NCBI RefSeq assembly: GCF_005233835.1
Contig: NZ_SZQA01000039.1
Location: 1 to 64,000, forward strand
Source of the DNA: Herbidospora galbida
GTDB lineage: Bacteria > Actinomycetota > Actinomycetes > Streptosporangiales > Streptosporangiaceae
Direction: 5' to 3'
DNA: 64,000 nucleotides
Part shown: positions 1 to 64,000 of the stretch, piece by piece
How positions within the stretch are numbered: the first letter of the stretch is position 1
Layout of the letters: every line of letters begins with the position of its first letter
Program-made: the position numbers and the translations under genes
Notes under the pieces: model-generated
Database searches by the model: none
Told to the model about the DNA's origin: nothing
Seen by the model: the letters and a program-made list of their open reading frames with translations, nothing else

Positions 1-1176
1 CGGCGGCCCCTGCGGGCGTCGCGGATCGCCCGGCTCGGCCTGCCGGTGCCGATCGCCGTCGGCGCGCGGTTCGCGCTGGAGCCCGGCCGCGACGGGGTGC
101 CGGTCCGGCCCGCGCTGCTGGGCGCGGTCACCGGCGTGCTGGGGGTGCTGGCGGCGTTCACGTTCGCCGCCGGGGTCGAGGAGACCGGCCGGAACCCGGA
201 GGCGTTCGGGCAGACCCACCAGTTCGTCCTGCCGCTGGGCGACGGCCGCGTGGACCTCGTGCCCGCCGAGGTGGTCGCGCGGGGGCTGGGCGCGCTCCGC
301 GACGATCCCGCCGTCGCCGCTTTCACCGACACGCGCCTCGGCGTGGCCGTCTCGGGCGGCACGGCGGTGCCGCTGTTCTCCCGTCAGCCCGGCGGAGTGC
401 GGGTGGTGACGATCGAGGGGGCGCCGCCGGAGAAGGCGGGCGAGGTCATGCTGGCGCCGCACAGCGCGCGGGACCTGGGGGCCGCCGTCGGCGACACGGT
501 CACCCTCATGGGCACCCGCCCGGCGGCGCTGCGGGTGACCGGGATCGGGTTCGTGCCGGAGGCCAGCCACAACACCTACGCGTCGGGCGGCTGGGTCGCC
601 GACGACACCTGGCACGCCCTGTTCGACGCGTTCAAGACCCACGAGGTCCTGATCACGGTCCGGCCCGGCACCGACCCGGCCGCGCTGCAGGCCCGGGTCA
701 CGGCGGCGTTCGGGCAGCCCGACGTGCCGCTCCAGCAGGTCGAGCCGCCCTTCCAGCTGAGCGAGCTCCGCCGGCACCGGGTGCTGCCGATCGCGCTGGC
801 CGTCTTCCTGGCGGTCCTGGGGGCCGGCGCGGTCGGGCACGCGCTGGCCACGGCGGTCCGGCGGCGGGCCCACGACCTGGCGGTGCTGCGCGCCCTCGGG
901 CTGACCCGGGGGCAGGCCCGGCTGGCCGTCGCCACCCAGGCCACCCTGCTGGCCGTGGCCGGGCTCGCGTTCGGCGTCCCGCTCGGGCCGGCCGCCGGCC
1001 GGGTGGTCTGGCGCGTCACCGCCGACGCCACCCCGCTGCTGTACGTCCCCCCGGTGGCCGCCTGGGCCCTGCTGCTGGTCGGGCCGGTGGCCCTGCTGAT
1101 CGCCAACCTGCTGGCCGCGTGGCCGGGACGGACCGCCGCCCGGCTGCCGGCCGGGCTTCTCCTGCGAGCGGAGTGA
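1..1176 (+). CDS. ABC transporter permease, FtsX/MacB type (5' end outside window)
   Basis: The reading frame is open to the left edge, so only about the last 391 codons are seen. Visible are one membrane helix near nt 110-180, an extracytoplasmic MacB-core-like domain (about nt 190-770, with the pattern APHSARDLGAAVGDTV typical of these domains), and a C-terminal FtsX block with three hydrophobic helices (about nt 780-1130). This matches the second half of a large FtsX-family permease, which in actinomycetes works with a separate ATPase to move lipids, peptides or drugs, or to transmit a signal. The ATPase is not in the window. A histidine kinase starts 5 nt after the stop, so co-transcription is likely. 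Substrate unknown. Confidence 0.85.
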   Translation, partial: RRPLRASRIARLGLPVPIAVGARFALEPGRDGVPVRPALLGAVTGVLGVLAAFTFAAGVEETGRNPEAFGQTHQFVLPLGDGRVDLVPAEVVARGLGALRDDPAVAAFTDTRLGVAVSGGTAVPLFSRQPGGVRVVTIEGAPPEKAGEVMLAPHSARDLGAAVGDTVTLMGTRPAALRVTGIGFVPEASHNTYASGGWVADDTWHALFDAFKTHEVLITVRPGTDPAALQARVTAAFGQPDVPLQQVEPPFQLSELRRHRVLPIALAVFLAVLGAGAVGHALATAVRRRAHDLAVLRALGLTRGQARLAVATQATLLAVAGLAFGVPLGPAAGRVVWRVTADATPLLYVPPVAAWALLLVGPVALLIANLLAAWPGRTAARLPAGLLLRAE

Positions 1177-1181
1177 TCGAC

Positions 1182-3146
1182 ATGAACCGCGTCCTCACCG
1201 CGACCGTCGGGGGCGTCGCCGCGCTGGCGACGCTCGGCGCCGGGTTCAACGACACCGCCGACACCGCCAGCGCCGTGGTGGCCGCCGGGTGGGTGATCGC
1301 CGCCGCCGGGTGCCTGGCCTCCGGACGGCCCGCCGTCGCCCGGTGGGCGGGCCTGGTGGCCGTCCTCCAGGGCGCGGCGGCCGTCTGGCCGCAGGCGGTC
1401 CCGCTGGCCATCGCCGGGTGGCTCGGATTCGCCCTCGCCCTACCCGACGGCGGCCTGCGCAGCCTGCCGCGCCGGATCGTCACGGGCCTGGGCGCGCTGG
1501 CCGGGCTGGCGCTGACGCTACTGGTCGAGGTCTCCCCCGGCGGCTACGGGGCCGCCGCCGTCGTCGCGGCCGGGATCGGCACCATCGCGATCGTGGCCCG
1601 CTGCGGCCCGGCCTCGCCCCGGCAGCGGGCGGCGCTCCAGTGGACCGGCGCCGCGCTGCTGCTCGCCGCCGCCGCGGGCGCCGTGATCATCGGGCTGCAC
1701 CTGCTGCTGGGGGTGCCGGAGACCCCGATGGCGTGGCTCGTCGGGGCGCTGGTGATCGTGCCGGTGGGCGCCCTGTTCGGGCATCTGCCGCCGACCGCGC
1801 ACGTCGGGGAGAAGGCGCTGCTGGAGGCGGTGGTGGTCGCCGGGTTCGCGGTCATGATCGCCAGCGTCTACCTGGTGGTGGTGCTGGGCCTGGGCCGCCT
1901 CCCGGCCGAGAGCGAGCGCGACCTGCTGGTCTCCTCGATGGCGGCGGCGCTGGTGGTGGCGATCCTGGCCATCCCGGTGCGCAACCGCCTCCTGCACACC
2001 GCCCGCGCGATCACCGGCCGGGGCGGGGTGCCGCCGGAGGAGATCCTGGCCACCTTCGGCGCCCGCATGAGCCGCGCGGTCCCCTTCGACGAGCTGCTGC
2101 TCCAGCTGGCCGAGTCGCTGAAGGCCGCGATGGCCCCGGCGGGCGCGGAGATCTGGGTCGGCTCCGACGGCGTGCTCCAGCGCACGGTCAGCGTGCCCGA
2201 CCTGCCGCCGGAGCGCATCACCCTCAACGACCGCGAACGCGTCATCGTCGGCCGCACCCGGATCGGCGGCCCGTCGTGGCTGGCCATCTGGCTGCCCGGC
2301 ATGCTCCCGGAGAGCGGCGGCCTGGTCCGCGTCGCGCCCGCCGCCCACCTGGGCGAGCTCCTCGGCATGATCGTGGTGCGCCGCCCGCCCGACGCCCCGC
2401 CGTTCTCCGAGAACGACGACCAGGTGCTCGTGCAGCTGGCCCGCCAGGTGGGCCTGGCCCTGCACAACATGCGGCTCGACTCGGCGCTGCAGGCCAGCCT
2501 CGACGAGCTGCGCCGCCGCAACGAGGAACTCCAGGCCTCCCGCCTGCGCATCGTGACCTCCGCCGACGCCGCCCGCCGCGCCATCGAACGGGACCTGCAC
2601 GACGGCGCCCAGCAGCACCTGGTCGCCCTGTCGGTCAAGCTCAGCCTGGCCGGGGAGATCATCGCCGAGGAGCCCGACGTCGCCCGCGCGATGATGTCCG
2701 AGCTCCGCGACGACGTGCAGGGGACCATCGCGGCCGTCCGGGAGCTGGCCCACGGCGTCTACCCGCCGCTGCTGCGCAACCACGGCCTCGACCAGGCGAT
2801 GCGCTCGGCGGCGCGGCGGTCGGCGCTGCCGTGCGCGGTCGCCGTCGACCTGCCCCGGCGGTTCTCCGAGGAGACCGAGGCGGCCGTCTACTTCTGCTGC
2901 CTGGAGGCGATCCAGAACGCGGGCAAGCACGCCGGGGCCGACGCGGCCGTCGAGGTGGAGATCACCGCCGACGACAAGGTGCTGCGGTTCACCGTCGCCG
3001 ACGACGGCGCCGGGTTCGAATCCGCTGGTGAGGGGCACGGCTTCGTCAACATGCGCGACCGGCTCGGCGCGATCGGCGGCACCCTGACCGTCGACTCGGC
3101 GCTCGGCGCCGGCACCACGATCCGCGGGGAGATCCCACATGCCTGA
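1182..3146 (+). CDS. Sensor histidine kinase, NarL/LiaS type, with GAF domain
   Basis: A 654-residue membrane histidine kinase. The N-terminal ~270 residues form several hydrophobic helices; a GAF-like domain follows (about 290-430), then a HisKA_3 dimerisation helix with the phospho-acceptor His473 in ERDLHDGAQ, and a HATPase_c domain with a DDGAGF box. ATG 1182 is chosen because it lies just after the permease stop with GGAG upstream; a GTG 63 nt earlier would overlap the permease. The 3' end overlaps the FAD oxidoreductase start by 8 nt, so translation is probably coupled. No regulator follows on the same strand. The LuxR regulator at 4914-5582 (opposite strand) and the receiver at 4452-4871 are the nearest candidate partners, which is inference. 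Confidence 0.9.
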   Translation: MNRVLTATVGGVAALATLGAGFNDTADTASAVVAAGWVIAAAGCLASGRPAVARWAGLVAVLQGAAAVWPQAVPLAIAGWLGFALALPDGGLRSLPRRIVTGLGALAGLALTLLVEVSPGGYGAAAVVAAGIGTIAIVARCGPASPRQRAALQWTGAALLLAAAAGAVIIGLHLLLGVPETPMAWLVGALVIVPVGALFGHLPPTAHVGEKALLEAVVVAGFAVMIASVYLVVVLGLGRLPAESERDLLVSSMAAALVVAILAIPVRNRLLHTARAITGRGGVPPEEILATFGARMSRAVPFDELLLQLAESLKAAMAPAGAEIWVGSDGVLQRTVSVPDLPPERITLNDRERVIVGRTRIGGPSWLAIWLPGMLPESGGLVRVAPAAHLGELLGMIVVRRPPDAPPFSENDDQVLVQLARQVGLALHNMRLDSALQASLDELRRRNEELQASRLRIVTSADAARRAIERDLHDGAQQHLVALSVKLSLAGEIIAEEPDVARAMMSELRDDVQGTIAAVRELAHGVYPPLLRNHGLDQAMRSAARRSALPCAVAVDLPRRFSEETEAAVYFCCLEAIQNAGKHAGADAAVEVEITADDKVLRFTVADDGAGFESAGEGHGFVNMRDRLGAIGGTLTVDSALGAGTTIRGEIPHA

Positions 3147-4566
3147 GTTCGATGCCGTCGTCGTCGGTTCGGGCCCGAACGGCCTGACCGGCGCGCTGGA
3201 GCTGGCCGAGTCGGGCCGCCGGGTCCTGCTGCTGGAGGCGGCCCCGACCTTCGGCGGCGGCCTGCGCAGCAGCGCCGAGCTCACCCTGCCCGGCTTCACG
3301 CACGACGTCTGCGCGACCGTGATCGCGACCGCGCTGGCCTCCCCCGCGCTCCGCGACCGGCTGCCCGGCCTGGGCGTGCGGCCCGTCCACCCGGAGATCC
3401 CGGCCGCCCACCCGCTCGACGACGGCCCCGCCGTGCTCATCCACCGCTCGGCCGAGCGGACGGCGGCGGAACTGGGCCGCGACGGCGCGGCCTACCTGGC
3501 CACCGTGGGCGCCACCGCGAGGGCGGGCTTCCCCTTGGTCGACACCCTGCTCGCGCCCCTCGGCATGCCGAAGGCGCCCCTGGCGCTGGTCCGCTACGGC
3601 CTCGCCGGCGCCCTCCCCGCCACGACCGCGGCCAAGACGCTGTTCCGAGGGCCCCGGGCCCGCGCCGCGCTGGCCGGGATGGCCGCCCACTCGATGCTCG
3701 ACCTGCGCAGCCCCATCTCCGCCGGATACGGCGTGATGCTGGCCGCGATGGCCCACCTGGTGGGCTGGCCGGTGGTGGAGGGCGGCTCCCAGGTGATGGC
3801 CGACGCGATGGTGGCCCGGCTGCGGGAACTGGGCGGCGAGGCCGTCGCCGGCCACCGGGTGACCGCGCTGAAGGAGCTCCCCGAGGCCGAGACGGTCCTG
3901 CTGAACGTCACCCCGCGCCAGTTCGCGGAGATGGCCGACCTGCCCGAGGCCTACGCCCGCAGAATGCGGCGGTATCGCTACGGGCCGGGCGTGTTCAAGG
4001 TCGACTGGGCGCTCGACGGCCCGGTCCCGTGGCGTGACCCGGCGGTGGGGGCGGCCGGGACGGTCCATCTCGGCGGCACCCTGGAGGAGATCGCCGCGAG
4101 CGAGCGGGCTGCGGTGCGCGGACGGGTCTGCGACCGCCCCTACGTCCTCCTGGTGCAGCCTCCCGACCCGTCGCGGGCCCCGGAGGGCAAGCGCACCCTG
4201 TGGGCCTACTGCCACGTACCGAACGGCTACGACGGCGACATGACCGATGCGATCGAGGCCCAGATCGAGCGCTTCGCGCCGGGCTTCCGCGACCTGGTCC
4301 TGGCCCGCCACGTCATGGGCCCGGCCGCGCTGGAGAGCCACGACGCCAACTACGTCGGCGGGGACATCGGTGGCGGGGCGGCCGACCTGTTCCAGTTCGT
4401 CAGCCGGCCGGTGCCCTCGCTCCAGCCGTGGCGGACCCCGATCGAGGGCGTCTACCTCTGCTCCTCGTCGACCCCGCCGGGGGCGGGCGTCCACGGCATG
4501 GGCGGGCTGATGGCGGCCAGGTGCGCCCTCAGGCGGGCGGGGGTCAGGTCCTCTTTGCGGATGTAG
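3139..4566 (+). CDS. FAD-dependent oxidoreductase, phytoene-desaturase-like (PYROXD2-like)
   Basis: A 475-residue flavoprotein. The N-terminus has the dinucleotide-binding fold VVVGSGPNGLTGALELAESG, followed by the second FAD contact (LLLEAAPTFGGG). The C-terminus has the family signature around GAGVHGMGGLMAA that closes the FAD site. The length fits the CrtI/PYROXD2-like amine-oxidase superfamily; no carotenoid genes are nearby, so a carotenoid role is not supported. It starts 8 nt inside the histidine kinase gene, which suggests coupled translation. Its last 115 nt lie antisense to the end of a receiver gene on the other strand; the conserved C-terminal FAD motif falls inside this overlap, so both frames appear constrained. 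Substrate unknown. Confidence 0.85.
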   Translation: MPEFDAVVVGSGPNGLTGALELAESGRRVLLLEAAPTFGGGLRSSAELTLPGFTHDVCATVIATALASPALRDRLPGLGVRPVHPEIPAAHPLDDGPAVLIHRSAERTAAELGRDGAAYLATVGATARAGFPLVDTLLAPLGMPKAPLALVRYGLAGALPATTAAKTLFRGPRARAALAGMAAHSMLDLRSPISAGYGVMLAAMAHLVGWPVVEGGSQVMADAMVARLRELGGEAVAGHRVTALKELPEAETVLLNVTPRQFAEMADLPEAYARRMRRYRYGPGVFKVDWALDGPVPWRDPAVGAAGTVHLGGTLEEIAASERAAVRGRVCDRPYVLLVQPPDPSRAPEGKRTLWAYCHVPNGYDGDMTDAIEAQIERFAPGFRDLVLARHVMGPAALESHDANYVGGDIGGGAADLFQFVSRPVPSLQPWRTPIEGVYLCSSSTPPGAGVHGMGGLMAARCALRRAGVRSSLRM

Positions 4567-4871
4567 CCCGCCGCCCCGCAGGTGGCGGCGTCGGGCGGCA
4601 GGTCTTCGGCCGCGTACGTGGACACCAGCACCACCGTGACGCCGGGCTGCCCGGCCAGGATGCGCCGGGTGGCCTCGACCCCGCTGATGCCGGGCAGGTT
4701 GATGTCCATCACGATCACGTGGGGACGGATGCGGGCCGCCTCGGCGACGGCGGCCTCCCCCGACTCCGCCTCGCCGGCCACGCGCCAGCCGGCGACCAGG
4801 GCCACCAGCCGCCGTGCGACGGCCCGGAAGGGCGCCTGGTCGTCGACGATGAGAACTTCGACGGACCCCAT
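4452..4871 (-). CDS. Single-domain response regulator (receiver only)
   Basis: A 139-residue protein with a CheY-like receiver: acidic pair D10-D11, phospho-acceptor D56 in VMDINLPG, T/S position in VLVSTYA and the conserved K106 in YIRKED. No DNA-binding domain follows; after the receiver come about 30 residues of Pro-rich tail encoded entirely antisense to the end of the FAD oxidoreductase gene. It may act through protein contacts, for instance as a phosphate sink or partner of the nearby kinase (inference). The start ATG at 4871 is 43 nt downstream of the LuxR regulator stop, in the same direction, so the two may be co-transcribed. Confidence 0.8.
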   Translation of the reverse strand: MGSVEVLIVDDQAPFRAVARRLVALVAGWRVAGEAESGEAAVAEAARIRPHVIVMDINLPGISGVEATRRILAGQPGVTVVLVSTYAAEDLPPDAATCGAAGYIRKEDLTPARLRAHLAAISPPMPWTPAPGGVDEEQR

Positions 4872-4913
4872 GGCAACCCATGGTGGCTCATGGGGCGCCC
4901 GTCGCTAAGGGTG

Positions 4914-5582
4914 TTACCCCTCCTGTTCCGACAGGTAGAGCAGCACGGCCAGCACCCGCCGGTTCACCTCGGGGGCGGCCTCCAGCCCGAGCTTGGCGAA
5001 GACCACGCTGATGTGCTTCTCCACCGATTTCTCGCTCAGGTAGAGGGTCTCGCCGACGGCCGCGTTGCTCTTGCCCTGGGCGATCTGGGCCAGCACGTCC
5101 CGCTCACGGGGAGTGAGCGCGGCGAGCGGCGAGGAGCGCCGCCGCAGCGAGTCGGCCAGGATCCCCTCGACGACGACCGGGTCGATGACCGACCCGCCGC
5201 GCGCCACCGCGCGAACCGCCTCGACGAGCTGGCCGGGCTCGCCCACCCGCTCCTTGAGCAGGTAGGCCCGCCCGGCGCTGCCGCCCGCCAGCAGCATCGT
5301 GGCGTAGGACGGCTCGGCGTACTGCGACAGGACCACGACGCCCGTCGAGGGCGACCCGGCGCGCAGCTTCGTGGCGGCCCGGATGCCCTCGTCGGTGGAC
5401 GTCGGCGGCATGCGGACGTCGGTGACGACGACGTCGGGCCGGTGCTCCTCGACGGCGGCGAGCAGCCCGCCGAGGTCGGCGCACGCGGCCACGACCGTCA
5501 GATCGGGATCGCGGGAGAGCACGCGTTCCACGCCCTCGCGCATCAGGAGATTGTCTTCGGCGATCACGACCCGTAACGGCAC
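4914..5582 (-). CDS. LuxR/NarL-family response regulator
   Basis: A 222-residue two-domain regulator. The N-terminal receiver has the phospho-acceptor D55 in VVTDVRMPP, the switch residues in VVLSQYAE and the Lys in YLLKER. The C-terminal LuxR-type helix-turn-helix (about 155-215) contains LTPRERDVLAQIAQGKSNAAVGETL and the recognition-helix region SEKSVEKHISVVFAKL. It probably binds DNA as a phosphorylated dimer. It lies on the opposite strand to the GAF histidine kinase at 1182-3146, which belongs to the kinase class that normally pairs with this regulator class, so partnership is plausible but not shown. The regulator at 19490-20134 is of the same subtype (both have the MPPT/LPPT and SQY motifs). 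Confidence 0.92.
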   Translation of the reverse strand: MPLRVVIAEDNLLMREGVERVLSRDPDLTVVAACADLGGLLAAVEEHRPDVVVTDVRMPPTSTDEGIRAATKLRAGSPSTGVVVLSQYAEPSYATMLLAGGSAGRAYLLKERVGEPGQLVEAVRAVARGGSVIDPVVVEGILADSLRRRSSPLAALTPRERDVLAQIAQGKSNAAVGETLYLSEKSVEKHISVVFAKLGLEAAPEVNRRVLAVLLYLSEQEG

Positions 5583-5615
5583 GGGAGCAAGGTTATCCCG
5601 CGTGGGGAATCTGCC

Positions 5616-6662
5616 TCAGCCAAGCGCGGCGACGAAGGCGTCCACGTCCTCCTCGGTGGTGTCGAACGAGCACATCCACCGCACCTCGCCCGTCTCCTGG
5701 TTCCACGTGTAGAAGGGGAAGTCCTTGCGGACCCGGTCGGCCACCTCGCCGGGCAGGGTGGCGAAGACCGCGTTGGCCTGGGGCCGCCGCGTCACCGTGA
5801 CATGCGGGATCAGGTCGGCCTTCTCGGCCAGCCGCGCCGCCATCGCGTTGGCGTTGCGGGCGTTGCGCAGCCACAGGTCCCCGGCGAGCAGCGCCTCGAA
5901 CTGCGCCGACACGAACCGCATCTTGGAGGCGAGCTGCATGCTCGTCTTCCTGATGTACGGCAGCCCGCGCACCGCGTCGGGGTTCAGCACGACCACGGCC
6001 TCGCCGAGCATGAGCCCGAGCTTGGTGCCGCCGAACGACACCACGTCGACCCCGACGTCGGTGGTCAGCGCCCGCAGGGGCACGTCGAGCGCGGCGGCGG
6101 CGTTGCACAGCCGCGCCCCGTCGAGGTGCACGAGCATCCCGCGCGCGTGGGCGTGCTCGGTGATCGCGGCGATCTCGCCGGGCGTGTAGACGGTCCCGAG
6201 CTCGGTGGCGTTGGTGATCGTCACCACCCGGGGCTGGGCCCGGTGGACGTCGCCGAACCCCCATGCCTGCGTGTCGATCAGGTCGGGCGTGAGCTTCCCG
6301 TCGGGCGTCCTGACGGTGTGCAGCTTCAGCGACCCGACGACCTCGGGCGCGCCGCCCTCGTCGACGTGGACGTGGGCGGTGTCGGCGCAGATGACCGACT
6401 CCCACGACCCGCACATCGCGCGCAGCGACACCACGTTGGCGGCGGTGCCGTTGAACACCGGGTAGGCCTCGGCCCGTTCGCCGAAGTGCCGGCGGAACAC
6501 GTTCCGCAGCGCGGAGGTGTAGACGTCGTCGCCGTACGACACCTGGTGGCCGCCGTTGGCGAGGGCGACGGCGTCGAGGATCTCGGGGTGGACGCCGGCG
6601 TAGTTGTCGCTGGCGAAGCCCTTCAGCGCCGGATCGTGGCGCCTGACCGCGTCAGTTCCCAT
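5616..6662 (-). CDS. ltaE: Low-specificity L-threonine aldolase-like PLP enzyme
   Basis: A 348-residue PLP-dependent lyase of the beta-eliminating/threonine aldolase family. The expected landmarks are present: SDNYAGVHP near the N-terminus, the cofactor stacking region NGTAAN, the Asp-containing HLDGARL (D181) that contacts the pyridine nitrogen, and the Schiff-base lysine K214 in SFGGTKLG. The family cleaves beta-hydroxy amino acids such as L-threonine to glycine and an aldehyde. The start overlaps the SDR stop by 11 nt, and SDR and DUF6421 genes lie upstream in the same direction, so this is the third gene of an operon. The role of that operon is not known to me; true substrates may differ from threonine. 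Confidence 0.87.
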   Translation of the reverse strand: MGTDAVRRHDPALKGFASDNYAGVHPEILDAVALANGGHQVSYGDDVYTSALRNVFRRHFGERAEAYPVFNGTAANVVSLRAMCGSWESVICADTAHVHVDEGGAPEVVGSLKLHTVRTPDGKLTPDLIDTQAWGFGDVHRAQPRVVTITNATELGTVYTPGEIAAITEHAHARGMLVHLDGARLCNAAAALDVPLRALTTDVGVDVVSFGGTKLGLMLGEAVVVLNPDAVRGLPYIRKTSMQLASKMRFVSAQFEALLAGDLWLRNARNANAMAARLAEKADLIPHVTVTRRPQANAVFATLPGEVADRVRKDFPFYTWNQETGEVRWMCSFDTTEEDVDAFVAALG

Positions 6663-7314
6663 GGGCCGTCAGATCCAGCCTGAGGCCGTTGGCCTCGGTC
6701 ACCGGCAGGTCCCACAGACCGGCCAGGGCGTCGGCGAGGTCGGCGACGTCGGTGAAGTTGCGGAACGGCTTGTCCGGCGCGGCCCTGCGCATCGCGTCGT
6801 GCACCAGCGCCGTCACCACGACGATCGAGGCGGCGGCGCCGCTGCTCTTGAGCGCGTCGGCGAAGGCCAGCGTCCACGCCTCGGAGGCGGCCTTGGCGGC
6901 GGCGTAGCAGGCGTTGCCCTGCGTGGGGGCCTCGGCGGCCTTGGCCGACACGATCGCGAACCGGCCGTCGTCACTCGCCTTCAGCAGCGGCTCGAAGGCG
7001 AGCGTGACGTGCTGGAGGGTGCGGACCAGCAGGTCGTTGAGGTCGGCCCAGTCGTCGAGGCGCGTCTCGGCGAACGTCTTGGCCCCGCGCCAGCCGCCGA
7101 CCAGGTGGAAGATCCCGTCGACGCGGCCGTGCTCGGCGCGCACGCGGGCCTCCAGGTCGCGTACCTGGGCGAGGTCGAGGAGGTCGACGGGGAGGCAGCC
7201 GTCGGCGCCCGAGCGGTCGACCCCGACGACGGTGTCGCCGAGGTCGGTGAACTTCTTCACCACGGCCCGCCCGGCGGGACCGCCCGCGCCCAGAACCAGA
7301 ATGACGCGGCTCAT
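6652..7314 (-). CDS. Short-chain dehydrogenase/reductase
   Basis: A 220-residue SDR. The nucleotide-binding motif is VLGAGGPAGRAV (about 7-18) and the acidic D33 after beta-2 hints at an NAD(H) preference. The NAG-type motif is replaced by LVGGWRG. The catalytic triad is S123 in IVSAKAA, Y137 and K141 in NACYAAAKAA. It is shorter than the usual ~250 residues, ending with a compact C-terminus. It starts 2 nt after the stop of the DUF6421 gene and ends inside the aldolase start, so the three genes are almost certainly co-transcribed. Substrate unknown. Confidence 0.87.
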   Translation of the reverse strand: MSRVILVLGAGGPAGRAVVKKFTDLGDTVVGVDRSGADGCLPVDLLDLAQVRDLEARVRAEHGRVDGIFHLVGGWRGAKTFAETRLDDWADLNDLLVRTLQHVTLAFEPLLKASDDGRFAIVSAKAAEAPTQGNACYAAAKAASEAWTLAFADALKSSGAAASIVVVTALVHDAMRRAAPDKPFRNFTDVADLADALAGLWDLPVTEANGLRLDLTAHGN

Positions 7315-7316
7315 CG

Positions 7317-9344
7317 TCAGTGGACACCCTTCGTCGATTCGATCACGTCGGCGAGCTTACGTCGCAGCGCCTCGTAGAACATGCTCAGGGGGAACTCGTC
7401 CGGCAGGACGGCGTCCACCATGGCCTTCTGCTCCTCCGGCAGGTCCCGCTTGGCCCACTTAGAGGCCGGGTGGGGCGCGACGTAGGCGGCGACGAGGTCG
7501 TGGGCGGCCATCCAGTGGGCCAGCTTCGAGCGGTCGATGCCGTCGCGGTAGAGCTTCTCCACCTCGGCACGCAGGTCGGCGACGCCGCCCGCGACCCGGT
7601 CCCAGGCGATCGACAGGCGGTTGTCGGTCCACCGGACGATGTCGTTGCGGTGCAGGAAGGCGAACAGCAGCTGGCCGCCGAGCCCGTCGTAGTTGCGCAC
7701 CCGCTCGCCCGTGACCGGGAAGCGGAACAGCCGGTCGAACAGGATCGCGAGCTGCACGTAGCGGGCGTGCGGGACGCCGTCGGCCTCCAGCTTCACGGCC
7801 TCGCCGAACGCGGTCAGGTCGCAGCGCAGCTCCTCCAGGGAGTAGAGCCAGTAGGGCATCCGCTGCTTGATCATGAACGGGTCGAACGGCAGGTCGCCGT
7901 GGGAGTGGGTGCGGTCGTGCACCAGGTCCCACATCGTGAAGGTCTCCTGGGCGAGCTCCTGGGAGGCGACCAGGCGGGCGGCGTCCGGCGGCAGGTCGAG
8001 CTTGAGGGTCTTGGCGGCGGCGTCGGTCACCATGCGGAAGCGGGCGGCCTCGCGGTCGCAGAAGATGCCGCCCCAGGTGAAGCGCGGCGGGGTCTCCCTG
8101 ACCACCACGGTCTCCGGGAACAGGACGGCGGAGTTGGTGTCGTACCCGGCGGTGAAGTCCTCGAAGGCGATCGGCACGAACATCGGGTTGTCGTAGCCCC
8201 CGGCCTCCAGGTCGGCCAGCCACTGCGGCCAGACGGTCCTGATCCAGACCGCCTCCAGGTTCCGGTTCGGGTTGCCGTTCTGGGTGTACATCGGGAACAC
8301 CACGAGGTGCTCCAGCCCGTCGACGCGCTGCTCGTCGGGGTGGAAGGCGTTGAGCGAGTCGAGGAAGTCGGGCTTCCCGCCGGTCTCGGCCCACTTCGCC
8401 AGGTCCTTCCGCACCTCGGACAGGTAGACCTCGTCGTGCGGGAACCGGGGGGCCAGCTCGGCGACCTCCGCGGCGACCCGGCTGATCAGCGCGGTGTCGC
8501 CGGTGAAGGTGCCGTCCTTCTCCGTGTACGGCCGCAGCGCCTCGACGGCCTCCTTGAGCGCGCCGAACTCCGGCCGGCCCTCGGCGGCGGCCGCGTCGGT
8601 CTCGGGCGACCGGGCCGCCCAGGTCACGAGGTTGCCCCACAGCCGCGCGTGGTCGAGGTCGCCGATCGAGTCGTCGCCGAACAGGTCGGAGTCGGCGACC
8701 ACGACGACCCGGCCCGCCTTGAACGGCAGCGCGACGGCGAGCGGCGCGTTCGCGGGGGTGGCGCTCCCCGACGTCTGGAACAGGGCGGTCGCGCCGGGGG
8801 CGTCCAGGACGCCGGCGCGGTAGAAGCAGGCCCGCTGCACCCCGGCCAGCACGTCGGCCCCGTCGATCGAGGCGCGCACCGGCTCGCCGAGCACCCAGGA
8901 GGCCACGTTGTTGAACCGGTTCGCCGGGTCCTGGACGGTCGTGTGCACGACCCTCACGCCGAAGCGGGACAGCAGGTCACCCAGATTGGTGCCGTACTTC
9001 TCCTGCTCCTCCTCCGCGAGGACGACGAGCCCTCCCCCGGCCGCCACGAAGGCCTCGACGGCGTCGATCTCCTCCGGCGTGAACTCGGGGCTGCCGAGGC
9101 CGGTGGTGCGTTCCCAGCGCTGGGCCGACGGATGGGCGATGACCAGCACGTCCTGCCCGTCGAGGACAAGTGTCCCGTCCGTGTGGGCGGAAACCTGGTG
9201 CCCCAACCGGCGGAGAAGGTCGGCCGCACGGGCGTAGGAGTTGTCGTCGGGATGCCCGGGGTTCATCGCCTGTGCGACGTCGCGCCGGATCGTCCATGCC
9301 TCGCTGTGGCCCTCGTCGAACAGCACCTTAGGGAACGCAGTCAT
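7317..9344 (-). CDS. DUF6421-type protein with N-terminal GATase-like domain
   Basis: A 675-residue protein starting at ATG 9344, preceded by a good AGGAGA ribosome site; an in-frame start 66 nt upstream lacks one. The first ~230 residues look like a class I glutamine-amidotransferase/IFT52-like Rossmann domain (VLVIAHPSAQ, AAGGGLVVLAEEEQ, RVVVVADSDLFGDD) without an obvious Cys nucleophile. The remaining ~440 residues match, from memory, an actinobacterial domain of unknown function called DUF6421, with a conserved core around MWDLVHDRTHSHGDLPFDPF. The clustered His/Asp residues could bind a metal, which is inference. It heads an operon with an SDR and a threonine-aldolase-like enzyme. Function unknown. 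Confidence 0.75.
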   Translation of the reverse strand: MTAFPKVLFDEGHSEAWTIRRDVAQAMNPGHPDDNSYARAADLLRRLGHQVSAHTDGTLVLDGQDVLVIAHPSAQRWERTTGLGSPEFTPEEIDAVEAFVAAGGGLVVLAEEEQEKYGTNLGDLLSRFGVRVVHTTVQDPANRFNNVASWVLGEPVRASIDGADVLAGVQRACFYRAGVLDAPGATALFQTSGSATPANAPLAVALPFKAGRVVVVADSDLFGDDSIGDLDHARLWGNLVTWAARSPETDAAAAEGRPEFGALKEAVEALRPYTEKDGTFTGDTALISRVAAEVAELAPRFPHDEVYLSEVRKDLAKWAETGGKPDFLDSLNAFHPDEQRVDGLEHLVVFPMYTQNGNPNRNLEAVWIRTVWPQWLADLEAGGYDNPMFVPIAFEDFTAGYDTNSAVLFPETVVVRETPPRFTWGGIFCDREAARFRMVTDAAAKTLKLDLPPDAARLVASQELAQETFTMWDLVHDRTHSHGDLPFDPFMIKQRMPYWLYSLEELRCDLTAFGEAVKLEADGVPHARYVQLAILFDRLFRFPVTGERVRNYDGLGGQLLFAFLHRNDIVRWTDNRLSIAWDRVAGGVADLRAEVEKLYRDGIDRSKLAHWMAAHDLVAAYVAPHPASKWAKRDLPEEQKAMVDAVLPDEFPLSMFYEALRRKLADVIESTKGVH

Positions 9345-9410
9345 GAAATTTCTCCTGCTATCGATACCTCTTGACGAAAAATATATGCCAATGTCCGGAT
9401 GTAACCGCAA

Positions 9411-9428
9411 GTCACTCTCTGGAGTGAC
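9411..9428. promoter_or_regulatory. Inverted repeat between divergent genes (candidate operator)
   Basis: GTCACTC (9411-9417) and GAGTGAC (9422-9428) form 7-bp arms with a 4-nt spacer. The repeat lies in the 172-nt region between the DUF6421 operon (leftward, start 9344) and the membrane protein gene (rightward, start 9517). An AT-rich segment at about 9376-9392 could hold the leftward promoter. The binding protein is unknown. Confidence 0.4.
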
Positions 9429-9516
9429 ACCGAATCACCCTCATTAGGGACGTTGTCCCGCGTCCCGGGTCCGTAACGTCCGCCGCGTTGAGAGATACCC
9501 GAGGGGGATTCGAGAG

Positions 9517-10218
9517 ATGTTCAAGAGCACAACCGGCTTCCGGCGCTGGGCCACCGGTCTCCTGCTGATCGTTTCGCCGCTGTTGCAGTTCGTCGCGGTG
9601 GTGGTCGACCCCGGCACGTGGGGCGACATCCGCGAGTCGGTGAGCTACCAGGACAACCCGGCCATGGCGCAGCTCCAGTCGGCGCTGTACCACTGGTCGT
9701 GGATGCTGCTCCCGGTGGCCCTGATCGGCGTCCTGCACTTCGCCCGTAAGCGCGGCGCGGTGCTCGCCCACATCGGCGGGACGATGGCCGTGATCGGCTT
9801 CCTGGCGCTGTCGGCGCTGCTGATGGTCGACCCGGTCGAGTGGTACCTGGGGCAGCACAACACCCCCGAGCAGGCCGCGAAGATCTTCGACGAGATGTTC
9901 AACCTGCCCGGCGTGGTCTTCGGCTTCCAGATGCCGTGGCTGTTCTTCGGCCCGATCGGGGCCGGCCTGGTCGCCATCGCCCTGTGGCGGGCGAAGTTCG
10001 CCCCGCTCTGGACGACCATCCTGATCCTGATCGGCTGGTGGGTCGGCTTCGTCCTGGAGTACGGCCCGGTCACGCTGTTCACCTGGGGCGTCCCGGTGAT
10101 CGCCTTCGGCTACTGGGGCGTCAAGATCCTGCGCATGTCGGACGCGGAGTGGATCTCCTACTACCCGACGGCCCCGGGCGTGACCACACCCGACTCGTAC
10201 GCGAACACGACCGCCTGA
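9517..10218 (+). CDS. Membrane protein of unknown function
   Basis: A 233-residue integral membrane protein with about five or six hydrophobic helices (near residues 12-30, 63-80, 86-106, 138-160, 164-185, 188-206). The loop after the first helix is rich in acidic residues, and the tail after the last helix is soluble. I do not recognise a family. The start follows a purine-rich GAGGGGG stretch. Its last 58 nt overlap the end of the convergent LuxR regulator gene. Confidence 0.7.
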   Translation: MFKSTTGFRRWATGLLLIVSPLLQFVAVVVDPGTWGDIRESVSYQDNPAMAQLQSALYHWSWMLLPVALIGVLHFARKRGAVLAHIGGTMAVIGFLALSALLMVDPVEWYLGQHNTPEQAAKIFDEMFNLPGVVFGFQMPWLFFGPIGAGLVAIALWRAKFAPLWTTILILIGWWVGFVLEYGPVTLFTWGVPVIAFGYWGVKILRMSDAEWISYYPTAPGVTTPDSYANTTA

Positions 10219-10826
10219 GCGCGGTCGCGCAGGTTCAGCTTCATCAGCACCCGCGCGACATGGGTCTTGACCGTGGCCTCACCGACGAAGAGCGCGCTCG
10301 CGATCTCGGCGTTGGTGAGGCCTTTGGCGAGCATGCGGAGCACTTCCAGCTCACGCGGCGTCAGCTCGGCGAGCTGCGGCGGCCGGACCGGCTCGTGGCG
10401 GCCGGCGAAGGAGGCGATCACCCGCGTGGTGACCGCCGGGTCGAGCAGCCCGTCGCCGGCGGCGACCACCCTGACGGCCTCCACGAGCTGCTCGGGCGGC
10501 GACACCTTGAGCAGGAAGCCGCTGGTCCCGGCCCTGAGGGCGGCGTAGAGGTTCTCGTCGGTGTCGAAGGTGGTCAGCATGATGACCTTGGGCGGGCTGG
10601 GGGTTTCGAGCAGCTGCCGGGCGGCGGTCAGGCCGTCCATGCGCGGCATCGAGATGTCCATCAGGACGACGTCCGGCCGCACCCGGCGGGCCACCGCGAC
10701 GGCCTCCACGCCGTCGGCGGCCTCGCCCACGACCTCCATGCCCGGCTCGCTCTCCACCACCATGCGGAGACCGGCCCGGATCATGGCCTGGTCGTCGGCC
10801 AGGACGATCCTGATGTTCTCGCTCAT
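10161..10826 (-). CDS. LuxR/NarL-family response regulator
   Basis: A 221-residue response regulator paired with the kinase just upstream. The receiver has D11-D12, phospho-acceptor D57 in VLMDISMPRMDG, T87-class switch in MLTTFD and the Lys in FLLKVSPP. The LuxR helix-turn-helix (about 150-210) contains LTPRELEVLRMLAKG and VGEATVKTHVARVL. The ATG overlaps the kinase stop by 4 nt (ATGA), so the two are translated together. This subtype (DesR/LiaR-like) is common in actinomycetes; targets cannot be read here. Confidence 0.93.
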   Translation of the reverse strand: MSENIRIVLADDQAMIRAGLRMVVESEPGMEVVGEAADGVEAVAVARRVRPDVVLMDISMPRMDGLTAARQLLETPSPPKVIMLTTFDTDENLYAALRAGTSGFLLKVSPPEQLVEAVRVVAAGDGLLDPAVTTRVIASFAGRHEPVRPPQLAELTPRELEVLRMLAKGLTNAEIASALFVGEATVKTHVARVLMKLNLRDRAQAVVFAYESGVVTPGAVG

Positions 10827-11971
10827 ACCAGGACAACTCCCGGGGACGTCGGCAGCACCGCGCAGACGCGGAACCCGCCCTCTTCACGCGGCCCCGCGTC
10901 GAGCGTGCCGCCGAACAGCTCGGCCCGCTCGCGCATGCCGATGAGGCCGTTGCCGGTCGACAGCCCGTCGGTCCCGGTGGCCCTGCCGTTGTCGGTCACC
11001 TCCAGGGTGACCGAGAGCGGGTGATAGGTGATCTTGATCTGTACGTCGGCCTCACCGGCGTACTTCACCGCGTTGGTGAGCGCCTCCTGGACGATCCGGT
11101 AGGCCGACAGGTCGAGGCCGGGAGCCAGCCGCACCGGCTCGCCGGCGACCGTCAGGGTGACCGTCAGGGGGGTGTTGCTGACCGTGGAGATCAGGTTCTG
11201 CACCATGTCGAGGCCGGGCTGGGGCAGCGCCTCGTCCTGCGGCATCCGCAGCGCACCCAGCATGACCCGCAGCTCGTTGACGGCGTCGCGGCCGGCCTGC
11301 TCGATGCCGGTCAGCACGGGGTTCTCGCCGCCCTGCGCGCGGCGCAGCCCGGCGGCCTGCATGACCATCATGCTGACGCTGTGGGCGACCACGTCGTGCA
11401 GTTCGCGGGCGATCCGGCTGCGCTCGGCGGCGACCGCCTCGGCGGCCCGGCGCTCCCGCTCGACCTCGGCCAGCGCGGCCTCCTTCGCGGCCCGCTGCGC
11501 GCGCACCAGCCACGCCCGCACGGCCACGCCCGTCAGATAGGCGAAGCCGAACATGACCGTGAGGTAGATCGCCTCGGAGATCGGCAGCACCCGCATGTCG
11601 ACCGCGCCCACGTCGAAGATCAGGATTCCGCCTCCGGCCCAGGGGCCGCCCTTTCGCAGGTTCAGCCGCGCGCCCAGCCCGTGGAAGCCGATGAGCAGGG
11701 CCATCAGCTGGTGGACCTGACAGGCCTCGTATCCCTGGCGGTGCCAGAGGAACTGGAGCAGCACCGTGCCGACGAACACCAGGATCGGCGCTCCGCGCAT
11801 GAAGCAGAGCAGACCGCCGGCGATCAGGGCCTGCGGGATCCACCAGAGCTCGGGATTCTGGGCTGCGCCGTAGCTGGTCGCGGAGGTGAAGGCCTCAAGA
11901 ATGCCGACGGCCGCGACGGCGGCGCCGATGAGGAGGTCGCTCCGTGAGGGCGCGGGGATGCGGAGGGCCAT
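10823..11971 (-). CDS. Sensor histidine kinase, DesK/NarL type
   Basis: A 382-residue kinase. The N-terminal half carries about four to six short hydrophobic helices with little outside the membrane, then a coiled region (about 158-185), HisKA_3 with the phospho-acceptor H192 in ARELHDVVAHS, and a HATPase_c domain (about 285-375) with EALTNAVKYA and TDNG boxes. Kinases of this design often sense the membrane state. It precedes and overlaps its regulator by 4 nt. The stimulus is unknown. Confidence 0.92.
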   Translation of the reverse strand: MALRIPAPSRSDLLIGAAVAAVGILEAFTSATSYGAAQNPELWWIPQALIAGGLLCFMRGAPILVFVGTVLLQFLWHRQGYEACQVHQLMALLIGFHGLGARLNLRKGGPWAGGGILIFDVGAVDMRVLPISEAIYLTVMFGFAYLTGVAVRAWLVRAQRAAKEAALAEVERERRAAEAVAAERSRIARELHDVVAHSVSMMVMQAAGLRRAQGGENPVLTGIEQAGRDAVNELRVMLGALRMPQDEALPQPGLDMVQNLISTVSNTPLTVTLTVAGEPVRLAPGLDLSAYRIVQEALTNAVKYAGEADVQIKITYHPLSVTLEVTDNGRATGTDGLSTGNGLIGMRERAELFGGTLDAGPREEGGFRVCAVLPTSPGVVLV

Positions 11972-12032
11972 GGTGGCAGATTAGTGTGTCCTGGTCGCCC
12001 CGCGAAGCGGCAGGTCGCCACCTTCGATCCGA

Positions 12033-12050
12033 TTGCAAGTGAAATGCAAG
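12033..12050. repeat. Direct repeat of two heptamers with 11-bp period
   Basis: TTGCAAG (12033-12039) and ATGCAAG (12044-12050) are separated by 4 bp, placing them one helical turn apart. The site lies 116 nt before the start of the protease-like gene at 12166, in a 194-nt region divergent from the kinase at 11971. Heptamer direct repeats with 11-bp spacing are the usual arrangement of SARP-type activator sites, but two copies can arise by chance. Confidence 0.3.
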
Positions 12051-12165
12051 CCTTGGCGTGATCCTTGGCCGGTATCAGATGAGTTTCGGTGACCGTGTGA
12101 ACCCTTGCCGGGGTTTCCGGCCACTGAGACGCTGGAATTCGTCGTTCATCGGTAAGGAGGCGGAC

Positions 12166-13629
12166 ATGCCCCGCCTGGCAGTCATCGCGGGGCTCGGTGC
12201 CCTCGGTGTCCTGGGCATGCCCTTGTTGCATCCCCACCCCAGCGGATCGACCGACCGGGTCACACCGGGGGCCGTCCGGGTGGAGTCCGAGTCCACGGTC
12301 TCCGTCACCCTCATCGACGACCGCGCCCGTCTTCAGCGCTTCGAGCGCGAATACGAGGTGGAACTGGCGACGGGCAGCGGATTCACCGTCACGCCCGACG
12401 GCGTGATCGTGACGGCGACCCAGGTCGTCCGGTCCGACAAGGACCTGCAGGTGTACGCCGCCAACCGGGTCTTCGCCGAGTACTTCAAGGTCGACGTCCC
12501 GGCCGACTTCGACCGTCACACGGTCGACGACCCCGACCTCAACATCCGCCTGCAGGCCTGTTATCCGCCGCGCACCCAGAACTCGACCTGCAACGCCACG
12601 GTCGAGACGAAGGTGACCGCCTTCCCCTACCTCGACCCGGCGCTGCCCGAGGGCCTCGCGGCCGAGGTGCTGTCGGCGGGCGACACGCCGTCGGCCCCGG
12701 CGGTGCTGAAGGTCAACGCGGGCCCGAAGAACAACCTGCCGACCGTGCCGATGGGCACCACGATCGGCGCCGAGGTCGAGTCGGTCGACGTCATGACGCT
12801 GGCCACCCGCCCGTCGGCGAAGGCGCCGCCGAAGATGGACACGGCCCACTTCGACCCGCCGGGCAGCCGCAACTTCAAAGCGGCGGAACGTGACAAAATC
12901 GACAAACTCATCGAAGCAGGCGCGATCGGCGCCGCGGTGATCGACGACCGCAAGAGCGAGGTGGTCGGGGTGCTGTCGGGGGGCGGCAGCCTGCCCGCCA
13001 CCGTGACGCCCGTCGACGAGATCCGCACCGCCCTGGTGGCGGCCGGGGTGACGCCCCGCCGGGGACCCGTCGACGTCGTCTACGAACAGGCGCTCGCCGC
13101 CTACCACAACAAGCTCTACGCCAACGCGGCGCCGGTGCTGCAGCAGGTGCTGACCCTGCGGCAGGACCACGCCGTGGCGCTCGACTATCTCCGCGTCTCG
13201 AAGGCCAAGGCCAACACCGCCGAAGACGCGGCGAAGAAGAAGCCCTCGCCCGTCGCCGTCCCGGCGCCTTCGCCGGGGGTGGCGTCGTGGATCTGGATCA
13301 CCGGGGGGGTCGTGCTCGTGGGGGCCGTCATGGCCGGGTCGGTGCCGTTCCTGCTGCGGCGCCGGCGCAACGGGGTGGACCAGCAGGACACATCGGGGGA
13401 GAACCACGCGTTGGTCACGTCATGGCCGGCCCAGACGGAGGTCTACCGCACTCCGAATCCCGGGCAGCCCGTCATGGACATCTCCCCTGCGGGAGGTCAG
13501 CCGCACGTCTCCAACCCCGGCTCGAACCCGGGCGGGACGTCGAAGAAGTTCTGCACCCAGTGCGGCATGCGGCTGGGCCACGCCCACCGGTTCTGCGGCT
13601 TCTGCGGTCATCCGTCGGACGCGCCATGA
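12166..13629 (+). CDS. Membrane-anchored, catalytically degenerate trypsin-like protein with C-terminal zinc ribbon
   Basis: A 487-residue protein; ATG 12166 is preceded by AAGGAGG. A short hydrophobic N-terminus (about 1-22) is followed by a DegP-like beta-barrel: TGSGFTVTPDGVIVTATQVV (69-88) matches the family strand but has Gln86 where the catalytic His normally sits, and GAIGAAVID (252-260) replaces the GxSGG nucleophile loop. It therefore looks like a pseudo-protease. A short helical repeat-like region (about 303-345), a membrane helix (about 373-397) and a C-terminal four-Cys zinc ribbon (CTQCGM...FCGFCGH) follow. The stop overlaps the Ser/Thr kinase start (ATGA), so both products probably act together, perhaps as a sensor or scaffold (inference). 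Confidence 0.8.
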   Translation: MPRLAVIAGLGALGVLGMPLLHPHPSGSTDRVTPGAVRVESESTVSVTLIDDRARLQRFEREYEVELATGSGFTVTPDGVIVTATQVVRSDKDLQVYAANRVFAEYFKVDVPADFDRHTVDDPDLNIRLQACYPPRTQNSTCNATVETKVTAFPYLDPALPEGLAAEVLSAGDTPSAPAVLKVNAGPKNNLPTVPMGTTIGAEVESVDVMTLATRPSAKAPPKMDTAHFDPPGSRNFKAAERDKIDKLIEAGAIGAAVIDDRKSEVVGVLSGGGSLPATVTPVDEIRTALVAAGVTPRRGPVDVVYEQALAAYHNKLYANAAPVLQQVLTLRQDHAVALDYLRVSKAKANTAEDAAKKKPSPVAVPAPSPGVASWIWITGGVVLVGAVMAGSVPFLLRRRRNGVDQQDTSGENHALVTSWPAQTEVYRTPNPGQPVMDISPAGGQPHVSNPGSNPGGTSKKFCTQCGMRLGHAHRFCGFCGHPSDAP

Positions 13630-15266
13630 GCGCCGAACTGCCGGCGCTGGTGGGGCAGCGGATCGGCGACTACACGATCGAGGCGGTGGTCGGCCGGGGC
13701 GGCATGGCCACCGTCTACCGCGCGCGCGACCAGCGGCTCGGCCGCGCGGTCGCGCTCAAGGTGCTGGCCCCGCAGCTCGCCGAGGACAGCCGGTTCCGCG
13801 ACCGGTTCGTGCGCGAGTCGCGGCTGGTGGCCTCGATCGACCACCCGCACATCATCCCGATCTACGAGGCCGGCGAGCACGACGGGATGCTGTTCATCGC
13901 GATGCGCTACGTCGACGGCGGCAGCGACCTGCGCAAGCTGGTGCAGTCCAACGGCCCGCTGCCGGTGGCGCGGGCCAACCACCTGTTCTCGCAGATCGCC
14001 TCGGCCCTCGACGAGGCCCACGCGAACGGGCTCGTGCACCGCGACGTGAAGCCGGCCAACATCCTGGTCACCGGCAACGACCACGTCTACCTGACCGACT
14101 TCGGCCTGACCAAGAGCTCCTCGGCCGACACCGGCCTGACCAGCCACGGCCACTTCATGGGCACCCCGCGCTACGTCGCGCCGGAGCAGATCCGGGGCCT
14201 GCCGGTCGACGGCCGCGCCGACGGCTACGCCTTCGCGTGCGTCGTCTACGAGGCCCTGGCCGGGCTGCCGCCGTTCCAGCGCGACACCGAGCTCGCGCTG
14301 CTCTACGCGCACGTCTCCCACGACCCGCCGCCGCTGACGCCCTACCGGCCCGACCTGCCCCACACGGTGAACCAGGTGTTGTCGCGGGCGCTGTCGAAGT
14401 CGCCGCTCGACCGTTACCCGACGTGCACGGCGTTCGTCTCGGCCCTGCGCGACGCGATCAGCGGCACCGAGGGCGATTTCCCCAGCCCGGTGTCGGGCCC
14501 GCGGCAGTCGTGGCCCTCGACGCCTCCGGGGACCGTCTACCAGAACCCGATCTCCAACCCGCCCTACACGCATCCGTCGCACCCCTCCCACCCCTCGCGG
14601 GTGTCGCAGGTGGCGACGGCCCCGGCCGGGGTGCCGCAGAAGAAGAAGTTCCCGCTGGTCCCGGTGGTCGGCGGGGTGCTGGCCCTGGGGCTGATCGCGG
14701 CGGGCGCGGTCTACATCGTCAGCCAGAGCGGCGGCGACGGGCAGGCGTCATGGAACACGTTCCCGGGCAACGTCGCGGCCCCCTACAGCTTCGACTACCC
14801 GTCCACCTGGACCCGCAAGGACTACTCCGACCAGCACGTCACCATCGCGGCCTCGGCCGACGCCTTCGACGCGCTGTTCAGCGTGCCCGGCAACCCCGAC
14901 TGGTCGGGGGTCAACCCGATCATCACCGGCTCCCCCGACAAGTCGAGCGGCGTGATCGCCCAGACCACCGACACGATCTCGGCCGGCGACGCGCTGGAGT
15001 CGGTGCAGGCCGGGCTCCAGGCGACGCTGCCCGGCGTGGTGTCGATCCCGGGCGCGCCCGAGCCGACGTCGGTGGGCGGGCAGCCCGGGTTCAAGGTCAG
15101 CGGCTTCCTGAGCGACGCGGCCGGCGCGGGGCGGCTCGACTTCCGCAGCTTCCTGGTGACCCGGACCGGCCAGCCGTCGGCGCTGATGACGTTCTTCTGC
15201 CCGACGGCCAAGTGCGACGACACGATGATCACCACGATCATCTCGAGCGTGAAGTTCACCCAGTAG
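13626..15266 (+). CDS. Membrane Ser/Thr protein kinase (PknB-like) with extracytoplasmic domain
   Basis: A 546-residue Hanks-type kinase. The kinase domain (about 15-280) has the glycine loop GRGGMATVY, ATP-binding K45 in ALKVLA, catalytic HRDVKPAN (D140), DFG (D158) and the activation segment MGTPRYVAPEQ. A Pro/Ser/His-rich linker leads to one membrane helix (about 343-366) and a ~180-residue outer domain without PASTA repeats, which resembles small lipoprotein-like beta domains and is probably the sensor. ATG 13626 overlaps the stop of the pseudo-protease gene by 4 nt. The last 11 nt overlap the end of the convergent B12 importer ATPase gene. Confidence 0.92.
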   Translation: MSAELPALVGQRIGDYTIEAVVGRGGMATVYRARDQRLGRAVALKVLAPQLAEDSRFRDRFVRESRLVASIDHPHIIPIYEAGEHDGMLFIAMRYVDGGSDLRKLVQSNGPLPVARANHLFSQIASALDEAHANGLVHRDVKPANILVTGNDHVYLTDFGLTKSSSADTGLTSHGHFMGTPRYVAPEQIRGLPVDGRADGYAFACVVYEALAGLPPFQRDTELALLYAHVSHDPPPLTPYRPDLPHTVNQVLSRALSKSPLDRYPTCTAFVSALRDAISGTEGDFPSPVSGPRQSWPSTPPGTVYQNPISNPPYTHPSHPSHPSRVSQVATAPAGVPQKKKFPLVPVVGGVLALGLIAAGAVYIVSQSGGDGQASWNTFPGNVAAPYSFDYPSTWTRKDYSDQHVTIAASADAFDALFSVPGNPDWSGVNPIITGSPDKSSGVIAQTTDTISAGDALESVQAGLQATLPGVVSIPGAPEPTSVGGQPGFKVSGFLSDAAGAGRLDFRSFLVTRTGQPSALMTFFCPTAKCDDTMITTIISSVKFTQ

Positions 15267-16032
15267 GGCGGCGCAGGTGCACGACGGGCCGCCCGGCCGG
15301 TCCGGCGCCGATGCTCACGCGGGCGCCGAAGTGACGGGTGACGAGGTCCTCGGTCAGCACCTCGCCGGGGCCGCCGGCCGCCACGGCCGTGCCGCCGCTC
15401 ATCAGGAGCAGGTCGTCGGCGTACTGGGCGGCCAGAGTGAGGTCGTGCAGGGTGCTGACGACGGTGAGGCCGTCGTCGCGGCGCAGCCGGTCGACCAGTT
15501 CCAGCACCTGCTGCTGGTGACCGAGGTCCAGGGCCGTGGTCGGCTCGTCGAGGAGCAGCACGGGCGCCTGCTGGGTGAGCGCGCGGGCCAGCACCACCCG
15601 CTGGCGCTCGCCGCCGCTGAGCCGCTCCAGAGGCCGCGCGGCCAGGCCGGTGAGGTCGAGGCGGTCGAGCACCGCGCGGGCGGTCTCGGTGTCGCGGGCG
15701 CTCTCGCGCCCCCAATAGGGGATGTACGGCGTCCGCCCCAGCAGGGCGTACTCGTGGACGGTCATGTCGGGCGGCAGCAGCGGGCTCTGCGGCGCGTAGG
15801 CCAGCACCCGGGCGCGGTCGCGGGGCGCGAGGTCGCGTACCGGACGGCCGCCCACGGTGATCAGCCCCGTGTGGGGCAGCAGGCCCATGACGGCCTTGAG
15901 CAGGGTCGACTTCCCTGCCCCGTTGGGCCCGATGACGGCCAGCCAGCGGCCCTCGCGGGCGGTGGCGGTGACGCCGCGCAGGACCGGCCGCCCGCCGAGG
16001 TCCACGCCCACGTCGGTGATCTCGACGGTCAC
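15256..16032 (-). CDS. btuD: Vitamin B12 ABC transporter ATP-binding protein
   Basis: A 258-residue ABC ATPase of the FecE/BtuD class. Walker A is GPNGAGKST (35-43), Q-loop in YAPQSP, signature LSGGERQRV, Walker B VLLLDEPT, and the switch His in STLHDLT. It energises import through the FecCD-type permease encoded just upstream. The GTG start (16030-16032) overlaps the permease stop as GTGA. The assignment to cobalamin rather than siderophore rests on the cobalamin riboswitch before btuF (18130-18265). Confidence 0.88.
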   Translation of the reverse strand: MTVEITDVGVDLGGRPVLRGVTATAREGRWLAVIGPNGAGKSTLLKAVMGLLPHTGLITVGGRPVRDLAPRDRARVLAYAPQSPLLPPDMTVHEYALLGRTPYIPYWGRESARDTETARAVLDRLDLTGLAARPLERLSGGERQRVVLARALTQQAPVLLLDEPTTALDLGHQQQVLELVDRLRRDDGLTVVSTLHDLTLAAQYADDLLLMSGGTAVAAGGPGEVLTEDLVTRHFGARVSIGAGPAGRPVVHLRRPTG

Positions 16033-17036
16033 GTCTCCACCTTCCGGGTGGCGCGCAGGATGGTGACGAAGAACGGCGCGCCGACGAACGCGGTGACCAC
16101 CCCGATGGGCAGTTCGGCGGGGGCCAGCACGGTCCGGGCGATCAGGTCGGCCGTCACCAGGAACGCCCCGCCCGCCAGCAGCGACAGCGGCAGCACCACG
16201 CGGTAGGAGCCCCCGGCCAGCCGCCGGACGGCGTGCGGCACCACGACGCCGACGAACCCGATCAGCCCGCCGGCCGACACGGCGGCGGCGGTCGCCAGCG
16301 AGGCCGCGACCAGCACGACCAGCCGCACCCGTCCGGCCCGCACGCCCAGCGCGCTCGCCTCGTCGTCGCCGACCGACAGCACGTCGAGCAGCCGCCCGTG
16401 CAGCAGCAGGATCGCGGCGGCCACCACGGCGTAGGGCGCGCACATGGCGACCTGCTCCCACCCGCCGCCGACGTCGCCGAGGATCCACGCGTAGACGCGC
16501 TGCAGCTCCTCGACCTTGAGCTGCTGGAGGAAGGTCTGGATGGCGGTCAGGAACGACGTCACCGCCACCCCCGCGAGCACCAGCGTCGCGGTGCCGCCGC
16601 CCCGGGTGGCGGTGTGCCCGAGCCCGTAGGCCAGCAGCACCCCGCCGGCCGCCCCGCAGAACGCCGCGAGCGGCACCGCCGCCCCGTCGCCCACGGCCAC
16701 GATGACCAGCGTGACCGTCAGCCCGGCCCCCGCGGCGGCCCCGAGGAGATAGGGATCGGCCAGCGGGTTGCGGAACACGCCCTGGTACCCGGCGCCCGCG
16801 ACCGCGAGCAGCCCGCCGACCATGGCGCCGAGCAGCACCCGGGGCAGCCGCAGCTCGAACAGCACCCCGGTCTCCAGCGGCGTCAGCCCGGAGTGGGCCG
16901 ACACGAACGGCAGCCGGTCGGCCAGCGCCAGCAGCACCCCCTTGAGGGGCAGCCCGGCCGCGCCGACCATGAGCCCGGCGGCCATGCACGCGGCCAGTAC
17001 GACAGCGGCCCCCGCGAAGACCACGCCCTTACGCAT
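16029..17036 (-). CDS. btuC: Vitamin B12 ABC transporter permease (FecCD family)
   Basis: A 335-residue permease with about ten membrane helices. Family landmarks are visible: RLPRVLLGAMVGGLLAVAGA near the start, the coupling-helix stretch NPLADPYLLGAAAGAG, and GLIGFVGVVVPHAVRRL, which contacts the ATPase. Such proteins form the dimeric channel of cobalamin and siderophore importers. It lies 87 nt after btuF and is coupled by a 4-nt overlap to btuD. Confidence 0.88.
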   Translation of the reverse strand: MRKGVVFAGAAVVLAACMAAGLMVGAAGLPLKGVLLALADRLPFVSAHSGLTPLETGVLFELRLPRVLLGAMVGGLLAVAGAGYQGVFRNPLADPYLLGAAAGAGLTVTLVIVAVGDGAAVPLAAFCGAAGGVLLAYGLGHTATRGGGTATLVLAGVAVTSFLTAIQTFLQQLKVEELQRVYAWILGDVGGGWEQVAMCAPYAVVAAAILLLHGRLLDVLSVGDDEASALGVRAGRVRLVVLVAASLATAAAVSAGGLIGFVGVVVPHAVRRLAGGSYRVVLPLSLLAGGAFLVTADLIARTVLAPAELPIGVVTAFVGAPFFVTILRATRKVET

Positions 17037-17123
17037 CAGCGCGCCGCCTTGGATCCGGCGCGAAGAAGCCCCGGCACGGGTCCGCCCGACCAGCCTGCAC
17101 CTCGGCCGTGAAGCTCCGGGACA

Positions 17124-18071
17124 TCAGCCCGCGGCCTTGGCCACCCCGGCGCCGATGGCCTCGGCCAGGTCGACCACGCGGGGGCCCCAGCGGGAGGCGA
17201 CGTCGTCGTCGAGTTCGACCACGTCGCCGTTCTCGACGGCCTTCAGGCCGGACCAGCCGGGCCGTTCGGCCAGGGCCTTGGCGTTCTGCCGGCAGCACTT
17301 CACGTCGGCCAGGAAGATCAGGTCGGGGTCTGCCTTGGCGACGAACTCGGCCGAGAGCTTGGGGTAGCCGCCGGCCGCGTCGGGGGCCGCGTCGGCGATG
17401 TTCTCCAGGCCGAACAGGGCGTAGATCTGGCCGATGAAGGTGGTCGAGGTGGCGGCGTAGGGGGTGACGTCGAGCTCGTGGTAGTAGGTGAGCTCGGCCT
17501 TGGGGGCGGCGGCGGCCAGGTCGGCGAGCTTCTGCTTCATCCCGGCCACGACCTCGTCGGCCTTGGCCCGGTTGCCGGTGGCGGTGCCGAGCTTCTCGAT
17601 CTCGGCGTACGCGTCGTCGATCTCGGTGGCGGCGGTGAGCACCAGCACCGGCACGCCGACCTTGCCGAGCCCGGCGACCACGCCTTCGAGGTCGTTGGAG
17701 ACGATCACCAGGTCGGGGTTGCGCCCGGTGATGGCCTCGACGTTGGGCTTGAAGCCCGACAGGTCGGTCTTGGGGGCCTCGGCGGGGAAGTTCGACTGGT
17801 CGTCGACGGCGGTGACCTGCGGCCCCGCGCCGATCGCGAACAGCGACTCGGTGGCGGTGGGCGACAGCGACACGATCCGCTGCGGCTTGGCGGGGATCGT
17901 CACGGGGCCGTTGGCGGCCTGGACCGTCACCGGGAAGGGGCCGCTCGAAGCGGCCGGGGCGGCCGAGGCGAGGGGGGCGGGGGCGGGGGTGGCGGTGTCA
18001 TTGCTGCCGCAGCCGGACAGCAGGGTGACACCCAGCAACACGCCCGCGATGGCCGTGCGAAGGGGCCTCAC
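17124..18071 (-). CDS. btuF: Cobalamin-binding lipoprotein of the B12 importer
   Basis: A 315-residue substrate-binding protein with a lipoprotein signal peptide ending in the lipobox LLSGC (C21 lipidated). A Thr/Pro/Ala linker precedes a two-lobed class III binding fold: RIVSLSPTATESLFAIGA opens the first lobe, and the long connecting helix lies about residues 155-190. The GTG start is preceded by GGAGGA at a 6-7 nt distance. A cobalamin riboswitch occupies the leader, which identifies the ligand class with good confidence. An unusual CC pair (KCCRQN) in the second lobe could form a disulfide or contact the ligand (inference). Confidence 0.9.
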   Translation of the reverse strand: MRPLRTAIAGVLLGVTLLSGCGSNDTATPAPAPLASAAPAASSGPFPVTVQAANGPVTIPAKPQRIVSLSPTATESLFAIGAGPQVTAVDDQSNFPAEAPKTDLSGFKPNVEAITGRNPDLVIVSNDLEGVVAGLGKVGVPVLVLTAATEIDDAYAEIEKLGTATGNRAKADEVVAGMKQKLADLAAAAPKAELTYYHELDVTPYAATSTTFIGQIYALFGLENIADAAPDAAGGYPKLSAEFVAKADPDLIFLADVKCCRQNAKALAERPGWSGLKAVENGDVVELDDDVASRWGPRVVDLAEAIGAGVAKAAG

Positions 18072-18129
18072 GAGTTTCCTCCGGAGGAGTTGCCGGGAAA
18101 CGAGAGACCCGGGGACGGATCACCCTTTC

Positions 18130-18265
18130 CACGAGGGCGGACGACGTCGGCGACGACGCAGGCGACCTGGCTCACCCTCGGAGGAGGGATCACAGTTGCG
18201 GGAACAGCGCCGGGTTCACACCGGACTTCGCTGCGGCGTCACGCGCCCCATAGGTTACCAACAGC
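18130..18265 (-). promoter_or_regulatory. Cobalamin riboswitch (leader of btuFCD)
   Basis: Read on the minus strand, the leader contains the B12-riboswitch core: GTCCGGTGTGAACCCGG, then GCTGTTCCCGCAACTGTGA (complement of about 18188-18209), and after a variable stem GAGCCAGGTCGCCTGC (complement of about 18158-18173). These match the conserved box and the GAGCCAGG-ACCTGC element of the class. The aptamer ends about 60 nt before btuF. Adenosylcobalamin binding would be expected to switch off import. Outer boundaries are approximate because I could not fold the RNA. Confidence 0.87.
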
Positions 18266-18299
18266 CTCTTTGCCGGAAACGTGAGGCTATGCTGACCGC

Positions 18300-19499
18300 A
18301 TGGTGCGGCGGACCGTCACGGCGACCGGGCGGCTTCTGCTGGGACTTCTCCTCGTCCCCCTGTGCCTGCTGGCCCTCGCCGTCACCTTCTTCACCCTCGT
18401 CGTCTCGGCGACCTACCTCGGGCTGATCCTGCTCCCCTTCGCGATCCGGCTGAACCGGGCCGTCGCGTCGCTGGCCCGGCGGAACGCGGGGGCGTGGCTC
18501 GGCACGCCGGTGACGGCGTCCTACCACCCCATCAGGGGCGGCGTCCTCGCGCGGGTGCGCGTGGTGATGGGCGATCCGCAGACCTGGCGCGACCTCGCCT
18601 TCCTCGCCCAGCACGTGGTCACCGGCCCGTTCGGCGCGATCCCGGCGGTCGCGTTCTGGGGCGCGCTCGGCTGGGCGCTGTCGCTGCCGCTGTGGTGGGA
18701 CGCGTTCGGGCCCGACCACCACATCTACCTGCCGTGGGCGCTCGACTCCTGGGCGACGGTGGCGTTCACCGTCCCGTTGTTCATGGCGCTGGTCGCGGCC
18801 GCCGGGTTCCGGGTCGTGCCGCTGGTCGCCGAAGGGCTGTCGCAGCTGGCCAGGTCGCTGCTCGCGACGCCGCAGCACGTACGGCTGGCCGAGCGGGTCG
18901 CCGAGGCGCTCGACGCGCACGGCCACGAGCTGCGCCGCATCGAGCGCGACCTGCACGACGGCGCGCAGGCCCGGCTGGTCTCCATCGCGATGCGGCTCGG
19001 CATCGCCGAACGCGTCCTGGCCACCGACCCGGGCAAGGCCGCCGCGCTGATCACCGAGGCCCGGCAGAGCACCGAGGAGACGATGACCGAGCTGCGTGAG
19101 ATCATCCGCGGCATGTATCCGCCGATTTTGGCCGACCGGGGCCTCCCGGGCGCGGTCGCGGCGCTGGCGGCCCGCTCGCCGGTGCCGGTCGAGACCGAGA
19201 CGGCCGACGTGGGGCGGCTCCCGGCGGCGGTCGAGGCGGCGGCCTACTTCGTGATCGCCGAGGCGCTGACGAATGTGGCCCGGCACAGCTCCGCCACGAA
19301 GGCGACGATCGTCGTCCGGCGTACGGAGAACCGGCTGACCGCCGAGGTCACCGACGACGGCCGCGGCGGCGCCGACGAAGACGGCGGATCGGGCCTGGCC
19401 GGCATCCGCCGCCGGGTCAGCGCCTTCGACGGGGTGACCACACTGACCAGCCCGCCCGGCGGGCCGACGACGCTGCGGGTGGAGCTGCCGTGCGAGTGA
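18300..19499 (+). CDS. Sensor histidine kinase with membrane sensor domain
   Basis: A 399-residue kinase. The first ~185 residues form a putative-sensor membrane domain with four helices (about 11-35, 35-50, 110-132, 150-175). HisKA_3 has the phospho-acceptor H219 in IERDLHDGAQARLVS; the HATPase_c domain (about 300-398) has EALTNVARHS, DDGRGG and GSGLAGIRRR. This architecture is typical of actinobacterial sensors paired with NarL-type regulators. Its stop overlaps the regulator start by 10 nt. The promoter must lie in the short region also carrying the leftward riboswitch. Confidence 0.93.
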   Translation: MVRRTVTATGRLLLGLLLVPLCLLALAVTFFTLVVSATYLGLILLPFAIRLNRAVASLARRNAGAWLGTPVTASYHPIRGGVLARVRVVMGDPQTWRDLAFLAQHVVTGPFGAIPAVAFWGALGWALSLPLWWDAFGPDHHIYLPWALDSWATVAFTVPLFMALVAAAGFRVVPLVAEGLSQLARSLLATPQHVRLAERVAEALDAHGHELRRIERDLHDGAQARLVSIAMRLGIAERVLATDPGKAAALITEARQSTEETMTELREIIRGMYPPILADRGLPGAVAALAARSPVPVETETADVGRLPAAVEAAAYFVIAEALTNVARHSSATKATIVVRRTENRLTAEVTDDGRGGADEDGGSGLAGIRRRVSAFDGVTTLTSPPGGPTTLRVELPCE

Positions 19500-20134
19500 T
19501 CATCGTCGAGGACAGCGTGCTGCTGGCCGAGGGCCTGACGCTGCTGCTCAACACCGAGGGCCACGAGGTGGTCGCCACCGTGGGCACCGCCGACAAGTTC
19601 CACGCGGCGGTCGACGAGCACCGCCCCGACATCGCCGTGGTCGACATCCGGCTGCCCCCGACCTTCCGCGACGAGGGCGTGCGCGCCGCCGTCGAGGTCC
19701 GCCGCGTCCACCCCGGCCAGCCGATCCTGGTGCTGTCCCAGTACGTCGAGCAGACCTACGCGACCGAGCTGCTGGCCGGGGGCGGCGGCGGCATCGGCTA
19801 CCTGCTGAAAGACCGCGTCGCCCGGGTGTCGGAGTTCGTCGAGGCGCTGGAGCGGGTGGCGAAGGGCGGCACCGCGATGGACCCGGAGGTCATCGCCCAG
19901 CTGCTGGTCCGCCGGCACGCCCACCCGATCGACTCGCTCACCCCGCGCGAGCGCGAGGTCCTGTCGCTGATGGCCGAGGGCCGCTCCAACGCCGACATCG
20001 CGGCCTCGCTCGTGGTCACCGAACGGGCCGTCCACAAGCACGTGGGCAACATCTTCGCCAAGCTGGGCCTGCCGCCGAGCGACAGCGGCCACCGCCGCGT
20101 GCTGGCCGTCCTGGCCTATCTGAGCGGGGTGTAG
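19490..20134 (+). CDS. LuxR/NarL-family response regulator
   Basis: A 214-residue response regulator starting at GTG 19490 inside the kinase gene. The receiver has E7-D8, phospho-acceptor D52 in VVDIRLPPTFRDEG, the switch in VLSQYVEQTYA and the Lys in YLLKDR. The LuxR DNA-binding domain (about 145-205) contains LTPREREVLSLMAEGRSNADI and VTERAVHKHVGNIFAKL. It is of the same subtype as the regulator at 4914-5582. Kinase and regulator form one two-component system; the target genes are unknown. Confidence 0.94.
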   Translation: MRVIIVEDSVLLAEGLTLLLNTEGHEVVATVGTADKFHAAVDEHRPDIAVVDIRLPPTFRDEGVRAAVEVRRVHPGQPILVLSQYVEQTYATELLAGGGGGIGYLLKDRVARVSEFVEALERVAKGGTAMDPEVIAQLLVRRHAHPIDSLTPREREVLSLMAEGRSNADIAASLVVTERAVHKHVGNIFAKLGLPPSDSGHRRVLAVLAYLSGV

Positions 20135-20254
20135 CCAGCACCACCACCCGGGGTGGCGGAGGCCGACGATCAAGTCGGGTGCCCGCGGGACCGACTTCGG
20201 CGGCCGTTCTCGGGAGGCTCAAGGGGACTCGATTCCCCCCGAAGGCGGCCCCCC

Positions 20255-21502
20255 ATGTCGATGACCCACCCCCATCCCGTCCATCCCGTGGCCTCGCCGC
20301 GCGACCCGTTCGTCGACGTGGTCCGGGTGCTCGGCATGGTGCTCGTCGTGGTGCAGCACTGGTCGATGCCGGTGCTGCTCGACCGTGGCGGCGACCTGGT
20401 CACCGGGAACGCGCTGGCGTCGGCGCCGCTGGTCACGTGGGTCAGCCAGGTGATGCCGCTGGTGTTCTTCGCCGGGGGCGCGGCCAACTACCTGAGCTGG
20501 ACGTCCCGGCCGCAGAGCGCCGAGAAGTGGATCGGCAAGCGGGTGGTGCGGCTCGGCTGGCCGGTGCTGCCGCTGATCGCGGTGTGGCTGCCGCTGCCCT
20601 ACCTGCTCGGCGCGCTGGGCGTGCCGGCGCAGCCGCTGGAGGTGGCCTCGCGGCTGGTCGGCCAGCTGCTCTGGTTCCTCGCCGTCTACCTGCTCGCCGT
20701 CGTCGCGACGCCGCTGCTGTCGCGGGTGCGGGCGGGGGTGCTGGTCCCGGCGTTCGCCGCCGGGGCGCTCGCCGTCGACGCGCTCCGGTTCTCCGGGTTC
20801 GAGGCCGCCGGATACCTGAACGTCGTGTTCGTCTGGCTCGCCGTCCACCAGATCGGGTTCCTGTACGCCCAGGGCAGGCTCGCCCGCCTGACCGGCCGCA
20901 AGGCCCTGGGGCTGGCGGCCGCCGGGTTCGCGGCGACGGCGGCCATGGTGGTCGCCGGCCCCTACCCGGCCAGCATGATCGGGATGCCGGGCATGCCGTC
21001 GAACATGGCCCCGCCCAGCGCCGTGATGCTCGCGGTCTTCGCCGGTCAGCTCGGCCTGGCGCTGTGGGCCCGCGAGCGGCTGAACCGGGCGCTGCCCGCG
21101 CCGGTGCTGGCCTGGCTGGCGCCCCGCATGATGACCTTCTACCTCTGGCACATGACGGCGCTCATCACCGTCGGCGGCGTCGCGTTCCTCGGCTTCGGCG
21201 CGCGGACCCCCGAGCCGTGGTCGGCGACGTGGTGGCTGCTGCTGCCGGTCTGGCTGGGCTGGCTGGCGCTGGTGCTGGCCGTGCTGACGGCGCTGATGGC
21301 GCGCTTCGAGGCGGCTCCCCCGGCGAGCCCGACCCGGGCCCGGACGGTCGCGGCCGTGGGCCTGTCGGCGGCCGGGCTGCTCACCCTGACCGTCACCGGG
21401 TTCACGCCGGGCACGTTCGTCCCGGCCGCAGGCAGCGCCGCGCTCGCCCTGGGGCTGGCTCTGCTGCTCAGGCGGAGAGCTGCCGTTCCGCTTCCGCGAT
21501 GA
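20255..21502 (+). CDS. Acyltransferase family 3 membrane protein
   Basis: A 415-residue membrane protein with about ten helices. The N-terminal helix DVVRVLGMVLVVVQHW carries the Arg/His pattern of OafA/acyltransferase-3 proteins, and FFAGGAANYLS and FYLWHMTALI fit the same family. These enzymes transfer acyl groups to sugars, lipids or peptidoglycan at the membrane; here the acceptor is unknown. ATG 20255 was preferred over an in-frame ATG 20261 and over GTG 20153, which lacks a ribosome site. The end overlaps the convergent Gfo/Idh gene by 35 nt. Confidence 0.82.
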   Translation: MSMTHPHPVHPVASPRDPFVDVVRVLGMVLVVVQHWSMPVLLDRGGDLVTGNALASAPLVTWVSQVMPLVFFAGGAANYLSWTSRPQSAEKWIGKRVVRLGWPVLPLIAVWLPLPYLLGALGVPAQPLEVASRLVGQLLWFLAVYLLAVVATPLLSRVRAGVLVPAFAAGALAVDALRFSGFEAAGYLNVVFVWLAVHQIGFLYAQGRLARLTGRKALGLAAAGFAATAAMVVAGPYPASMIGMPGMPSNMAPPSAVMLAVFAGQLGLALWARERLNRALPAPVLAWLAPRMMTFYLWHMTALITVGGVAFLGFGARTPEPWSATWWLLLPVWLGWLALVLAVLTALMARFEAAPPASPTRARTVAAVGLSAAGLLTLTVTGFTPGTFVPAAGSAALALGLALLLRRRAAVPLPR

Positions 21503-22340
21503 TCCGCTGGAGGCGCAGCCCGTGGGCCGCGTCGAGCGGGTGGCCGCCGCCGCTTCGCACCGTCTGGGCGAACTGCGCGACCATCCGCTCGAAGGCGTCG
21601 TCGCCCAGCATGGCCCCGAACAGCGTGGCCGACCCCTTCCGGCCGAACACCTCGACGCGGGCGTCGGGCAGGTCGCCGGTGGCGGCCATGGTCAGCGACG
21701 CCTCGCTGACCGCGCCCGTCTCGTGCTCCAGCAGCAGCCCGACCCAGCCGAGGGAGTTGCCGTGGGCGCGCACCCCGGCGATCGGGCCGAGCGCCGCGTC
21801 GAGCAGGTCGAGCATGTGCGGGCCGACGTCGAGGATCGCGCCGCGCTCCAGCCGCCACGGCGTCGCGAACGGGCCGCCGTGCAGCGCTCCCCCGATGTTG
21901 GCGGCGTATCCGCCGAACGGCTCGATCCCGGCGGCCTTCTCCAGGAAGGCGGTGGTCGCGGTGGCGTACCGGAAGGAGAAGACCATCTGCGTCGCCACGC
22001 CGGCCTCGGCGACGGCGTCGGCGAGCCGCCGGGCGCCGTCGAGGCTGTCGGCCAGCGGCTTCTCCAGCAGCAGGGCCTTGCCGGCCTGCGCGGCCAGCAC
22101 CCCGAGCTCGGCCTGCACGCCCGGGGGCACGCAGAACGCCACCGCGTCGCAGTGGTCGAAGAGCTCGTCGAGCAGCTCGAACGAGCGGGTGCCGTGCCTG
22201 GTGGCGAGCTCGCGCGCGGCCTCGGGGCGGCGGGCCCAGATCCCGGCCAGCCGGGTGTCCGGCCCGGCGGCGAGCTTGGGCGCGTGGATCATGCCGGCCC
22301 ACGGCCCGGCTCCGATCAGCCCCACAGATACCGGTTCCAT
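21468..22340 (-). CDS. Gfo/Idh/MocA-family NAD(P)-dependent oxidoreductase
   Basis: A 290-residue dehydrogenase-like protein. The N-terminal Rossmann domain has VGLIGAGPWAG; the consensus EKPLA segment with the catalytic Lys is present (LLLEKPLADS), followed by the C-terminal substrate domain with FRYATAT and ILDVGPHMLDL, which supplies the usual Asp/His pair. ATG 22340, with AGGGGA upstream, was preferred to an in-frame GTG 24 nt earlier. At ~290 residues it is shorter than the usual 330-390, lacking part of the C-terminal sheet. Substrate (probably a sugar or inositol) unknown. Confidence 0.87.
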   Translation of the reverse strand: MEPVSVGLIGAGPWAGMIHAPKLAAGPDTRLAGIWARRPEAARELATRHGTRSFELLDELFDHCDAVAFCVPPGVQAELGVLAAQAGKALLLEKPLADSLDGARRLADAVAEAGVATQMVFSFRYATATTAFLEKAAGIEPFGGYAANIGGALHGGPFATPWRLERGAILDVGPHMLDLLDAALGPIAGVRAHGNSLGWVGLLLEHETGAVSEASLTMAATGDLPDARVEVFGRKGSATLFGAMLGDDAFERMVAQFAQTVRSGGGHPLDAAHGLRLQRIIAEAERQLSA

Positions 22341-22402
22341 CTGCTGTCCCCTTTGTCGCGACACGTACGCGATCAGAGACTATCGACCGGATACCGGGAA
22401 TC

Positions 22403-23017
22403 ATGGGGCTGGTGAACATCATCCTGCTGCGCCACGGCGAGACCGAATGGAGCAGAGCCGGCCGCCACACCGGGCGAACCGACATCCCGCTGACCCCCCA
22501 CGGCGAGGCGCAGGCCCGTGCCCTGAACACCGTCGTCGGAGGCCGCGACTTCGAGCTGGTGCTGGTCAGCCCGGCCCAGCGGGCCGAGAAGACGGCCGAG
22601 CTGGCCGGGCTCACCGAGTGGGAGACCGACCCCGACCTGTGGGAGTGGGACTACGGCGGCTATGAGGGCGTCACCACGGCCACCATCAGGGAGTCGATCC
22701 CCGGTTGGTACATCTGGCGCGACGGCGTCATCCCGGGCGACTCGGCCCACCCGGGTGAGAGCGTCGACCACGTCGGCGAGCGCGCCGACCGGGCGATCAC
22801 CCGGGCCGTCGACGCGCTCACCGGTGAGGACAGTTCGGTGCTGCTCGTGGCGCACGGCCACTTCCTGCGGGTGCTGGCGGCCCGCTGGCTCGGCCTGCCC
22901 GCCTCCGAAGGGAGGCTGCTCCGGCTCGACACCGGCACCTACTGCTCACTCGGCTACGAGCACGGCGAACGGGTCGTCCTGTGCTGGAACTCCCCGATCG
23001 ACGAGGACCCGGTCTAG
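22403..23017 (+). CDS. Histidine phosphatase family protein
   Basis: A 204-residue phosphatase of the phosphoglycerate-mutase-like superfamily. The catalytic motif is LLRHGETEW (R10, H11), with R60-class SPAQRAEKT, the acidic E/W segment LWEWDYGGYEG, and the second His in LLVAHGHFLR. The compact size points to a broad or small-molecule phosphatase rather than glycolytic mutase. It is divergent from the Gfo/Idh gene across ~60 nt. Its stop overlaps the end of the convergent 93-residue gene by 4 nt. Confidence 0.9.
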   Translation: MGLVNIILLRHGETEWSRAGRHTGRTDIPLTPHGEAQARALNTVVGGRDFELVLVSPAQRAEKTAELAGLTEWETDPDLWEWDYGGYEGVTTATIRESIPGWYIWRDGVIPGDSAHPGESVDHVGERADRAITRAVDALTGEDSSVLLVAHGHFLRVLAARWLGLPASEGRLLRLDTGTYCSLGYEHGERVVLCWNSPIDEDPV

Positions 23018-23295
23018 GAGTTGACGGGCGCGGGCTGCGGTCCGCGCCCGGTGAGCCATTCGAGGACCTTGCGGTGTCCCCGGCGGGCGTCTTCGAAGTG
23101 TCCCCAGCGCCAGTAGCGGGGCTGGTCACGGACCCCGGTGACCCACGTCCGGTACGCCACCGGCCGCGGCTTGCCGTCATGGGGATCGGCCGCCGAGGCG
23201 ACACCGTACGTCCTGATCACGACCCGGCCGCCGGGTGCGAAGAGCACGTCGTCGGCGACGGGATACAAGGTCATCTGGTCCAGCATGGGATCCAT
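23014..23295 (-). CDS. Small protein of unknown function
   Basis: A 93-residue, Arg/Trp-rich soluble protein without membrane helices or signal peptide; the central stretch YRTWVTGVRDQPRYWRWG is distinctive. Three in-frame ATGs (23295, 23286, 23274) are possible and none has a strong ribosome site. Codon use is GC-rich at third positions and there is no better frame in this stretch, so a real gene is likely. I do not recognise a family. Confidence 0.5.
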   Translation of the reverse strand: MDPMLDQMTLYPVADDVLFAPGGRVVIRTYGVASAADPHDGKPRPVAYRTWVTGVRDQPRYWRWGHFEDARRGHRKVLEWLTGRGPQPAPVNS

Positions 23296-23375
23296 GCTGC
23301 CGGACCCGTGTTACACACCTGGCCCAAAGCCGTTAAGTGCGTGAACCTCGTGTTAAAACTCGAGCTGAAACGGCG

Positions 23376-23609
23376 TTACGCGACCAGACCGTCGAACTCC
23401 CCGTCCTTGACCCCCAGCACCAGCGCGCGGATCTCGTCGCGCGTGTAGATGAGCGCCGGCCCCTCGGGGAACCGGGAGTTGCGGACGGCGACCCCGCCGT
23501 CGGGCAGCTCCGCGAGTTCCACGCAGTTGCCCGTGGAGTTGCTGTGCAGGCTCTTCCGCCACTGAACCCCGTTCAGGTCGGTGGCGGGCATCCCGTTATA
23601 AGTCTGCAT
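23376..23609 (-). CDS. DUF397 small protein
   Basis: A 77-residue protein of the actinobacterial DUF397 family: WRKSLHSNSTGNCVELAEL followed by VAVRNSRFPEGPALIYTRDEI is the family signature. The start is set at ATG 23609 (product begins MQTYN), overlapping the stop of the upstream Xre gene by 14 nt. DUF397 proteins are small partners of Xre/DUF5753 regulators; in Streptomyces such pairs (Scr1-Scr2 and the WhiJ-type loci) influence development and antibiotic production. Confidence 0.88.
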   Translation of the reverse strand: MQTYNGMPATDLNGVQWRKSLHSNSTGNCVELAELPDGGVAVRNSRFPEGPALIYTRDEIRALVLGVKDGEFDGLVA

Positions 23610-24477
23610 ACACTTTCTCTCTGAGAAGATCATCGAGCAGGTCCCTGGTCCCGCCCGGCGTGGTGCTCTCCACGCAGAGCTGTTCCATGGCCGTGAGGTA
23701 CGGATCGATGTCCTCGCGTTTGTCGAGGTACAGAGCGCCCCAGAGTTGCTCGACGTAGACCACGTCCGAAAGGTCGGACTCCGGAAACCGCAGGATGGTG
23801 AAGGCCCCGCCCTCGGCGGCGTGCATGCCGAAGCGGAACGGCATCACCTGCAGGGTGATGTTGGGCAGCCGGGCCACGTCGAGCAGATGCTCGATCTGCT
23901 CGCGCATGATCTTCGGCCCCCCGATGGGCCGGCGAAGCGCCGCCTCGTCGATGACCGCCCACAGGCGCGGGCCGCCCGCATGGGCCAGCCGCTCCTGTCG
24001 CTGCATCCGCACATGCACGCGGCGTTCGATCTCGTCATCGGCCGCGTCGGGGAACCCGAGCCGGATGACCGCGCGGGCGTACGCCGACGTCTGGAGCAGG
24101 CCGGGCACGAACTGCACCTCGTAGGTGCGGATCACGCTGGCCGCCTCTTCCAGGCCGATGAAGGTGACGAACCAGCCCGGCAGCACCTCGCCGAACTTGT
24201 GCCACCAGCCGGGCGTGTTGGCCTCCCGGACCATCTCCAGGAGCTGCCGTCGCTCGGCGTCGTCGACGACGCCGTACAGGGTGAGCAGGTCTTCGACATC
24301 TCGTGTCTTGAATCCGACCCGGCCGAGTTCCATCCGGCTGATCTTGGATTCGGAGGCCCGGATGTGGAATCCGGCCTCTTCGCGGGTGAGGTCCCGCTCC
24401 TCGCGCAGCCTCCGGAGACTGGCGCCGAGCATGATGCGCCGGACGGTGGAGCCGGAACCTGGCGGGTCGATGGACAC
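23596..24477 (-). CDS. Xre-family regulator with DUF5753 domain
   Basis: A 293-residue regulator. The N-terminal helix-turn-helix (about 15-75) contains LGASLRRLREERDLTREEAGF and SESKISRMELGR; the C-terminal ~200 residues are a DUF5753 domain (VPGLLQTSAYARAVI is the typical segment). It is divergent from an ATP-binding protein gene and followed by its DUF397 partner. This is the regulator of the well known actinomycete triad; it probably controls the locus itself through the shared ~120-nt upstream region (inference). Confidence 0.92.
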   Translation of the reverse strand: MSIDPPGSGSTVRRIMLGASLRRLREERDLTREEAGFHIRASESKISRMELGRVGFKTRDVEDLLTLYGVVDDAERRQLLEMVREANTPGWWHKFGEVLPGWFVTFIGLEEAASVIRTYEVQFVPGLLQTSAYARAVIRLGFPDAADDEIERRVHVRMQRQERLAHAGGPRLWAVIDEAALRRPIGGPKIMREQIEHLLDVARLPNITLQVMPFRFGMHAAEGGAFTILRFPESDLSDVVYVEQLWGALYLDKREDIDPYLTAMEQLCVESTTPGGTRDLLDDLLREKVYADL

Positions 24478-24601
24478 GAGTCATTCCTCCGGTATGTGGA
24501 CTGAACTACAGTCTGTCAAAGATCGCCCCTTTCGTCCCAGGGTCGTTTTGGGTAACCGTAGCGCCTGCAACGACCATCTGCACGTGCATCCGCTGTTGCA
24601 C

Positions 24602-25120
24602 ATGCACGAGACCGTGCCCCATCATGATCTCGTGCAATCGGTCCTCGAATGGTCGGCACTCGATTGGTGGCCCCCGGTCGGCTGGTGGCCCGAACCCGCG
24701 CGCGACCTTCCGCCTGCCGTCTCCCCCACGCAGGCCGCCACATTCGTCCTCCCGCCCAAAGCGGACTCGGTCCACAGCGCCCGCAGCTTCGCGACCGGCA
24801 CGCTGACCGGCTGGGAACTCGGCGACATGTGCGACGGCATGGAGCTCGTCGTCTCCGAACTGGCCACCAACGCCCTGCGCCACGGCCTGGAGATCGGCCA
24901 CCGGCACCGGCGCGAGGTGATCAGGCTCGCCCTCATCCGGCGCGGCGGGTTCGTCACCTGCGCGCTCACCGACCCCGGCTCGGCCACCCCGGTCATGCGC
25001 GAGGCCAACCCCTTCGAACCCGGCGGCCTCGGGCTGCACATCGTCGAATCGATCAGCATGCGCTGGGGCTGGTCGCCCCTCTCCCCGCACGGCAAGGCGG
25101 TCTGGGCCGTCCTGGGGTAG
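24602..25120 (+). CDS. ATP-binding protein, RsbW/SpoIIAB-like anti-sigma factor kinase fold
   Basis: A ~172-residue HATPase_c_2 protein. The N-box is ELVVSELATNALRHG and the later boxes are TDPGS and GGLGLHIVES, as in actinobacterial anti-sigma/regulatory ATPases. The start is uncertain: ATG 24602 is used; an in-frame ATG at 24494 would add 36 residues without a clear ribosome site. It lies divergent from the Xre/DUF5753 gene, completing the Xre-DUF397-ATPase triad of WhiJ-type loci. A hairpin follows the stop (25122-25138). Confidence 0.8.
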   Translation: MHETVPHHDLVQSVLEWSALDWWPPVGWWPEPARDLPPAVSPTQAATFVLPPKADSVHSARSFATGTLTGWELGDMCDGMELVVSELATNALRHGLEIGHRHRREVIRLALIRRGGFVTCALTDPGSATPVMREANPFEPGGLGLHIVESISMRWGWSPLSPHGKAVWAVLG

Positions 25121-25121
25121 T

Positions 25122-25138
25122 CCCTCGCCGGCCGAGGG
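25122..25138 (+). terminator. Hairpin after the ATP-binding protein gene
   Basis: CCCTCG (25122-25127) pairs with CGAGGG (25133-25138) around a 5-nt loop, starting 2 nt after the TAG stop. There is no T-run, as is common in high-GC actinomycetes, so it is a probable rather than proven terminator. Confidence 0.5.
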
Positions 25139-25215
25139 GTGTCCCCGTGTAGCCCGGACTGCGCGGGGGCGCCCCTTGGCCGACGAGTCACCGGGCAGAT
25201 TCACCACGCGAGCCA

Positions 25216-25236
25216 CGGCCGGCCGGAGGCCGGCCG
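25216..25236 (+). repeat. Nine-base-pair GC hairpin
   Basis: CGGCCGGCC (25216-25224) and GGCCGGCCG (25228-25236) form a perfect 9-bp stem with a GGA loop. It lies between the first terminator-like hairpin and the leader ORF. It could be a second terminator or an attenuator; no alternative pairing partner was found by eye. Confidence 0.5.
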
Positions 25237-25382
25237 CGTCTCGCTCTCCTGATGCTTCTGAGACCACTGTTAACGCGTGGCCAGGAATTCCCCATCGAGT
25301 ATCCGGGATCGCCTTCCGATCGCGTGATCCTGTGCTGAGGTGGAGTCCAGCACTCTTCGCGGGGAGGAGGGAGAACAGGAGA

Positions 25383-25472
25383 ATGACCTTTTCGTCGCCC
25401 AGGGTGCCGAATATCTTGATCTCACGTGCGTCTCCACCACCGCGGCTTCCCGAGGCCCTGAGAGATCTGTGA
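25383..25472 (+). CDS. Possible 29-residue leader peptide coupled to the helicase-C gene
   Basis: ATG 25383 is preceded by a strong purine-rich stretch (GGGGAGGAGG plus AGGAGA) and opens a 29-codon frame whose TGA stop (25470-25472) overlaps the ATG of the next gene as TGATG. The peptide begins MTFSSPRVPN and is Pro/Arg-rich with no known motif. The next gene has only a weak GAGAG site of its own, so translational coupling would make sense. Codon use is mixed, so this could instead be an untranslated leader. Confidence 0.35.
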   Translation: MTFSSPRVPNILISRASPPPRLPEALRDL

Positions 25473-27847
25473 TGGACGATCACCTAATCGCCTGGCTGAC
25501 AACTCTCGACGAAGACCGTCTCGCGCGTGTCCTGGCCAACCGCCCGGACGCCATCGCTCCGCCCTGGCCCCGGCGGATCGATGCGCTCGCGCAGCGGCTC
25601 GGCAACACGTTCGCGGTCATGGAGGTCATGCGCGGCCTCCCGCTGCCCCCTCTGGAACTCCTGCAGGCGTGCCTGGTCATCGGCGGCCGCCCGACGGAGG
25701 ACGAACTGGCCCGGTTCCTCGGCGTGTCCACCTCCGAGGTGATCCCGTGGCTCGACCGGCTCTACGACTGCGCCCTGGCCTGGCCCGGCCCCGACGGCCG
25801 CATCCACCTGGCCGAGGCGGTGGCCCGCTGGTGGACCGCCCCGTGCGGCCTGGGCGAACCGCTGGCCCAATACCTGGAGTCGTGGGCGCTGAACGCCGAA
25901 GGGCTGCGGCGCATGTGCCGGACGCTGGGCATCCCCCCGGCGGGCGGCAAGCGCCAGATGACGGCCCGGGTGACCGCGCTGCTCGGCGACCCCGACAAGC
26001 TCGGCGACCTGCTCTCCACCGCCCCCGAGGGGACCGTCGGGCTGCTCGACGACTTCGCCTGGGACGGCCCGGTCCGCAGCGTCGACGGCAACCGCTTCGT
26101 CAACCCCGGCACCCCCGAGAAGTGGGCCCAGGACCGGGGCCTGCTGTTCCGCACCCAGTGGGACGTCGCCGAGATGCCCCGCGAGGTCGCCCTCGGCCTG
26201 CGCGGCCCCGAATACCACGGCCCGTTCACGCCCTATCCCCCCGACCTGGCGACGATCCCGGTCGACCGCGACGCCGTCGACCTGGCGATGGCGCTGGCCG
26301 CGCCCCACCTGCTCGACCGCGCCACCGCGCTGCTGGAGAACGCCGACAAGACCACCCTGCCGCTGCTGAAGAACGGCGGCGTGGGCGTGCGCGAGATCCG
26401 CCGCGTGGCGAAGGAGACGGGCACCTCCGAAGAGGAGACCCGGCTGCTGATCGAGGTCTGCGCGGTGGCCCGGCTGCTCGCCCTCGACGAGAAGGCGGGC
26501 GGCCTGGTGCCGACCGACCGCTTCGACGCCTGGCGGCTCGAAGACGCCCCCCACCGGCTGCGGGTGCTGCTGGCGGCCTGGTGGCGGATGGAGCGCTCGC
26601 CGCTGCGCCGCGTCGACGGCCGCTATCCGGTGGTGCTCGGCGACGACCCCGCCGGTGAGACCCTCGCCCGCATCCGCCGGGCCGTACTCGGCGCCCTGAC
26701 CGACGTCGAGCCCGGCCAGGGCTTCGCCACCCTGCAGGAGCTCGTGCAGTCGGTGCACTGGCGGGCGCCGCTGCTCGACCGCGAACTGCTCGCCGAGTCG
26801 GCGCCCGGCATCCTGGAGGAGTCGCGGCTGCTCGGCCTGACCGCCTGCGACTCCCTCACCGACCTCGGCCGCGCCCTGGCCTCCCTGGGCTCGGTCGCCG
26901 GCGACGAACACGACGACTCCGCCCCCGAGGTCGAGCACGACCCGGCGCTGGCCGACTGCTCCACCCGGGCGCTGGCCAGCGCGCAGCGCACCGCCCTGTT
27001 CGGCGCCGACCTGACCGCCGTGGTCACCGGTCCCCCTGCGGTCGAGCTGGCCTCGCTGCTCGACCGGGTCGCCACCCGCGAGGCCAAGGGCGCGGCGTCG
27101 ATCTGGCGGTTCAGCCCCGCGACCGTGCGCCGCGCGCTCGACGCCGGGTCGACCGCCGACGAGCTGCTCGACGAGCTCTCCCAGGTCGGCACCCTGCCCC
27201 AGCCGCTCGTCTACCTCATCAACGACGTCGCCCGCCGCCACGGCGAGGTGACCGTCACCTCGGTCGGCTGCATCGTGCAGGGCTCCGACCCGGGGCTGCT
27301 GGCCGAGATCGCCGGGCACCGCAAGCTGGCCAAACTGGGCCTGCGCCAGCTCGCCCCGACGGTGCTGGCCAGCAACGCCCCCGCCGACCGCACCCTGCGG
27401 GCGCTGCGCGAGGCCGGCTACGCCCCCGTCCCGGTGAACGACACCGGCGACATCGAGATCCGCCGCGAACCGCAGGGCGGCCGGCTGATCCTGCTGCCGG
27501 GCGGCCGGGTGGCCGAGCTCGAACCGCCACCCCTGCTGACCGAGCCCCCGCCCGACCCCCACGAACACGCCAAGCGCCTGATCAAGAGCCGCGACGACGG
27601 CCGCCAGAGCGGTCACACGTGGGCGCTGATCGGCCGCCTGGCCAGCCGCCTGCCGACGGCCCAGCAGTCGCTCCTGGGCTTCGTCGTCGACCGCGGCGTC
27701 CGCGCGCTGATCACCCTGTCCGACGGGGTGACGGCCACCGTCAGCCACGGCGAACTCCACAGCGGCGTCCTCGACGCGTGGTGCGAGGAGGCCGGCGACT
27801 ACCTGGAGTTCCCCCTCAACGAGATCGCGTCCGTCACGGCTTCCTAG
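25472..27847 (+). CDS. Helicase-C/XPB-like domain protein without ATPase motor
   Basis: A 791-residue soluble protein. The N-terminal half has winged-helix-like segments (about 55-110, 360-390) and an alpha-helical body; the C-terminal part (about 510-690) corresponds to the XPB/Ssl2-like helicase C-terminal domain of actinobacterial proteins annotated as helicase-associated. Typical stretches are WRFSPATVRRALDAG and YLINDVARRHGEV with RKLAKLGLRQLAPTVLAS. No Walker A or DEAH box is present, so it is not itself a helicase; it probably serves a DNA-repair helicase. No partner helicase lies in the window. ATG 25472 is favoured; GTG 25469 is an alternative. Confidence 0.75.
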   Translation: MDDHLIAWLTTLDEDRLARVLANRPDAIAPPWPRRIDALAQRLGNTFAVMEVMRGLPLPPLELLQACLVIGGRPTEDELARFLGVSTSEVIPWLDRLYDCALAWPGPDGRIHLAEAVARWWTAPCGLGEPLAQYLESWALNAEGLRRMCRTLGIPPAGGKRQMTARVTALLGDPDKLGDLLSTAPEGTVGLLDDFAWDGPVRSVDGNRFVNPGTPEKWAQDRGLLFRTQWDVAEMPREVALGLRGPEYHGPFTPYPPDLATIPVDRDAVDLAMALAAPHLLDRATALLENADKTTLPLLKNGGVGVREIRRVAKETGTSEEETRLLIEVCAVARLLALDEKAGGLVPTDRFDAWRLEDAPHRLRVLLAAWWRMERSPLRRVDGRYPVVLGDDPAGETLARIRRAVLGALTDVEPGQGFATLQELVQSVHWRAPLLDRELLAESAPGILEESRLLGLTACDSLTDLGRALASLGSVAGDEHDDSAPEVEHDPALADCSTRALASAQRTALFGADLTAVVTGPPAVELASLLDRVATREAKGAASIWRFSPATVRRALDAGSTADELLDELSQVGTLPQPLVYLINDVARRHGEVTVTSVGCIVQGSDPGLLAEIAGHRKLAKLGLRQLAPTVLASNAPADRTLRALREAGYAPVPVNDTGDIEIRREPQGGRLILLPGGRVAELEPPPLLTEPPPDPHEHAKRLIKSRDDGRQSGHTWALIGRLASRLPTAQQSLLGFVVDRGVRALITLSDGVTATVSHGELHSGVLDAWCEEAGDYLEFPLNEIASVTAS

Positions 27848-27853
27848 CTTCCG

Positions 27854-28753
27854 TCACGGCAGAGCGGCCACCGCCCTGGAGGCCGGGCGCAACGTGGCGT
27901 CCTGACTGGGCGGCGTGCCGAACTGGCGGCGGTACTCCCGGCTGAACTGCGACGGGCTGTCGTAGCCGACGCGGTGCCCCACCCCGGCGATGTCGCCCGG
28001 GCTGGTGGCCAGCATGAGCCGGGCCTCCTGGAGCCGGATCTGCTTCTGGAACTGGATCGGGCTCATCGCGGTGACCGCCTGGAAGTTGCGGTGGAACGCC
28101 GACACGCTCATGCCCGACAGCCGTGCCACCTCCTCCACCCGGAACGGCTGCGCGTAGTGCTCCCTGATCCACCGCACCGCCCGCGCGACGTGACTGAGCC
28201 CGCTGTCGGCCAGCCCGAGCTGCCGCACCGCACCGCCCTGCGGCCCGCTCGCGACCAGCCAGAGAATCTCCTTGATCACCAGGGGCGCGAGCACCGCCCG
28301 GTCGCGCGGCCGCTCGATGAGCCGCAGCAACCGGACGACCGCGTCGAGCAGCTCGGCGGACACGTCGCTGACCGCCAGCCCCGAGACCGCGCCGCCCGGC
28401 TCGCGGGGGACGTCGCCGGCACCGGCCGAGAGCAGCACCTCGGCCACCGCCTCGGGCCGCAGCACCAGCCCGAACCCGAGCGCGGGCTCCTCCCGGGTCG
28501 CGCCGACGAAGTGGCCGGTCACCGGCAGGTCGACGGAGGCGACGAGATACTGCCCGGCGCGGTAGTCGTAGACGCGGTCGCCGAGCGCGAGCCGCTTCTC
28601 CCCCTGCGCGATGACCGCCAGCACCGTCCCGGACATCGAGGTCTCCGGCGGCTCGGACCGCCCGACCCTGGAGACGAGCACCCCGTCGATGGGGGTGGTC
28701 ATGTCGGGACGGGCGTGCCGGTTCAGCAGGCCGCGCAGCTCATCCATGCTCAT
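27854..28753 (-). CDS. AraC-family transcriptional regulator
   Basis: A 299-residue regulator. The N-terminal ~150 residues match the AraC_N cupin-like ligand domain (SRVGRSEPPETSMSGTVLAV, GDRVYDYRAGQYLV). The C-terminal domain has two helix-turn-helix motifs (VEEVARLSGMSVSAFHRNFQ and IAGVGHRVGYDSPSQFSREYR). The start at ATG 28753 has AAGGCGG upstream. It is divergent from the monooxygenase-like gene at 28875 and probably controls that operon, as is common for this subfamily that regulates detoxification oxidoreductases (inference). It converges with the helicase-C gene with a 6-nt gap. Confidence 0.9.
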   Translation of the reverse strand: MSMDELRGLLNRHARPDMTTPIDGVLVSRVGRSEPPETSMSGTVLAVIAQGEKRLALGDRVYDYRAGQYLVASVDLPVTGHFVGATREEPALGFGLVLRPEAVAEVLLSAGAGDVPREPGGAVSGLAVSDVSAELLDAVVRLLRLIERPRDRAVLAPLVIKEILWLVASGPQGGAVRQLGLADSGLSHVARAVRWIREHYAQPFRVEEVARLSGMSVSAFHRNFQAVTAMSPIQFQKQIRLQEARLMLATSPGDIAGVGHRVGYDSPSQFSREYRRQFGTPPSQDATLRPASRAVAALP

Positions 28754-28874
28754 CGCACGATTACACCGCCTTCGAGAGGATCGGGCAAGAGGCGGCGAGC
28801 ATCGTTCTACCTCTGACATGGGGGAAGGCCGTGTAATGGAAGCAACGCAAGCCGCACCGAACGAAGGAATGAGC

Positions 28875-29192
28875 ATGACCGCCGCCTACGGTTTCACCGC
28901 CACCATGACCGCCCTGCCCGGCCGGGGAGACGACCTGGTCGCCCTCCTCCTGACGGGCCTCGACGAGGGCTCCCCCGCCGCGAGCGAGCACTGCCTGGTC
29001 TACCTGGTCAGCCGCTCGGCCACCGACCCCGACGTCGTCCAGGTCACCGAGGGCTGGACCACCGAGGCCGACCACCACCGCCAGTTCGCGGGCGAGACCG
29101 CCCAGGCGATGGTCGCCCGGATCGCCCCGCTGCTGGCGGGCGAGTCCGTCTACACCGACCTCACCCCGGTGCACGGCAAAGCCGCCCTCTGA
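28875..29192 (+). CDS. Antibiotic-biosynthesis-monooxygenase-like (ABM) protein
   Basis: A 105-residue protein with the ferredoxin-like ABM fold: GFTATMTALPGRGDDLVALLL, then VYLVSRSATDPDVVQVTEGW and HHRQFAGETAQ match the family strands and helices. ATG 28875 has GAAGGA 6 nt upstream. Such proteins are small quinol or anthrone oxygenases, or simply dimeric ligand-binding proteins; no cofactor motif distinguishes these. An alpha/beta hydrolase follows 35 nt later. Confidence 0.85.
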   Translation: MTAAYGFTATMTALPGRGDDLVALLLTGLDEGSPAASEHCLVYLVSRSATDPDVVQVTEGWTTEADHHRQFAGETAQAMVARIAPLLAGESVYTDLTPVHGKAAL

Positions 29193-29227
29193 CCTCCCCC
29201 TCCGAAACACCTGTGAAAGGACCCCTG

Positions 29228-30166
29228 ATGACCCCCGTCCGGCCCGTCGTCGACGCCGAACTCCGTGCCCTGTCCGCCGAGCTGCCGCTCATGCCCGAGC
29301 TGACCCCCGAGGTGGTCGCGACGCTGCGCGGCCTCCCGTCGGCTCCCCTCGACGCCCTGCTCGACGGCCGCGACGTCGAGCGGCGGGAGGTCACCGTGAC
29401 CGCCGAGGACGGCGCGGAGATCCCGCTGACCGTGCTCGTGCCGCCCGGCGCCGTGAACGCGCCCTGCGTCGTCTGGATCCACGGCGGCGGCATGATCATG
29501 GGTGACCGGTTCGCCAACCTCGACATCCCGCTGGAGTGGCTCGACCGGTTCGGCGCGGTCGTCGTCACCGTCGACTACCGGCTGGCCCCCGACGTCACCG
29601 GCACGACCCTCGTCGAAGACTGTCACCGGGCGCTGGCCTGGACCGCCGAGAACGCCGCCGGCCTGGGGGCCGACCCGGCGAAGATCGTCGTGGCGGGCAT
29701 CAGCGCCGGCGGCGGGCTGGCCGCCGGGGTCGCCCTGCTGGCCCGCGACCGGGGCGGGCCCGCGCTCGCCGCCCAGGTGCTGATCTGCCCCATGCTCGAC
29801 CACCGCGACGCGACCACGTCCACCCGCCAGTTCACCGGCCCGGGGGTGTGGAGCCGCGAGATGAACGCCTACGGCTGGCGGGCCGTGCTCGGCGATCTGA
29901 CCGGCGACGACGTCCCGGCCTATGTCTCCCCCGCCGTCGCCGCCGACCTGTCCGGTCTCCCGCCGGCCTATGTCGACGCCGGGTCCGCCGAGGTCTTCCG
30001 GGACGAGGACGTCGCCTACGCCAGCGGCATCTGGGCCGCCGGAGGCCGCGCCGATCTGCACGTCTGGGACGGCGGCTTCCACGGCTTCGACGCCCTCTTT
30101 CCGGCCGCCGCCCTCTCCGCGGAGGCCCGCCGCACCCGGACCGCGTGGCTCGACCGGCTCCTCTAA
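29228..30166 (+). CDS. Alpha/beta hydrolase, hormone-sensitive-lipase family
   Basis: A 312-residue esterase. The oxyanion motif is WIHGGGMIMGD, the nucleophile elbow GISAGG, and the remaining triad residues are the Asp in AGSAEVFRDE and the His in GGFHGFD. ATG 29228 has AAAGGA at 7-nt distance. It follows the ABM gene in the same direction, both divergent from the AraC regulator, so the pair may form one regulated unit for ester or lactone degradation (inference). It overlaps the convergent RidA gene by 4 nt. Confidence 0.9.
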   Translation: MTPVRPVVDAELRALSAELPLMPELTPEVVATLRGLPSAPLDALLDGRDVERREVTVTAEDGAEIPLTVLVPPGAVNAPCVVWIHGGGMIMGDRFANLDIPLEWLDRFGAVVVTVDYRLAPDVTGTTLVEDCHRALAWTAENAAGLGADPAKIVVAGISAGGGLAAGVALLARDRGGPALAAQVLICPMLDHRDATTSTRQFTGPGVWSREMNAYGWRAVLGDLTGDDVPAYVSPAVAADLSGLPPAYVDAGSAEVFRDEDVAYASGIWAAGGRADLHVWDGGFHGFDALFPAAALSAEARRTRTAWLDRLL

Positions 30167-30546
30167 TCGCGGAGCACGGCCACCATGTCGATCTCCACGA
30201 GCTTGCGGTCGAGCGTCGAACCGACGGTGGTCCTGGCCGGGAACGGCCGGATCATCGTCGACTCGTAGACGGCGTTGTACGCCTCGTAGTCCCGCGCCAG
30301 ATCGGCGAGGTGGACGGTCACCTTGACGACGTCCGAGAAGTCGAGGCCGCGCGCGGCCAGCAGCGCCCGCAGGTTGCCGAGCACCTGCCGCGTCTGCGCG
30401 GCGACGTCGTCGCCGACGACCTCCCCGGTGACGGGGTCGTGCGGCCCGGTGCCGGCCGTGTAGAGGAACCCGTTGGCGACGACGGCCTGCGAGTAGGCGC
30501 CCCCGGGCGCGGGCACGCCGTCGGCGTGGATCACTTCCCTGCTCAT
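30163..30546 (-). CDS. RidA family (YjgF/UK114) protein
   Basis: A 127-residue RidA-like protein. It contains GAYSQAVVANGFLYTAGTG, TRQVLGNLRALLAARG and, near the C-terminus, IRPFPARTTV, whose Arg (in the PARTTV segment) is the residue that binds the substrate carboxylate in active imine deaminases. RidA hydrolyses reactive enamine/imine intermediates released by PLP enzymes. The gene stands alone on this strand. Confidence 0.9.
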   Translation of the reverse strand: MSREVIHADGVPAPGGAYSQAVVANGFLYTAGTGPHDPVTGEVVGDDVAAQTRQVLGNLRALLAARGLDFSDVVKVTVHLADLARDYEAYNAVYESTMIRPFPARTTVGSTLDRKLVEIDMVAVLRD

Positions 30547-30726
30547 GGCTCCGTTCTACGGTCCGGTCGCGCCGCGTGTGGTCACGCCGCGCCCACCGCA
30601 GCCTCTGCGGGGTGACCCTTCCGGACCGTTGCGAAAGGCATTTACCACTCCCGCGCGCCCGGCGCCGTCCTCCCGATCTCCCCGGCCCCGTCGCACGATG
30701 GAGTCCACCGGAGAACGGGGGCGGAC

Positions 30727-31530
30727 ATGTGGTGGATCGTCACGGCCGTGGTCTTCCTGCTCTTCGCCGGGGTCGCCTACGTCGCCGAGCTGGTCTTCCG
30801 GTCCGACTGGCGGCAGATGGCCCGCCTGTCGGAGATGAGCTGCGCCGACGTGGCGGCGCTGGCCGCCACCGCGCGGGAGGCCGGCGGTTCGTTCGGCGAG
30901 ACCGTGCAGGTGAACGGGGTGACGGCCGAGGGCCCCGGCGGGCTGATGACCGCGCCGCTCAGCAGACGGAAATGCGTCTGGTGGGAGTATCAGGTCAGCC
31001 GGGTCTACTGGCGGGAACCGGCGGAGAAGGACGACAAGGCGCAGCCGACCAGGGTCACCGAACACCTCGGCCACCGGCACAGCACCGACCGGTTCCTCCT
31101 CACCGACGAGTCGGGTTCCGTGGCGGTCTCCCTGGGCGCGAACCGGCCCGAGGGCACGGTCGGCTCCCACTTCGCCGACTACGCCCGGTCGGAGCTCGGC
31201 TCTTCGAGCCGCGCCGTCCCCGAGCAGGTGCTCAACGCCGCCGCCAAGACCCGTGACGACAGCCGCACCATCTCCTACGAGATCCGCGAGCACATCCTCA
31301 CGCCGGGGGTGCCGCTGTTCGTCCAGGGAGAGGCGAGCGACCGTGCGGGGCAGGTCGTCATCGGCCGGCCGAGACGCACGAACGCCAAGCTGATCGTCTC
31401 GGTCATCGGCCGCGATCAGCTGATCCTGGACAAGAAGGCCGACCAGCGGCTGGCCCGCGCCGTCAGGCTGGGACTGACGGTGATCGCGGGCCTGTCGCTG
31501 TTCTTCTACCTGCTCACCCTGGTCTTCTAG
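30727..31530 (+). CDS. Membrane protein with GIDE (MULAN/E3-ligase-type) domain
   Basis: A 267-residue protein with membrane helices at both ends (about 3-20 and 245-265) and a soluble middle that resembles the GIDE domain of eukaryotic mitochondrial E3 ligase MULAN: a segment GLMTAPLSRRKCVWWEYQVSR, then RFLLTDESGSVAVSLGA and a later stretch ILTPGVPLFVQGEA. No RING finger is present, so it is not a ubiquitin ligase. Bacterial GIDE proteins have been linked by others to membrane stress and immunity, but the role here is unknown. Overlaps the end of the convergent penicillin acylase gene by 4 nt. Confidence 0.75.
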   Translation: MWWIVTAVVFLLFAGVAYVAELVFRSDWRQMARLSEMSCADVAALAATAREAGGSFGETVQVNGVTAEGPGGLMTAPLSRRKCVWWEYQVSRVYWREPAEKDDKAQPTRVTEHLGHRHSTDRFLLTDESGSVAVSLGANRPEGTVGSHFADYARSELGSSSRAVPEQVLNAAAKTRDDSRTISYEIREHILTPGVPLFVQGEASDRAGQVVIGRPRRTNAKLIVSVIGRDQLILDKKADQRLARAVRLGLTVIAGLSLFFYLLTLVF

Positions 31531-34022
31531 GGCGTCAGGGTGAGTTCGTCGGTGGTGGCGGTCCGCACCGACTCCTCGGTGAAGGGCCAGGGGGTCGTCT
31601 TCCCCTCGGCCCACAGGTCGGCCTGGTCGGCGTAGTTGCCGTCGAAGGCGTGGCCCGAGGCGCCCGTCAGGTTGACCCACGTCGAGGCGTCGAGGTCGGC
31701 CAGGTCGACGACCATGCGCATCGACGGCACCCAGTTCACCTCGTAGTTGCCCGACGCGGCGTCCCAGCCGGTGGCGTCGACGGCGTCCTTGCCTCCCGAC
31801 AGGCGGTAGGGGCCGCGGTTGAACAGCCACTCGATGGGGCCGATGCCGCTGGTGCCGAAGGTCTCGTTGGTGAGCTCCAGGGTGTGCAGGTCGCCCCACG
31901 TCCACGCCTTCGGGTCGTCGCCCAGCGTGCCGCGCAGCTCCTTCGAGGCCGCCGCGAGGGCCGCGCGCAGGATGTCGTCGCGCTGCTCGCCCCCCGGCGT
32001 CCTCACGTCGTCCCACCACGTGTCGGAGGGGTCGTCGAGGAGCCGCCTCACCACCTCCCACCAGCGGTCGTTGCCACCGGGGCGCAGGTCTTCGGTGATC
32101 TCGTCGTCGAAGGTCAGGGAGAGGAGGTTGCGCCAGACGGCGTTGAAGTAGGCGGCCGGGGCGCTGTCCTTCTCCTGGGTGAAGTCCCAGCCGGTGAACA
32201 GGGCCGTGTCGGCGCCGCCGATCCGCGCCAGGTGCGGGACCAGGACGGGGGCCAGGCCGTTGTAGGTGTCCCGGTGGATCGCCGACATGACGTCCTTGGT
32301 GATCTTGCCGGTCGACGCCGCCCGGGTGATGCGGTCGGCGATGCGCTGCGAGCGGTAGCCGTAGGCCCAGTCGTCGGTCAGGAAGTGGTTGTAGCCGGGG
32401 CCGACGGCGGCGTTGTTGGCGGTCGCGATGAAGCCCTCGTCGGGGTTGAACGCCGTCGGGAGTTCGTCGAACGGGATGAAGCCGGTCCACTCCTGCTCGC
32501 CGGTCCAGCCCTCGGCGGGCCACTTCCCGTCGCCGCCCGACCTGACCGGGATCTTCCCGGGGGCCTGGTAGCCGATGTTGCCGGAGGTGTCGGCGTACAC
32601 GAGATTCTGCGACGGGACCTCGAACTGGGCCGCGGCCTTACGGAACTCCTCCCAGTCGGTGGCTCTGCCGAGCAGGAAGATGGCGTTGCCGGTGTTGCCG
32701 GGGTCGAGGGCGGTCCAGCGCAGCGCGACCTCCACGCCGGTGGTCTTCAGCCCGGCGACCGGCTCGAAGACGTCGGAGACGATCGGGCCGTGCCGGGTGG
32801 TCCGCACGGTCAGCTCGACCGGGGTCCCGCCCGCGACCTCGATGCGCTCGGTGCGGGTCTCCAGCGGCGCCCAGGTGCCGGAGATCTCGTACGTGTTCTC
32901 GCGCACCCGCTCCAGATAGAGGTCGGCCACGTCGGGGGCGAGGTTGGTGAAGCCCCACGCGATCGTGCGGTTGTGGCCGATGACGACGCCCGGCAGGCCG
33001 GAGAAGGTGAAGCCGGAGACGTCGTAGGGGCAGTCGGCCGACAGGGTCCGGCAGTGCAGCCCGGCCTGGTACCAGATGGAGGGCATCTTCGGCCCGAGGT
33101 GCGGGTCGTTGGCCAGCAGCGGCTTGCCGGTGTCGGTGTGCTTGCCGGACACCACCCACGAGTTGGAGCCGATGCCCTTGGGGTCGCCGCCGCTGCCCAG
33201 CAGCGACGGCACGGCGTTCAGCGTCTTCGAGACGCGCCGCAGGGCGTCGGCCGCGGCGGTCGCGCGCTCGCCCGAGGTGAACTCGCCGTCGCGGACGCCG
33301 CCCGTGGTGACGATGGGCCGGTGCCGGTCGTAGGGGTAGGGCGGGAACAGCTCCTCGACCCGCTCCCTCGGCACGGTCGCGGCGTCGACGGCGCGCTCGA
33401 TCTCGTCGTCCATGTTCGACCGCAGGTCCCAGGCCATCGCCTTCAGCCACGCCAGGGAGTCGACCGGCGTCCACGGCTCGGGTTCGTAGTCGGCGTTGGT
33501 GAGCTTCAGGACGGCGTACTCGAGGCTCTTGGCCGTGTAGCCCTCGTTGTCCTTCATCCAGGCGTTCACCCCGGCGGCGTAGGCGTCGAGTCCCGCCTTC
33601 GCCTCCGGGGTGAGGAGGCTGACCTCCTGTTCGGCCACCCGGCGCCAGCCGAGCGTCCGGACCACCTTGTCGATCTCCAGGGTGGAGTCGCCGAACAGTT
33701 CCGACAGCCGCCCGGCCGTCGTCTTGCGCCGGAAGTCCATCTCCCAGAACCGGTCCTGGGCGTGGACGTAGCCCTGCGCCCGGAACAGGTCGGCGGCGGT
33801 GTCGGCGTAGATCTGCGGCACGCCGAACGCGTCGCGCCGTACGGTGACCGCCTTGGTGAGCCCCGGCAGCCGCAGCTCACCGTCGGTCTGCGGGAACGAC
33901 GCGCGGACCACCCAGACGACCCCGCCGACCGCGACGAGCGCGAGTACGAGAAGCGTCGTGAGGATCCGCAACGACCAGCGGAGCGGCCACGAGAACCTCT
34001 TGTACGGAGCGAATCTCACCAT
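31527..34022 (-). CDS. Penicillin acylase family protein (Ntn hydrolase)
   Basis: An 831-residue Ntn-hydrolase precursor. A membrane helix (about 18-38) serves as signal-anchor, followed by the A-chain (VRRDAFGVPQIYADT, YVHAQDRFWEMDFRR), a spacer (about 235-285) and the B-chain beginning at the nucleophile S286 in GIGSNSWVV, where autocatalytic cleavage before Ser is expected. The conserved NDPHLG and the catalytic Asn region follow. Members hydrolyse acyl-homoserine lactones, cephalosporins or penicillin side chains; the present specificity cannot be read. It lies alone, with no cluster of lactam genes. Confidence 0.92.
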   Translation of the reverse strand: MVRFAPYKRFSWPLRWSLRILTTLLVLALVAVGGVVWVVRASFPQTDGELRLPGLTKAVTVRRDAFGVPQIYADTAADLFRAQGYVHAQDRFWEMDFRRKTTAGRLSELFGDSTLEIDKVVRTLGWRRVAEQEVSLLTPEAKAGLDAYAAGVNAWMKDNEGYTAKSLEYAVLKLTNADYEPEPWTPVDSLAWLKAMAWDLRSNMDDEIERAVDAATVPRERVEELFPPYPYDRHRPIVTTGGVRDGEFTSGERATAAADALRRVSKTLNAVPSLLGSGGDPKGIGSNSWVVSGKHTDTGKPLLANDPHLGPKMPSIWYQAGLHCRTLSADCPYDVSGFTFSGLPGVVIGHNRTIAWGFTNLAPDVADLYLERVRENTYEISGTWAPLETRTERIEVAGGTPVELTVRTTRHGPIVSDVFEPVAGLKTTGVEVALRWTALDPGNTGNAIFLLGRATDWEEFRKAAAQFEVPSQNLVYADTSGNIGYQAPGKIPVRSGGDGKWPAEGWTGEQEWTGFIPFDELPTAFNPDEGFIATANNAAVGPGYNHFLTDDWAYGYRSQRIADRITRAASTGKITKDVMSAIHRDTYNGLAPVLVPHLARIGGADTALFTGWDFTQEKDSAPAAYFNAVWRNLLSLTFDDEITEDLRPGGNDRWWEVVRRLLDDPSDTWWDDVRTPGGEQRDDILRAALAAASKELRGTLGDDPKAWTWGDLHTLELTNETFGTSGIGPIEWLFNRGPYRLSGGKDAVDATGWDAASGNYEVNWVPSMRMVVDLADLDASTWVNLTGASGHAFDGNYADQADLWAEGKTTPWPFTEESVRTATTDELTLTP

Positions 34023-34084
34023 TCCCGGACCTTCCCGCTCATGTGCGCATCACAGTATGCGGGTCCGGAAGGGTGTTCTGGTAC

Positions 34085-34618
34085 CTAGCCGGTGATCACG
34101 ACTTCGGAGAAGTCGACCTGGAAGCCCTTGCCGACCGGGGCCGCCGCCATCGCGCCCGCGAGGGCGGGCACGCCGGGCGGGAAGTAGGCCAGCCGGAGCA
34201 GCGTGACGGGCTCCCCGCCGTCGACGCCCCAGTTGATGTGCACGGAGTCGCCCTCGCGGACGAGTTCGAACGTGACCGAGGTGGTGCCCTTGGGGGCGCG
34301 CATCACCGACCAGTCGGAGAAGTCGCGGGTGACGACGGCGCTGATCTGGAGGGCGCCGTCGACGAACTCCACCCCTGCCTTGATCCAGTTGTTCTCGTCG
34401 GCGCGCAGGATGGCCCCGGCCTGGTCGTACTGCTCGGCGTAGTCGGCCGTGAAGGTGACCCGCACCTTGGCGTCGCCCTCGACGGTGCGGCCGTACATCG
34501 GCGCGGTGTCGTAGGTGTAGCCGTAGTGCGTCTGCCGCCACAGGTCGGTCTCGCCGGTGACGGAGAAGGTCAGGGTGTCTCCGTCGGCGGTCCAGCTCGC
34601 AGGCTCATTGATCCACAT
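34085..34618 (-). CDS. DUF1349 (concanavalin-like) protein
   Basis: A 177-residue beta-sandwich protein of the DUF1349/regulation-of-enolase-like family. The core AGAILRADENNWIKAGVEFVDG is diagnostic. It has no signal peptide and its function is not established. It starts 5 nt after the stop of the acyl-ACP desaturase gene, so the two are probably co-transcribed. Confidence 0.87.
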   Translation of the reverse strand: MWINEPASWTADGDTLTFSVTGETDLWRQTHYGYTYDTAPMYGRTVEGDAKVRVTFTADYAEQYDQAGAILRADENNWIKAGVEFVDGALQISAVVTRDFSDWSVMRAPKGTTSVTFELVREGDSVHINWGVDGGEPVTLLRLAYFPPGVPALAGAMAAAPVGKGFQVDFSEVVITG

Positions 34619-34623
34619 ATGGC

Positions 34624-35556
34624 CTATTTTGCCGCTTCGCGGGCCCGCCTGGCCTCTCTCCGCTCCTCGAACTTCCGCGTCGTGACCTCAAGGTTGTCCA
34701 GGAACTCGGCGAGCTCCTGGCGGGCCTTCTCGCCCTCGGGGTCGAGGCCCTCCAGCTCGAAGACCTTCCACTGGCGCAGGACCGGCATCAGCACCTCGTC
34801 CTTGTGCGAGCGCAGGTCGTAGATGCCGGCGTGGGCGATGGCCATCGACATGCGGGCGAACCCGGCCATGCCGGCGCCGGGCATCTGGAAGGAGGTCACC
34901 ACGTCGGTGATGGCGCGCATGGTCTGGTTCGGGTCGAGCTCCAGGGCCGCGCCGAGCAGGTTGCGGTAGAAGAGCATGTGCAGGTTCTCGTCGGCGGCGA
35001 CGCGGGCCAGGATGCGCTCACACGTCTCGTCGCCCGAGGCCTTGCCGGTGTTGCGGTGCGCGATGCGGGTCGCCAGCTCCTGGAAGGAGACGTAGGCGAG
35101 CTGGCCGAGCATGGTGTCGTACTCGGTCTGGAACCCGTTCTCCATGTGCGCCATGCGGGCCCGCTCCAGCGCCTTGGGGTCGAGGGCGCGCGAGGCGATC
35201 AGGTAGTCGCGGATGACGATCGCGTGGCGGCCCTCCTCGGCCGTCCAGCGCCCGACCCAGGTGCCCCACGCGCCGTCGCGGCCGAAGGTGGTCGCGATCT
35301 CGTGGTGGTAGCTCGGCAGGTTGTCTTCGGTCAGCAGGTTGACCAGCAGCGACGTGCGGGCGACGTCGGGGATCGTGGAGTCTTCGGGCCGCCACGCGGT
35401 GCCGCCGAGGATGCCGTCGAAGGTGCGGGCGTCGTCCCACGGGATGTACTCGTGGGGGAACCATTCTTTGGCCACGCCCAGGTGCCGGTTGAGATTCTCC
35501 TCGACGACGGGTTCCAGCTCGATGAGGAATTCCGTCTGCGTCAGTGCGCGCGCCAT
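34624..35556 (-). CDS. Acyl-[acyl-carrier-protein] desaturase (ferritin-like di-iron)
   Basis: A 310-residue soluble di-iron enzyme. Metal ligands are visible as E77, the EEGRH pair (E108, H111), E160 and the DENLH pair (E190, H193), the pattern of DesA-type stearoyl-ACP desaturases. It inserts a double bond in acyl-ACP for membrane or special lipids. ATG 35556 has GGGGAG upstream. Two palindromes lie between this gene and the divergent SHOCT gene (35574-35602) and probably regulate it. A DUF1349 gene follows. Confidence 0.9.
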   Translation of the reverse strand: MARALTQTEFLIELEPVVEENLNRHLGVAKEWFPHEYIPWDDARTFDGILGGTAWRPEDSTIPDVARTSLLVNLLTEDNLPSYHHEIATTFGRDGAWGTWVGRWTAEEGRHAIVIRDYLIASRALDPKALERARMAHMENGFQTEYDTMLGQLAYVSFQELATRIAHRNTGKASGDETCERILARVAADENLHMLFYRNLLGAALELDPNQTMRAITDVVTSFQMPGAGMAGFARMSMAIAHAGIYDLRSHKDEVLMPVLRQWKVFELEGLDPEGEKARQELAEFLDNLEVTTRKFEERREARRAREAAK

Positions 35557-35573
35557 CTCAGCTCCCCACATAC

Positions 35574-35602
35574 TTACGTTTTCGTAACCTACGCTAGCGT
35601 AG
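35574..35602. promoter_or_regulatory. Two adjacent palindromes upstream of desaturase gene (operator)
   Basis: TTACG (35574-35578) and CGTAA (35583-35587) form one inverted repeat; next to it CTACGCTAGCGTAG (35589-35602) is a perfect 14-bp palindrome. Both share the TACG/CGTA half-site and sit 18-46 nt before the desaturase start. The layout suggests a TetR-like dimer binding twice, as fatty-acid desaturase genes often are controlled. No regulator gene is adjacent. Confidence 0.55.
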
Positions 35603-35679
35603 CTTTGTGGTGAAAGGTTCGACCCCGCGCACAAGCAAGCGCCGCAGTTCTTGTAGATACCGATGCTTGCCGAGGTAAT

Positions 35680-36294
35680 GTGCGGCACATGCCCAAAGGT
35701 GCACGCATCTGGATCGGTCTGTCGGTCGGTCTTCAACTGATCTGGAGCCTGCCTCTGGCGGTCTTCATGTACGTCCTGTGGACGAACACCGGCTCGCAGG
35801 CCAACCTCACCATGTCCTTCGTCTTCGGAGCGCTCTCCCTCGCCGTGGTCGTGGCGCTCGCCCTGACGATCGCGGCGTGGCGGCGCACCGACGCCCGCGA
35901 ACGCGCGCTGCGCGAGAGCGGCCTGCGCGCCGAGGCCGTGGTGACCGACGTGGTGCCGACCGGCGTGCGGGTCAACAACCAGCTCATGTACCGGCTGATC
36001 GGGCACGTCCCCGACGTGCCGGGCATGGAACTGAGGCAGTCGACCATCTGGCCGGTCCCGCCGGGCACCCGCCTGACCATCGCCTACAGCCCCGACCGTC
36101 CGGGCCGGCCGCTGATCCTCGACGACCTCAAGACGCTGGCCCACCGCATGCGGGTCGGCCCGGTGCCGCCGCTGGCGACGGGCGCCGACGCGGTCATCCA
36201 GCGGCTGGCCCAGCTCGACCAGCTGCGGCGGTCGGGCGCCATCTCCGACGAGGAGTTCGACCGGCTGAAGTCCGACGTCATGGACAAGCACTAG
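35680..36294 (+). CDS. Membrane protein with C-terminal SHOCT domain
   Basis: A 204-residue protein with two membrane helices near the N-terminus (about 10-33 and 45-67), a DUF3592-like beta domain (about 80-150), and a C-terminal SHOCT motif RLAQLDQLRRSGAISDEEFD. SHOCT modules are short helical pairs thought to mediate oligomerisation. Start is GTG 35680 (GAGGT upstream); ATG 35689 is an alternative. The 3' end overlaps the convergent alpha/beta-type gene by 17 nt. Confidence 0.8.
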   Translation: MRHMPKGARIWIGLSVGLQLIWSLPLAVFMYVLWTNTGSQANLTMSFVFGALSLAVVVALALTIAAWRRTDARERALRESGLRAEAVVTDVVPTGVRVNNQLMYRLIGHVPDVPGMELRQSTIWPVPPGTRLTIAYSPDRPGRPLILDDLKTLAHRMRVGPVPPLATGADAVIQRLAQLDQLRRSGAISDEEFDRLKSDVMDKH

Positions 36295-37201
36295 AGCCCG
36301 TGTGCGCGCGGATCAGCGCGATCACGGTTCCGGCGGTGCGGGCCAGGTAGGTACGGCCGTCGGGCAGCCGCGCGGCCGGGTCGAGGTAACTGCGCCGTCC
36401 CATGTGGGTGGCCGGGTCGAGCCGGTGCGCGGTGACCTTCCCGGCCCGGACCGCCCGGTTCCAGCCGCTGCCCCGCAACAGCGGCCAGCGCTGGGGGAAG
36501 ATCCATACGGAGACCCGCTCGATGACGTCGGCCGCGCTGGTGAGCCGGTGCAGCCGGCAGGCGTGGGTGAGGTCGTTGGCGCCGTTGTGGAACCCGCCGA
36601 TGGTGATGAGCAGGATCGGGACGCCGAGCCGCGCGTGGAGTTCCTCGACCGCTCCGGTGGCGACCTGGGCGCCGCCGCTGTAGCTGAGCAGCACCACGGG
36701 CACGCCGCTGCCGGGCCGGTAACCGGCCAGGCGCAGCTGCCCGGCGATCTGGCCGCCCACGGCGCCGTTGTAGAGGGGGCGGTACCGGCAGTCGGCGGCG
36801 ACGAAGATCTGCATGACGTTGTGCAGGAACAGCAGGAGCCCGGCGCGGCGGCGGATCCACTCCCACACGGGCCGGTCGGCCAGCGGGTCGGCCAGCGGCG
36901 AGTAGGGCTGCACCTGACCGAGTACCCGCAGCTCCGGCGCGCCGTCGATCACGGCTTTGACCAGCTGACCCCCGTCACGGGTGTCGCGGAAGCGGCGTTT
37001 GCCGATGCCGTCGAGATAGACCAGGTAGGCGGCCGGAGGACGGTCGGGGTCGGCGCCCCGGGCGTAGGGCATGCCGTGCGGAAGCTCGGTGGTGGGGGTC
37101 CGCCAGCCGGCGGTGTAGGCCAGCACCTCGTAGCGGGCGAGCAGCGCCTCCGCGAGCAGGACCGGGCCGAGCACCAGGAGGAACAGCGGGAGCTCGATCA
37201 T
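36278..37201 (-). CDS. Alpha/beta-hydrolase-like membrane protein of unknown function
   Basis: A 307-residue protein with one N-terminal membrane helix (about 3-20). The central stretch VPVVLLSYSGGAQVATGAV looks like a nucleophile elbow with the Ser-containing GxSxG-like SYSGG, suggesting an alpha/beta hydrolase fold; a clear His/Asp pair cannot be assigned. FLHNVMQIFVAADCRYRPLY is another conserved-looking stretch. The start ATG 37201 overlaps the upstream gene stop by 4 nt (ATGA). It is the last gene of a four-gene operon with a patatin, a glycosyltransferase and a membrane protein. Confidence 0.7.
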   Translation of the reverse strand: MIELPLFLLVLGPVLLAEALLARYEVLAYTAGWRTPTTELPHGMPYARGADPDRPPAAYLVYLDGIGKRRFRDTRDGGQLVKAVIDGAPELRVLGQVQPYSPLADPLADRPVWEWIRRRAGLLLFLHNVMQIFVAADCRYRPLYNGAVGGQIAGQLRLAGYRPGSGVPVVLLSYSGGAQVATGAVEELHARLGVPILLITIGGFHNGANDLTHACRLHRLTSAADVIERVSVWIFPQRWPLLRGSGWNRAVRAGKVTAHRLDPATHMGRRSYLDPAARLPDGRTYLARTAGTVIALIRAHTGSSACP

Positions 37202-37656
37202 GCGATCACCAGCCGCCGCACGGCCTCGATCGCGGCGCCCAGTCCGGCTCCGGCGACGGCCACGCAGGCCGCGGCGGCCCACCAGCCCAGGCCCGTCGTC
37301 GCGGCGAGCGGGGCGACGAGGCCGACCCCGGCCGCCACGAAAAGCAACAGGTGCAGCAGCGGCCCGAGCAGCGGGAACGCCAGAACGGCGGCCAGCAGCA
37401 GCGGGGCGAGCAGGCCGGGCGTCCAGGTCAGCGCGGACACGTCCGACATCGGGGCCGGGCGCACCAGTCCGGCGAGGGTCCATGCGGTCAGCGGCCACAG
37501 CGCGAACGCGGTTCCCTCGACCACCGCGCCCGACAGCAGGAGCAGGACCGCGTGCGACCGCGACCCGCCGGGCCGGCGGGCGACCATGGGCAGGATCCGC
37601 CCGGCGGCCTCGGACAGCCCGGCGAGCAGCAGCAGGACGACGACGACGGGTGACAT
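37198..37656 (-). CDS. Small integral membrane protein
   Basis: A 152-residue hydrophobic protein with about four helices (about 3-22, 35-60, 78-105, 113-140) and few polar residues. I recognise no family. It starts 3 nt after the glycosyltransferase stop and overlaps the next gene, so it belongs to the same operon. Confidence 0.65.
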   Translation of the reverse strand: MSPVVVVLLLLAGLSEAAGRILPMVARRPGGSRSHAVLLLLSGAVVEGTAFALWPLTAWTLAGLVRPAPMSDVSALTWTPGLLAPLLLAAVLAFPLLGPLLHLLLFVAAGVGLVAPLAATTGLGWWAAAACVAVAGAGLGAAIEAVRRLVIA

Positions 37657-37659
37657 CGG

Positions 37660-38865
37660 TCAGCGCTCCCGTGGCGAGTCCGCGGTGACCGGCCGCCGGA
37701 GCCGGCCGACCCGGCGCAGGTGGTGCTCGATCTCGTCGGCGGCGCGCGGATAGCCGCCGGCCTCGCGCTGGGCGACGCGCAGGGCGTCGGCCGCGACCCG
37801 GAACCCCGGTTCGCCGAGCACCCGCCGGGCCAGGGCGCGCACGGCTTCCTCGCTGGCGTCCCGCGTACGGATCGACAGGCCCGCGCCGAGTTCGACGACC
37901 CGGCGGGCCACGAGCGGCTGGTCGGCGCCCTGGGGGACCACCAGCATCGGGACCCCGGCGTACATGGCCTCGTTGACGCTGTTCATCCCGCCGTGGGTGA
38001 CGAACAGCGCGGCGCGGGCCAGCACCTCCGGTTGCGGGACGAAGCGGCGGGCCAGCACGTTGCCCGGCAGCGGCCCCAGCGCGGCCGGATCGGTGGCTCC
38101 GGTGGAGACGACCACGGTGCCGCCCAGCGGTGCGAGCGCGGTGGCGAAGGTGCGCAGCAGCCGGGAGCCGCCGTCGAACACGGTGCCGAGCGAGGCGTAC
38201 AGCACCGGGGCGCGCAGCCGGTCGGCCGGGAACGACGGGTCGGGCGGACGGGCGCCCAGGCTCGGGCCGACGAACCGGTAGGACCGGTCGAAGGAGCCGG
38301 CGCCGGGCTGGAACGCGCGCGAGGTGAAGACCAGGTTGAGCGGCTGCCGGACGTTGGCCAGGTCGAGCAGGGGCAGCCGGCGCAGCCCCCACCGCGAGCG
38401 CAGGTAGCCCCAGGCGTTCGCGGGCCGGGCCACGGCGGAGGCCAGCAGGTCCCATGAGGCGCGGGTGGGGCTGGGCGTGCGCCGGTCGAACGCGAACGTG
38501 GTGAACAGCGCCGCCGCCGGCACCCCGAGCTCGCAGGCGGCGACCGCGCCCCACGGGCAGGCCGCGCCGTGCACGACCAGGTCGGGCCGGATCTCCCGCA
38601 GGTCGGCGACGACCGAGGGCAGCAGCTCGACGGTGGTGCGGGCGAGCCCGTCGAGCAGCGTGAGCGGCATCGGCGGGCCGGGCAGCGGCCGGTCGCCCCC
38701 GGTGTAGAGGCGCACGCCCGCGCCGGTGGCCTCGACGCTCCGCGCGAACGCGGGCGAGGTGTGGTAGCTGACGGAGTGGCCCCGCCGGACGAGTTCGGCG
38801 ACGACCGGCAGCGTCGGGTTGACGTGCCCGTGCATGGCGAGGTTGACGAACGCGACGGTGCTCAT
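37660..38865 (-). CDS. MGT/UGT-type glycosyltransferase (GT1-like)
   Basis: A 401-residue GT-B enzyme. The N-terminal acceptor domain opens with VAFVNLAMHGHVNPTLPVV; the C-terminal donor domain has VLYASLGTVFDGG and the nucleotide-sugar motif LFVTHGGMNSVNEAMYAGVPM ending with the DQP segment. Such enzymes transfer sugars to macrolides, polyenes or lipids, often with UDP- or dTDP-sugars. ATG 38865 has GGAGG 8 nt upstream and overlaps the patatin stop by 4 nt. The neighbouring patatin suggests a lipid or lipid-like acceptor, which is inference. Confidence 0.9.
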   Translation of the reverse strand: MSTVAFVNLAMHGHVNPTLPVVAELVRRGHSVSYHTSPAFARSVEATGAGVRLYTGGDRPLPGPPMPLTLLDGLARTTVELLPSVVADLREIRPDLVVHGAACPWGAVAACELGVPAAALFTTFAFDRRTPSPTRASWDLLASAVARPANAWGYLRSRWGLRRLPLLDLANVRQPLNLVFTSRAFQPGAGSFDRSYRFVGPSLGARPPDPSFPADRLRAPVLYASLGTVFDGGSRLLRTFATALAPLGGTVVVSTGATDPAALGPLPGNVLARRFVPQPEVLARAALFVTHGGMNSVNEAMYAGVPMLVVPQGADQPLVARRVVELGAGLSIRTRDASEEAVRALARRVLGEPGFRVAADALRVAQREAGGYPRAADEIEHHLRRVGRLRRPVTADSPRER

Positions 38866-39755
38866 CGGCCGGCCTCCGCATGTGCCGCCGCCGCGAGAGG
38901 ACCGTCGACCCCGTAGAGACCGGGCCCGCTGACGCGCAGCCCGTCGAGGAAGCGGCCCGCCGCGCGGCAGGCGGTCCCGATCAGCCGCTGGGCGTGGCTG
39001 AAGTCCCACGGCGCGGGCCAGGAGTCGACGCCGGTCGGCAGCACGACCGTCGGGATCCGGCTGGACACCTCGCGGAGGTCGCGCTCGATCTGGTGCTGCC
39101 ACAGCAGCAGCCCCGCCCTGGCGGCGACCGCCCCGGCCCGGCGCGGCAGGCCGGCCGGACGCTGCGCCACGCCCGCCGGCCCGGCCGAGAGCACCACCAC
39201 GCTGGCCGCCCCCGCCTGCCGGGCCGCCAGCACCGGCAGGTAGGCGACCACCCCGCCGTCGACGAGCGTCCGGCCCTCCCGCTCCACCGGGGGCAGCACG
39301 CCCGGGATCGCCGCGCTGGCCAGCAGCGCGGACTCGAGGTCTCCATGGTCGAGCAGGACCTGCGCGCCGGTGGCCAGATCCATGGCGACCGCGGTGAAGG
39401 GGACCGCCAGCTCCTCGATCCGCGCCGGCAGCCCGGCCATGGCGATCAGGCCGCGCAGCCCGCGATCGGCGAAGACGCCGCCCCGCGAGGACGGGTAGCC
39501 GAACGGGAACACGGTGCGCCGCCGCGCCCGGGTCCACACGCGGTCGAGCCAGGGCGCGGCCCGGCCGGGGTGGGCGGCCGCGATCGCGCCGTTGAGCGCG
39601 CCCACCGAGGTTCCCACGATCAGGTCGGGGACGAATCCCCGCTGCTCCAGCGCGTACCCGACGCCGACCTGCGCGGCCCCGAGCACGCCCCCGCCCCCGA
39701 CCGCCACCGCCACGGGGCGCGGAAGGGAGCTCAGGCCCGCGTCTGTGACCCTCAT
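38862..39755 (-). CDS. Patatin-like phospholipase
   Basis: A 297-residue patatin. The oxyanion loop is GGGGVLGAAQVG, the nucleophile S50 in GTSVG, and the catalytic Asp in VDGGV (about 165). Patatins cleave acyl groups from glycerolipids. It is the first gene of the operon with the GT, membrane protein and alpha/beta-type protein. Cytoplasmic N-terminus without signal peptide. A second, unrelated-location patatin is at 51909-52733. Confidence 0.9.
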   Translation of the reverse strand: MRVTDAGLSSLPRPVAVAVGGGGVLGAAQVGVGYALEQRGFVPDLIVGTSVGALNGAIAAAHPGRAAPWLDRVWTRARRRTVFPFGYPSSRGGVFADRGLRGLIAMAGLPARIEELAVPFTAVAMDLATGAQVLLDHGDLESALLASAAIPGVLPPVEREGRTLVDGGVVAYLPVLAARQAGAASVVVLSAGPAGVAQRPAGLPRRAGAVAARAGLLLWQHQIERDLREVSSRIPTVVLPTGVDSWPAPWDFSHAQRLIGTACRAAGRFLDGLRVSGPGLYGVDGPLAAAAHAEAGR

Positions 39756-39771
39756 GATCCGTCCTCCCTCG

Positions 39772-40467
39772 TCACGCAGCCTGGAGTCGTCGTCCCGGGT
39801 CCCCGACGAAGGTGACCGTCTCGTCGAGCGGTGCGCGGCCCGTGCGGGGCTGCTTCACCGTGACGTCCTCGTAGCCGATCGACAGACCGCAGAAGAGGAC
39901 GAGCCCCTCGGGGGGCGACAGGACCTCGGCGACGGTCTTGCGGTAGACCGACCAGGCCATCTGCGGGCAGCTGTGCAGCCCCTCGGCGCGCAGCAGCAGC
40001 ATGACGGTCTGCAGGTACATGCCGACGTCGGCCCATTGGGGCGGGCCCATGTCGGCGTCGATGTAGCAGAACAGGGCGGCGGGGGCGCCGAAGCACTGCC
40101 AGTTGGCGGCGGCCGCCCGCTGGCGAGCCTCCCAGTCGTCGCGCTCCACGCCGAGCGCGCCGTAGCGCTCCCGGCCGAAGGCAGATCGACGCTCGTGGTA
40201 CGGCGACTTCAGCTCGGACGGATACATCGGGTACTCGCGCTCGTCCCACGCGTCGCCGGTGGCCACGCGTTCGCCCGCGCGCTTCTTGAGCTCGGCCAGG
40301 GGGGCGCCGGTGAGCACGTAGACGTGCCACGGCTGGAGGTTCGACCCGGAGGGTGACCAGGCCGCGGCGGCCAGCACCCGCTCCAGCACCTCTCTCGGGA
40401 CCTGCCTTCCGGTGAATCCGCGCACCGCCCGCCGGCTGGTGACTGCCTCGTAGACGTTCACGATCAC
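39772..40467 (-). CDS. Nitroreductase family protein
   Basis: A 231-residue FMN-dependent nitroreductase-like protein. The N-terminal SRRAVRGFTG and AAAWSPSGSNLQPWHVYV, then PQMAWSVYRK, are the family landmarks for FMN and dimer contacts. It is preceded, in the same direction, by a MarR regulator and an intergenic operator-like region (40510-40543). Probably detoxifies quinones or nitro compounds, under MarR control. Confidence 0.9.
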   Translation of the reverse strand: MIVNVYEAVTSRRAVRGFTGRQVPREVLERVLAAAAWSPSGSNLQPWHVYVLTGAPLAELKKRAGERVATGDAWDEREYPMYPSELKSPYHERRSAFGRERYGALGVERDDWEARQRAAAANWQCFGAPAALFCYIDADMGPPQWADVGMYLQTVMLLLRAEGLHSCPQMAWSVYRKTVAEVLSPPEGLVLFCGLSIGYEDVTVKQPRTGRAPLDETVTFVGDPGRRLQAA

Positions 40468-40509
40468 ACCTCCCCCTCCGCGTATCTAATTCGTTACATA
40501 CACGACAGT

Positions 40510-40543
40510 ATCACACGTGATGGTATCGATCGATACTATTTCG
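40510..40543. promoter_or_regulatory. Palindromes before nitroreductase gene (candidate MarR operator)
   Basis: ATCAC-AC-GTGAT (40510-40521) and a perfect 14-bp palindrome GTATCGATCGATAC (40523-40536) lie in the 92-nt gap between marR and the nitroreductase gene. The sequence TCGATACTATTTCG (40530-40543) recurs exactly at 41026-41039, directly upstream of the marR gene, which supports one regulator binding both places. Confidence 0.55.
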
Positions 40544-40559
40544 GAGAGTGTGAGGAAGG

Positions 40560-40997
40560 CTACTCCGGCGGGTAGGCGACCCGGGCCAGCAGGTCCTTGA
40601 GCTGCTCGGCCTCACCGGGCTCCAGGCCGGCGACCAGCTCCTCGGCCAGCGGCCCGGCCGCCAGCTGTGCCGCGTCGAAGAGCTCGACGCCCTTCGAGGT
40701 GATCTCCACGGCCCGCACCCGCCGGTCGCCGGGAACGGCCTTGCGCACGGCCAGCTCCATGCGTTCCAGGTCGTCGACGACCCGCATGATCCCGGCCTTG
40801 TCCGACCCCGTCGCCACCGCCAGGTCCCGCTGCACGGTGGCCCCGCGCTCGACCAGCACGATCAGCACGGCGAAGTGCCGCAGCTCGATGCCCAGAGGGC
40901 GGAACGCCTCGGACATCACCGTGACCGCCCGCCAGTGCGCCTGCCGCAGCAGCAGGCCGAGGGCGAACGGACCGGAGGAGGGACTGTCAGTGCTCAT
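40560..40997 (-). CDS. MarR-family transcriptional regulator
   Basis: A 145-residue MarR-type winged-helix regulator. The DNA-binding core is VQRDLAVATGSDKAGIMRVVDDLERMELAVRK with the wing PGDRRVRAVEIT, flanked by helices for dimerisation. It follows the kal gene by about 35 nt on the same strand and precedes the nitroreductase. The repeated motif at 40530-40543 and 41026-41039 is the likely operator for autorepression and nitroreductase control. Confidence 0.9.
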   Translation of the reverse strand: MSTDSPSSGPFALGLLLRQAHWRAVTVMSEAFRPLGIELRHFAVLIVLVERGATVQRDLAVATGSDKAGIMRVVDDLERMELAVRKAVPGDRRVRAVEITSKGVELFDAAQLAAGPLAEELVAGLEPGEAEQLKDLLARVAYPPE

Positions 40998-41025
40998 GAA
41001 ACAATATTAGCCGAAACATTCTCAT

Positions 41026-41039
41026 TCGATACTATTTCG
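41026..41039. promoter_or_regulatory. Second copy of the MarR-associated motif
   Basis: TCGATACTATTTCG repeats the motif at 40530-40543 exactly. It overlaps the 3' end of kal (stop at 41032-41034) and lies 29-42 nt before the marR start, in the place of an autoregulatory operator. Confidence 0.5.
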
Positions 41040-41400
41040 CGGGCACCACGACCGTGCCCACGGCCGTCGTCACCACGAGAGGCGGGTCGAGCACCTCGCT
41101 CGCCGACGGCGAGAGATCGGGCCGGGCCCGGCAGACCACCCGGGCCTCGAAGGCCAGCGTCCGGCTGCGGGTGCCGACCCGGGTCACCTCGGCCGTCACC
41201 TCGATCACGTCGCCCGCGACGACCGGGGCCCGGAACTGCACGTCCTGATACGACGCGAACAGCCCCTCGTCGCCGTCCATCCTGATGCACACCTCGGTCG
41301 CCACGTCGCCGAACAGGCCCAGCACGTAGGCGCCGTCGACCAGCGAGCCGCCGTAGTGGGCGTGGGAGGCCGGCACGTAGCGCCGGTGGGTGACCTTCAT
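41032..41400 (-). CDS. kal: 3-Aminobutyryl-CoA ammonia-lyase (hotdog fold)
   Basis: A 122-residue single hotdog-fold protein: HYGGSLVDGAYVLGLFGDVATEV near the N-terminus and the strand VQFRAPVVAGDVIEVTAEVTRVG are typical of the MaoC-like/3-aminobutyryl-CoA ammonia-lyase group. It would release ammonia from L-3-aminobutyryl-CoA to give crotonyl-CoA, the last step of the lysine pathway whose other genes lie next to it. ATG 41400 overlaps the kamE stop by 4 nt. The assignment depends on the context as much as on the sequence. Confidence 0.83.
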   Translation of the reverse strand: MKVTHRRYVPASHAHYGGSLVDGAYVLGLFGDVATEVCIRMDGDEGLFASYQDVQFRAPVVAGDVIEVTAEVTRVGTRSRTLAFEARVVCRARPDLSPSASEVLDPPLVVTTAVGTVVVPAK

Positions 41401-42161
41401 TCGCGCACCAGCGCGTGGACGAGGTAGCTCGCCACCTCACCCGGGGTGGTGCCCTTGCCGAAGATCCGGTCGACGCCCAGGTCCGACGGGGTCACCGTAT
41501 CGAAGCGGGGACCGCCCACGACCAGCAGCGGGCGGCCGAGACCGCCCGTCAGGGAGGTCGGGTAGGCCTCGGTGAAGGCGGCGGCCATCTGCTTGGTGTT
41601 GTGGATGTGGGCGCTCTTCTGGGTCACCACCTGGGAGACGAGCACCGCGTCGGCGTCCACCGCCTTCGCCCGCGCCACGAGGTCGTCGACGGCCACCTGG
41701 GCGCCCATGTTGTGGACCTCGATCTCCCGGTAGTACTCCAGGCCCTTCTCCCCCGCGAACCCCTTCACGTTGAGGATCGCGTCGATGCCGACCGTGTGGG
41801 CGTCGGTGCCGATGCAGGCGCCGACCACGACCAGCCGCCGGCCGAGGACGCTCTGCACGGCGGCGTTGACCTGGGCCGGGGGCAGCAGCTCGAACTCCCG
41901 CCCCTCGGGGACCTCGATGCCCGCGTAGTCGATCAGGTGCGTCGCCTTGCCGTACACGATGAAGAAGGTGAAGTCGGGGCCCATCGCCTTGCTGTGCACG
42001 ACGCTCGCCGGGTCGAGGCCCATCTTCCCGGCCAGCTGGAGCGCCGCCAGCTCGGCCCGGGGGCCGTGCGGGACCGGCAGGGTGAAGCTGACCTGGATCA
42101 TCGCGTCGCCGGTCGTGTCGCCGTACGGGCGGATGATCTGTTTCATCGTCTCGACGGTCAC
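41397..42161 (-). CDS. kamE: Beta-lysine/lysine 5,6-aminomutase, beta (B12-binding) subunit
   Basis: A 254-residue subunit with a B12-binding domain. The cobalamin motif DxHxxG is GTDAHTVG with H122 as the axial ligand, and eleven residues later K133 in ILNVKG sits exactly where the PLP-binding lysine of the characterised beta subunit lies relative to its His (133 and 144). The start is GTG 42161, overlapping the kamD stop as GTGA; an in-frame ATG 15 nt later is possible. With KamD it moves the terminal amino group of lysine or beta-lysine to C5, using adenosylcobalamin and PLP. This makes it a consumer of the B12 imported by btuFCD. Confidence 0.92.
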   Translation of the reverse strand: MTVETMKQIIRPYGDTTGDAMIQVSFTLPVPHGPRAELAALQLAGKMGLDPASVVHSKAMGPDFTFFIVYGKATHLIDYAGIEVPEGREFELLPPAQVNAAVQSVLGRRLVVVGACIGTDAHTVGIDAILNVKGFAGEKGLEYYREIEVHNMGAQVAVDDLVARAKAVDADAVLVSQVVTQKSAHIHNTKQMAAAFTEAYPTSLTGGLGRPLLVVGGPRFDTVTPSDLGVDRIFGKGTTPGEVASYLVHALVRE

Positions 42162-43657
42162 GGGGCCGCCTCCAGGATCTCGGTCGCGGGGTTCACGTAG
42201 CCGTCGGCCTTCTCGACCACGCCGTCGAGGCCCCTGCCCCGGTCGGCGGGCCGCTTGGTCACGCCGAAGACGCCGTCGGCGATGGCGTCGAGCAGGCCGT
42301 CGTCGGCGACCCGGTGCAGCAGGTCGACGGTCTCCGACAGCACCCGCGCGGCCCGCTCGCGGATGAAGGGGCCGGGGGTGAAGTCCTCCGACAGGTCCCC
42401 GGCCGCGCGGCGGACGTACCGGACGTTCTCCAGCGCGAGGTCGCGGTCGGAGAGCCAGGGGGTGTGGATGCCCTCGGTCATCATGCCGACGAGGATGATC
42501 GACTGGCCGGTCATCACCCCGGCCAGGTTGAAGAACGCGTCGAGCAGGTACCCGGCGAAGATGTTGCCGGTCATGTGCTTGGTCGGCGGCATGTACTTCA
42601 GCGGCGCGGCCGGGAAGAGCTCCCGCACGAGCTGCGCGTGGGCCAGCTCCAGGCGGAACGAGTCGGGGATCTGCGGGTTGATCTCGAAGGCGTGGCCGAG
42701 GCCGAGCTGCCGGTCGGCCAGGCCCGCCTCGTGGCCGAAGCGCTCGTTCAGCAGCTGCGAGGCGACGACGGTGTGGGCGGCGTCGATCGCGTCGGCCGTG
42801 GTCAGGTAGTTGTCCTCCCCGGTGTTGATGACGATCCCGGCCCGCGCGTGGATCTGGCGGGAGAACCGCTGGTCGACGAAGGTCCGGCGGGGGTTGATGT
42901 CGCGGAAGATGATGCCGTACATGCAGTCGTTCAGCATCATGTCGAGCCGTTCGAGCCCGGCCAGCGCGGCGATCTCGGGCATGCACAGGCCGCTGGCGTA
43001 GTTGGTCAGCCTGACATAGCGGCCCAGTTCCCCCGACACCTCGTCGAGGGCGGCCCGCATGAGGCGGAAGTTCTCCTGGGTCGCGTACGTCCCGGCGTAC
43101 CCCTGGCGGGTCGCGCCCTCCGGCACGTAGTCGAGCAGCGACTGCCCGGTCGAGCGGATGACCGCGATGACGTCGGCGCCCTCGCGGGCGGCGGCCTGGG
43201 CCTGCGGGATGTCCTCGTGGATGTCGCCGGTCGCGACGATCAGGTAGATCCAGGGCTTCTCGGGGTCGCCGTGCCGGGCGAGCAGCCGGTCGCGGTCGGC
43301 GCGGTTGCGGTCGATCCGGGCGATACCCGCGCCGACCGCCTCGCGGGCCCGCGCCAGCGCCCGGTCGCGCTCGGCGCCCGTCGGCAGCCCGAACTTCAGG
43401 GAGCGCCAGTTCCCGGCCGCGAAGAAGGGCAGCGCGACACCGTGCTCCAGGCCCACCTGGTCGCGTACGGCGTCCACGATCCGGTTGACCCACGGGATCC
43501 CGTCGGCGTCGGCGCCGGTGACGCCCGCGAGCCGGAGCACGGCCCGTTCGACCGAGACCGTCGTGTGCGTGCGGGCCATCTCGATGACCGGCTCGGCGGC
43601 ACGGGCGGCCAGGTCGCGCGCCTTGCGCACCACGGCGGGGTCGAGGCCGAGCTTCAT
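42158..43657 (-). CDS. kamD: Beta-lysine/lysine 5,6-aminomutase, alpha subunit
   Basis: A 499-residue TIM-barrel subunit that binds substrate and cofactors together with KamE. Family stretches include IVATGDIHEDIPQAQAAA, RLTNYASGLCMPEIA, MLNDCMYGIIFRDIN and NTGEDNYLTTADAI. The length is close to the ~515 of characterised KamD. ATG 43657 overlaps the kdd stop (ATGA). Converts L-beta-lysine to L-erythro-3,5-diaminohexanoate by adenosylcobalamin radical chemistry. The reactivating factors KamB/KamC described in anaerobes are not next to it. Confidence 0.93.
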   Translation of the reverse strand: MKLGLDPAVVRKARDLAARAAEPVIEMARTHTTVSVERAVLRLAGVTGADADGIPWVNRIVDAVRDQVGLEHGVALPFFAAGNWRSLKFGLPTGAERDRALARAREAVGAGIARIDRNRADRDRLLARHGDPEKPWIYLIVATGDIHEDIPQAQAAAREGADVIAVIRSTGQSLLDYVPEGATRQGYAGTYATQENFRLMRAALDEVSGELGRYVRLTNYASGLCMPEIAALAGLERLDMMLNDCMYGIIFRDINPRRTFVDQRFSRQIHARAGIVINTGEDNYLTTADAIDAAHTVVASQLLNERFGHEAGLADRQLGLGHAFEINPQIPDSFRLELAHAQLVRELFPAAPLKYMPPTKHMTGNIFAGYLLDAFFNLAGVMTGQSIILVGMMTEGIHTPWLSDRDLALENVRYVRRAAGDLSEDFTPGPFIRERAARVLSETVDLLHRVADDGLLDAIADGVFGVTKRPADRGRGLDGVVEKADGYVNPATEILEAAP

Positions 43658-44646
43658 CGCAGCCGCTCCTCGAACACGGCCCGGACGCCGGGTTCCTCCC
43701 GCAGCAGCGTCAGCGCCAGGTCCGCGTGACCGGGGGCGTAGCCGTTGCCGATCAGCATCGTGACGTCGGCCCCGAGCCCCTCCGCGCCCAGCGCGGCGGC
43801 GGAGAACGAGGTCGCCATCGAGAAGAAGACCACCGTCCCGCCGTCGCGGGTGGCCAGGATCGCGGCGTGCTCGCAGCCGGGCACGTCCACGCAGACGACC
43901 GTGACGTCGGCTTTCAGGTCCGACAGGGCGACGGCGTCGCGGGCGTCGGCGATCACCACCTCGTCGGCCAGGCCCTCGATCGCGGCGGCCTCCCGCTCGT
44001 CGAGGACCACGCCGACGGCCCGGCCCCCGGCGCGACGGGCGGCGGCCAGCGAGAGCGAGCCGCTCTTCCCGGCCGCCCCGAGCACGGCCACCACGGGATT
44101 CCGGCGCTGCCGGACGACGCGCTCGGTCAGCGCGGGCGCGCCGCAGACGTCCATGACCGCCAGCGCCAGCGGAACCGGCACGTCGGCGGGCAGCTCCGCC
44201 GCCACCGACCGTTCGAAGAGGATCGCGTGGCCGTCGCACGGGATCTGCTCCGAGCGCCCGTCCCAGCTCGTCGAGGTGACGACCAGCGGGGTCAGGGTCA
44301 GGGAGACGAGCGTGGCCACCCGGGTTCCGGCCGGGAAGGCCGGGCCCTCCTCGACCACGCCGACCAGCATGCCACCCGACCCGGTGACCGGGTTGTGCAT
44401 CTTGCCCCGGCTGCGGATGATCTCCAGCACCTCGCCGCGCACCGCCGCGCCGTCGCCGTGGTGCTTCTCGCGCAGCTGCCGGTACGACGCCGCGTCGAGG
44501 TTCAGCCGTTCGACCCGGAGCCGGGTCTCCCCCGGCCACAGGCCCGGCGAGGCGTCGAGCCGCCGGGCCGCCTGAGGGAGCACGCCCGGTGGCGACAGCA
44601 CCCGATGCAGCCCGATCGGAGAGGCCGTCGGCAATGGTCCCACCAC
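43654..44646 (-). CDS. kdd: L-erythro-3,5-diaminohexanoate dehydrogenase
   Basis: A 330-residue NAD-dependent dehydrogenase. The N-terminus IGLHRVLSPPGVLPQAA matches the family start, and the Rossmann motif is VLGAAGKSGSLSLAAARRA; GKMHNPVTGSGGMLVG is another conserved block. It oxidises the 3-amino group to give 5-amino-3-oxohexanoate. The GTG start (44644-44646) has GGAAGG upstream and fits the family N-terminus. It heads the leftward kdd-kamD-kamE-kal operon, divergent from kce across a 67-nt control region. Confidence 0.92.
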   Translation of the reverse strand: MVGPLPTASPIGLHRVLSPPGVLPQAARRLDASPGLWPGETRLRVERLNLDAASYRQLREKHHGDGAAVRGEVLEIIRSRGKMHNPVTGSGGMLVGVVEEGPAFPAGTRVATLVSLTLTPLVVTSTSWDGRSEQIPCDGHAILFERSVAAELPADVPVPLALAVMDVCGAPALTERVVRQRRNPVVAVLGAAGKSGSLSLAAARRAGGRAVGVVLDEREAAAIEGLADEVVIADARDAVALSDLKADVTVVCVDVPGCEHAAILATRDGGTVVFFSMATSFSAAALGAEGLGADVTMLIGNGYAPGHADLALTLLREEPGVRAVFEERLR

Positions 44647-44651
44647 CCTTC

Positions 44652-44669
44652 CCTGAGTCTCGACTCAGG
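44652..44669. promoter_or_regulatory. Inverted repeat in the kdd/kce divergent promoter region
   Basis: CCTGAGTC (44652-44659) and GACTCAGG (44662-44669) form perfect 8-bp arms with a 2-nt spacer. The repeat lies 6 nt from the kdd start and about 45 nt from the kce start, where one dimeric regulator could govern both directions. No regulator gene lies in the cluster apart from marR downstream of kal, whose putative motif is different. Confidence 0.6.
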
Positions 44670-44713
44670 AAAGCATCTTGTCCCGCCCCGGAACAAGGGG
44701 GCAATATCCGGGT

Positions 44714-45568
44714 ATGTCCAGCACCCTCATCACCGTGGCCCCGACCGGAGCCGAATCGGCCAAGGCCGACGTGCCCGCCCTGCCGGTGACCCTCGGCGAA
44801 CTGGTCGCCACGGCCAGGGCCTGCGAGGCGGCGGGGGCGGCGGTGGTCCACGTCCACATCAGGGACGCCGCGGCCAGGCCCACGCTCGACCTGGGGCTGC
44901 TCAGGGAGACGGTCGCCGCGCTGCGGGAGACCGATCTGGTCGTCCAGCTCTCCACCGGCGGGTCGGTGCACGACCCGTACGCCGACCGGCTCAAGGTCCT
45001 GGACGCCGCCCCCGACGCCTGCTCCCTCACCTGCGGCACCGTGAACTTCGGCAACGACGTCTTCATGAACCCCTGGGGGTTCGTGGCCGAGCTCTACCAG
45101 GAGACCCAGGCCAGGGGGATCGCGCCGGAGTTCGAGCTGTTCGACCTCGGCCACGTCGCCACCATGAACCGCCTGCTCGACCGCTACGGCCCGCCCTCGG
45201 GCGGGCGGGTCCACTGCGACCTGGTCATGGGCGTTCCCGGCGGCTTCACCGGCGACCTGCGCACGGTCGCCGCGGCGGTCGGCCAACTGCCGGCGGAGGC
45301 CACCTGGTCGGCGACCGGGATCGGCCGCACGTCGCTCCCCGTGCTGTTCGCCGCCCTCGCCGGCGGCGGCCACCTGCGGGTCGGCATGGAGGACACCCTC
45401 ACCTACGCCAAGGGCCGCCCGGTACGCGGCAACGAGGAACTCGTCGCCCGCGCGGCCGACGCGGCCCGGCTGGCCCAGCGCCCCCCGATGACCACCACCG
45501 AGGCCCGCGCCTTCCTGGGGATCAGACCCGCTCCGGCTCCCGGTCCGACGGCGTCGCCAGCTCCGTGA
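44714..45568 (+). CDS. kce: 3-Keto-5-aminohexanoate cleavage enzyme (BKACE family)
   Basis: A 284-residue TIM-barrel enzyme. The zinc ligands H46 and H48 (VVHVHIRD) and a later Glu (E226 in VGMEDT) match the positions known in the characterised enzyme (46, 48, 230). It condenses 5-amino-3-oxohexanoate with acetyl-CoA and releases acetoacetate plus L-3-aminobutyryl-CoA. Together with kdd, kamDE and kal it completes the route from beta-lysine to crotonyl-CoA. The ATG 44714 lacks a strong ribosome site. The 3' end overlaps the convergent membrane protein gene by 47 nt. Confidence 0.92.
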   Translation: MSSTLITVAPTGAESAKADVPALPVTLGELVATARACEAAGAAVVHVHIRDAAARPTLDLGLLRETVAALRETDLVVQLSTGGSVHDPYADRLKVLDAAPDACSLTCGTVNFGNDVFMNPWGFVAELYQETQARGIAPEFELFDLGHVATMNRLLDRYGPPSGGRVHCDLVMGVPGGFTGDLRTVAAAVGQLPAEATWSATGIGRTSLPVLFAALAGGGHLRVGMEDTLTYAKGRPVRGNEELVARAADAARLAQRPPMTTTEARAFLGIRPAPAPGPTASPAP

Positions 45569-46040
45569 CGGTACGCCGCGTCCGCAGCAGCAGGTAGGCC
45601 GCGCCCGCGCCTCCGGTCAGCGCCATCAGCAGCGCCACCACGCCCAGCACGCTCCAGTCGCCCTTGACCCCGATGGTGTCGATGTCGCTCGCGCACACCT
45701 CGGGCCGCGTCGGGTTCTCCAGGTAGACGCAGGCCGTGGCGGCGACGGCGTCGGACGGACGCCCGCCGTCGGCCCGCCCGCTCAGCCGGAACGTGCTCGT
45801 GCCGGTCGGCAGCAGCGCCTCCCAGCCGGCGTAGTTCGTCGACAGGGTCGCGCCCTCGGCGCGCAGGTTCGCCAGGCCCGGCGGGAACGCGATCCGGACG
45901 TCGGCCTGCACCGGCCGGGGCTCCCGGTTGACCACCTGGACCGTGTATTCGACCCGGCCCGACAGCTCGGTCACGCCGTTCTCGATGGTGATGGAGACAC
46001 CGCCGGAGAGCAACGCGGTGAGAACGAGCGGAACGATCAT
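45522..46040 (-). CDS. Secreted/membrane protein with beta-domain and C-terminal helix
   Basis: A 172-residue protein with a signal-like N-terminus (about 1-14), a beta-rich outer domain with DUF11-like strands (SGRVEYTVQVVNREPRPVQAD), two Cys residues that could form a disulfide, and a C-terminal membrane helix (about 128-150) with a short cytoplasmic tail. ATG 46040 is preceded by GGGAGGA. No family with a known function is recognised. It lies convergent to kce, which it overlaps by 47 nt. Confidence 0.7.
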   Translation of the reverse strand: MIVPLVLTALLSGGVSITIENGVTELSGRVEYTVQVVNREPRPVQADVRIAFPPGLANLRAEGATLSTNYAGWEALLPTGTSTFRLSGRADGGRPSDAVAATACVYLENPTRPEVCASDIDTIGVKGDWSVLGVVALLMALTGGAGAAYLLLRTRRTVTELATPSDREPERV

Positions 46041-46155
46041 GATTCCTCCCGGCGACGGTTACACGACGTCACCAACAATCGCAGCCGGTGACGGATCGTG
46101 GGCGGAAAAGGCGCGCCGCGTTGAAGCCGATCCGCGACCGGGTTGAGGATGAGAC

Positions 46156-47331
46156 ATGACCTTTCAGGACGAGCTGGAAAAGCTGCGCCGATCCATCCAC
46201 CGGGAGCCCGAGATCGGCCTCGATCTGCCACGGACGCAGGAGAAGGTGCTGGCCGCCCTCGACGGGCTGCCCCTGGAGGTCACCACCGGCGAGAAACTCA
46301 CCTCCGTCACCGCCGTGCTGCGCGGCGGCCGGAGCGAGGGGAAGAGCGTCCTGCTGCGGGCCGACATGGACGCCCTCCCGATCCAGGAGCGCGTCCCGGT
46401 CGACTACCGGTCGGCCGTCGACGGCGCGATGCACGCCTGCGGCCACGACCTGCACACCGCCATGCTCGTCGGCGCCGCCCGGCTGCTCTCCGAACGCCGC
46501 GACCAGCTGACCGGCGACGTCGTGTTCATGTTCCAGCCCGGGGAAGAGGGCCACGAGGGCGCCAAACTCATGATCGACGAGGGCGTCCTGGACGCCTCCG
46601 GCAGCCGCGTCGTCGCCGCGTACGGCATGCACGTGTTCTCGGCCATCGTGCCGAGCGGCTGGTTCGTCACCAAGCCCGGCCCGATCCTGGCCGCCGCCGA
46701 CACCTTCAACGTGACCGTGCGCGGCCGGGGCGGCCACGGATCCACGCCCCACCGGGCCCTCGACCCGGTCCAGGTGGGCTGCGAGATCGTGAGCCAGCTG
46801 CAGACGTACACGACCCGGGCCTTCGACGTGTTCGACCCGGTGGTGATCACCGTCGGTCAGTTCCACGCCGGCACCGCCGACAACGTGATCCCCGACGAGG
46901 CCTACTTCCAGGCGACCATCCGCGCCTTCTCCGCCGAGACCCGCGCCAAGGTCAAGGAAGGGGTGGTCCGGCTGGCCACGGGCATCGCCGAGGCCCATGG
47001 CCTGCGCGCCGAGTGCACCTTCGGGATCGGCTACCCGGTGACGGTCAACGACGCCGCCGAGGCCGCGTTCGCCGAGGAGGTCGTGCCGGAGATCGTGGGG
47101 GCCGACCGCTATCTGACGATGCCGCGCCCGGCCACCGGGTCGGAGGACTTCTCATTCGTCCTCGACGAGGTGCCGGGCGCGTTCCTCGTGCTGGGCGCCC
47201 ACGCGAAGGGGGCCGACCCGGCGACCTGCGCGACCAACCACTCCCCCGAGACCGAGTTCGACGACTCGGTCATGGCCGACGGGTCACGCGTGCTGGCCGC
47301 CCTCGCGGAGCGGCGCCTACTTAGGGTTTAG
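46156..47331 (+). CDS. M20-family amidohydrolase (amino-acylase type)
   Basis: A 391-residue metallohydrolase. The metal site motifs are LLRADMDALPIQE and HACGHDLHTAM, the acidic GEEGHEG, the dimerisation-domain stretch RGRGGHGSTPHRALDP, and the last metal-binding His in CATNHSPETEF. Members deacylate N-acyl amino acids (hippurate hydrolase, IAA-amino acid hydrolase type). It ends 15 nt inside the convergent PGPGW gene. No pathway neighbour. Confidence 0.92.
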   Translation: MTFQDELEKLRRSIHREPEIGLDLPRTQEKVLAALDGLPLEVTTGEKLTSVTAVLRGGRSEGKSVLLRADMDALPIQERVPVDYRSAVDGAMHACGHDLHTAMLVGAARLLSERRDQLTGDVVFMFQPGEEGHEGAKLMIDEGVLDASGSRVVAAYGMHVFSAIVPSGWFVTKPGPILAAADTFNVTVRGRGGHGSTPHRALDPVQVGCEIVSQLQTYTTRAFDVFDPVVITVGQFHAGTADNVIPDEAYFQATIRAFSAETRAKVKEGVVRLATGIAEAHGLRAECTFGIGYPVTVNDAAEAAFAEEVVPEIVGADRYLTMPRPATGSEDFSFVLDEVPGAFLVLGAHAKGADPATCATNHSPETEFDDSVMADGSRVLAALAERRLLRV

Positions 47332-47763
47332 GAAGTTCAGCCCGTATTCGACCATGTCGAAGCCGAGCGTCAGCTTCAGGCACCCCCACACGATCGCGAA
47401 CGCCACCGCGAAGGTCAGCACCCCGGCGATGATCCGCACCGCCCAGTTCTGCCGCTTCAGCCAGTCGGTGGCGATCGTGACGTAACGCTTGGCGAACTCC
47501 AGCACCCGGTGGGCCCAGCTGAACTCGGTCGCCAGCAGCGCCAGCCCGGCGAACACGACCAGCCACCCCGGCCCCGGGAACGGCACCATGATGAGCCCGC
47601 CGATCACCATGGCCCCGCCGATCGTGCCGACCACGATCTTCAGGGTCAGAGCGCCCGTGCGGGTCGCGCGGAAACGGTCGAGCCGTCCCCTGATTCCACT
47701 GTTGTCCACCGCGACCGGCGTCTTCGGATCGACGTCGGGATCGGTGGGCCCGGCCATAGCCAT
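47317..47763 (-). CDS. PGPGW (TIGR02611) membrane protein
   Basis: A 148-residue protein with about three helices: a pair around the signature VPFPGPGWLVVFAGLALLA and one near the C-terminus. The PGPGW motif defines a family of putative transmembrane proteins of unknown role in actinobacteria. A second in-frame ATG lies 6 nt downstream. Confidence 0.85.
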   Translation of the reverse strand: MAMAGPTDPDVDPKTPVAVDNSGIRGRLDRFRATRTGALTLKIVVGTIGGAMVIGGLIMVPFPGPGWLVVFAGLALLATEFSWAHRVLEFAKRYVTIATDWLKRQNWAVRIIAGVLTFAVAFAIVWGCLKLTLGFDMVEYGLNFLNPK

Positions 47764-47839
47764 ATAGGTGTCACCCCCACGGCCAGCATAACCAGAGCGC
47801 TTGCAGCGGACTTTCCGTCAGATGGACCATTTGGGCTGA

Positions 47840-47880
47840 TCCCTGGGTCGTAGACGACATGTCGGTCTACGACCCAGGGA
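47840..47880 (-). terminator. 16-bp stem hairpin after the GH74 gene
   Basis: Positions 47840-47855 and 47865-47880 are perfectly complementary over 16 bp, with a 9-nt loop that itself contains GACATGTC. On the minus strand it begins 9 nt after the GH74 stop. No T-run follows, as usual in actinomycetes. Strong terminator or mRNA-protecting hairpin. Confidence 0.75.
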
Positions 47881-47888
47881 CAGGGCTT

Positions 47889-50606
47889 TCAGGCCGGTGT
47901 GCAGGTGACGGCGGGGATGGGGTTGGTCCCCGACTGGCTGGCGTTGAAGCCGAACGTGGTCGTGCCGTTCGGGTTCAGGTTGCCGTTGTAGCCGGCGTTC
48001 ACGACCGTCTGCTGCGCGCCGCTCGCGGAGTGGACGCCGTTCCAGAGCTGGGTGACGGTCTGACCGTTGGCCCAGGTCCAGCGGACGGTCCAGCCGGTGA
48101 TCGCGCTGGTGCCGCTGTTCCTGACGGTCACACTGGCGCCGAACCCGCCGGGCCACGGGTTCGTGATCGTGTACGTCGCCACGCACGCCTTACCGGGACT
48201 GGGAGACGGGGACGGCGACGGACTCGGGGAAGGCGAAGGCGAAGGTGAAGGCGACGGGCTGGGGCTGGGGCTGGGGCTCGCCGACGGGGAGGGGGACGGC
48301 GAGGGAGACGGCGACGGGGTGGGGCCGGTGCGGTCGGCGTACAGGATGCCTCTGCCGTTGGTGCCCAGGTAGACGCGGCCCCAGATCCGAGGATCGCCCG
48401 TGATGGCCTCGCCGATGTTGCCGTACTGGTGCTGGTCGTCGTTGATGCGGACCCACGTCGCGCCGGTGTCGTCGGAGCGGAAGACGCCGCGCACGCCGTC
48501 GATCTTCGCGACCAGGAAGATCGCCATGTACGACTGCCCGGGGGCCGCCTTGCCGAAGCCGACGTTGTCCGACTCCTCCACGTTGGAGATCTTCGTGAAC
48601 GACGTCCCGGAGTTGGTCGACCGCCACAGGCCCGCGCCGCCCGCCAGCCAGATGTCGCCCTCGCGCCCGGGAACCGCCTTGAACCGCGCCGTCGCGGGCA
48701 GGCCGGTCGCCGCGGAGGCGGTGAAGGTCTGGCCGCCGTTGGTGGAGACGTAGAAGCGGCCGTTGCTGAAGGCGTAGAACTTCTGCGGGTTCACCCGGTC
48801 CGATTCGACCCTCGCGCCCGACGGCACGCCGCTGGACGTCGCCCACGAGTTGCCGTACCCGACCGAGTAGACGACCGAAGCCCCGCTGTCGCCGGGAGCC
48901 CAGACGAACCGGCTGCCGTCGGCGGCCGCCGCGACGGTGCCGCCGTTGTTGATCCCGCCGGGTTCCTGGCCCTGGAACCAGTTGGCGCCGCCGTCGGTGG
49001 AGAAGGCGACGTGGTTGTCGCCGGGGCGGTCGGCCTCGGTGAAGTTGCCCACGCGGACCATCGTCGAGGGGTTGAGCTCGGCGTAGTCGAGCGAGGTCGT
49101 CGAGGTGAAGTTGGGCTGCAGGAACATCATCGGCGGCACGGCGTCGAGGTTGGTGTGCCGGAAGCCGCCGATGTCGCCCAGGCCGGAGATCAGCGGGGCC
49201 GCGCCGGTCGGCGGGCTGATCAGGTCGAGGACGGCGGTCTCCTCCAGGCCCTTGACCATCGGCTTGATGGTGAGCTGGCCGCCGGTGTCCCACAGTTTCA
49301 GGTCGGTCGAACCGTAGATGGTGGCGCCGGTGCCGTACATGAAGCGGTTGCCGTCGAAGGGGTCGATCTCCAGCGACTCGGTCATCCAGCCCAGCTTGGG
49401 CGTGACCTCCGGGGGCTGCGGGTTGGCTCCCCAGCTGAGCCACGGCGCGGAGCTGATGTCCATCTTGTAGCGGAAACTACGGTTCGGGTACGAGGTGAAG
49501 TCCCAGATCCGCGTCCAGGTGGCCCCGGAGTCGGTCGACCGCCAGAAGATCACGTCGGGCCACCAGGAGATCTGCGTGGCCACCATGATCGTGCTCGGGT
49601 TGGTCCGGTCGATGGTCAGGCCGGAGTAGCCGAAGTAGGCGTCGCCGCTGCTCGACGGGATCGGCGAGATCTGCGTCCACGTGCCGGTCGCGGTGGCGTA
49701 GCGCCAGACGTCGCCCTTGGCCCCCGAGTAGGGCCCGGCGGTGTCGGAGGTGGCGAGGTAGAGGTAGCCGTTGACGTGGTCGAGCACGCCCTTGTGCGCG
49801 ATGTAGCCGGTGGGGGTGCCGGGGAGGCGCTCCCACGTGGTGCCGCCGTTGGTCGTCCGGTAGACGGTGTTGGCCTTGTCGGCCACGCCGACGTAGATCG
49901 TCTGGGTGGCGCTGCCGGACGTGCCGGTGCGCTTGTCGAAGGTCACCCACACGACGCCGGGCTGGTGGCTGGTGTAGCCGTTGGGGTCACTCGGGTCGTC
50001 GCTGTAGTTCCCGGCGTTCGGGAAGCTGGTGACCTTGGCCCAGGTCGCGCCGTAGTCGGTGCTCCGCCACAGGCCGTTGCCCATCGGCGCGCCCAGGTAG
50101 AGCGTGGAGTTGCGGTTGGGGTCGACGGCGAGCCGCTCCCCCATGCCCCGGCCGGGCATGTTGCCGCCCATCTTGAACGGCAGCGGGGTGACCGACCACG
50201 AGTCGCCCTTGTCGCTCGACCTGAGGATGGCCCCGTTGTTGGGGTCCCAGGAGTTGGTGTACATGCCGACGGCGGCGTACACCCGGTTGGTCTGCACGGG
50301 GTCGGTCGCGATGCTGTCGACGCCGTTGTAACCCCAGTTCGTGAAGCCGACCCAGTCGAGCAGCGGCTTCCACGACGAGCCCGACTGGTCCCAGCGGTAC
50401 ATCCCGCCGATGTCGGTCCGGGCGTAGATGAGGTTGCGCTCGGTCGGGTTGAACACGATGCCCGGGACGAATCCGCCGCCGTCGATCCGCACGTTCTTGT
50501 ACGTGTACGGATCCGAGGCGACCGCCCCCGCGGGGGCCATCCGCACCACCGCCGCGACCAGGGCCAGGGCGAGGATCGCGAGCATGCTGACGATCTTTCT
50601 TCGCAT
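47889..50606 (-). CDS. Secreted GH74 xyloglucanase with CBM2
   Basis: A 905-residue secreted enzyme. Signal peptide about 1-28 (cut near AGA/VAS); two seven-bladed propeller halves of the GH74 fold (about 35-760), with the repeated Asp-box-like segments (TDxGGMYR, STDYGATW, TTNGGTTW, STDGGANW, STNGGQTF); a long Pro-Ser linker (about 765-805), and a C-terminal family 2 carbohydrate-binding module (about 806-905) with the paired Cys and Trp residues for cellulose binding. It probably cuts xyloglucan in plant walls. ATG 50606 has GGAGGAG upstream. An inverted repeat (50692-50712) upstream may be its operator. Confidence 0.93.
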   Translation of the reverse strand: MRRKIVSMLAILALALVAAVVRMAPAGAVASDPYTYKNVRIDGGGFVPGIVFNPTERNLIYARTDIGGMYRWDQSGSSWKPLLDWVGFTNWGYNGVDSIATDPVQTNRVYAAVGMYTNSWDPNNGAILRSSDKGDSWSVTPLPFKMGGNMPGRGMGERLAVDPNRNSTLYLGAPMGNGLWRSTDYGATWAKVTSFPNAGNYSDDPSDPNGYTSHQPGVVWVTFDKRTGTSGSATQTIYVGVADKANTVYRTTNGGTTWERLPGTPTGYIAHKGVLDHVNGYLYLATSDTAGPYSGAKGDVWRYATATGTWTQISPIPSSSGDAYFGYSGLTIDRTNPSTIMVATQISWWPDVIFWRSTDSGATWTRIWDFTSYPNRSFRYKMDISSAPWLSWGANPQPPEVTPKLGWMTESLEIDPFDGNRFMYGTGATIYGSTDLKLWDTGGQLTIKPMVKGLEETAVLDLISPPTGAAPLISGLGDIGGFRHTNLDAVPPMMFLQPNFTSTTSLDYAELNPSTMVRVGNFTEADRPGDNHVAFSTDGGANWFQGQEPGGINNGGTVAAAADGSRFVWAPGDSGASVVYSVGYGNSWATSSGVPSGARVESDRVNPQKFYAFSNGRFYVSTNGGQTFTASAATGLPATARFKAVPGREGDIWLAGGAGLWRSTNSGTSFTKISNVEESDNVGFGKAAPGQSYMAIFLVAKIDGVRGVFRSDDTGATWVRINDDQHQYGNIGEAITGDPRIWGRVYLGTNGRGILYADRTGPTPSPSPSPSPSPSASPSPSPSPSPSPSPSPSPSPSPSPSPSPGKACVATYTITNPWPGGFGASVTVRNSGTSAITGWTVRWTWANGQTVTQLWNGVHSASGAQQTVVNAGYNGNLNPNGTTTFGFNASQSGTNPIPAVTCTPA

Positions 50607-50691
50607 GGACGGTTTCTCCTCCGTGAATGGATAACCGGCCATGCACGATCGGGTGGGGACCCTGACCGTCCGCCGCGCGCGTGCATGGTAC

Positions 50692-50712
50692 TTGGTTTGA
50701 TTACCAAACCAA
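50692..50712. promoter_or_regulatory. Inverted repeat between GH74 and deformylase genes (candidate operator)
   Basis: TTGGTTTG (50692-50699) and CAAACCAA (50705-50712) form perfect 8-bp arms with a 5-nt spacer. It lies 86 nt before the GH74 start (leftward) and 69 nt before the deformylase start. AT-rich arms of this type resemble ROK- or LacI-type sugar operators, suggesting carbon control of the xyloglucanase (inference). Confidence 0.5.
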
Positions 50713-50780
50713 CTATCTCAGGTCCGGGCCGCTGCGACAATGAGAGAGGACCACGACCCATCACCGAGGCGGAGCACCCC

Positions 50781-51308
50781 ATGACCGGCACGGCCAGACT
50801 CATCACGATCGTCGGAAACCCCGTGCTGCACACCCCGTGCCGCCCGGTCGTGAAGTTCGACGACGAGCTAGCCCTGCTGGCCGACGACATGTTCGCGAGC
50901 ATGTACGCCGCCGAGGGCGTCGGCCTGGCCGCCAACCAGATCGGCGTGGCCCTGCGGATCTTCGTCTACGACTGCCCCGACGCCGACGAGGTCTACCAGA
51001 AGGGCGTGGTCGTCAACCCGACCCTGGAGCTGCCCGACCCCGACGACCAGGTCTTCGACGTCGGCGGCGAGGGCTGCCTGTCGGTGCCCGGCCCACGCGC
51101 CGGGCTCGGCCGCCCCGATGTGGCCACCGTCCACGGCTTCGACCTCACCGGCGCGGCGATCAGCGTGACCGGCACGGGCGTGCTGGCCCGCTGCTTCCAG
51201 CACGAGACCGACCACCTCAACGGCATCCTCTACATCGACCACCTCTCGGAGGAGGCGCGCGAGGCGGTGATGGAGGAGTTCCGCGAACTCCAGAAAGACG
51301 AGTCGTGA
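50781..51308 (+). CDS. def: Peptide deformylase
   Basis: A 175-residue deformylase. The three active-site motifs are present: GVGLAANQIG, EGCLSVPG (C99 metal ligand) and QHETDHLNG (H141, E142, H145). It removes the formyl group from new proteins using a metal ion. ATG 50781 has GGAG 7 nt upstream. Slightly shorter at the C-terminus than E. coli Def. The stop overlaps the methyltransferase start (GTGA). Confidence 0.93.
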   Translation: MTGTARLITIVGNPVLHTPCRPVVKFDDELALLADDMFASMYAAEGVGLAANQIGVALRIFVYDCPDADEVYQKGVVVNPTLELPDPDDQVFDVGGEGCLSVPGPRAGLGRPDVATVHGFDLTGAAISVTGTGVLARCFQHETDHLNGILYIDHLSEEAREAVMEEFRELQKDES

Positions 51309-51880
51309 ACTGGGACCCCGACTGGGACCGTGAGGCCGCCACCTTCGACGACGAGCCCGACCACGGCCTGCGCGACCCGGCCGTGAGAGCGGCCTGGGCC
51401 GGCCGCCTGGCGGCCTGGCTCCCGCCCGCGCCCGCCGACGTCTTCGACGCGGGCTGCGGCACGGGCTCCCTGACCCTGCTCACAGCGGAAATGGGTCACC
51501 GGCCGGTCGGCGTCGACCGGTCGGCCGAGATGGTGAAGCGGGCCCGCCGCAAGCTGGCCGAGGCCGGGTACACGCCCGAGATCATGGTCGGCGACGCCGA
51601 CGACCCGCCGGGCCACTTCGACGTCGTCCTCTGCCGCCACCTCCTGTGGGTCTTCGACGACCCGGCAGCCGTGCTGCGCGGGTGGGTCGCGAGCCTGCGC
51701 CCCGACGGCCGCCTCGTCCTGGTCGAGGGCCGCTGGGGCGCTGCCGGGATAAGGGCCGAGGACCTGGTCGGCATGGTCCGGCCCCTGGTCAGGGAGGTCA
51801 CGGTCGAGCCGCTGCCCGACCCCGCGTTGTGGGGCCGGCCGATCCACGACGAGAGATACGCCGTGGTCGCCCTCCCCTAG
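51305..51880 (+). CDS. SAM-dependent methyltransferase
   Basis: A 191-residue class I methyltransferase: motif I is VFDAGCGTGSLTLL, motif II VGVDRSAEMV, and the later block VVLCRHLLWVFDD. The N-terminal WDREAATFDDEPDHGL resembles small-molecule methyltransferases. GTG 51305 overlaps the deformylase stop by 4 nt. Substrate unknown. Confidence 0.88.
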   Translation: MNWDPDWDREAATFDDEPDHGLRDPAVRAAWAGRLAAWLPPAPADVFDAGCGTGSLTLLTAEMGHRPVGVDRSAEMVKRARRKLAEAGYTPEIMVGDADDPPGHFDVVLCRHLLWVFDDPAAVLRGWVASLRPDGRLVLVEGRWGAAGIRAEDLVGMVRPLVREVTVEPLPDPALWGRPIHDERYAVVALP

Positions 51881-51908
51881 CGGCCGTCGATAGAACATAA
51901 TTCGGTAC

Positions 51909-52733
51909 ATGACGAGAGCATTGGTTCTGGGCGGCGGGGGCATCGCCGGCATCGCCTGGGAAGCGGGGATTGTCACCGGCCTGCGCCGCGAGGGCGTCGA
52001 TCTGGGGGCCGCCGACACGATCATCGGCACGTCCGCCGGTTCCGTCGTCGGCACCCTCATCGCCACCGGCGCCGACCTGGAGCAGGCCGTCGCGCGGCAG
52101 AGCACGTCCGACCACGGGCCCCGCCCCGCCGTCGACATGGCGCCGGTCATGCAGGCGTTCGGGATTCTCTTCGATCCCAGCATCGACCCGAAGGAGGCCC
52201 GCCGGAGGGTCGGCGAGCTCGCCCTGGCCCTCCCCGTGGTCGACGGCATGGCCCGGATCGAGTCGCTCGGCGACCGGCTCCCGGTGAAGGTGTGGCCCGA
52301 GCGCGACCTCCAGGTCACCGCCGTCGACGCCGCCACCGGCCAGTTCGTCGTCTGGACCCGCGAGTCGGGCGTCGAGCTCACCCTGGCCGTCGCCTCCAGT
52401 TGCGCCGTCCCGTGCGTCTACCCGCCGGTCGAGATCAACGGGGCCCGCTACATGGACGGCGGCGTCCGCAGCGGCACCAACGCCGACCTGGCCAGGGGCG
52501 CCGACACGGTCGTCGTGCTCGAACCGCTCACCGGCATGGTCCCGCCCGAGCGCCTGGCCCGGGAGCTGAAGAAGACCGGCGCGTCGAGCACCGTGTCGAT
52601 CGGCCCCGACGAGGCGGCCAAGGCCGTGTTCGGCAGCAACGTCCTCGACCCGGGCCTGTGGGCCCCCGCCTTCAAGGCCGGCCTCGCCCAGGCGCCCTCG
52701 GTCGCCGCGGGGGTCGGCGAGGTCTGGGACTGA
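51909..52733 (+). CDS. Patatin-like phospholipase
   Basis: A 274-residue patatin. GGGGIAGIAWEAG is the oxyanion loop, S42 in IIGTSAGSV the nucleophile, and D in YMDGGVRSGTN the second catalytic residue. Only 28 nt separate it from the methyltransferase gene. Probably cytoplasmic; target lipid unknown. Confidence 0.9.
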   Translation: MTRALVLGGGGIAGIAWEAGIVTGLRREGVDLGAADTIIGTSAGSVVGTLIATGADLEQAVARQSTSDHGPRPAVDMAPVMQAFGILFDPSIDPKEARRRVGELALALPVVDGMARIESLGDRLPVKVWPERDLQVTAVDAATGQFVVWTRESGVELTLAVASSCAVPCVYPPVEINGARYMDGGVRSGTNADLARGADTVVVLEPLTGMVPPERLARELKKTGASSTVSIGPDEAAKAVFGSNVLDPGLWAPAFKAGLAQAPSVAAGVGEVWD

Positions 52734-52762
52734 GAGCCTCTTTTCCGGCAAGTATGAGGCGC

Positions 52763-53185
52763 ATGAGCAACCCGACTGACGGCGACATCCGCGAGATCAA
52801 CCGCAAGACGATCGAGGAGTTCCGCGCCCACAAGGGCGGTGGCCCCTTCGAGGGCCGCGCCCTGCTGATCCTGACCACCCGTGGCCGCGTCACGGGCCGC
52901 CCCCACACGACCCCGATGATGTACGTCCTGGAGGGCGACCACCTCCTGGTCATGGCCTCGGCCGCGGGCGCCCCGGAGGACCCGGAGTGGTTCCGCAACC
53001 TCCTCAAGACCCCGGAGGTCACCGTCGAGGTCGGCGACCAGGTCTACATCGCCACGGCCCGCCCGACGGAAGGGGCCGAGTACGACGCGCTGTGGTCGCA
53101 GATCAAGAAGAACTTCCCGTTCTTCTCCGAACACGAGAAGGCGGCCGGCCGCAAGATCCCGGTCGTCGCACTGGAACGCAACTGA
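52763..53185 (+). CDS. F420-type (deazaflavin) nitroreductase family oxidoreductase
   Basis: A 140-residue protein of the Ddn/PNPOx-like split-barrel family: LLILTTRGRVTGRPHTTPMMYV is the core strand pair, and WFRNLLKTPEVTVEVGDQVY the second. Members reduce quinones or nitro compounds with F420H2. ATG 52763 is used; an in-frame ATG 9 nt upstream is possible. A hairpin terminator follows. Confidence 0.88.
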   Translation: MSNPTDGDIREINRKTIEEFRAHKGGGPFEGRALLILTTRGRVTGRPHTTPMMYVLEGDHLLVMASAAGAPEDPEWFRNLLKTPEVTVEVGDQVYIATARPTEGAEYDALWSQIKKNFPFFSEHEKAAGRKIPVVALERN

Positions 53186-53197
53186 ACAGGATTCAAA

Positions 53198-53221
53198 GGC
53201 TCCCCTCACGGCGGGGGAGCC
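53198..53221 (+). terminator. Hairpin after F420-type oxidoreductase
   Basis: GGCTCCCC (53198-53205) pairs with GGGGAGCC (53214-53221) around an 8-nt loop, 13 nt after the stop; a short T-containing stretch (ATTGTC) follows. This marks the boundary of the lower-GC region. Confidence 0.65.
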
Positions 53222-53316
53222 ATTGTCGTCTACGCACCGCCGGACAGGATCTCGCCAATCGTGTAGCACCAATAACGAAGTTCAGTGTCATATGGCGCAT
53301 GGACTAGAATCCGCCC

Positions 53317-54828
53317 ATGGCCGACGGCGAGAGACCATCCGATCCACGGGTCAAGCGATGGCTACATCTATTGAAGCAGCGCGCAACGATCCAGATCGAT
53401 TCCGTGAAGATAATCGAGTCGAATGTCTTCGAGCCACAGGTCATCTCATTCGACCGGGCGACCGCCATTGTCGGCTATCACGGAACCGGCAAGACGGTCC
53501 TCGCACGTATGCTCGAGGTCGCCTTCGGCTACCGCTCGCCAGGCCACACGCCTCCCTTGTTCGTCAATCATGATTCCGACATGGAAGTCAATGGCATTTT
53601 AACGGGAATCATCGATGTCACGCTGTCCACCGGCGCGACGAAGACGACCAGAACCATCGACCTGTCGTGGGGAGGAGGTCAACGGCGACAGGCGTGGGGT
53701 GAACAAATCCCGCACACCTGGGATGTGACATACGCAAGCGCCGTGACGGCCTTCGATGATCTGGTCTTGATGTATCAAGAATATCCACGCATCACGAAGT
53801 TCACGAGCGAGGAATTCCCACCCTTCAGTCTCAGCCGCGCCGACCTGAACGGCATCAAGAACATACTTGGCCGTCACTACGAAAGCGTAGTGGTCAACCC
53901 CGTCGTCGTCAGCGGGACGAAGGACAGCCCCTTGGACTACTGTCCCTATGTCGTGGCCGAGACGCCATACGGCACCGTCGACTCCGGCAAGATGAGCTTG
54001 GGCGAGATCTGGGTGCACTTCGTACTCAATTGGGTCATGCGCCAGGAGGGCAGCGCTTTCGTCATCGACGAACCCGAGAGTTTCCTGTCCAACCTCGGGC
54101 AGAGACCTTTTATCGACGAGATGGCGAGAAGCGCGCTGGCAAGCGACAGCCAGTTCATCGTGGCGACCCACTCCGAGCAGATCCTGAGCCGCTTCCCCCT
54201 CGACAACATCAGGATGTGCGTGAGAACGGACGGCAAGGTGAGAGTCATCGCCCCTACCTCTCGCACACAAATTCGTGATGCCGTGGGTGTCGACACTCCA
54301 CTACGCGCATTCGTCCTCGTCGAAGACGATTTCGCCGCCCTCCTGCTCCGCGCCATGTGCGCCGAAATCGCCCCCTGGGTGCTACGCGAGGCCGAAGTCA
54401 TCGCTTCGGGAGGCGCTGCCGAAGTGGTCGCCGCTCTGCGTGCGTTCAGAACATCGTCCCGCATCGGCTCCATCGCCATCCTTGACGGTGACCAACGGCA
54501 ATCATCGGTCACCAAGAAGGCTGCACCGGGGTTGTTCTACTTCCCCGGAACAGGCGATCCCGAGCAAGAACTCCTGAATGCAGTCGAGGCGGGCGGAGCA
54601 ACCGTCGCAAAACTACTCGGCCGACCAAGTGGAGACATCGTCGCGGCACTGACGTCAACCGCCCACCTGGATCACCAATATCAATTGCGGGCGTTCTCAG
54701 AACGCCTCGGCCTGCAATTCGACTTCGTCATTCAGATGCTGGTGCGCCTCTGGATGCGTAAGCCTGGGGTCAGACGCCAAGCGCAGAGCATAGCGACCGC
54801 ACTGGAAGACGCGACATCCGGCATGTGA
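53317..54828 (+). CDS. OLD-family-like ATPase with TOPRIM-like C-terminus
   Basis: A 503-residue ABC/SMC-like ATPase. Walker A is GYHGTGKT (53-60), a signature-like KMSLGE (225-230), Walker B VIDEPES (249-255) and switch H285 in ATHSEQ. The C-terminal third fits a TOPRIM fold, with E336 in LVEDDFA and D390/D392 in ILDGDQ as possible metal ligands. Overcoming-lysogenization-defect nucleases have this layout and often act in phage defence. Codon use is visibly different from all neighbours: many A/T-ending codons and a rare TTA (L95, at 53599). The gene stands alone, without an adjoining UvrD-like partner (as in Gabija systems) or DNA methylase. Defence function is inference. Confidence 0.85.
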   Translation: MADGERPSDPRVKRWLHLLKQRATIQIDSVKIIESNVFEPQVISFDRATAIVGYHGTGKTVLARMLEVAFGYRSPGHTPPLFVNHDSDMEVNGILTGIIDVTLSTGATKTTRTIDLSWGGGQRRQAWGEQIPHTWDVTYASAVTAFDDLVLMYQEYPRITKFTSEEFPPFSLSRADLNGIKNILGRHYESVVVNPVVVSGTKDSPLDYCPYVVAETPYGTVDSGKMSLGEIWVHFVLNWVMRQEGSAFVIDEPESFLSNLGQRPFIDEMARSALASDSQFIVATHSEQILSRFPLDNIRMCVRTDGKVRVIAPTSRTQIRDAVGVDTPLRAFVLVEDDFAALLLRAMCAEIAPWVLREAEVIASGGAAEVVAALRAFRTSSRIGSIAILDGDQRQSSVTKKAAPGLFYFPGTGDPEQELLNAVEAGGATVAKLLGRPSGDIVAALTSTAHLDHQYQLRAFSERLGLQFDFVIQMLVRLWMRKPGVRRQAQSIATALEDATSGM

Positions 54829-54890
54829 TCGACTTATCGATCGGACTGCGGCGCGCGTGACACGGTGAACTCCCGGGGTAGCGGGGGGCC

Positions 54891-56555
54891 GTGCTCGCTC
54901 TTGCTCCCCAGGACCTCCGCCTGGATGTCAACGCGCTGGACTACCTGATCCTGGCGCTCTACTTCGCCGTCGTGGTGGGCATCGGATTCGCCGCCCGCCG
55001 CGCCATCCGCTCCTCCAGCGACTTCTTCCTCGCCGGGCGTGCCCTGCCCGCGTGGATCACGGGTCTCGCGTTCGTCTCCGCCAACCTCGGGGCGATCGAG
55101 ATTCTTGGCATGGCCGCCAACGGAGCCCAGTACGGCCTCATGACCGTGCACTACTACTGGATCGGCGCCATTCCGGCCATGGTGTTCCTCGGCATCGTGA
55201 TGATGCCGTTCTACTACCGGTCGAAGGTGCACAGCGTGCCGGAGTTCCTCCGGCGCAGGTTCAATCCGGCCACGCAGCTGTTCAACGCCATCGCCTTCGC
55301 CGTCGCGCAGGTGCTGATCGCGGGGATCAACCTCTACGCGCTGGCGCTCGTGATGGAGGCGCTGCTCGGCTGGCCCCTCTGGCTGTCGGTGATCGTGTCG
55401 GCGGCGATCGTGCTGGCGTACATCACCCTGGGTGGCCTTTCCTCGGCCATCTACAACGAGGTCATGCAGTTCTTCGTGATCATCGCGGGGCTGGTCCCGG
55501 TGGTCGTGCTGGGGCTGATCCGGGTCGGCGGGTTCGAGGGGCTCGGGCAGAAGGTGCGGGAGAGCGTGCTCGGCGACGGGGCGCTGCACACCTGGTCGAA
55601 CACCGCGACGACCGACAACCCGCTCGGGGCCAACTGGATCGGGATCGTGTTCGGGCTCGGGTTCGTGCTGTCGTTCGGTTACTGGACGACCAACTTCGCC
55701 GAGGTGCAGCGCGGGCTGTCAGCGCGGAACACCAACGCGGCGCGGCTGACGCCGATCGTGGCGGCCTATCCGAAGCTGCTGATCCCGGTCGTCACCGTGA
55801 TCCCGGGCCTGATCGCCCTGGTGCTCTTCTCGAACCTCGGCAAGGACGGCGGGCCCGAGTACAACTACGCGATCCCGCTGCTCATGAACGAGTTCCTGCC
55901 CAACGGCGTGCTCGGCGTCGCGGTCACGGGCCTGCTCGCCTCGTTCATGGCCGGCATGGCGGCCAACATCTCGGGGTTCAACACCGTGTTCACGTATGAC
56001 ATCTGGAAGGGTCACGTGAACGGGGAGAAGTCCGACGAGTTCTATGTACGACTGGGGCGCATCGCCACCATCGGCGGTGTGGTCGCCGGGATCGGCACCG
56101 CGTTCATCGCGGCCGGGTTCTCGAACATCATGAACTACCTCCAGGCGCTGTTCGCCTTCTTCAACGCGCCCCTGTTCGCGACGTTCATCATCGGCCTGTT
56201 CTGGAAGCGGATGACCCCGTGGGCCGGCTTCTGGGGCATCATCGCGGGCACCCTGGCGGCGTTCGCGGTCTACATCCCCTACCGCGCCGGGATCCTGGAC
56301 CTCGGCACCGACCTCAACGCCTCGTTCGTCGCGGCGGGCGCCGCGTTCCTGGTCGACGCGGTCATCTCGGTCGTGATCACGCTGGTCACCACGCCCAAGC
56401 CGGAGGAAGAGCTCCGGGGTCTGGTGTACGGCCTGACCGACGTCGACCTCAAGGACGACTCCATCGCCGGGGACAAGGCGTGGTACCGCTCCCCCGTGAT
56501 CCTCGGCTCCGGCGCGCTGGTCCTGGCCGCCGCCTTCTACCTGCCTTTCCTGTAA
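54891..56555 (+). CDS. Sodium:solute symporter (SGLT-like)
   Basis: A 554-residue membrane transporter with about 13-14 helices. The N-terminal YFAVVVGIGFAARR, FFLAGRALPAWITG and the helix ANLGAIEILGMAANGA match sugar-type SSS proteins such as vSGLT. It imports a sugar or related solute with sodium ions. GTG 54891 follows a run of G. It is followed 10 nt later by a tiny membrane protein gene with a perfect ribosome site. Confidence 0.9.
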   Translation: MLALAPQDLRLDVNALDYLILALYFAVVVGIGFAARRAIRSSSDFFLAGRALPAWITGLAFVSANLGAIEILGMAANGAQYGLMTVHYYWIGAIPAMVFLGIVMMPFYYRSKVHSVPEFLRRRFNPATQLFNAIAFAVAQVLIAGINLYALALVMEALLGWPLWLSVIVSAAIVLAYITLGGLSSAIYNEVMQFFVIIAGLVPVVVLGLIRVGGFEGLGQKVRESVLGDGALHTWSNTATTDNPLGANWIGIVFGLGFVLSFGYWTTNFAEVQRGLSARNTNAARLTPIVAAYPKLLIPVVTVIPGLIALVLFSNLGKDGGPEYNYAIPLLMNEFLPNGVLGVAVTGLLASFMAGMAANISGFNTVFTYDIWKGHVNGEKSDEFYVRLGRIATIGGVVAGIGTAFIAAGFSNIMNYLQALFAFFNAPLFATFIIGLFWKRMTPWAGFWGIIAGTLAAFAVYIPYRAGILDLGTDLNASFVAAGAAFLVDAVISVVITLVTTPKPEEELRGLVYGLTDVDLKDDSIAGDKAWYRSPVILGSGALVLAAAFYLPFL

Positions 56556-56565
56556 GGAGGACGCG

Positions 56566-56799
56566 ATGCTGTTCGACATCCGCCGCATCCTGGGCGGCCT
56601 GTTCGCCGTCTACGGCGTGATCCTGGTCGTCGTCGGCCTCCTCGACGGGGCCGAGGAGATCGCCAAGGCCGAGGGGGTGCGGATCAACCTGTGGACCGGG
56701 ATCGGGATGCTGGTGCTGGCCGCGATCTTCCTGGTGTGGGAGCGGCTGCGGCCCAAGGACGTGCCCGACCCCTCCGACGACGCCTCAGGTGATGCCTAG
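56566..56799 (+). CDS. Small two-helix membrane protein
   Basis: A 77-residue protein with two helices (about 6-27 and 43-60), short loops with acidic residues, and a charged C-terminal tail. TAAGGAGGACGCG before the ATG gives a strong ribosome site. Always-adjacent small membrane partners are known for some SSS transporters, so it may be an accessory subunit (inference). The end overlaps the convergent binding-protein gene by 15 nt. Confidence 0.75.
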   Translation: MLFDIRRILGGLFAVYGVILVVVGLLDGAEEIAKAEGVRINLWTGIGMLVLAAIFLVWERLRPKDVPDPSDDASGDA

Positions 56800-57858
56800 C
56801 TCCGCGCACATCGACTTCATGGTGGCCGGGTTGCAGACCTCGTTGACCGTCCAGAAGCCGTCCTTGACCACGGTGTCCTTGATCGTCTCCCGGGTCACCA
56901 CGATCGCCTTGGTGATCATGGCGGGGATGTCCTGCTTGGTGTCGTTGCCGACCGTGCTGGTGCCCCGGATCGGCCGTCCGGCGCCCAGGTCGACGGCCAG
57001 CTGGGCGGCGTTCTGGGCCTCGGGCTGGATCGGCTTGTAGATGGTCATGGTCTGGGTGCCGACCATGATGCGGTGGATGGCGTCCAGGTCGGCGTCCATG
57101 CCGGTCAGCGGGGTGTCGGGGGGCAGGCCCGAGTCGCGGATGGACGAGGCGGCGCCGCCGGCGAGGCCGTCGTTGGCGGCGTACACGCCGATGATGTTGG
57201 TGGGGCCCAGGCGGTCCATGGCCATCTCGGACTCTCGTTCGGCCTCTTCGGGGCTCCAGCCGGGGGTGTCGTACTCGGCGCCGATGCGGACCCGCCCGTC
57301 CAGGGCCGAGTGGGCGCCGGCCTTGAACTCGGCGGAGTTGGGGTCGGTGATCGGGCCGTTGAGCATGATGATCTCGCCCTTGCGGCCGCGCGCCCTGATG
57401 GCGTCGACCAGGGCCTGGCCCTGCAGCCGGCCGACCTCGAAGTTGTCGAAGGAGGTGTAGGCCTCGATGGCGCCCTCGGCGAGGCGGTCGTACGAGACGA
57501 TCCTGACGGCCCGTGCGGCGGCGCTGTCGACCGAGGGCTGGATGCCACGGGCGTCCACGGGGGTCAGGATGACGGTCTTGATCCCCTGGGCGGTCAGCTG
57601 GTCGAGCTGGCGGCGCTGCGCGACGGGGTCGCCCTCGGCGTTGACCGAGACGATCTCGCAGTTGGGGCAGAGCTGGGCGACCGACGAGGTGATGTACGGA
57701 CGGTCGAACTTCTCCCAGCGGGGGGTCGTCTGGTCGGGGAGCATCAGCCCGATCTTGAACCCGCGCGCGATGATCTCGGCTGGACCCACCGCCCTGGGCT
57801 TCTCAGACCCACAGGCGGCCACGCCGACAACCAGCGCCAGCGCGAGAAAGGTCCTCAC
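56785..57858 (-). CDS. Sugar-binding lipoprotein (periplasmic-binding-protein type I)
   Basis: A 357-residue ABC substrate-binding protein of the xylose/ribose type. Lipobox VVGVAAC (C16), first-lobe opening FKIGLMLPDQTTPRWEKFDRPY, hinge blocks ILTPVDARGIQ and AANDGLAGGAA, and the last ligand-contact block MDADLDAI. Similar to XylF/ChvE. GTG start at 57858. No ABC permease or ATPase gene is adjacent, so it is an orphan here. Confidence 0.9.
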   Translation of the reverse strand: MRTFLALALVVGVAACGSEKPRAVGPAEIIARGFKIGLMLPDQTTPRWEKFDRPYITSSVAQLCPNCEIVSVNAEGDPVAQRRQLDQLTAQGIKTVILTPVDARGIQPSVDSAAARAVRIVSYDRLAEGAIEAYTSFDNFEVGRLQGQALVDAIRARGRKGEIIMLNGPITDPNSAEFKAGAHSALDGRVRIGAEYDTPGWSPEEAERESEMAMDRLGPTNIIGVYAANDGLAGGAASSIRDSGLPPDTPLTGMDADLDAIHRIMVGTQTMTIYKPIQPEAQNAAQLAVDLGAGRPIRGTSTVGNDTKQDIPAMITKAIVVTRETIKDTVVKDGFWTVNEVCNPATMKSMCAELGIT

Positions 57859-57947
57859 TCATGCCCCCCGTTCGTCTGGGGAGGCCTACCCTGCTCGTTG
57901 CCGGGGGGTAACGGCGGCGACGGAGTCTTGATGGACCTTTTCCGACA

Positions 57948-57957
57948 TGACTAGTCA
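57948..57957. promoter_or_regulatory. TGACTAGTCA palindrome in divergent region (candidate operator)
   Basis: A perfect 10-bp palindrome between the sugar-binding lipoprotein gene (leftward, start 57858) and the LysR gene (rightward, start 58013), 56 nt before the latter. Position fits autoregulation by LysR or control of the binding protein. Confidence 0.4.
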
Positions 57958-58012
57958 GAATGTGTGACAAATCATCATTGCTGGAGTTATTCGGGGGTCA
58001 TACCTTCGCGTT

Positions 58013-58972
58013 ATGGACCTGGAGCTCCGCCACCTCAGAATCGTGCGTATGGTCGCCGAGACCGGCAGCGTCACCAAGGCGGCCAGTGCGCTCGGGCTCG
58101 CCCAGCCCGCGCTCACCGCGCAGTTGAAGCGGATCGAACGGGCACTCGGGGGCACCCTGTTCGAGCGGGACCACACCGGTTCCCGCCCCACCCCGCTGGG
58201 GGAGCTGGTGCTCGCCCGCGCACAGGTGCTGCTGCCCGCCGTGCAGCAGCTGCAGGAGGAGGCCGCCCGGCTCGCCAACGGCGAACCCGACGGCCGCCGC
58301 TACCGGATCGGCGCCGCCAACGGGCCGATCCTGGGCGGCCTGGTCGACCGGCTGGCCGCCGCCGAGCCCGGCGCCGTGATCACCACCGCCACGTCGTGGT
58401 CGACCGGGGAGCTGGCCACCAAGGTGATGCTCGGCCGGCTCGACTTCGCCCTCATCGGGGTCTGCGGCGACTCCCGGCCGCTCGGCGACGAGGCGCTGTC
58501 GTGGGCCCTGGTCGCCAACGACCCGGTGTTCGTGCTGGTCGCCGAGTCGCATCCGCTGGCCGGGGAACGGGAGGTCGAGCTCGGCGACTTCGCCAGGGAG
58601 CAGTGGGCGGTCACCCCCGGCGACGGCTGCTTCGGCGAGTGCTTCGCCGTCGCCGCGTCGCGGTCGGGGTTCGCCCCCGAGGCGATCTACGAGACCGACG
58701 TCGCCACCTGCCTGCACCTCGTGCGGGTCGGCCGCGCCGTGGCGCTGTGCCAGGCCACGTTCCGCCGGAGCGAGGGGATGGTCGCCTTACCCCTGCGCGG
58801 GGCGCCGCTGCGCTGGCGGCAGCTGCTCGGCTGGCATCCGGAGACCCCCGCCGCCCAGTCGGCGCCGGCCGTGGTCAGCCACGCCAAGTTCTCCCATCTG
58901 GACGCCGTCAGGCAGAGCACCCCCTACTCCAACTGGCTGGCCCGGAACCCGGGATACGGCACCATGCCATAA
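58013..58972 (+). CDS. LysR-family transcriptional regulator
   Basis: A 319-residue regulator. The winged helix (about 3-62) has HLRIVRMVAETGSVTKAASALGLAQPALTAQLKRIE, shortened here to its key residues; the effector domain (about 95-295) is of the type I periplasmic fold with an extra Cys-rich stretch GDGCFGECF. Contains one rare TTA codon (L259, at 58787). Divergent from the sugar-binding protein gene. Its effector is unknown. Confidence 0.9.
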   Translation: MDLELRHLRIVRMVAETGSVTKAASALGLAQPALTAQLKRIERALGGTLFERDHTGSRPTPLGELVLARAQVLLPAVQQLQEEAARLANGEPDGRRYRIGAANGPILGGLVDRLAAAEPGAVITTATSWSTGELATKVMLGRLDFALIGVCGDSRPLGDEALSWALVANDPVFVLVAESHPLAGEREVELGDFAREQWAVTPGDGCFGECFAVAASRSGFAPEAIYETDVATCLHLVRVGRAVALCQATFRRSEGMVALPLRGAPLRWRQLLGWHPETPAAQSAPAVVSHAKFSHLDAVRQSTPYSNWLARNPGYGTMP

Positions 58973-59068
58973 CCGGCCCATAACACGGTGATAGGGGGCA
59001 AACGACGGCTCCTCTGGGGCGTGCCTGGAGATTACGTTCAGGGCACTCCCAGCCCCCAAGGAGAATCG

Positions 59069-60508
59069 ATGCGCAGCAGGCACATCCTGAGCGCGGCGAG
59101 CGCCCTCACCATGGGCGTCGCCCTCGTCCTGTCCTCCGCCCCGGCCGCCGTCGCGGCGCCGGCGAAACCGGCACCGTCGATGTTGGAGGCCCTCCAGCGC
59201 GACCTCAACCTCTCCGCCGAGCAGGCCCAGCTCCGCCTCGTCAACGAGGCCCGGCTCGGCAAGCTCGAGGGCAAGGTCCGCACCGACCTCGGCGCCGCCT
59301 TCGGCGGGTCGTGGCTCAGCGGTGACACCGCGAACTCGCTGACGGTCGCGACCTCGGACGCCTCCAAGGTCGGCGTCATCGAGGCCGGCGGCGTCAAGGC
59401 GCAGGTCGTGACCCGGTCGTTGGGCGACCTGACCGCGCTCAAAGACAAGCTCGACGCCGCCACGGCCCCGCAGACCGTGCCCGTCTACTACGTCGACGTG
59501 AAGTCGAACTCGGTCGTCGTCGAGACCCGCGACCAGGCCGCCGCCGAGGCGTTCGTGGCCGCCGCCGGGGTCGACAAGGCGGCCGTGACCTTCGTCGCGT
59601 CCAGCGAGCAGCCGGTCCCCTACTACAACCTGCGCGGCGGCGACGCCTACTACATCAACAACTCGGGCCGCTGCTCCATCGGCTTCTCGGTCACCCGCGG
59701 CACCACCCCCGGCTTCGTCACCGCGGGCCACTGCGGCACGACCGGCAGCTCGACCCAGGGCTACAACCGGGTCGCGCAGGGCACCTTCCAGGGCTCCTCG
59801 TTCCCGGGCAACGACTACGCCTGGGTCGCGGTGAACTCCAACTGGGTCCCGACCGCGACGGTGGCCGGCACCTCCGCCACCGTGTCGGGTTCGACGGCGC
59901 AGGTCGTCGGCGGCTCGATCTGCCGCTCGGGCTCCACCACCGGCTGGCACTGCGGCACCGTCCAGCAGATCGGCACGTCGGTCACCTACCCGCAGGGCAC
60001 CGTCTCGGGCGTGACCCGCACCAACGTCTGCGCCGAGCCCGGCGACTCGGGCGGCTCGTGGATCTCCGGCACCCAGGCCCAGGGCGTCACCTCCGGCGGT
60101 AGCGGCAACTGCTCCGTCGGCGGCACCACCTACTTCCAGCCGGTCAACGAGATCCTCTCGGTCTACGGCCTGACCCTGACCACCACGGGCACCCCGCCCG
60201 GCGGCGGCACCTGCAGCGGCTACGCCAGCACCACCACCGGCTCGGTCAGCAGCGGCGGCAACGCCTACAGCGCCCAGTTCACCGCCAACGCGGGCACCCA
60301 CCGCCTGTGCCTCGACGGCCCGAACGGCGTCGACTTCGACCTCTACCTGCAGCGCCTGAGCGGCTCGACCTGGACCAACGTGGCCAGCGGCACCAGCTCC
60401 GGCCCGGACGAGACCGTCACCTACAACGGATCCGCGGGCACCTACCGGTACCGCGTCCACGGCTACAGCGGCTCGGGCAGCTTCACCCTCGCCTACACCC
60501 GCCCGTAG
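59069..60508 (+). CDS. Secreted S1-family serine protease with propeptide and C-terminal PPC-like domain
   Basis: A 479-residue streptogrisin/alpha-lytic-type protease. Signal peptide about 1-30; a propeptide (about 35-185) with the alpha-lytic pro-domain strands; a catalytic domain with H221 in TAGHC, D249 in GNDYAW and S327 in GDSGGS, plus three Cys pairs; and a C-terminal PPC-like beta domain (about 383-479) with FDLYLQR. ATG 59069 has AAGGAGAATCG upstream. Start of mature enzyme probably near YYNLRGGD. Two terminator hairpins follow. Confidence 0.94.
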   Translation: MRSRHILSAASALTMGVALVLSSAPAAVAAPAKPAPSMLEALQRDLNLSAEQAQLRLVNEARLGKLEGKVRTDLGAAFGGSWLSGDTANSLTVATSDASKVGVIEAGGVKAQVVTRSLGDLTALKDKLDAATAPQTVPVYYVDVKSNSVVVETRDQAAAEAFVAAAGVDKAAVTFVASSEQPVPYYNLRGGDAYYINNSGRCSIGFSVTRGTTPGFVTAGHCGTTGSSTQGYNRVAQGTFQGSSFPGNDYAWVAVNSNWVPTATVAGTSATVSGSTAQVVGGSICRSGSTTGWHCGTVQQIGTSVTYPQGTVSGVTRTNVCAEPGDSGGSWISGTQAQGVTSGGSGNCSVGGTTYFQPVNEILSVYGLTLTTTGTPPGGGTCSGYASTTTGSVSSGGNAYSAQFTANAGTHRLCLDGPNGVDFDLYLQRLSGSTWTNVASGTSSGPDETVTYNGSAGTYRYRVHGYSGSGSFTLAYTRP

Positions 60509-60523
60509 AAAGTAAAACTTTCT
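60507..60523 (+). terminator. Small hairpin at the stop of the S1 protease gene
   Basis: AGAAAGT (60507-60513) and ACTTTCT (60517-60523) form a 7-bp stem with an AAA loop, overlapping the TAG stop. Confidence 0.4.
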
Positions 60524-60533
60524 GCCGATTCAG

Positions 60534-60565
60534 CACCGTCGGGCTTTATTTGCGGCCCGGCGGTG
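60534..60565 (+). terminator. 11-bp hairpin after S1 protease gene
   Basis: CACCGTCGGGC (60534-60544) pairs with GCCCGGCGGTG (60555-60565), with one U-G wobble, over a 10-nt loop; T-rich DNA follows at about 60566-60590. Good rho-independent terminator candidate 26 nt after the stop. Confidence 0.75.
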
Positions 60566-60612
60566 TTGACCATTTTGAGACCTTTTCGGATGACTTGTAT
60601 GGGGGACGTTCA

Positions 60613-61596
60613 ATGTCGGGCACCAGCCGCCACATCAGGGCGCTGGCGGGCTGCATCGTCGCAGCTCTCGCCGGTCTGCTCCTGATCGGCACGGGCCTCC
60701 ACCTGTCCGGCGCGGGCTGGCACATCGCCCGCTGCCTGTCCGGCGACGAATCCCCCTTCGACGCGGCCGTCCTCCCCGCGGGCTATCCGGGGCTCGGGAC
60801 CATCCCGTCCCTGCCCGAGACGGCCGTTCCCCAGATCCGCGCGGTACCCGGCGTCGCCGACGCCGTCCCCGTCCAGGGCGGCGAGGTCGGCCTGGTCGGC
60901 TTCGGCACCCTGGTCCCGCTGGAGGCGGTGGCGCTGGACATGGCGTTGCTGTCGTCCTCGGGCATGGAGGGCGAGGCCCCGCGCAGCGCCTCCGACGCGA
61001 TCCTGGACAAGCGCACCGCCGACCAGCTGCACCTGCAGATCGGCGAGACGATCACGGTGCACGGCAACGGCGCCGACCGCTCCTTCGAGATCACCGGCAT
61101 GACCGCGGCGCGCGGCAACCCCACCTTCGACGTCCGGGGCACCCTGGGCGTGCTGCCCATGTCGGCGGCCGACCTGGTCGGCCCGCTGGAGACCGAGGCG
61201 GTGCACGTCCGCGCCGACAACGACGTCGACCCCGGCGAACTGCGCGACCGTCTGCAGGCCTCCCTGGGCGGCGAGTACGACGTCGTGACCCACGCGGAGA
61301 TGCTCGCCACCGGCGACGTGACCGCCGAGACGCTCCCGCCGGTGCTCGGCGTGGTGGGCTCGCTGCTGGTGGTGGGGGCGGCGCTGACGGCGTACATGGG
61401 CCGGCAGACGACGACCACCACGAGCCTGCTGATGGCGACGGCGGTGCTGAGCGTGACGGCGACGGCCGCGGTGATCGTGGCGTCGGCGGGCCTGGAGATC
61501 TCCACGCCGACGATCCTGGCGGTGGCGGGCACGACGGCCGTGGCGGCGATGGCGGCGATGGTGCTGCGCCCGAAGATCCTGGCCCAGATCGGCTGA
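60613..61596 (+). CDS. Short FtsX/MacB-like membrane protein
   Basis: A 327-residue protein. A helix at about 10-30 is followed by an extracytoplasmic MacB-core-like domain (about 50-240, with ILDKRTADQLHLQIGETITV), then three C-terminal helices (about 250-320). It looks like half of an FtsX-type permease. No partner ATPase or other half is adjacent. GGGGGAC precedes the ATG at 7-nt distance. The first gene of the window is the same superfamily. Confidence 0.7.
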   Translation: MSGTSRHIRALAGCIVAALAGLLLIGTGLHLSGAGWHIARCLSGDESPFDAAVLPAGYPGLGTIPSLPETAVPQIRAVPGVADAVPVQGGEVGLVGFGTLVPLEAVALDMALLSSSGMEGEAPRSASDAILDKRTADQLHLQIGETITVHGNGADRSFEITGMTAARGNPTFDVRGTLGVLPMSAADLVGPLETEAVHVRADNDVDPGELRDRLQASLGGEYDVVTHAEMLATGDVTAETLPPVLGVVGSLLVVGAALTAYMGRQTTTTTSLLMATAVLSVTATAAVIVASAGLEISTPTILAVAGTTAVAAMAAMVLRPKILAQIG

Positions 61597-61609
61597 CGCC
61601 GCGACGGCG

Positions 61610-62356
61610 CTAGTGGAGCAGCTCCGTCAAGGCGGCGGCCGCCGTCCGCAAGGCCGGCGCGAACGTCAGCAGATCCTCCCGCGACAGCAGCACCGCGACC
61701 GTCGAGATGCTGACACCGCCCACCACCTGACCGCCCCGGTCGAAGACGGGAGCCCCGAGGCACCGGATCGCCACCTCGTTCTCCTCGTCGTCCACCGCGT
61801 ACCCCCGCTCCCGGATCCCGGCCAGCTCCCCCGCCAGCAGGTCGGGCGAGGTCAGCGTGGCGGGCGTCTTGGCGGGCAGCCCGGCGGTCGCCAGCACCCC
61901 TGCCACATCGTCGGGCGGCAGGTGCGCGAGCACGCACTTGCCGATCGCGGTCGAGTGGAGCGGCAGCCGCATCCCCACCCGTGACGCCATCCGGTAGGGC
62001 CGGTCCCCCTCGACCTTCTGCACGTACACGGCGTGGTCGCCGCTCCGCAGCGCGAAGTGCACCGTCTGCCGGACCTCCCCCGACAGCCGGGTCAGCACCT
62101 CCCCCACGCCGTCGGCCCCGGCGGCCTTGACCTCCTCGGCCAGGGCCAGCATCCGCGTCCCCGCGCGGTAGCGCCCCCCGCCCTCGCCGGCCACGAAGCC
62201 GAGCTCGACCAGCGTCGACAGGATCCGGTGGACGCTCGCCTTCGGCACCCCCGCGTCCGCGCAGATGTCGGCCAACCGCCGGGGTCCCGGGCCGGCCACT
62301 GCGGCTTCCAGCACGGTCAGTGCCTTGGTGACCGCATTACCCGATTTGGGGTCCAT
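61610..62356 (-). CDS. IclR-family transcriptional regulator
   Basis: A 248-residue IclR regulator. The winged helix (about 8-70) has ADICADAGVPKASVHRILSTL; the effector domain (about 80-245) has MRLPLHSTAIGKCVLAHL and the ligand-contact Cys in AIRCLGAPV. It is divergent from a large secreted protein gene. The inverted repeat at 62412-62428, typical of IclR operators, lies between them, so it probably controls that gene. Confidence 0.92.
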   Translation of the reverse strand: MDPKSGNAVTKALTVLEAAVAGPGPRRLADICADAGVPKASVHRILSTLVELGFVAGEGGGRYRAGTRMLALAEEVKAAGADGVGEVLTRLSGEVRQTVHFALRSGDHAVYVQKVEGDRPYRMASRVGMRLPLHSTAIGKCVLAHLPPDDVAGVLATAGLPAKTPATLTSPDLLAGELAGIRERGYAVDDEENEVAIRCLGAPVFDRGGQVVGGVSISTVAVLLSREDLLTFAPALRTAAAALTELLH

Positions 62357-62411
62357 TGACAGGTTGATCCCTTCAACTTAGCGTCTCAACCATTCCATCA
62401 CACAAGCCAGC

Positions 62412-62428
62412 GTTCCGCCAGACGGAAC
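62412..62428. promoter_or_regulatory. IclR-type operator (GTTCCG-N5-CGGAAC)
   Basis: GTTCCG (62412-62417) and CGGAAC (62423-62428) with a 5-nt spacer, 18 nt before the secreted protein start and 56 nt before the IclR start. IclR proteins commonly bind TTCC-type palindromes of this form. Confidence 0.6.
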
Positions 62429-62445
62429 ATCTGGAGAGGATCCCC

Positions 62446-64000
62446 GTGAAGAACCGCGCCCTCTTAGCCCTGGCCCTGGCGATCACCTCAGCGGGAACCA
62501 CGCTCGTGGCGCTCCCCCCGCCGGCGCTGGCCGCGCCGCAGCAGCACTCCCCGCTGCGGATCAGCCAGGTCACCGCCGTCGACGACCGGTCGATCGACAT
62601 CACCTTCAACGCGACCCTCGGGCCGGACATCCTGCAGTTCACGGCGGCGAATCCGGCGTACGCGGGGCAGTTCGTCAAGATCAGCGGCGGCGCGCTCGAC
62701 GGCCGGCCGGTCTCGCAGATCACCGGCACCACCGTGCGTCCCGTCGACAGCCCCGGCCACCGGACCCTGCGCGTGGTCCTCGGGCCGGGCGTCACCCTCG
62801 ACTCCGGGACCTACGAGCTCTGGTTCGACGGCGGGGCCGACCCGCTCGGCGACCTGTTCTTCCGGTCCGAGGGCGGCGGCGCGCTGCCCGGCACGTCGAC
62901 CAGGCCCGTCCGGTTCGCCGGCACCCCCGACGACGCCGCGTTCGCCCAGATCGCCTCGGCGCGGCGGTTCGACACCCGCACGGTCGAGGTCACGTTCGCC
63001 ACCACCGTCTGGTCGGGCGTCCCCACCGGCGCCTACACGGGCGCCGACATCACCTTGACCGGCGGCGACACCGTTTCGAGGCCGGTGTACGTCGAGAGCG
63101 TCCCCGGCACCGCCCAGCGCGTCTACCGCCTCTACTTCGGCGCCGACCTCGCGGGGGCGTACCGGCTGGCCCTGGCCCCGGCGCTGCGCCTGACCACCAA
63201 CGCGGGCCAGGCCGCCACCGAGGTCGCCGCCGACGTCACGGACGGCGGCGGCGCCTACGCCGCCCCGAAGATCGCCGGGGTCGAGGTCGCCGACACCGGC
63301 GACCGGATCCAGATCCGCTTCAGCCGCCGGATCGCGAGCGTCGGCGCCCTGCCCGTCAAGGAGACCCGGACCGGCGTGAGCGGCACGAACGTGACCGCCG
63401 CGCAGGTCCGCGCCCTGCTGCGGTTCTCCGGCCTGCGTGCCACCTCGGGCCGGGACGCCGCCGAGGCGCTCCGCGACGACGCCGCCTACTTCTCCGACGC
63501 CACCACCCTGGTCGTCAAGCTCGACGACCCCCTCAAGCCCGGCTCGCACGGCGCCGTCGCCCTGGTCGAGGGCGCGCTGAAGGACGTCACCGGAACCGCC
63601 AACACGGGCACCGCCACCGTGCCCGTCCGGGCCCCCCGGCACCCGAGGCCGCCGGGCTCCGGCTTCAACCCGCACGGCCCCGACTACCTGAAGGTGAACA
63701 CCCGCGCCACCACGGTCTTCCAGCGCTACGACCACAGGGTCAGCGACGACGGCGTCTCGGTCCGCCGCGACGGCGTGGCCGACAGGGTCAGCGGCCAGAC
63801 CATCAAGACCGTCGAGGTCGACACCAAGTACCTGAAGGCCGTCTTCGCCCCGGAGTACGGCGGCCGGCTGGTCTCGATGATCTACAAGCCCACCGGCAAC
63901 GACCTCTTCTACACCAACCCGGTCGGCACCCCCTACGGCTTCTCCAGCGCCGCCCCCGGAACCCCCGGGAATTCGCCCTTTTACCAGAATTGGCTGATGG
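62446..64000 (+). CDS. Large secreted protein with DUF5107-like (mutarotase-fold) domain, 3' end outside window
   Basis: Reading from GTG 62446 (GGAGAGG upstream) the frame is open to the right edge, giving about 518 residues. A signal peptide (about 1-30) is followed by ~380 residues rich in beta strands without a clear family, and then by a domain that resembles DUF5107/galactose-mutarotase-like domains: YLKAVFAPEYGGRLVSMIY and FYTNPVGTPYGF. These domains occur in secreted glycan-active proteins of uncertain role. The second codon block has a rare TTA (residue 7). Divergent from an IclR regulator and preceded by its presumed operator. Confidence 0.75.
   Translation, partial: MKNRALLALALAITSAGTTLVALPPPALAAPQQHSPLRISQVTAVDDRSIDITFNATLGPDILQFTAANPAYAGQFVKISGGALDGRPVSQITGTTVRPVDSPGHRTLRVVLGPGVTLDSGTYELWFDGGADPLGDLFFRSEGGGALPGTSTRPVRFAGTPDDAAFAQIASARRFDTRTVEVTFATTVWSGVPTGAYTGADITLTGGDTVSRPVYVESVPGTAQRVYRLYFGADLAGAYRLALAPALRLTTNAGQAATEVAADVTDGGGAYAAPKIAGVEVADTGDRIQIRFSRRIASVGALPVKETRTGVSGTNVTAAQVRALLRFSGLRATSGRDAAEALRDDAAYFSDATTLVVKLDDPLKPGSHGAVALVEGALKDVTGTANTGTATVPVRAPRHPRPPGSGFNPHGPDYLKVNTRATTVFQRYDHRVSDDGVSVRRDGVADRVSGQTIKTVEVDTKYLKAVFAPEYGGRLVSMIYKPTGNDLFYTNPVGTPYGFSSAAPGTPGNSPFYQNWLM

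Follow-up and report, generated by a model that had tools for sequence, protein, structure and literature searches.

We sought to determine what a solitary gene with the architecture of an OLD nuclease is doing between two ordinary chromosomal genes of the actinobacterium Herbidospora galbida, and whether it is best understood as a defense system in its own right. The window that was analyzed is a 64,000-nucleotide stretch of contig NZ_SZQA01000039.1 (positions 1 to 64,000). The analysis points to a horizontally acquired, stand-alone ATPase-nuclease of the OLD family, class 1 by its context, that most likely defends its host against phages or other invading DNA.

Architecture and fold of the encoded protein

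The gene occupies one intact, fused open reading frame in which an ABC-type ATPase is joined to a TOPRIM domain. Its features are as follows.

53317..54828, + strand: OLD-like ABC ATPase-TOPRIM gene, 503 aa; intact ORF with conserved motifs and a TOPRIM fold
53473..53496, + strand: Walker A, GYHGTGKT, residues 53-60; motif reading and alignment
53992..54006, + strand: ABC-type signature, MSLGE, residues 226-230; every member of the eight-member clade described below has S227 and E230
54058..54078, + strand: Walker B (IDEPE), residues 248-254, with D251 and E252; motif reading and alignment
54166..54174, + strand: switch histidine (ATHS/THS), H285; motif reading and alignment
54322..54324, + strand: TOPRIM glutamate E336; in 16/16 aligned sequences, the window's included
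54484..54492, + strand: TOPRIM DGD motif, D390 and D392; in 16/16 aligned sequences, the window's included
54544..54564, + strand: PGxxxPE motif, residues 410-416; also present in the HEC-04 member L082

All four elements of an ABC-type head (Walker A, signature, Walker B and switch histidine) were looked for and found, as was a C-terminal TOPRIM domain with acidic metal-binding residues. The initial annotation had named this same set of features, and they proved to be both present and conserved. Within the eight-member clade, Walker A, the signature serine, Walker B, the switch histidine and E336/D390/D392 were invariant in every aligned member, while the signature glycine G229 varied and was kept in five of the eight. 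The Walker A lysine and the switch histidine, like E336, D390 and D392, were shared by all 16 aligned sequences, which answers the earlier concern that the TOPRIM residues might not be conserved. We regard the ATPase-TOPRIM architecture as well supported.

Profile searches were then compared across several collections. It was noted that Pfam returned only sub-threshold AAA matches, with no TOPRIM match at E 0.1, and that NCBIfam gave no match at its cut-off. The best PADLOC matches were HEC-04 (2.3e-17) and the retron ATPase-Toprim_I-B model (1.5e-13); NsnB was matched at 5.5e-10, and several GajA models weakly. At 1e-5, each of the six proteins in alignment A2 matched HEC-04, retron ATPase-Toprim_I-B and one GajA model. 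When the six-member profile was searched against solved structures, it recovered the Thermus scotoductus OLD protein (TsOLD; 5.7e-9), PtuA (3.4e-7) and AriA (1.4e-4).

A full-length AlphaFold model, built from five sequences that included two near-identical Nocardia carnea proteins, reached a mean pLDDT of 75.8 and a pTM of 0.61, with unsure domain placement. Its top Foldseek hits were TsOLD (6p74) and Gabija GajA, and OLD, GajA and PtuA proteins were all matched. Superposition of the whole chain on these hits was poor (TM-scores of about 0.2-0.5, large rmsd), which a wrong or different arrangement of the domains would explain. VIA aligned only the ATPase half of this model, to SMC, Rad50 and PtuA heads at Z 15.7-18.7, and no OLD protein was among the 50 matches listed. 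The TOPRIM domain (179 residues) was then folded alone, and the best model had a pLDDT of 89.6 and a pTM of 0.85 (mean pLDDT 72-81 in the other four). The best VIA match of this domain was TsOLD 6p74 (Z 10.6, 2.7 A over 127 residues), followed by class 2 OLD domains and two PARIS entries at Z 8.2-9.5, with the next row at 6.9. Eight rows scored above Z 8, all of them OLD or PARIS entries except the hypothetical protein 2p62 (Z 8.4), and the class 2 OLD domains superposed less tightly than TsOLD, at 4.8-5.6 A over 162-170 aligned residues. Foldseek placed the class 2 OLD domains first (7.4e-5 to 9.8e-4) and 6p74 seventh (0.047). Lack of a helical insert in TOPRIM is a mark of class 1, and on this point the tighter VIA fit to TsOLD and the Foldseek order lean in opposite directions. 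The earlier OLD-like reading of this protein was borne out by both the profile searches and the structure models.

Composition and insertion site

The gene stands apart from the rest of the window in composition. Its GC content was 0.595 and its GC3 0.726, compared to a mean GC of 0.725 (sd 0.027, minimum 0.667) and a mean GC3 of 0.927 (minimum 0.696) among 43 other window ORFs, which were automatic picks of at least 150 aa with GC3 >0.6 and may include some spurious frames. Its 504 codons include AGA eight times, CTA five times and TTA once (codon 95, 53599). Per 1000 codons, AGA was used 15.9 times and CTA 9.9 times, against 1.0 and 0.6 in 13 hand-chosen window genes. These values agree with the initial description of an AT-richer island with altered codon style. 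The surroundings of the gene are listed below.

52754..53185, + strand: left flank, F420H(2)-dependent quinone reductase family gene; PF04075, 9.1e-31; conserved in the genus
53181..54850, no strand assigned: acquired insert, approximate limits; congener flank homology breaks off and then returns
53198..53221, + strand: strong terminator-like hairpin lacking a T-run, inside the insert near its left junction; inverted repeat I6
53305..53310, + strand: TAGAAT, possible -10 box, 6 nt before the ATG; found by eye
54891..56555, + strand: right flank, sodium:solute symporter gene; PF00474, 2e-44; conserved in the genus

Both flanking genes, which lie on the same strand as the OLD-like gene, were recovered in all six congeners by a DNA search with the locus. 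Homology to these genomes ended at 53180-53187 and restarted at 54837-54875, and the AT-richer stretch was found to match a true insertion relative to the six. In three of them (G001, G005 and G006), homology ended at 53180 and restarted at 54875, 54837 and 54852, respectively; here the flanking genes are 30 bp apart, measured from the stop codon to the symporter start codon used in the window, with nothing between them. The OLD-like protein had no match in any of the six congeners. A protein search of 100 genomes (H. galbida included) at E 0.001 returned four with a match, namely the genome itself, G094 (36% identity), G082 (30%) and G030 (partial, 7.2e-4). Judging by its composition together with its absence from 6/6 congeners, the gene is foreign and was horizontally acquired. 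No transposase or integrase was seen by eye among the ORFs of 46000-62000, and no convincing target-site duplication or terminal repeat was found at the insert.

In the other three congeners (G002, G003 and G004), the same gap is filled by 1.1-1.2 kb of different DNA carrying two genes, a Panacea-PemK toxin-antitoxin pair (L039:4542-5597, L040 and L041). Pfam was run on the G002 pair, identifying a SocA/Panacea antitoxin-like protein (2.8e-6, above the cut-off) and a PemK/MazF-like toxin (2.8e-9), and the G003 and G004 pairs were taken as homologues from their translations. Among the seven genomes, the antitoxin-like protein was present only in these three carriers. The initial annotation had proposed a comparison with strains lacking the gene, and this comparison yielded three empty sites and three filled with toxin-antitoxin genes. 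Orthologues at the same place with native codon use, which would have spoken against an acquired island, were found in 0/6 congeners, and the codon use of the window gene is foreign. One intergenic position with three alternative contents (empty, toxin-antitoxin and OLD-like) across seven genomes amounts to a small natural experiment.

The cassettes were 77-83% identical to one another, compared to 90-95% for the flanks of their carriers. G002 and G004 are the closest carriers by their flanks (95.4%), yet they hold the least similar cassettes (77.2%). Cassettes that are less alike than their flanks would suit repeated exchange at this spot, though toxin-antitoxin genes may alternatively have evolved faster.

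We also examined the sequence between the left junction and the start codon. The hairpin, described earlier as a clear terminator, forms a strong stem, and the 51 nt at 53186-53236 that contain it gave a folding z of -3.9, with 0/200 shuffles as good. It has no T-run, however, and is absent from the list produced by the terminator scan. By eye, the six congeners showed no such hairpin at their junctions. The sigma-70/promoter scan reported no site, and the TAGAAT found by eye six bases before the ATG suggests a possible leaderless message from the gene's own promoter. With such a promoter, the OLD-like unit would be self-contained.

Relatives and placement within the OLD family

The phylogeny comprised 16 sequences, the window's included; rows L073 and L074 were dropped because they failed a crude filter. 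The window protein fell inside a clade of eight members with support of 99/97, and its own place in the clade was weakly supported (84/78). The closest member was that of G913 (38% identity), followed by proteins from Nocardia carnea (35%), Rhodococcus sp. G-MC3 (30%), Phytoactinopolyspora halophila (28%), G165 (28%), G257 (27%) and G925 (26%). Six sequences (L049, L050, L066, L080, L081 and L082) had long branches, and for this reason we relied on the eight-member clade only.

The family is rare. At E 1e-15, a nearly full-length match was found in 4/341 genomes of the same taxonomic family and any match in 9/341, with matches in 7/394 genomes of the class and 3/396 of the phylum (H. galbida included in each). 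A single-sequence scan of genome contigs found no relative; the alignment-based scan recovered ten loci, of which four were close to full length. One short match was recorded in viral contigs, none in phages, and five partial matches below 30% identity in plasmids. In a narrow literature search on OLD proteins, actinobacteria and anti-phage activity, the titles and opening lines of abstracts held nothing on this clade.

The genomic neighborhoods of the relatives were diverse. The window gene, the Rhodococcus relative (beside ychF) and the G257 relative (beside the SAICAR synthetase gene) sit among ordinary genes and not in a defense island, while some other relatives adjoin a type III-A retron, a TIR gene, or relaxase-like and transposase-like genes (the last two by eye). 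Next to the N. carnea relative (L052:7452-9476), the neighboring genes look by eye like transposases, and the protein itself carries an N-terminal extension of about 177 residues with no Pfam match. By eye, this extension resembles the helix-turn-helix modules that precede actinobacterial NTPases. The Phytoactinopolyspora relative (L054:7944-10518) has a same-strand TIR-domain gene 220 bp downstream and adjoins a large gene that, by eye, encodes a MobF-type relaxase. A TIR partner was rejected as a general feature: the tree pairs this relative with that of G165, and inspection by eye showed no TIR gene next to the G165 gene. In G925 (L076:5078-9692), a type III-A retron with PRTase and reverse transcriptase genes is followed about 0.6 kb later by the OLD-like relative. 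Derivation of the window gene from a retron, suggested by this neighbor, was likewise rejected: the G925 reverse transcriptase is of type III-A and lies beside its own PRTase gene, so that the retron and the OLD-like gene are probably neighbors in a defense island.

Four genes around the window gene were scanned with Pfam, and no UvrD/helicase, reverse transcriptase, HNH or GmrSD_N gene was found among them. Nor was an adjacent partner common to the eight clade members seen in the ORF lists by eye, with Pfam for some neighbors, where the G913 contig spans just 8,149 bases. The earlier statement that no partner gene is present holds within this scope. The direct neighbors of the window gene are the quinone reductase and symporter genes, and by this genetic context the protein is a class 1 OLD. 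It shares with class 1 proteins (TsOLD, P2 Old and YbjD) the single-gene organization, the N-terminal ABC ATPase and C-terminal TOPRIM, the solitary setting, and a TOPRIM model closest to TsOLD by VIA. It differs in its TOPRIM motifs (VED, LDGD and PGxxxPE) and in being a chromosomal actinobacterial gene; the profile match to TsOLD reached only E 5.7e-9, with 15% identity in the Foldseek alignment.

The other OLD classes fail for missing partner genes or for lack of gene splitting. Class 2 (Gabija GajA) has the same fold family, yet no UvrD-like GajB/helicase was present among the four neighbors scanned. Class 3 (the retron type I-B ATPase-TOPRIM) gave the second-best profile match, but no reverse transcriptase was present among the four neighbors and no Rfam match was found in 52700-55300; retron ncRNAs are poorly covered in Rfam. 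A search for the retron I-B gene in 149 genomes at 1e-20 returned no match, but its controls were likewise without a match, so this search is uninformative. In class 4 (PARIS), the ATPase and TOPRIM are encoded by separate genes, whereas the window gene fuses them in one ORF; fused PARIS forms are mentioned in PMC10568477.

Closer in profile terms is HEC-04/IbfA, the best PADLOC match and likewise a single ATPase-TOPRIM gene, whose member L082 has ED, LDGD and PGxxxPE motifs in common with the window protein. However, the window protein scored only 60.7 bits against the HEC-04 profile, with its best stretch at residues 243-432, covering 184/494 profile positions. The HEC-04 protein of G835 scored 672 bits over positions 2-491 of 494 and is 19% identical to the window protein. 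By this sequence comparison, which takes the 672 bits of G835 as its yardstick instead of the curated PADLOC cut-off, the window protein lies outside HEC-04 proper. We conclude that the gene is a further member of the OLD family, in a divergent and rare actinobacterial clade.

The wider family includes solitary as well as paired arrangements. In L079 and L080, a GmrSD_N/NsnA-like gene lies directly upstream of the OLD-like gene with an overlap of a few bases, and the window protein resembles the NsnA/NsnB-type pairs (PADLOC names) through its NsnB match of 5.5e-10. These two features favor the idea that the window gene is half of a system, with its partner elsewhere in the genome or supplied by a host protein. 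We consider this unlikely: no GmrSD_N gene lies among the four scanned neighbors of the window gene, neither such a gene nor a common adjacent partner was noticed by eye beside the other clade members (ORF lists, with Pfam for some neighbors), and L079 and L080 fall outside the well-supported clade. Separately, L079 (8114-14788) shows what looks like an operon encoding type I specificity and restriction subunits, the GmrSD_N/NsnA-like protein and the OLD-like ATPase-TOPRIM, a possible composite restriction system.

Proposed function and competing explanations

From what is reported of its relatives, a role of the window gene in phage defense is likely. P2 Old is described as interfering with phages as a single-gene protein (PMC13096335), acting via tRNA degradation (PMC13096335, PMC12904381), while other OLD enzymes are reported to cut or nick DNA (PMC10568477). 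IbfA, the HEC-04 homologue, is likewise described as a single-gene phage interference protein that lowers phage yield in a manner reminiscent of abortive infection; according to its authors, it is not an ATPase and acts by phage gene misregulation (PMC12111858). By analogy with OLD enzymes (PMC10568477), the ATPase heads of the window protein would respond to nucleotide and to a cue of infection and would control a two-metal TOPRIM nuclease.

On this analogy, the best reading is that the window protein would act as a self-contained interference or abortive-infection nuclease. It may dimerize through its ATPase heads, with the nucleotide state holding the TOPRIM nuclease off. An infection signal would release it; candidates are DNA ends left unprotected, inhibition of a host recombination nuclease, or intermediates of phage replication. 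The TOPRIM domain would then cut nucleic acid (DNA or tRNA) with Mg2+ or Mn2+ and halt the phage, probably with loss of the cell.

Other OLD proteins caution against reading function from architecture. The anti-phage effect of Escherichia coli YbjD is reported to appear only on induced expression and to persist without the TOPRIM domain, and deletion of ybjD is reported to leave phage susceptibility unchanged in plaque assays (PMC13261556). Cran1, an archaeal OLD protein, is described with a cell-cycle role and is apparently not a defense protein (PMC12796447). These two cases indicate that architecture alone proves neither defense nor which domain acts. The YbjD report lends some substance to an arrangement in which the ATPase of the window protein blocks the phage and the nuclease, dispensable for this effect, serves another purpose. 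Retention of the acidic residues in 16/16 aligned sequences is what would be expected if cutting matters, but YbjD also has TOPRIM acidic residues and their conservation is weak evidence on this point; overall, such an arrangement appears improbable.

The initial annotation had left open a single-gene system or a cargo remnant, and our results favor the former. The foreign composition and sporadic presence of the gene are what a passenger or remnant of a mobile element without present function would also show. The open reading frame is nevertheless intact with every catalytic residue kept, no mobility gene was seen by eye in 46000-62000 and no terminal repeat was found, leaving the remnant as a quite unlikely account. 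A role in chromosome maintenance or the cell cycle, as for Cran1 (PMC12796447), or in SMC/RecF-like repair, to which the VIA resemblance of the ATPase head to SMC and Rad50 heads would lend itself, is very unlikely for a gene absent from 6/6 congeners and matched nearly full length in only 4/341 genomes of the family (its own included).

With defense by a self-contained nuclease as the preferred reading, a wider and distinctly tentative proposal can be made. The eight-member clade could be a self-sufficient OLD lineage in its own right, with a trigger and a target particular to it. The gap between the quinone reductase and symporter genes of this genus could be a spot where stand-alone defense units, here the Panacea-PemK pair and the OLD-like nuclease, are swapped by homologous exchange of the shared flanks, without an integrase; we consider this combination possible but rather doubtful.

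A 2023 review (PMC10568477) counts among its open questions whether broad phage defense can come from a class 1 OLD protein alone. Later single-gene tests are described as made in E. coli or Salmonella (PMC13261556, PMC12111858, PMC13096335). A naturally solitary actinobacterial member, with a clean empty site in sister species, offers a tractable test outside these two hosts.
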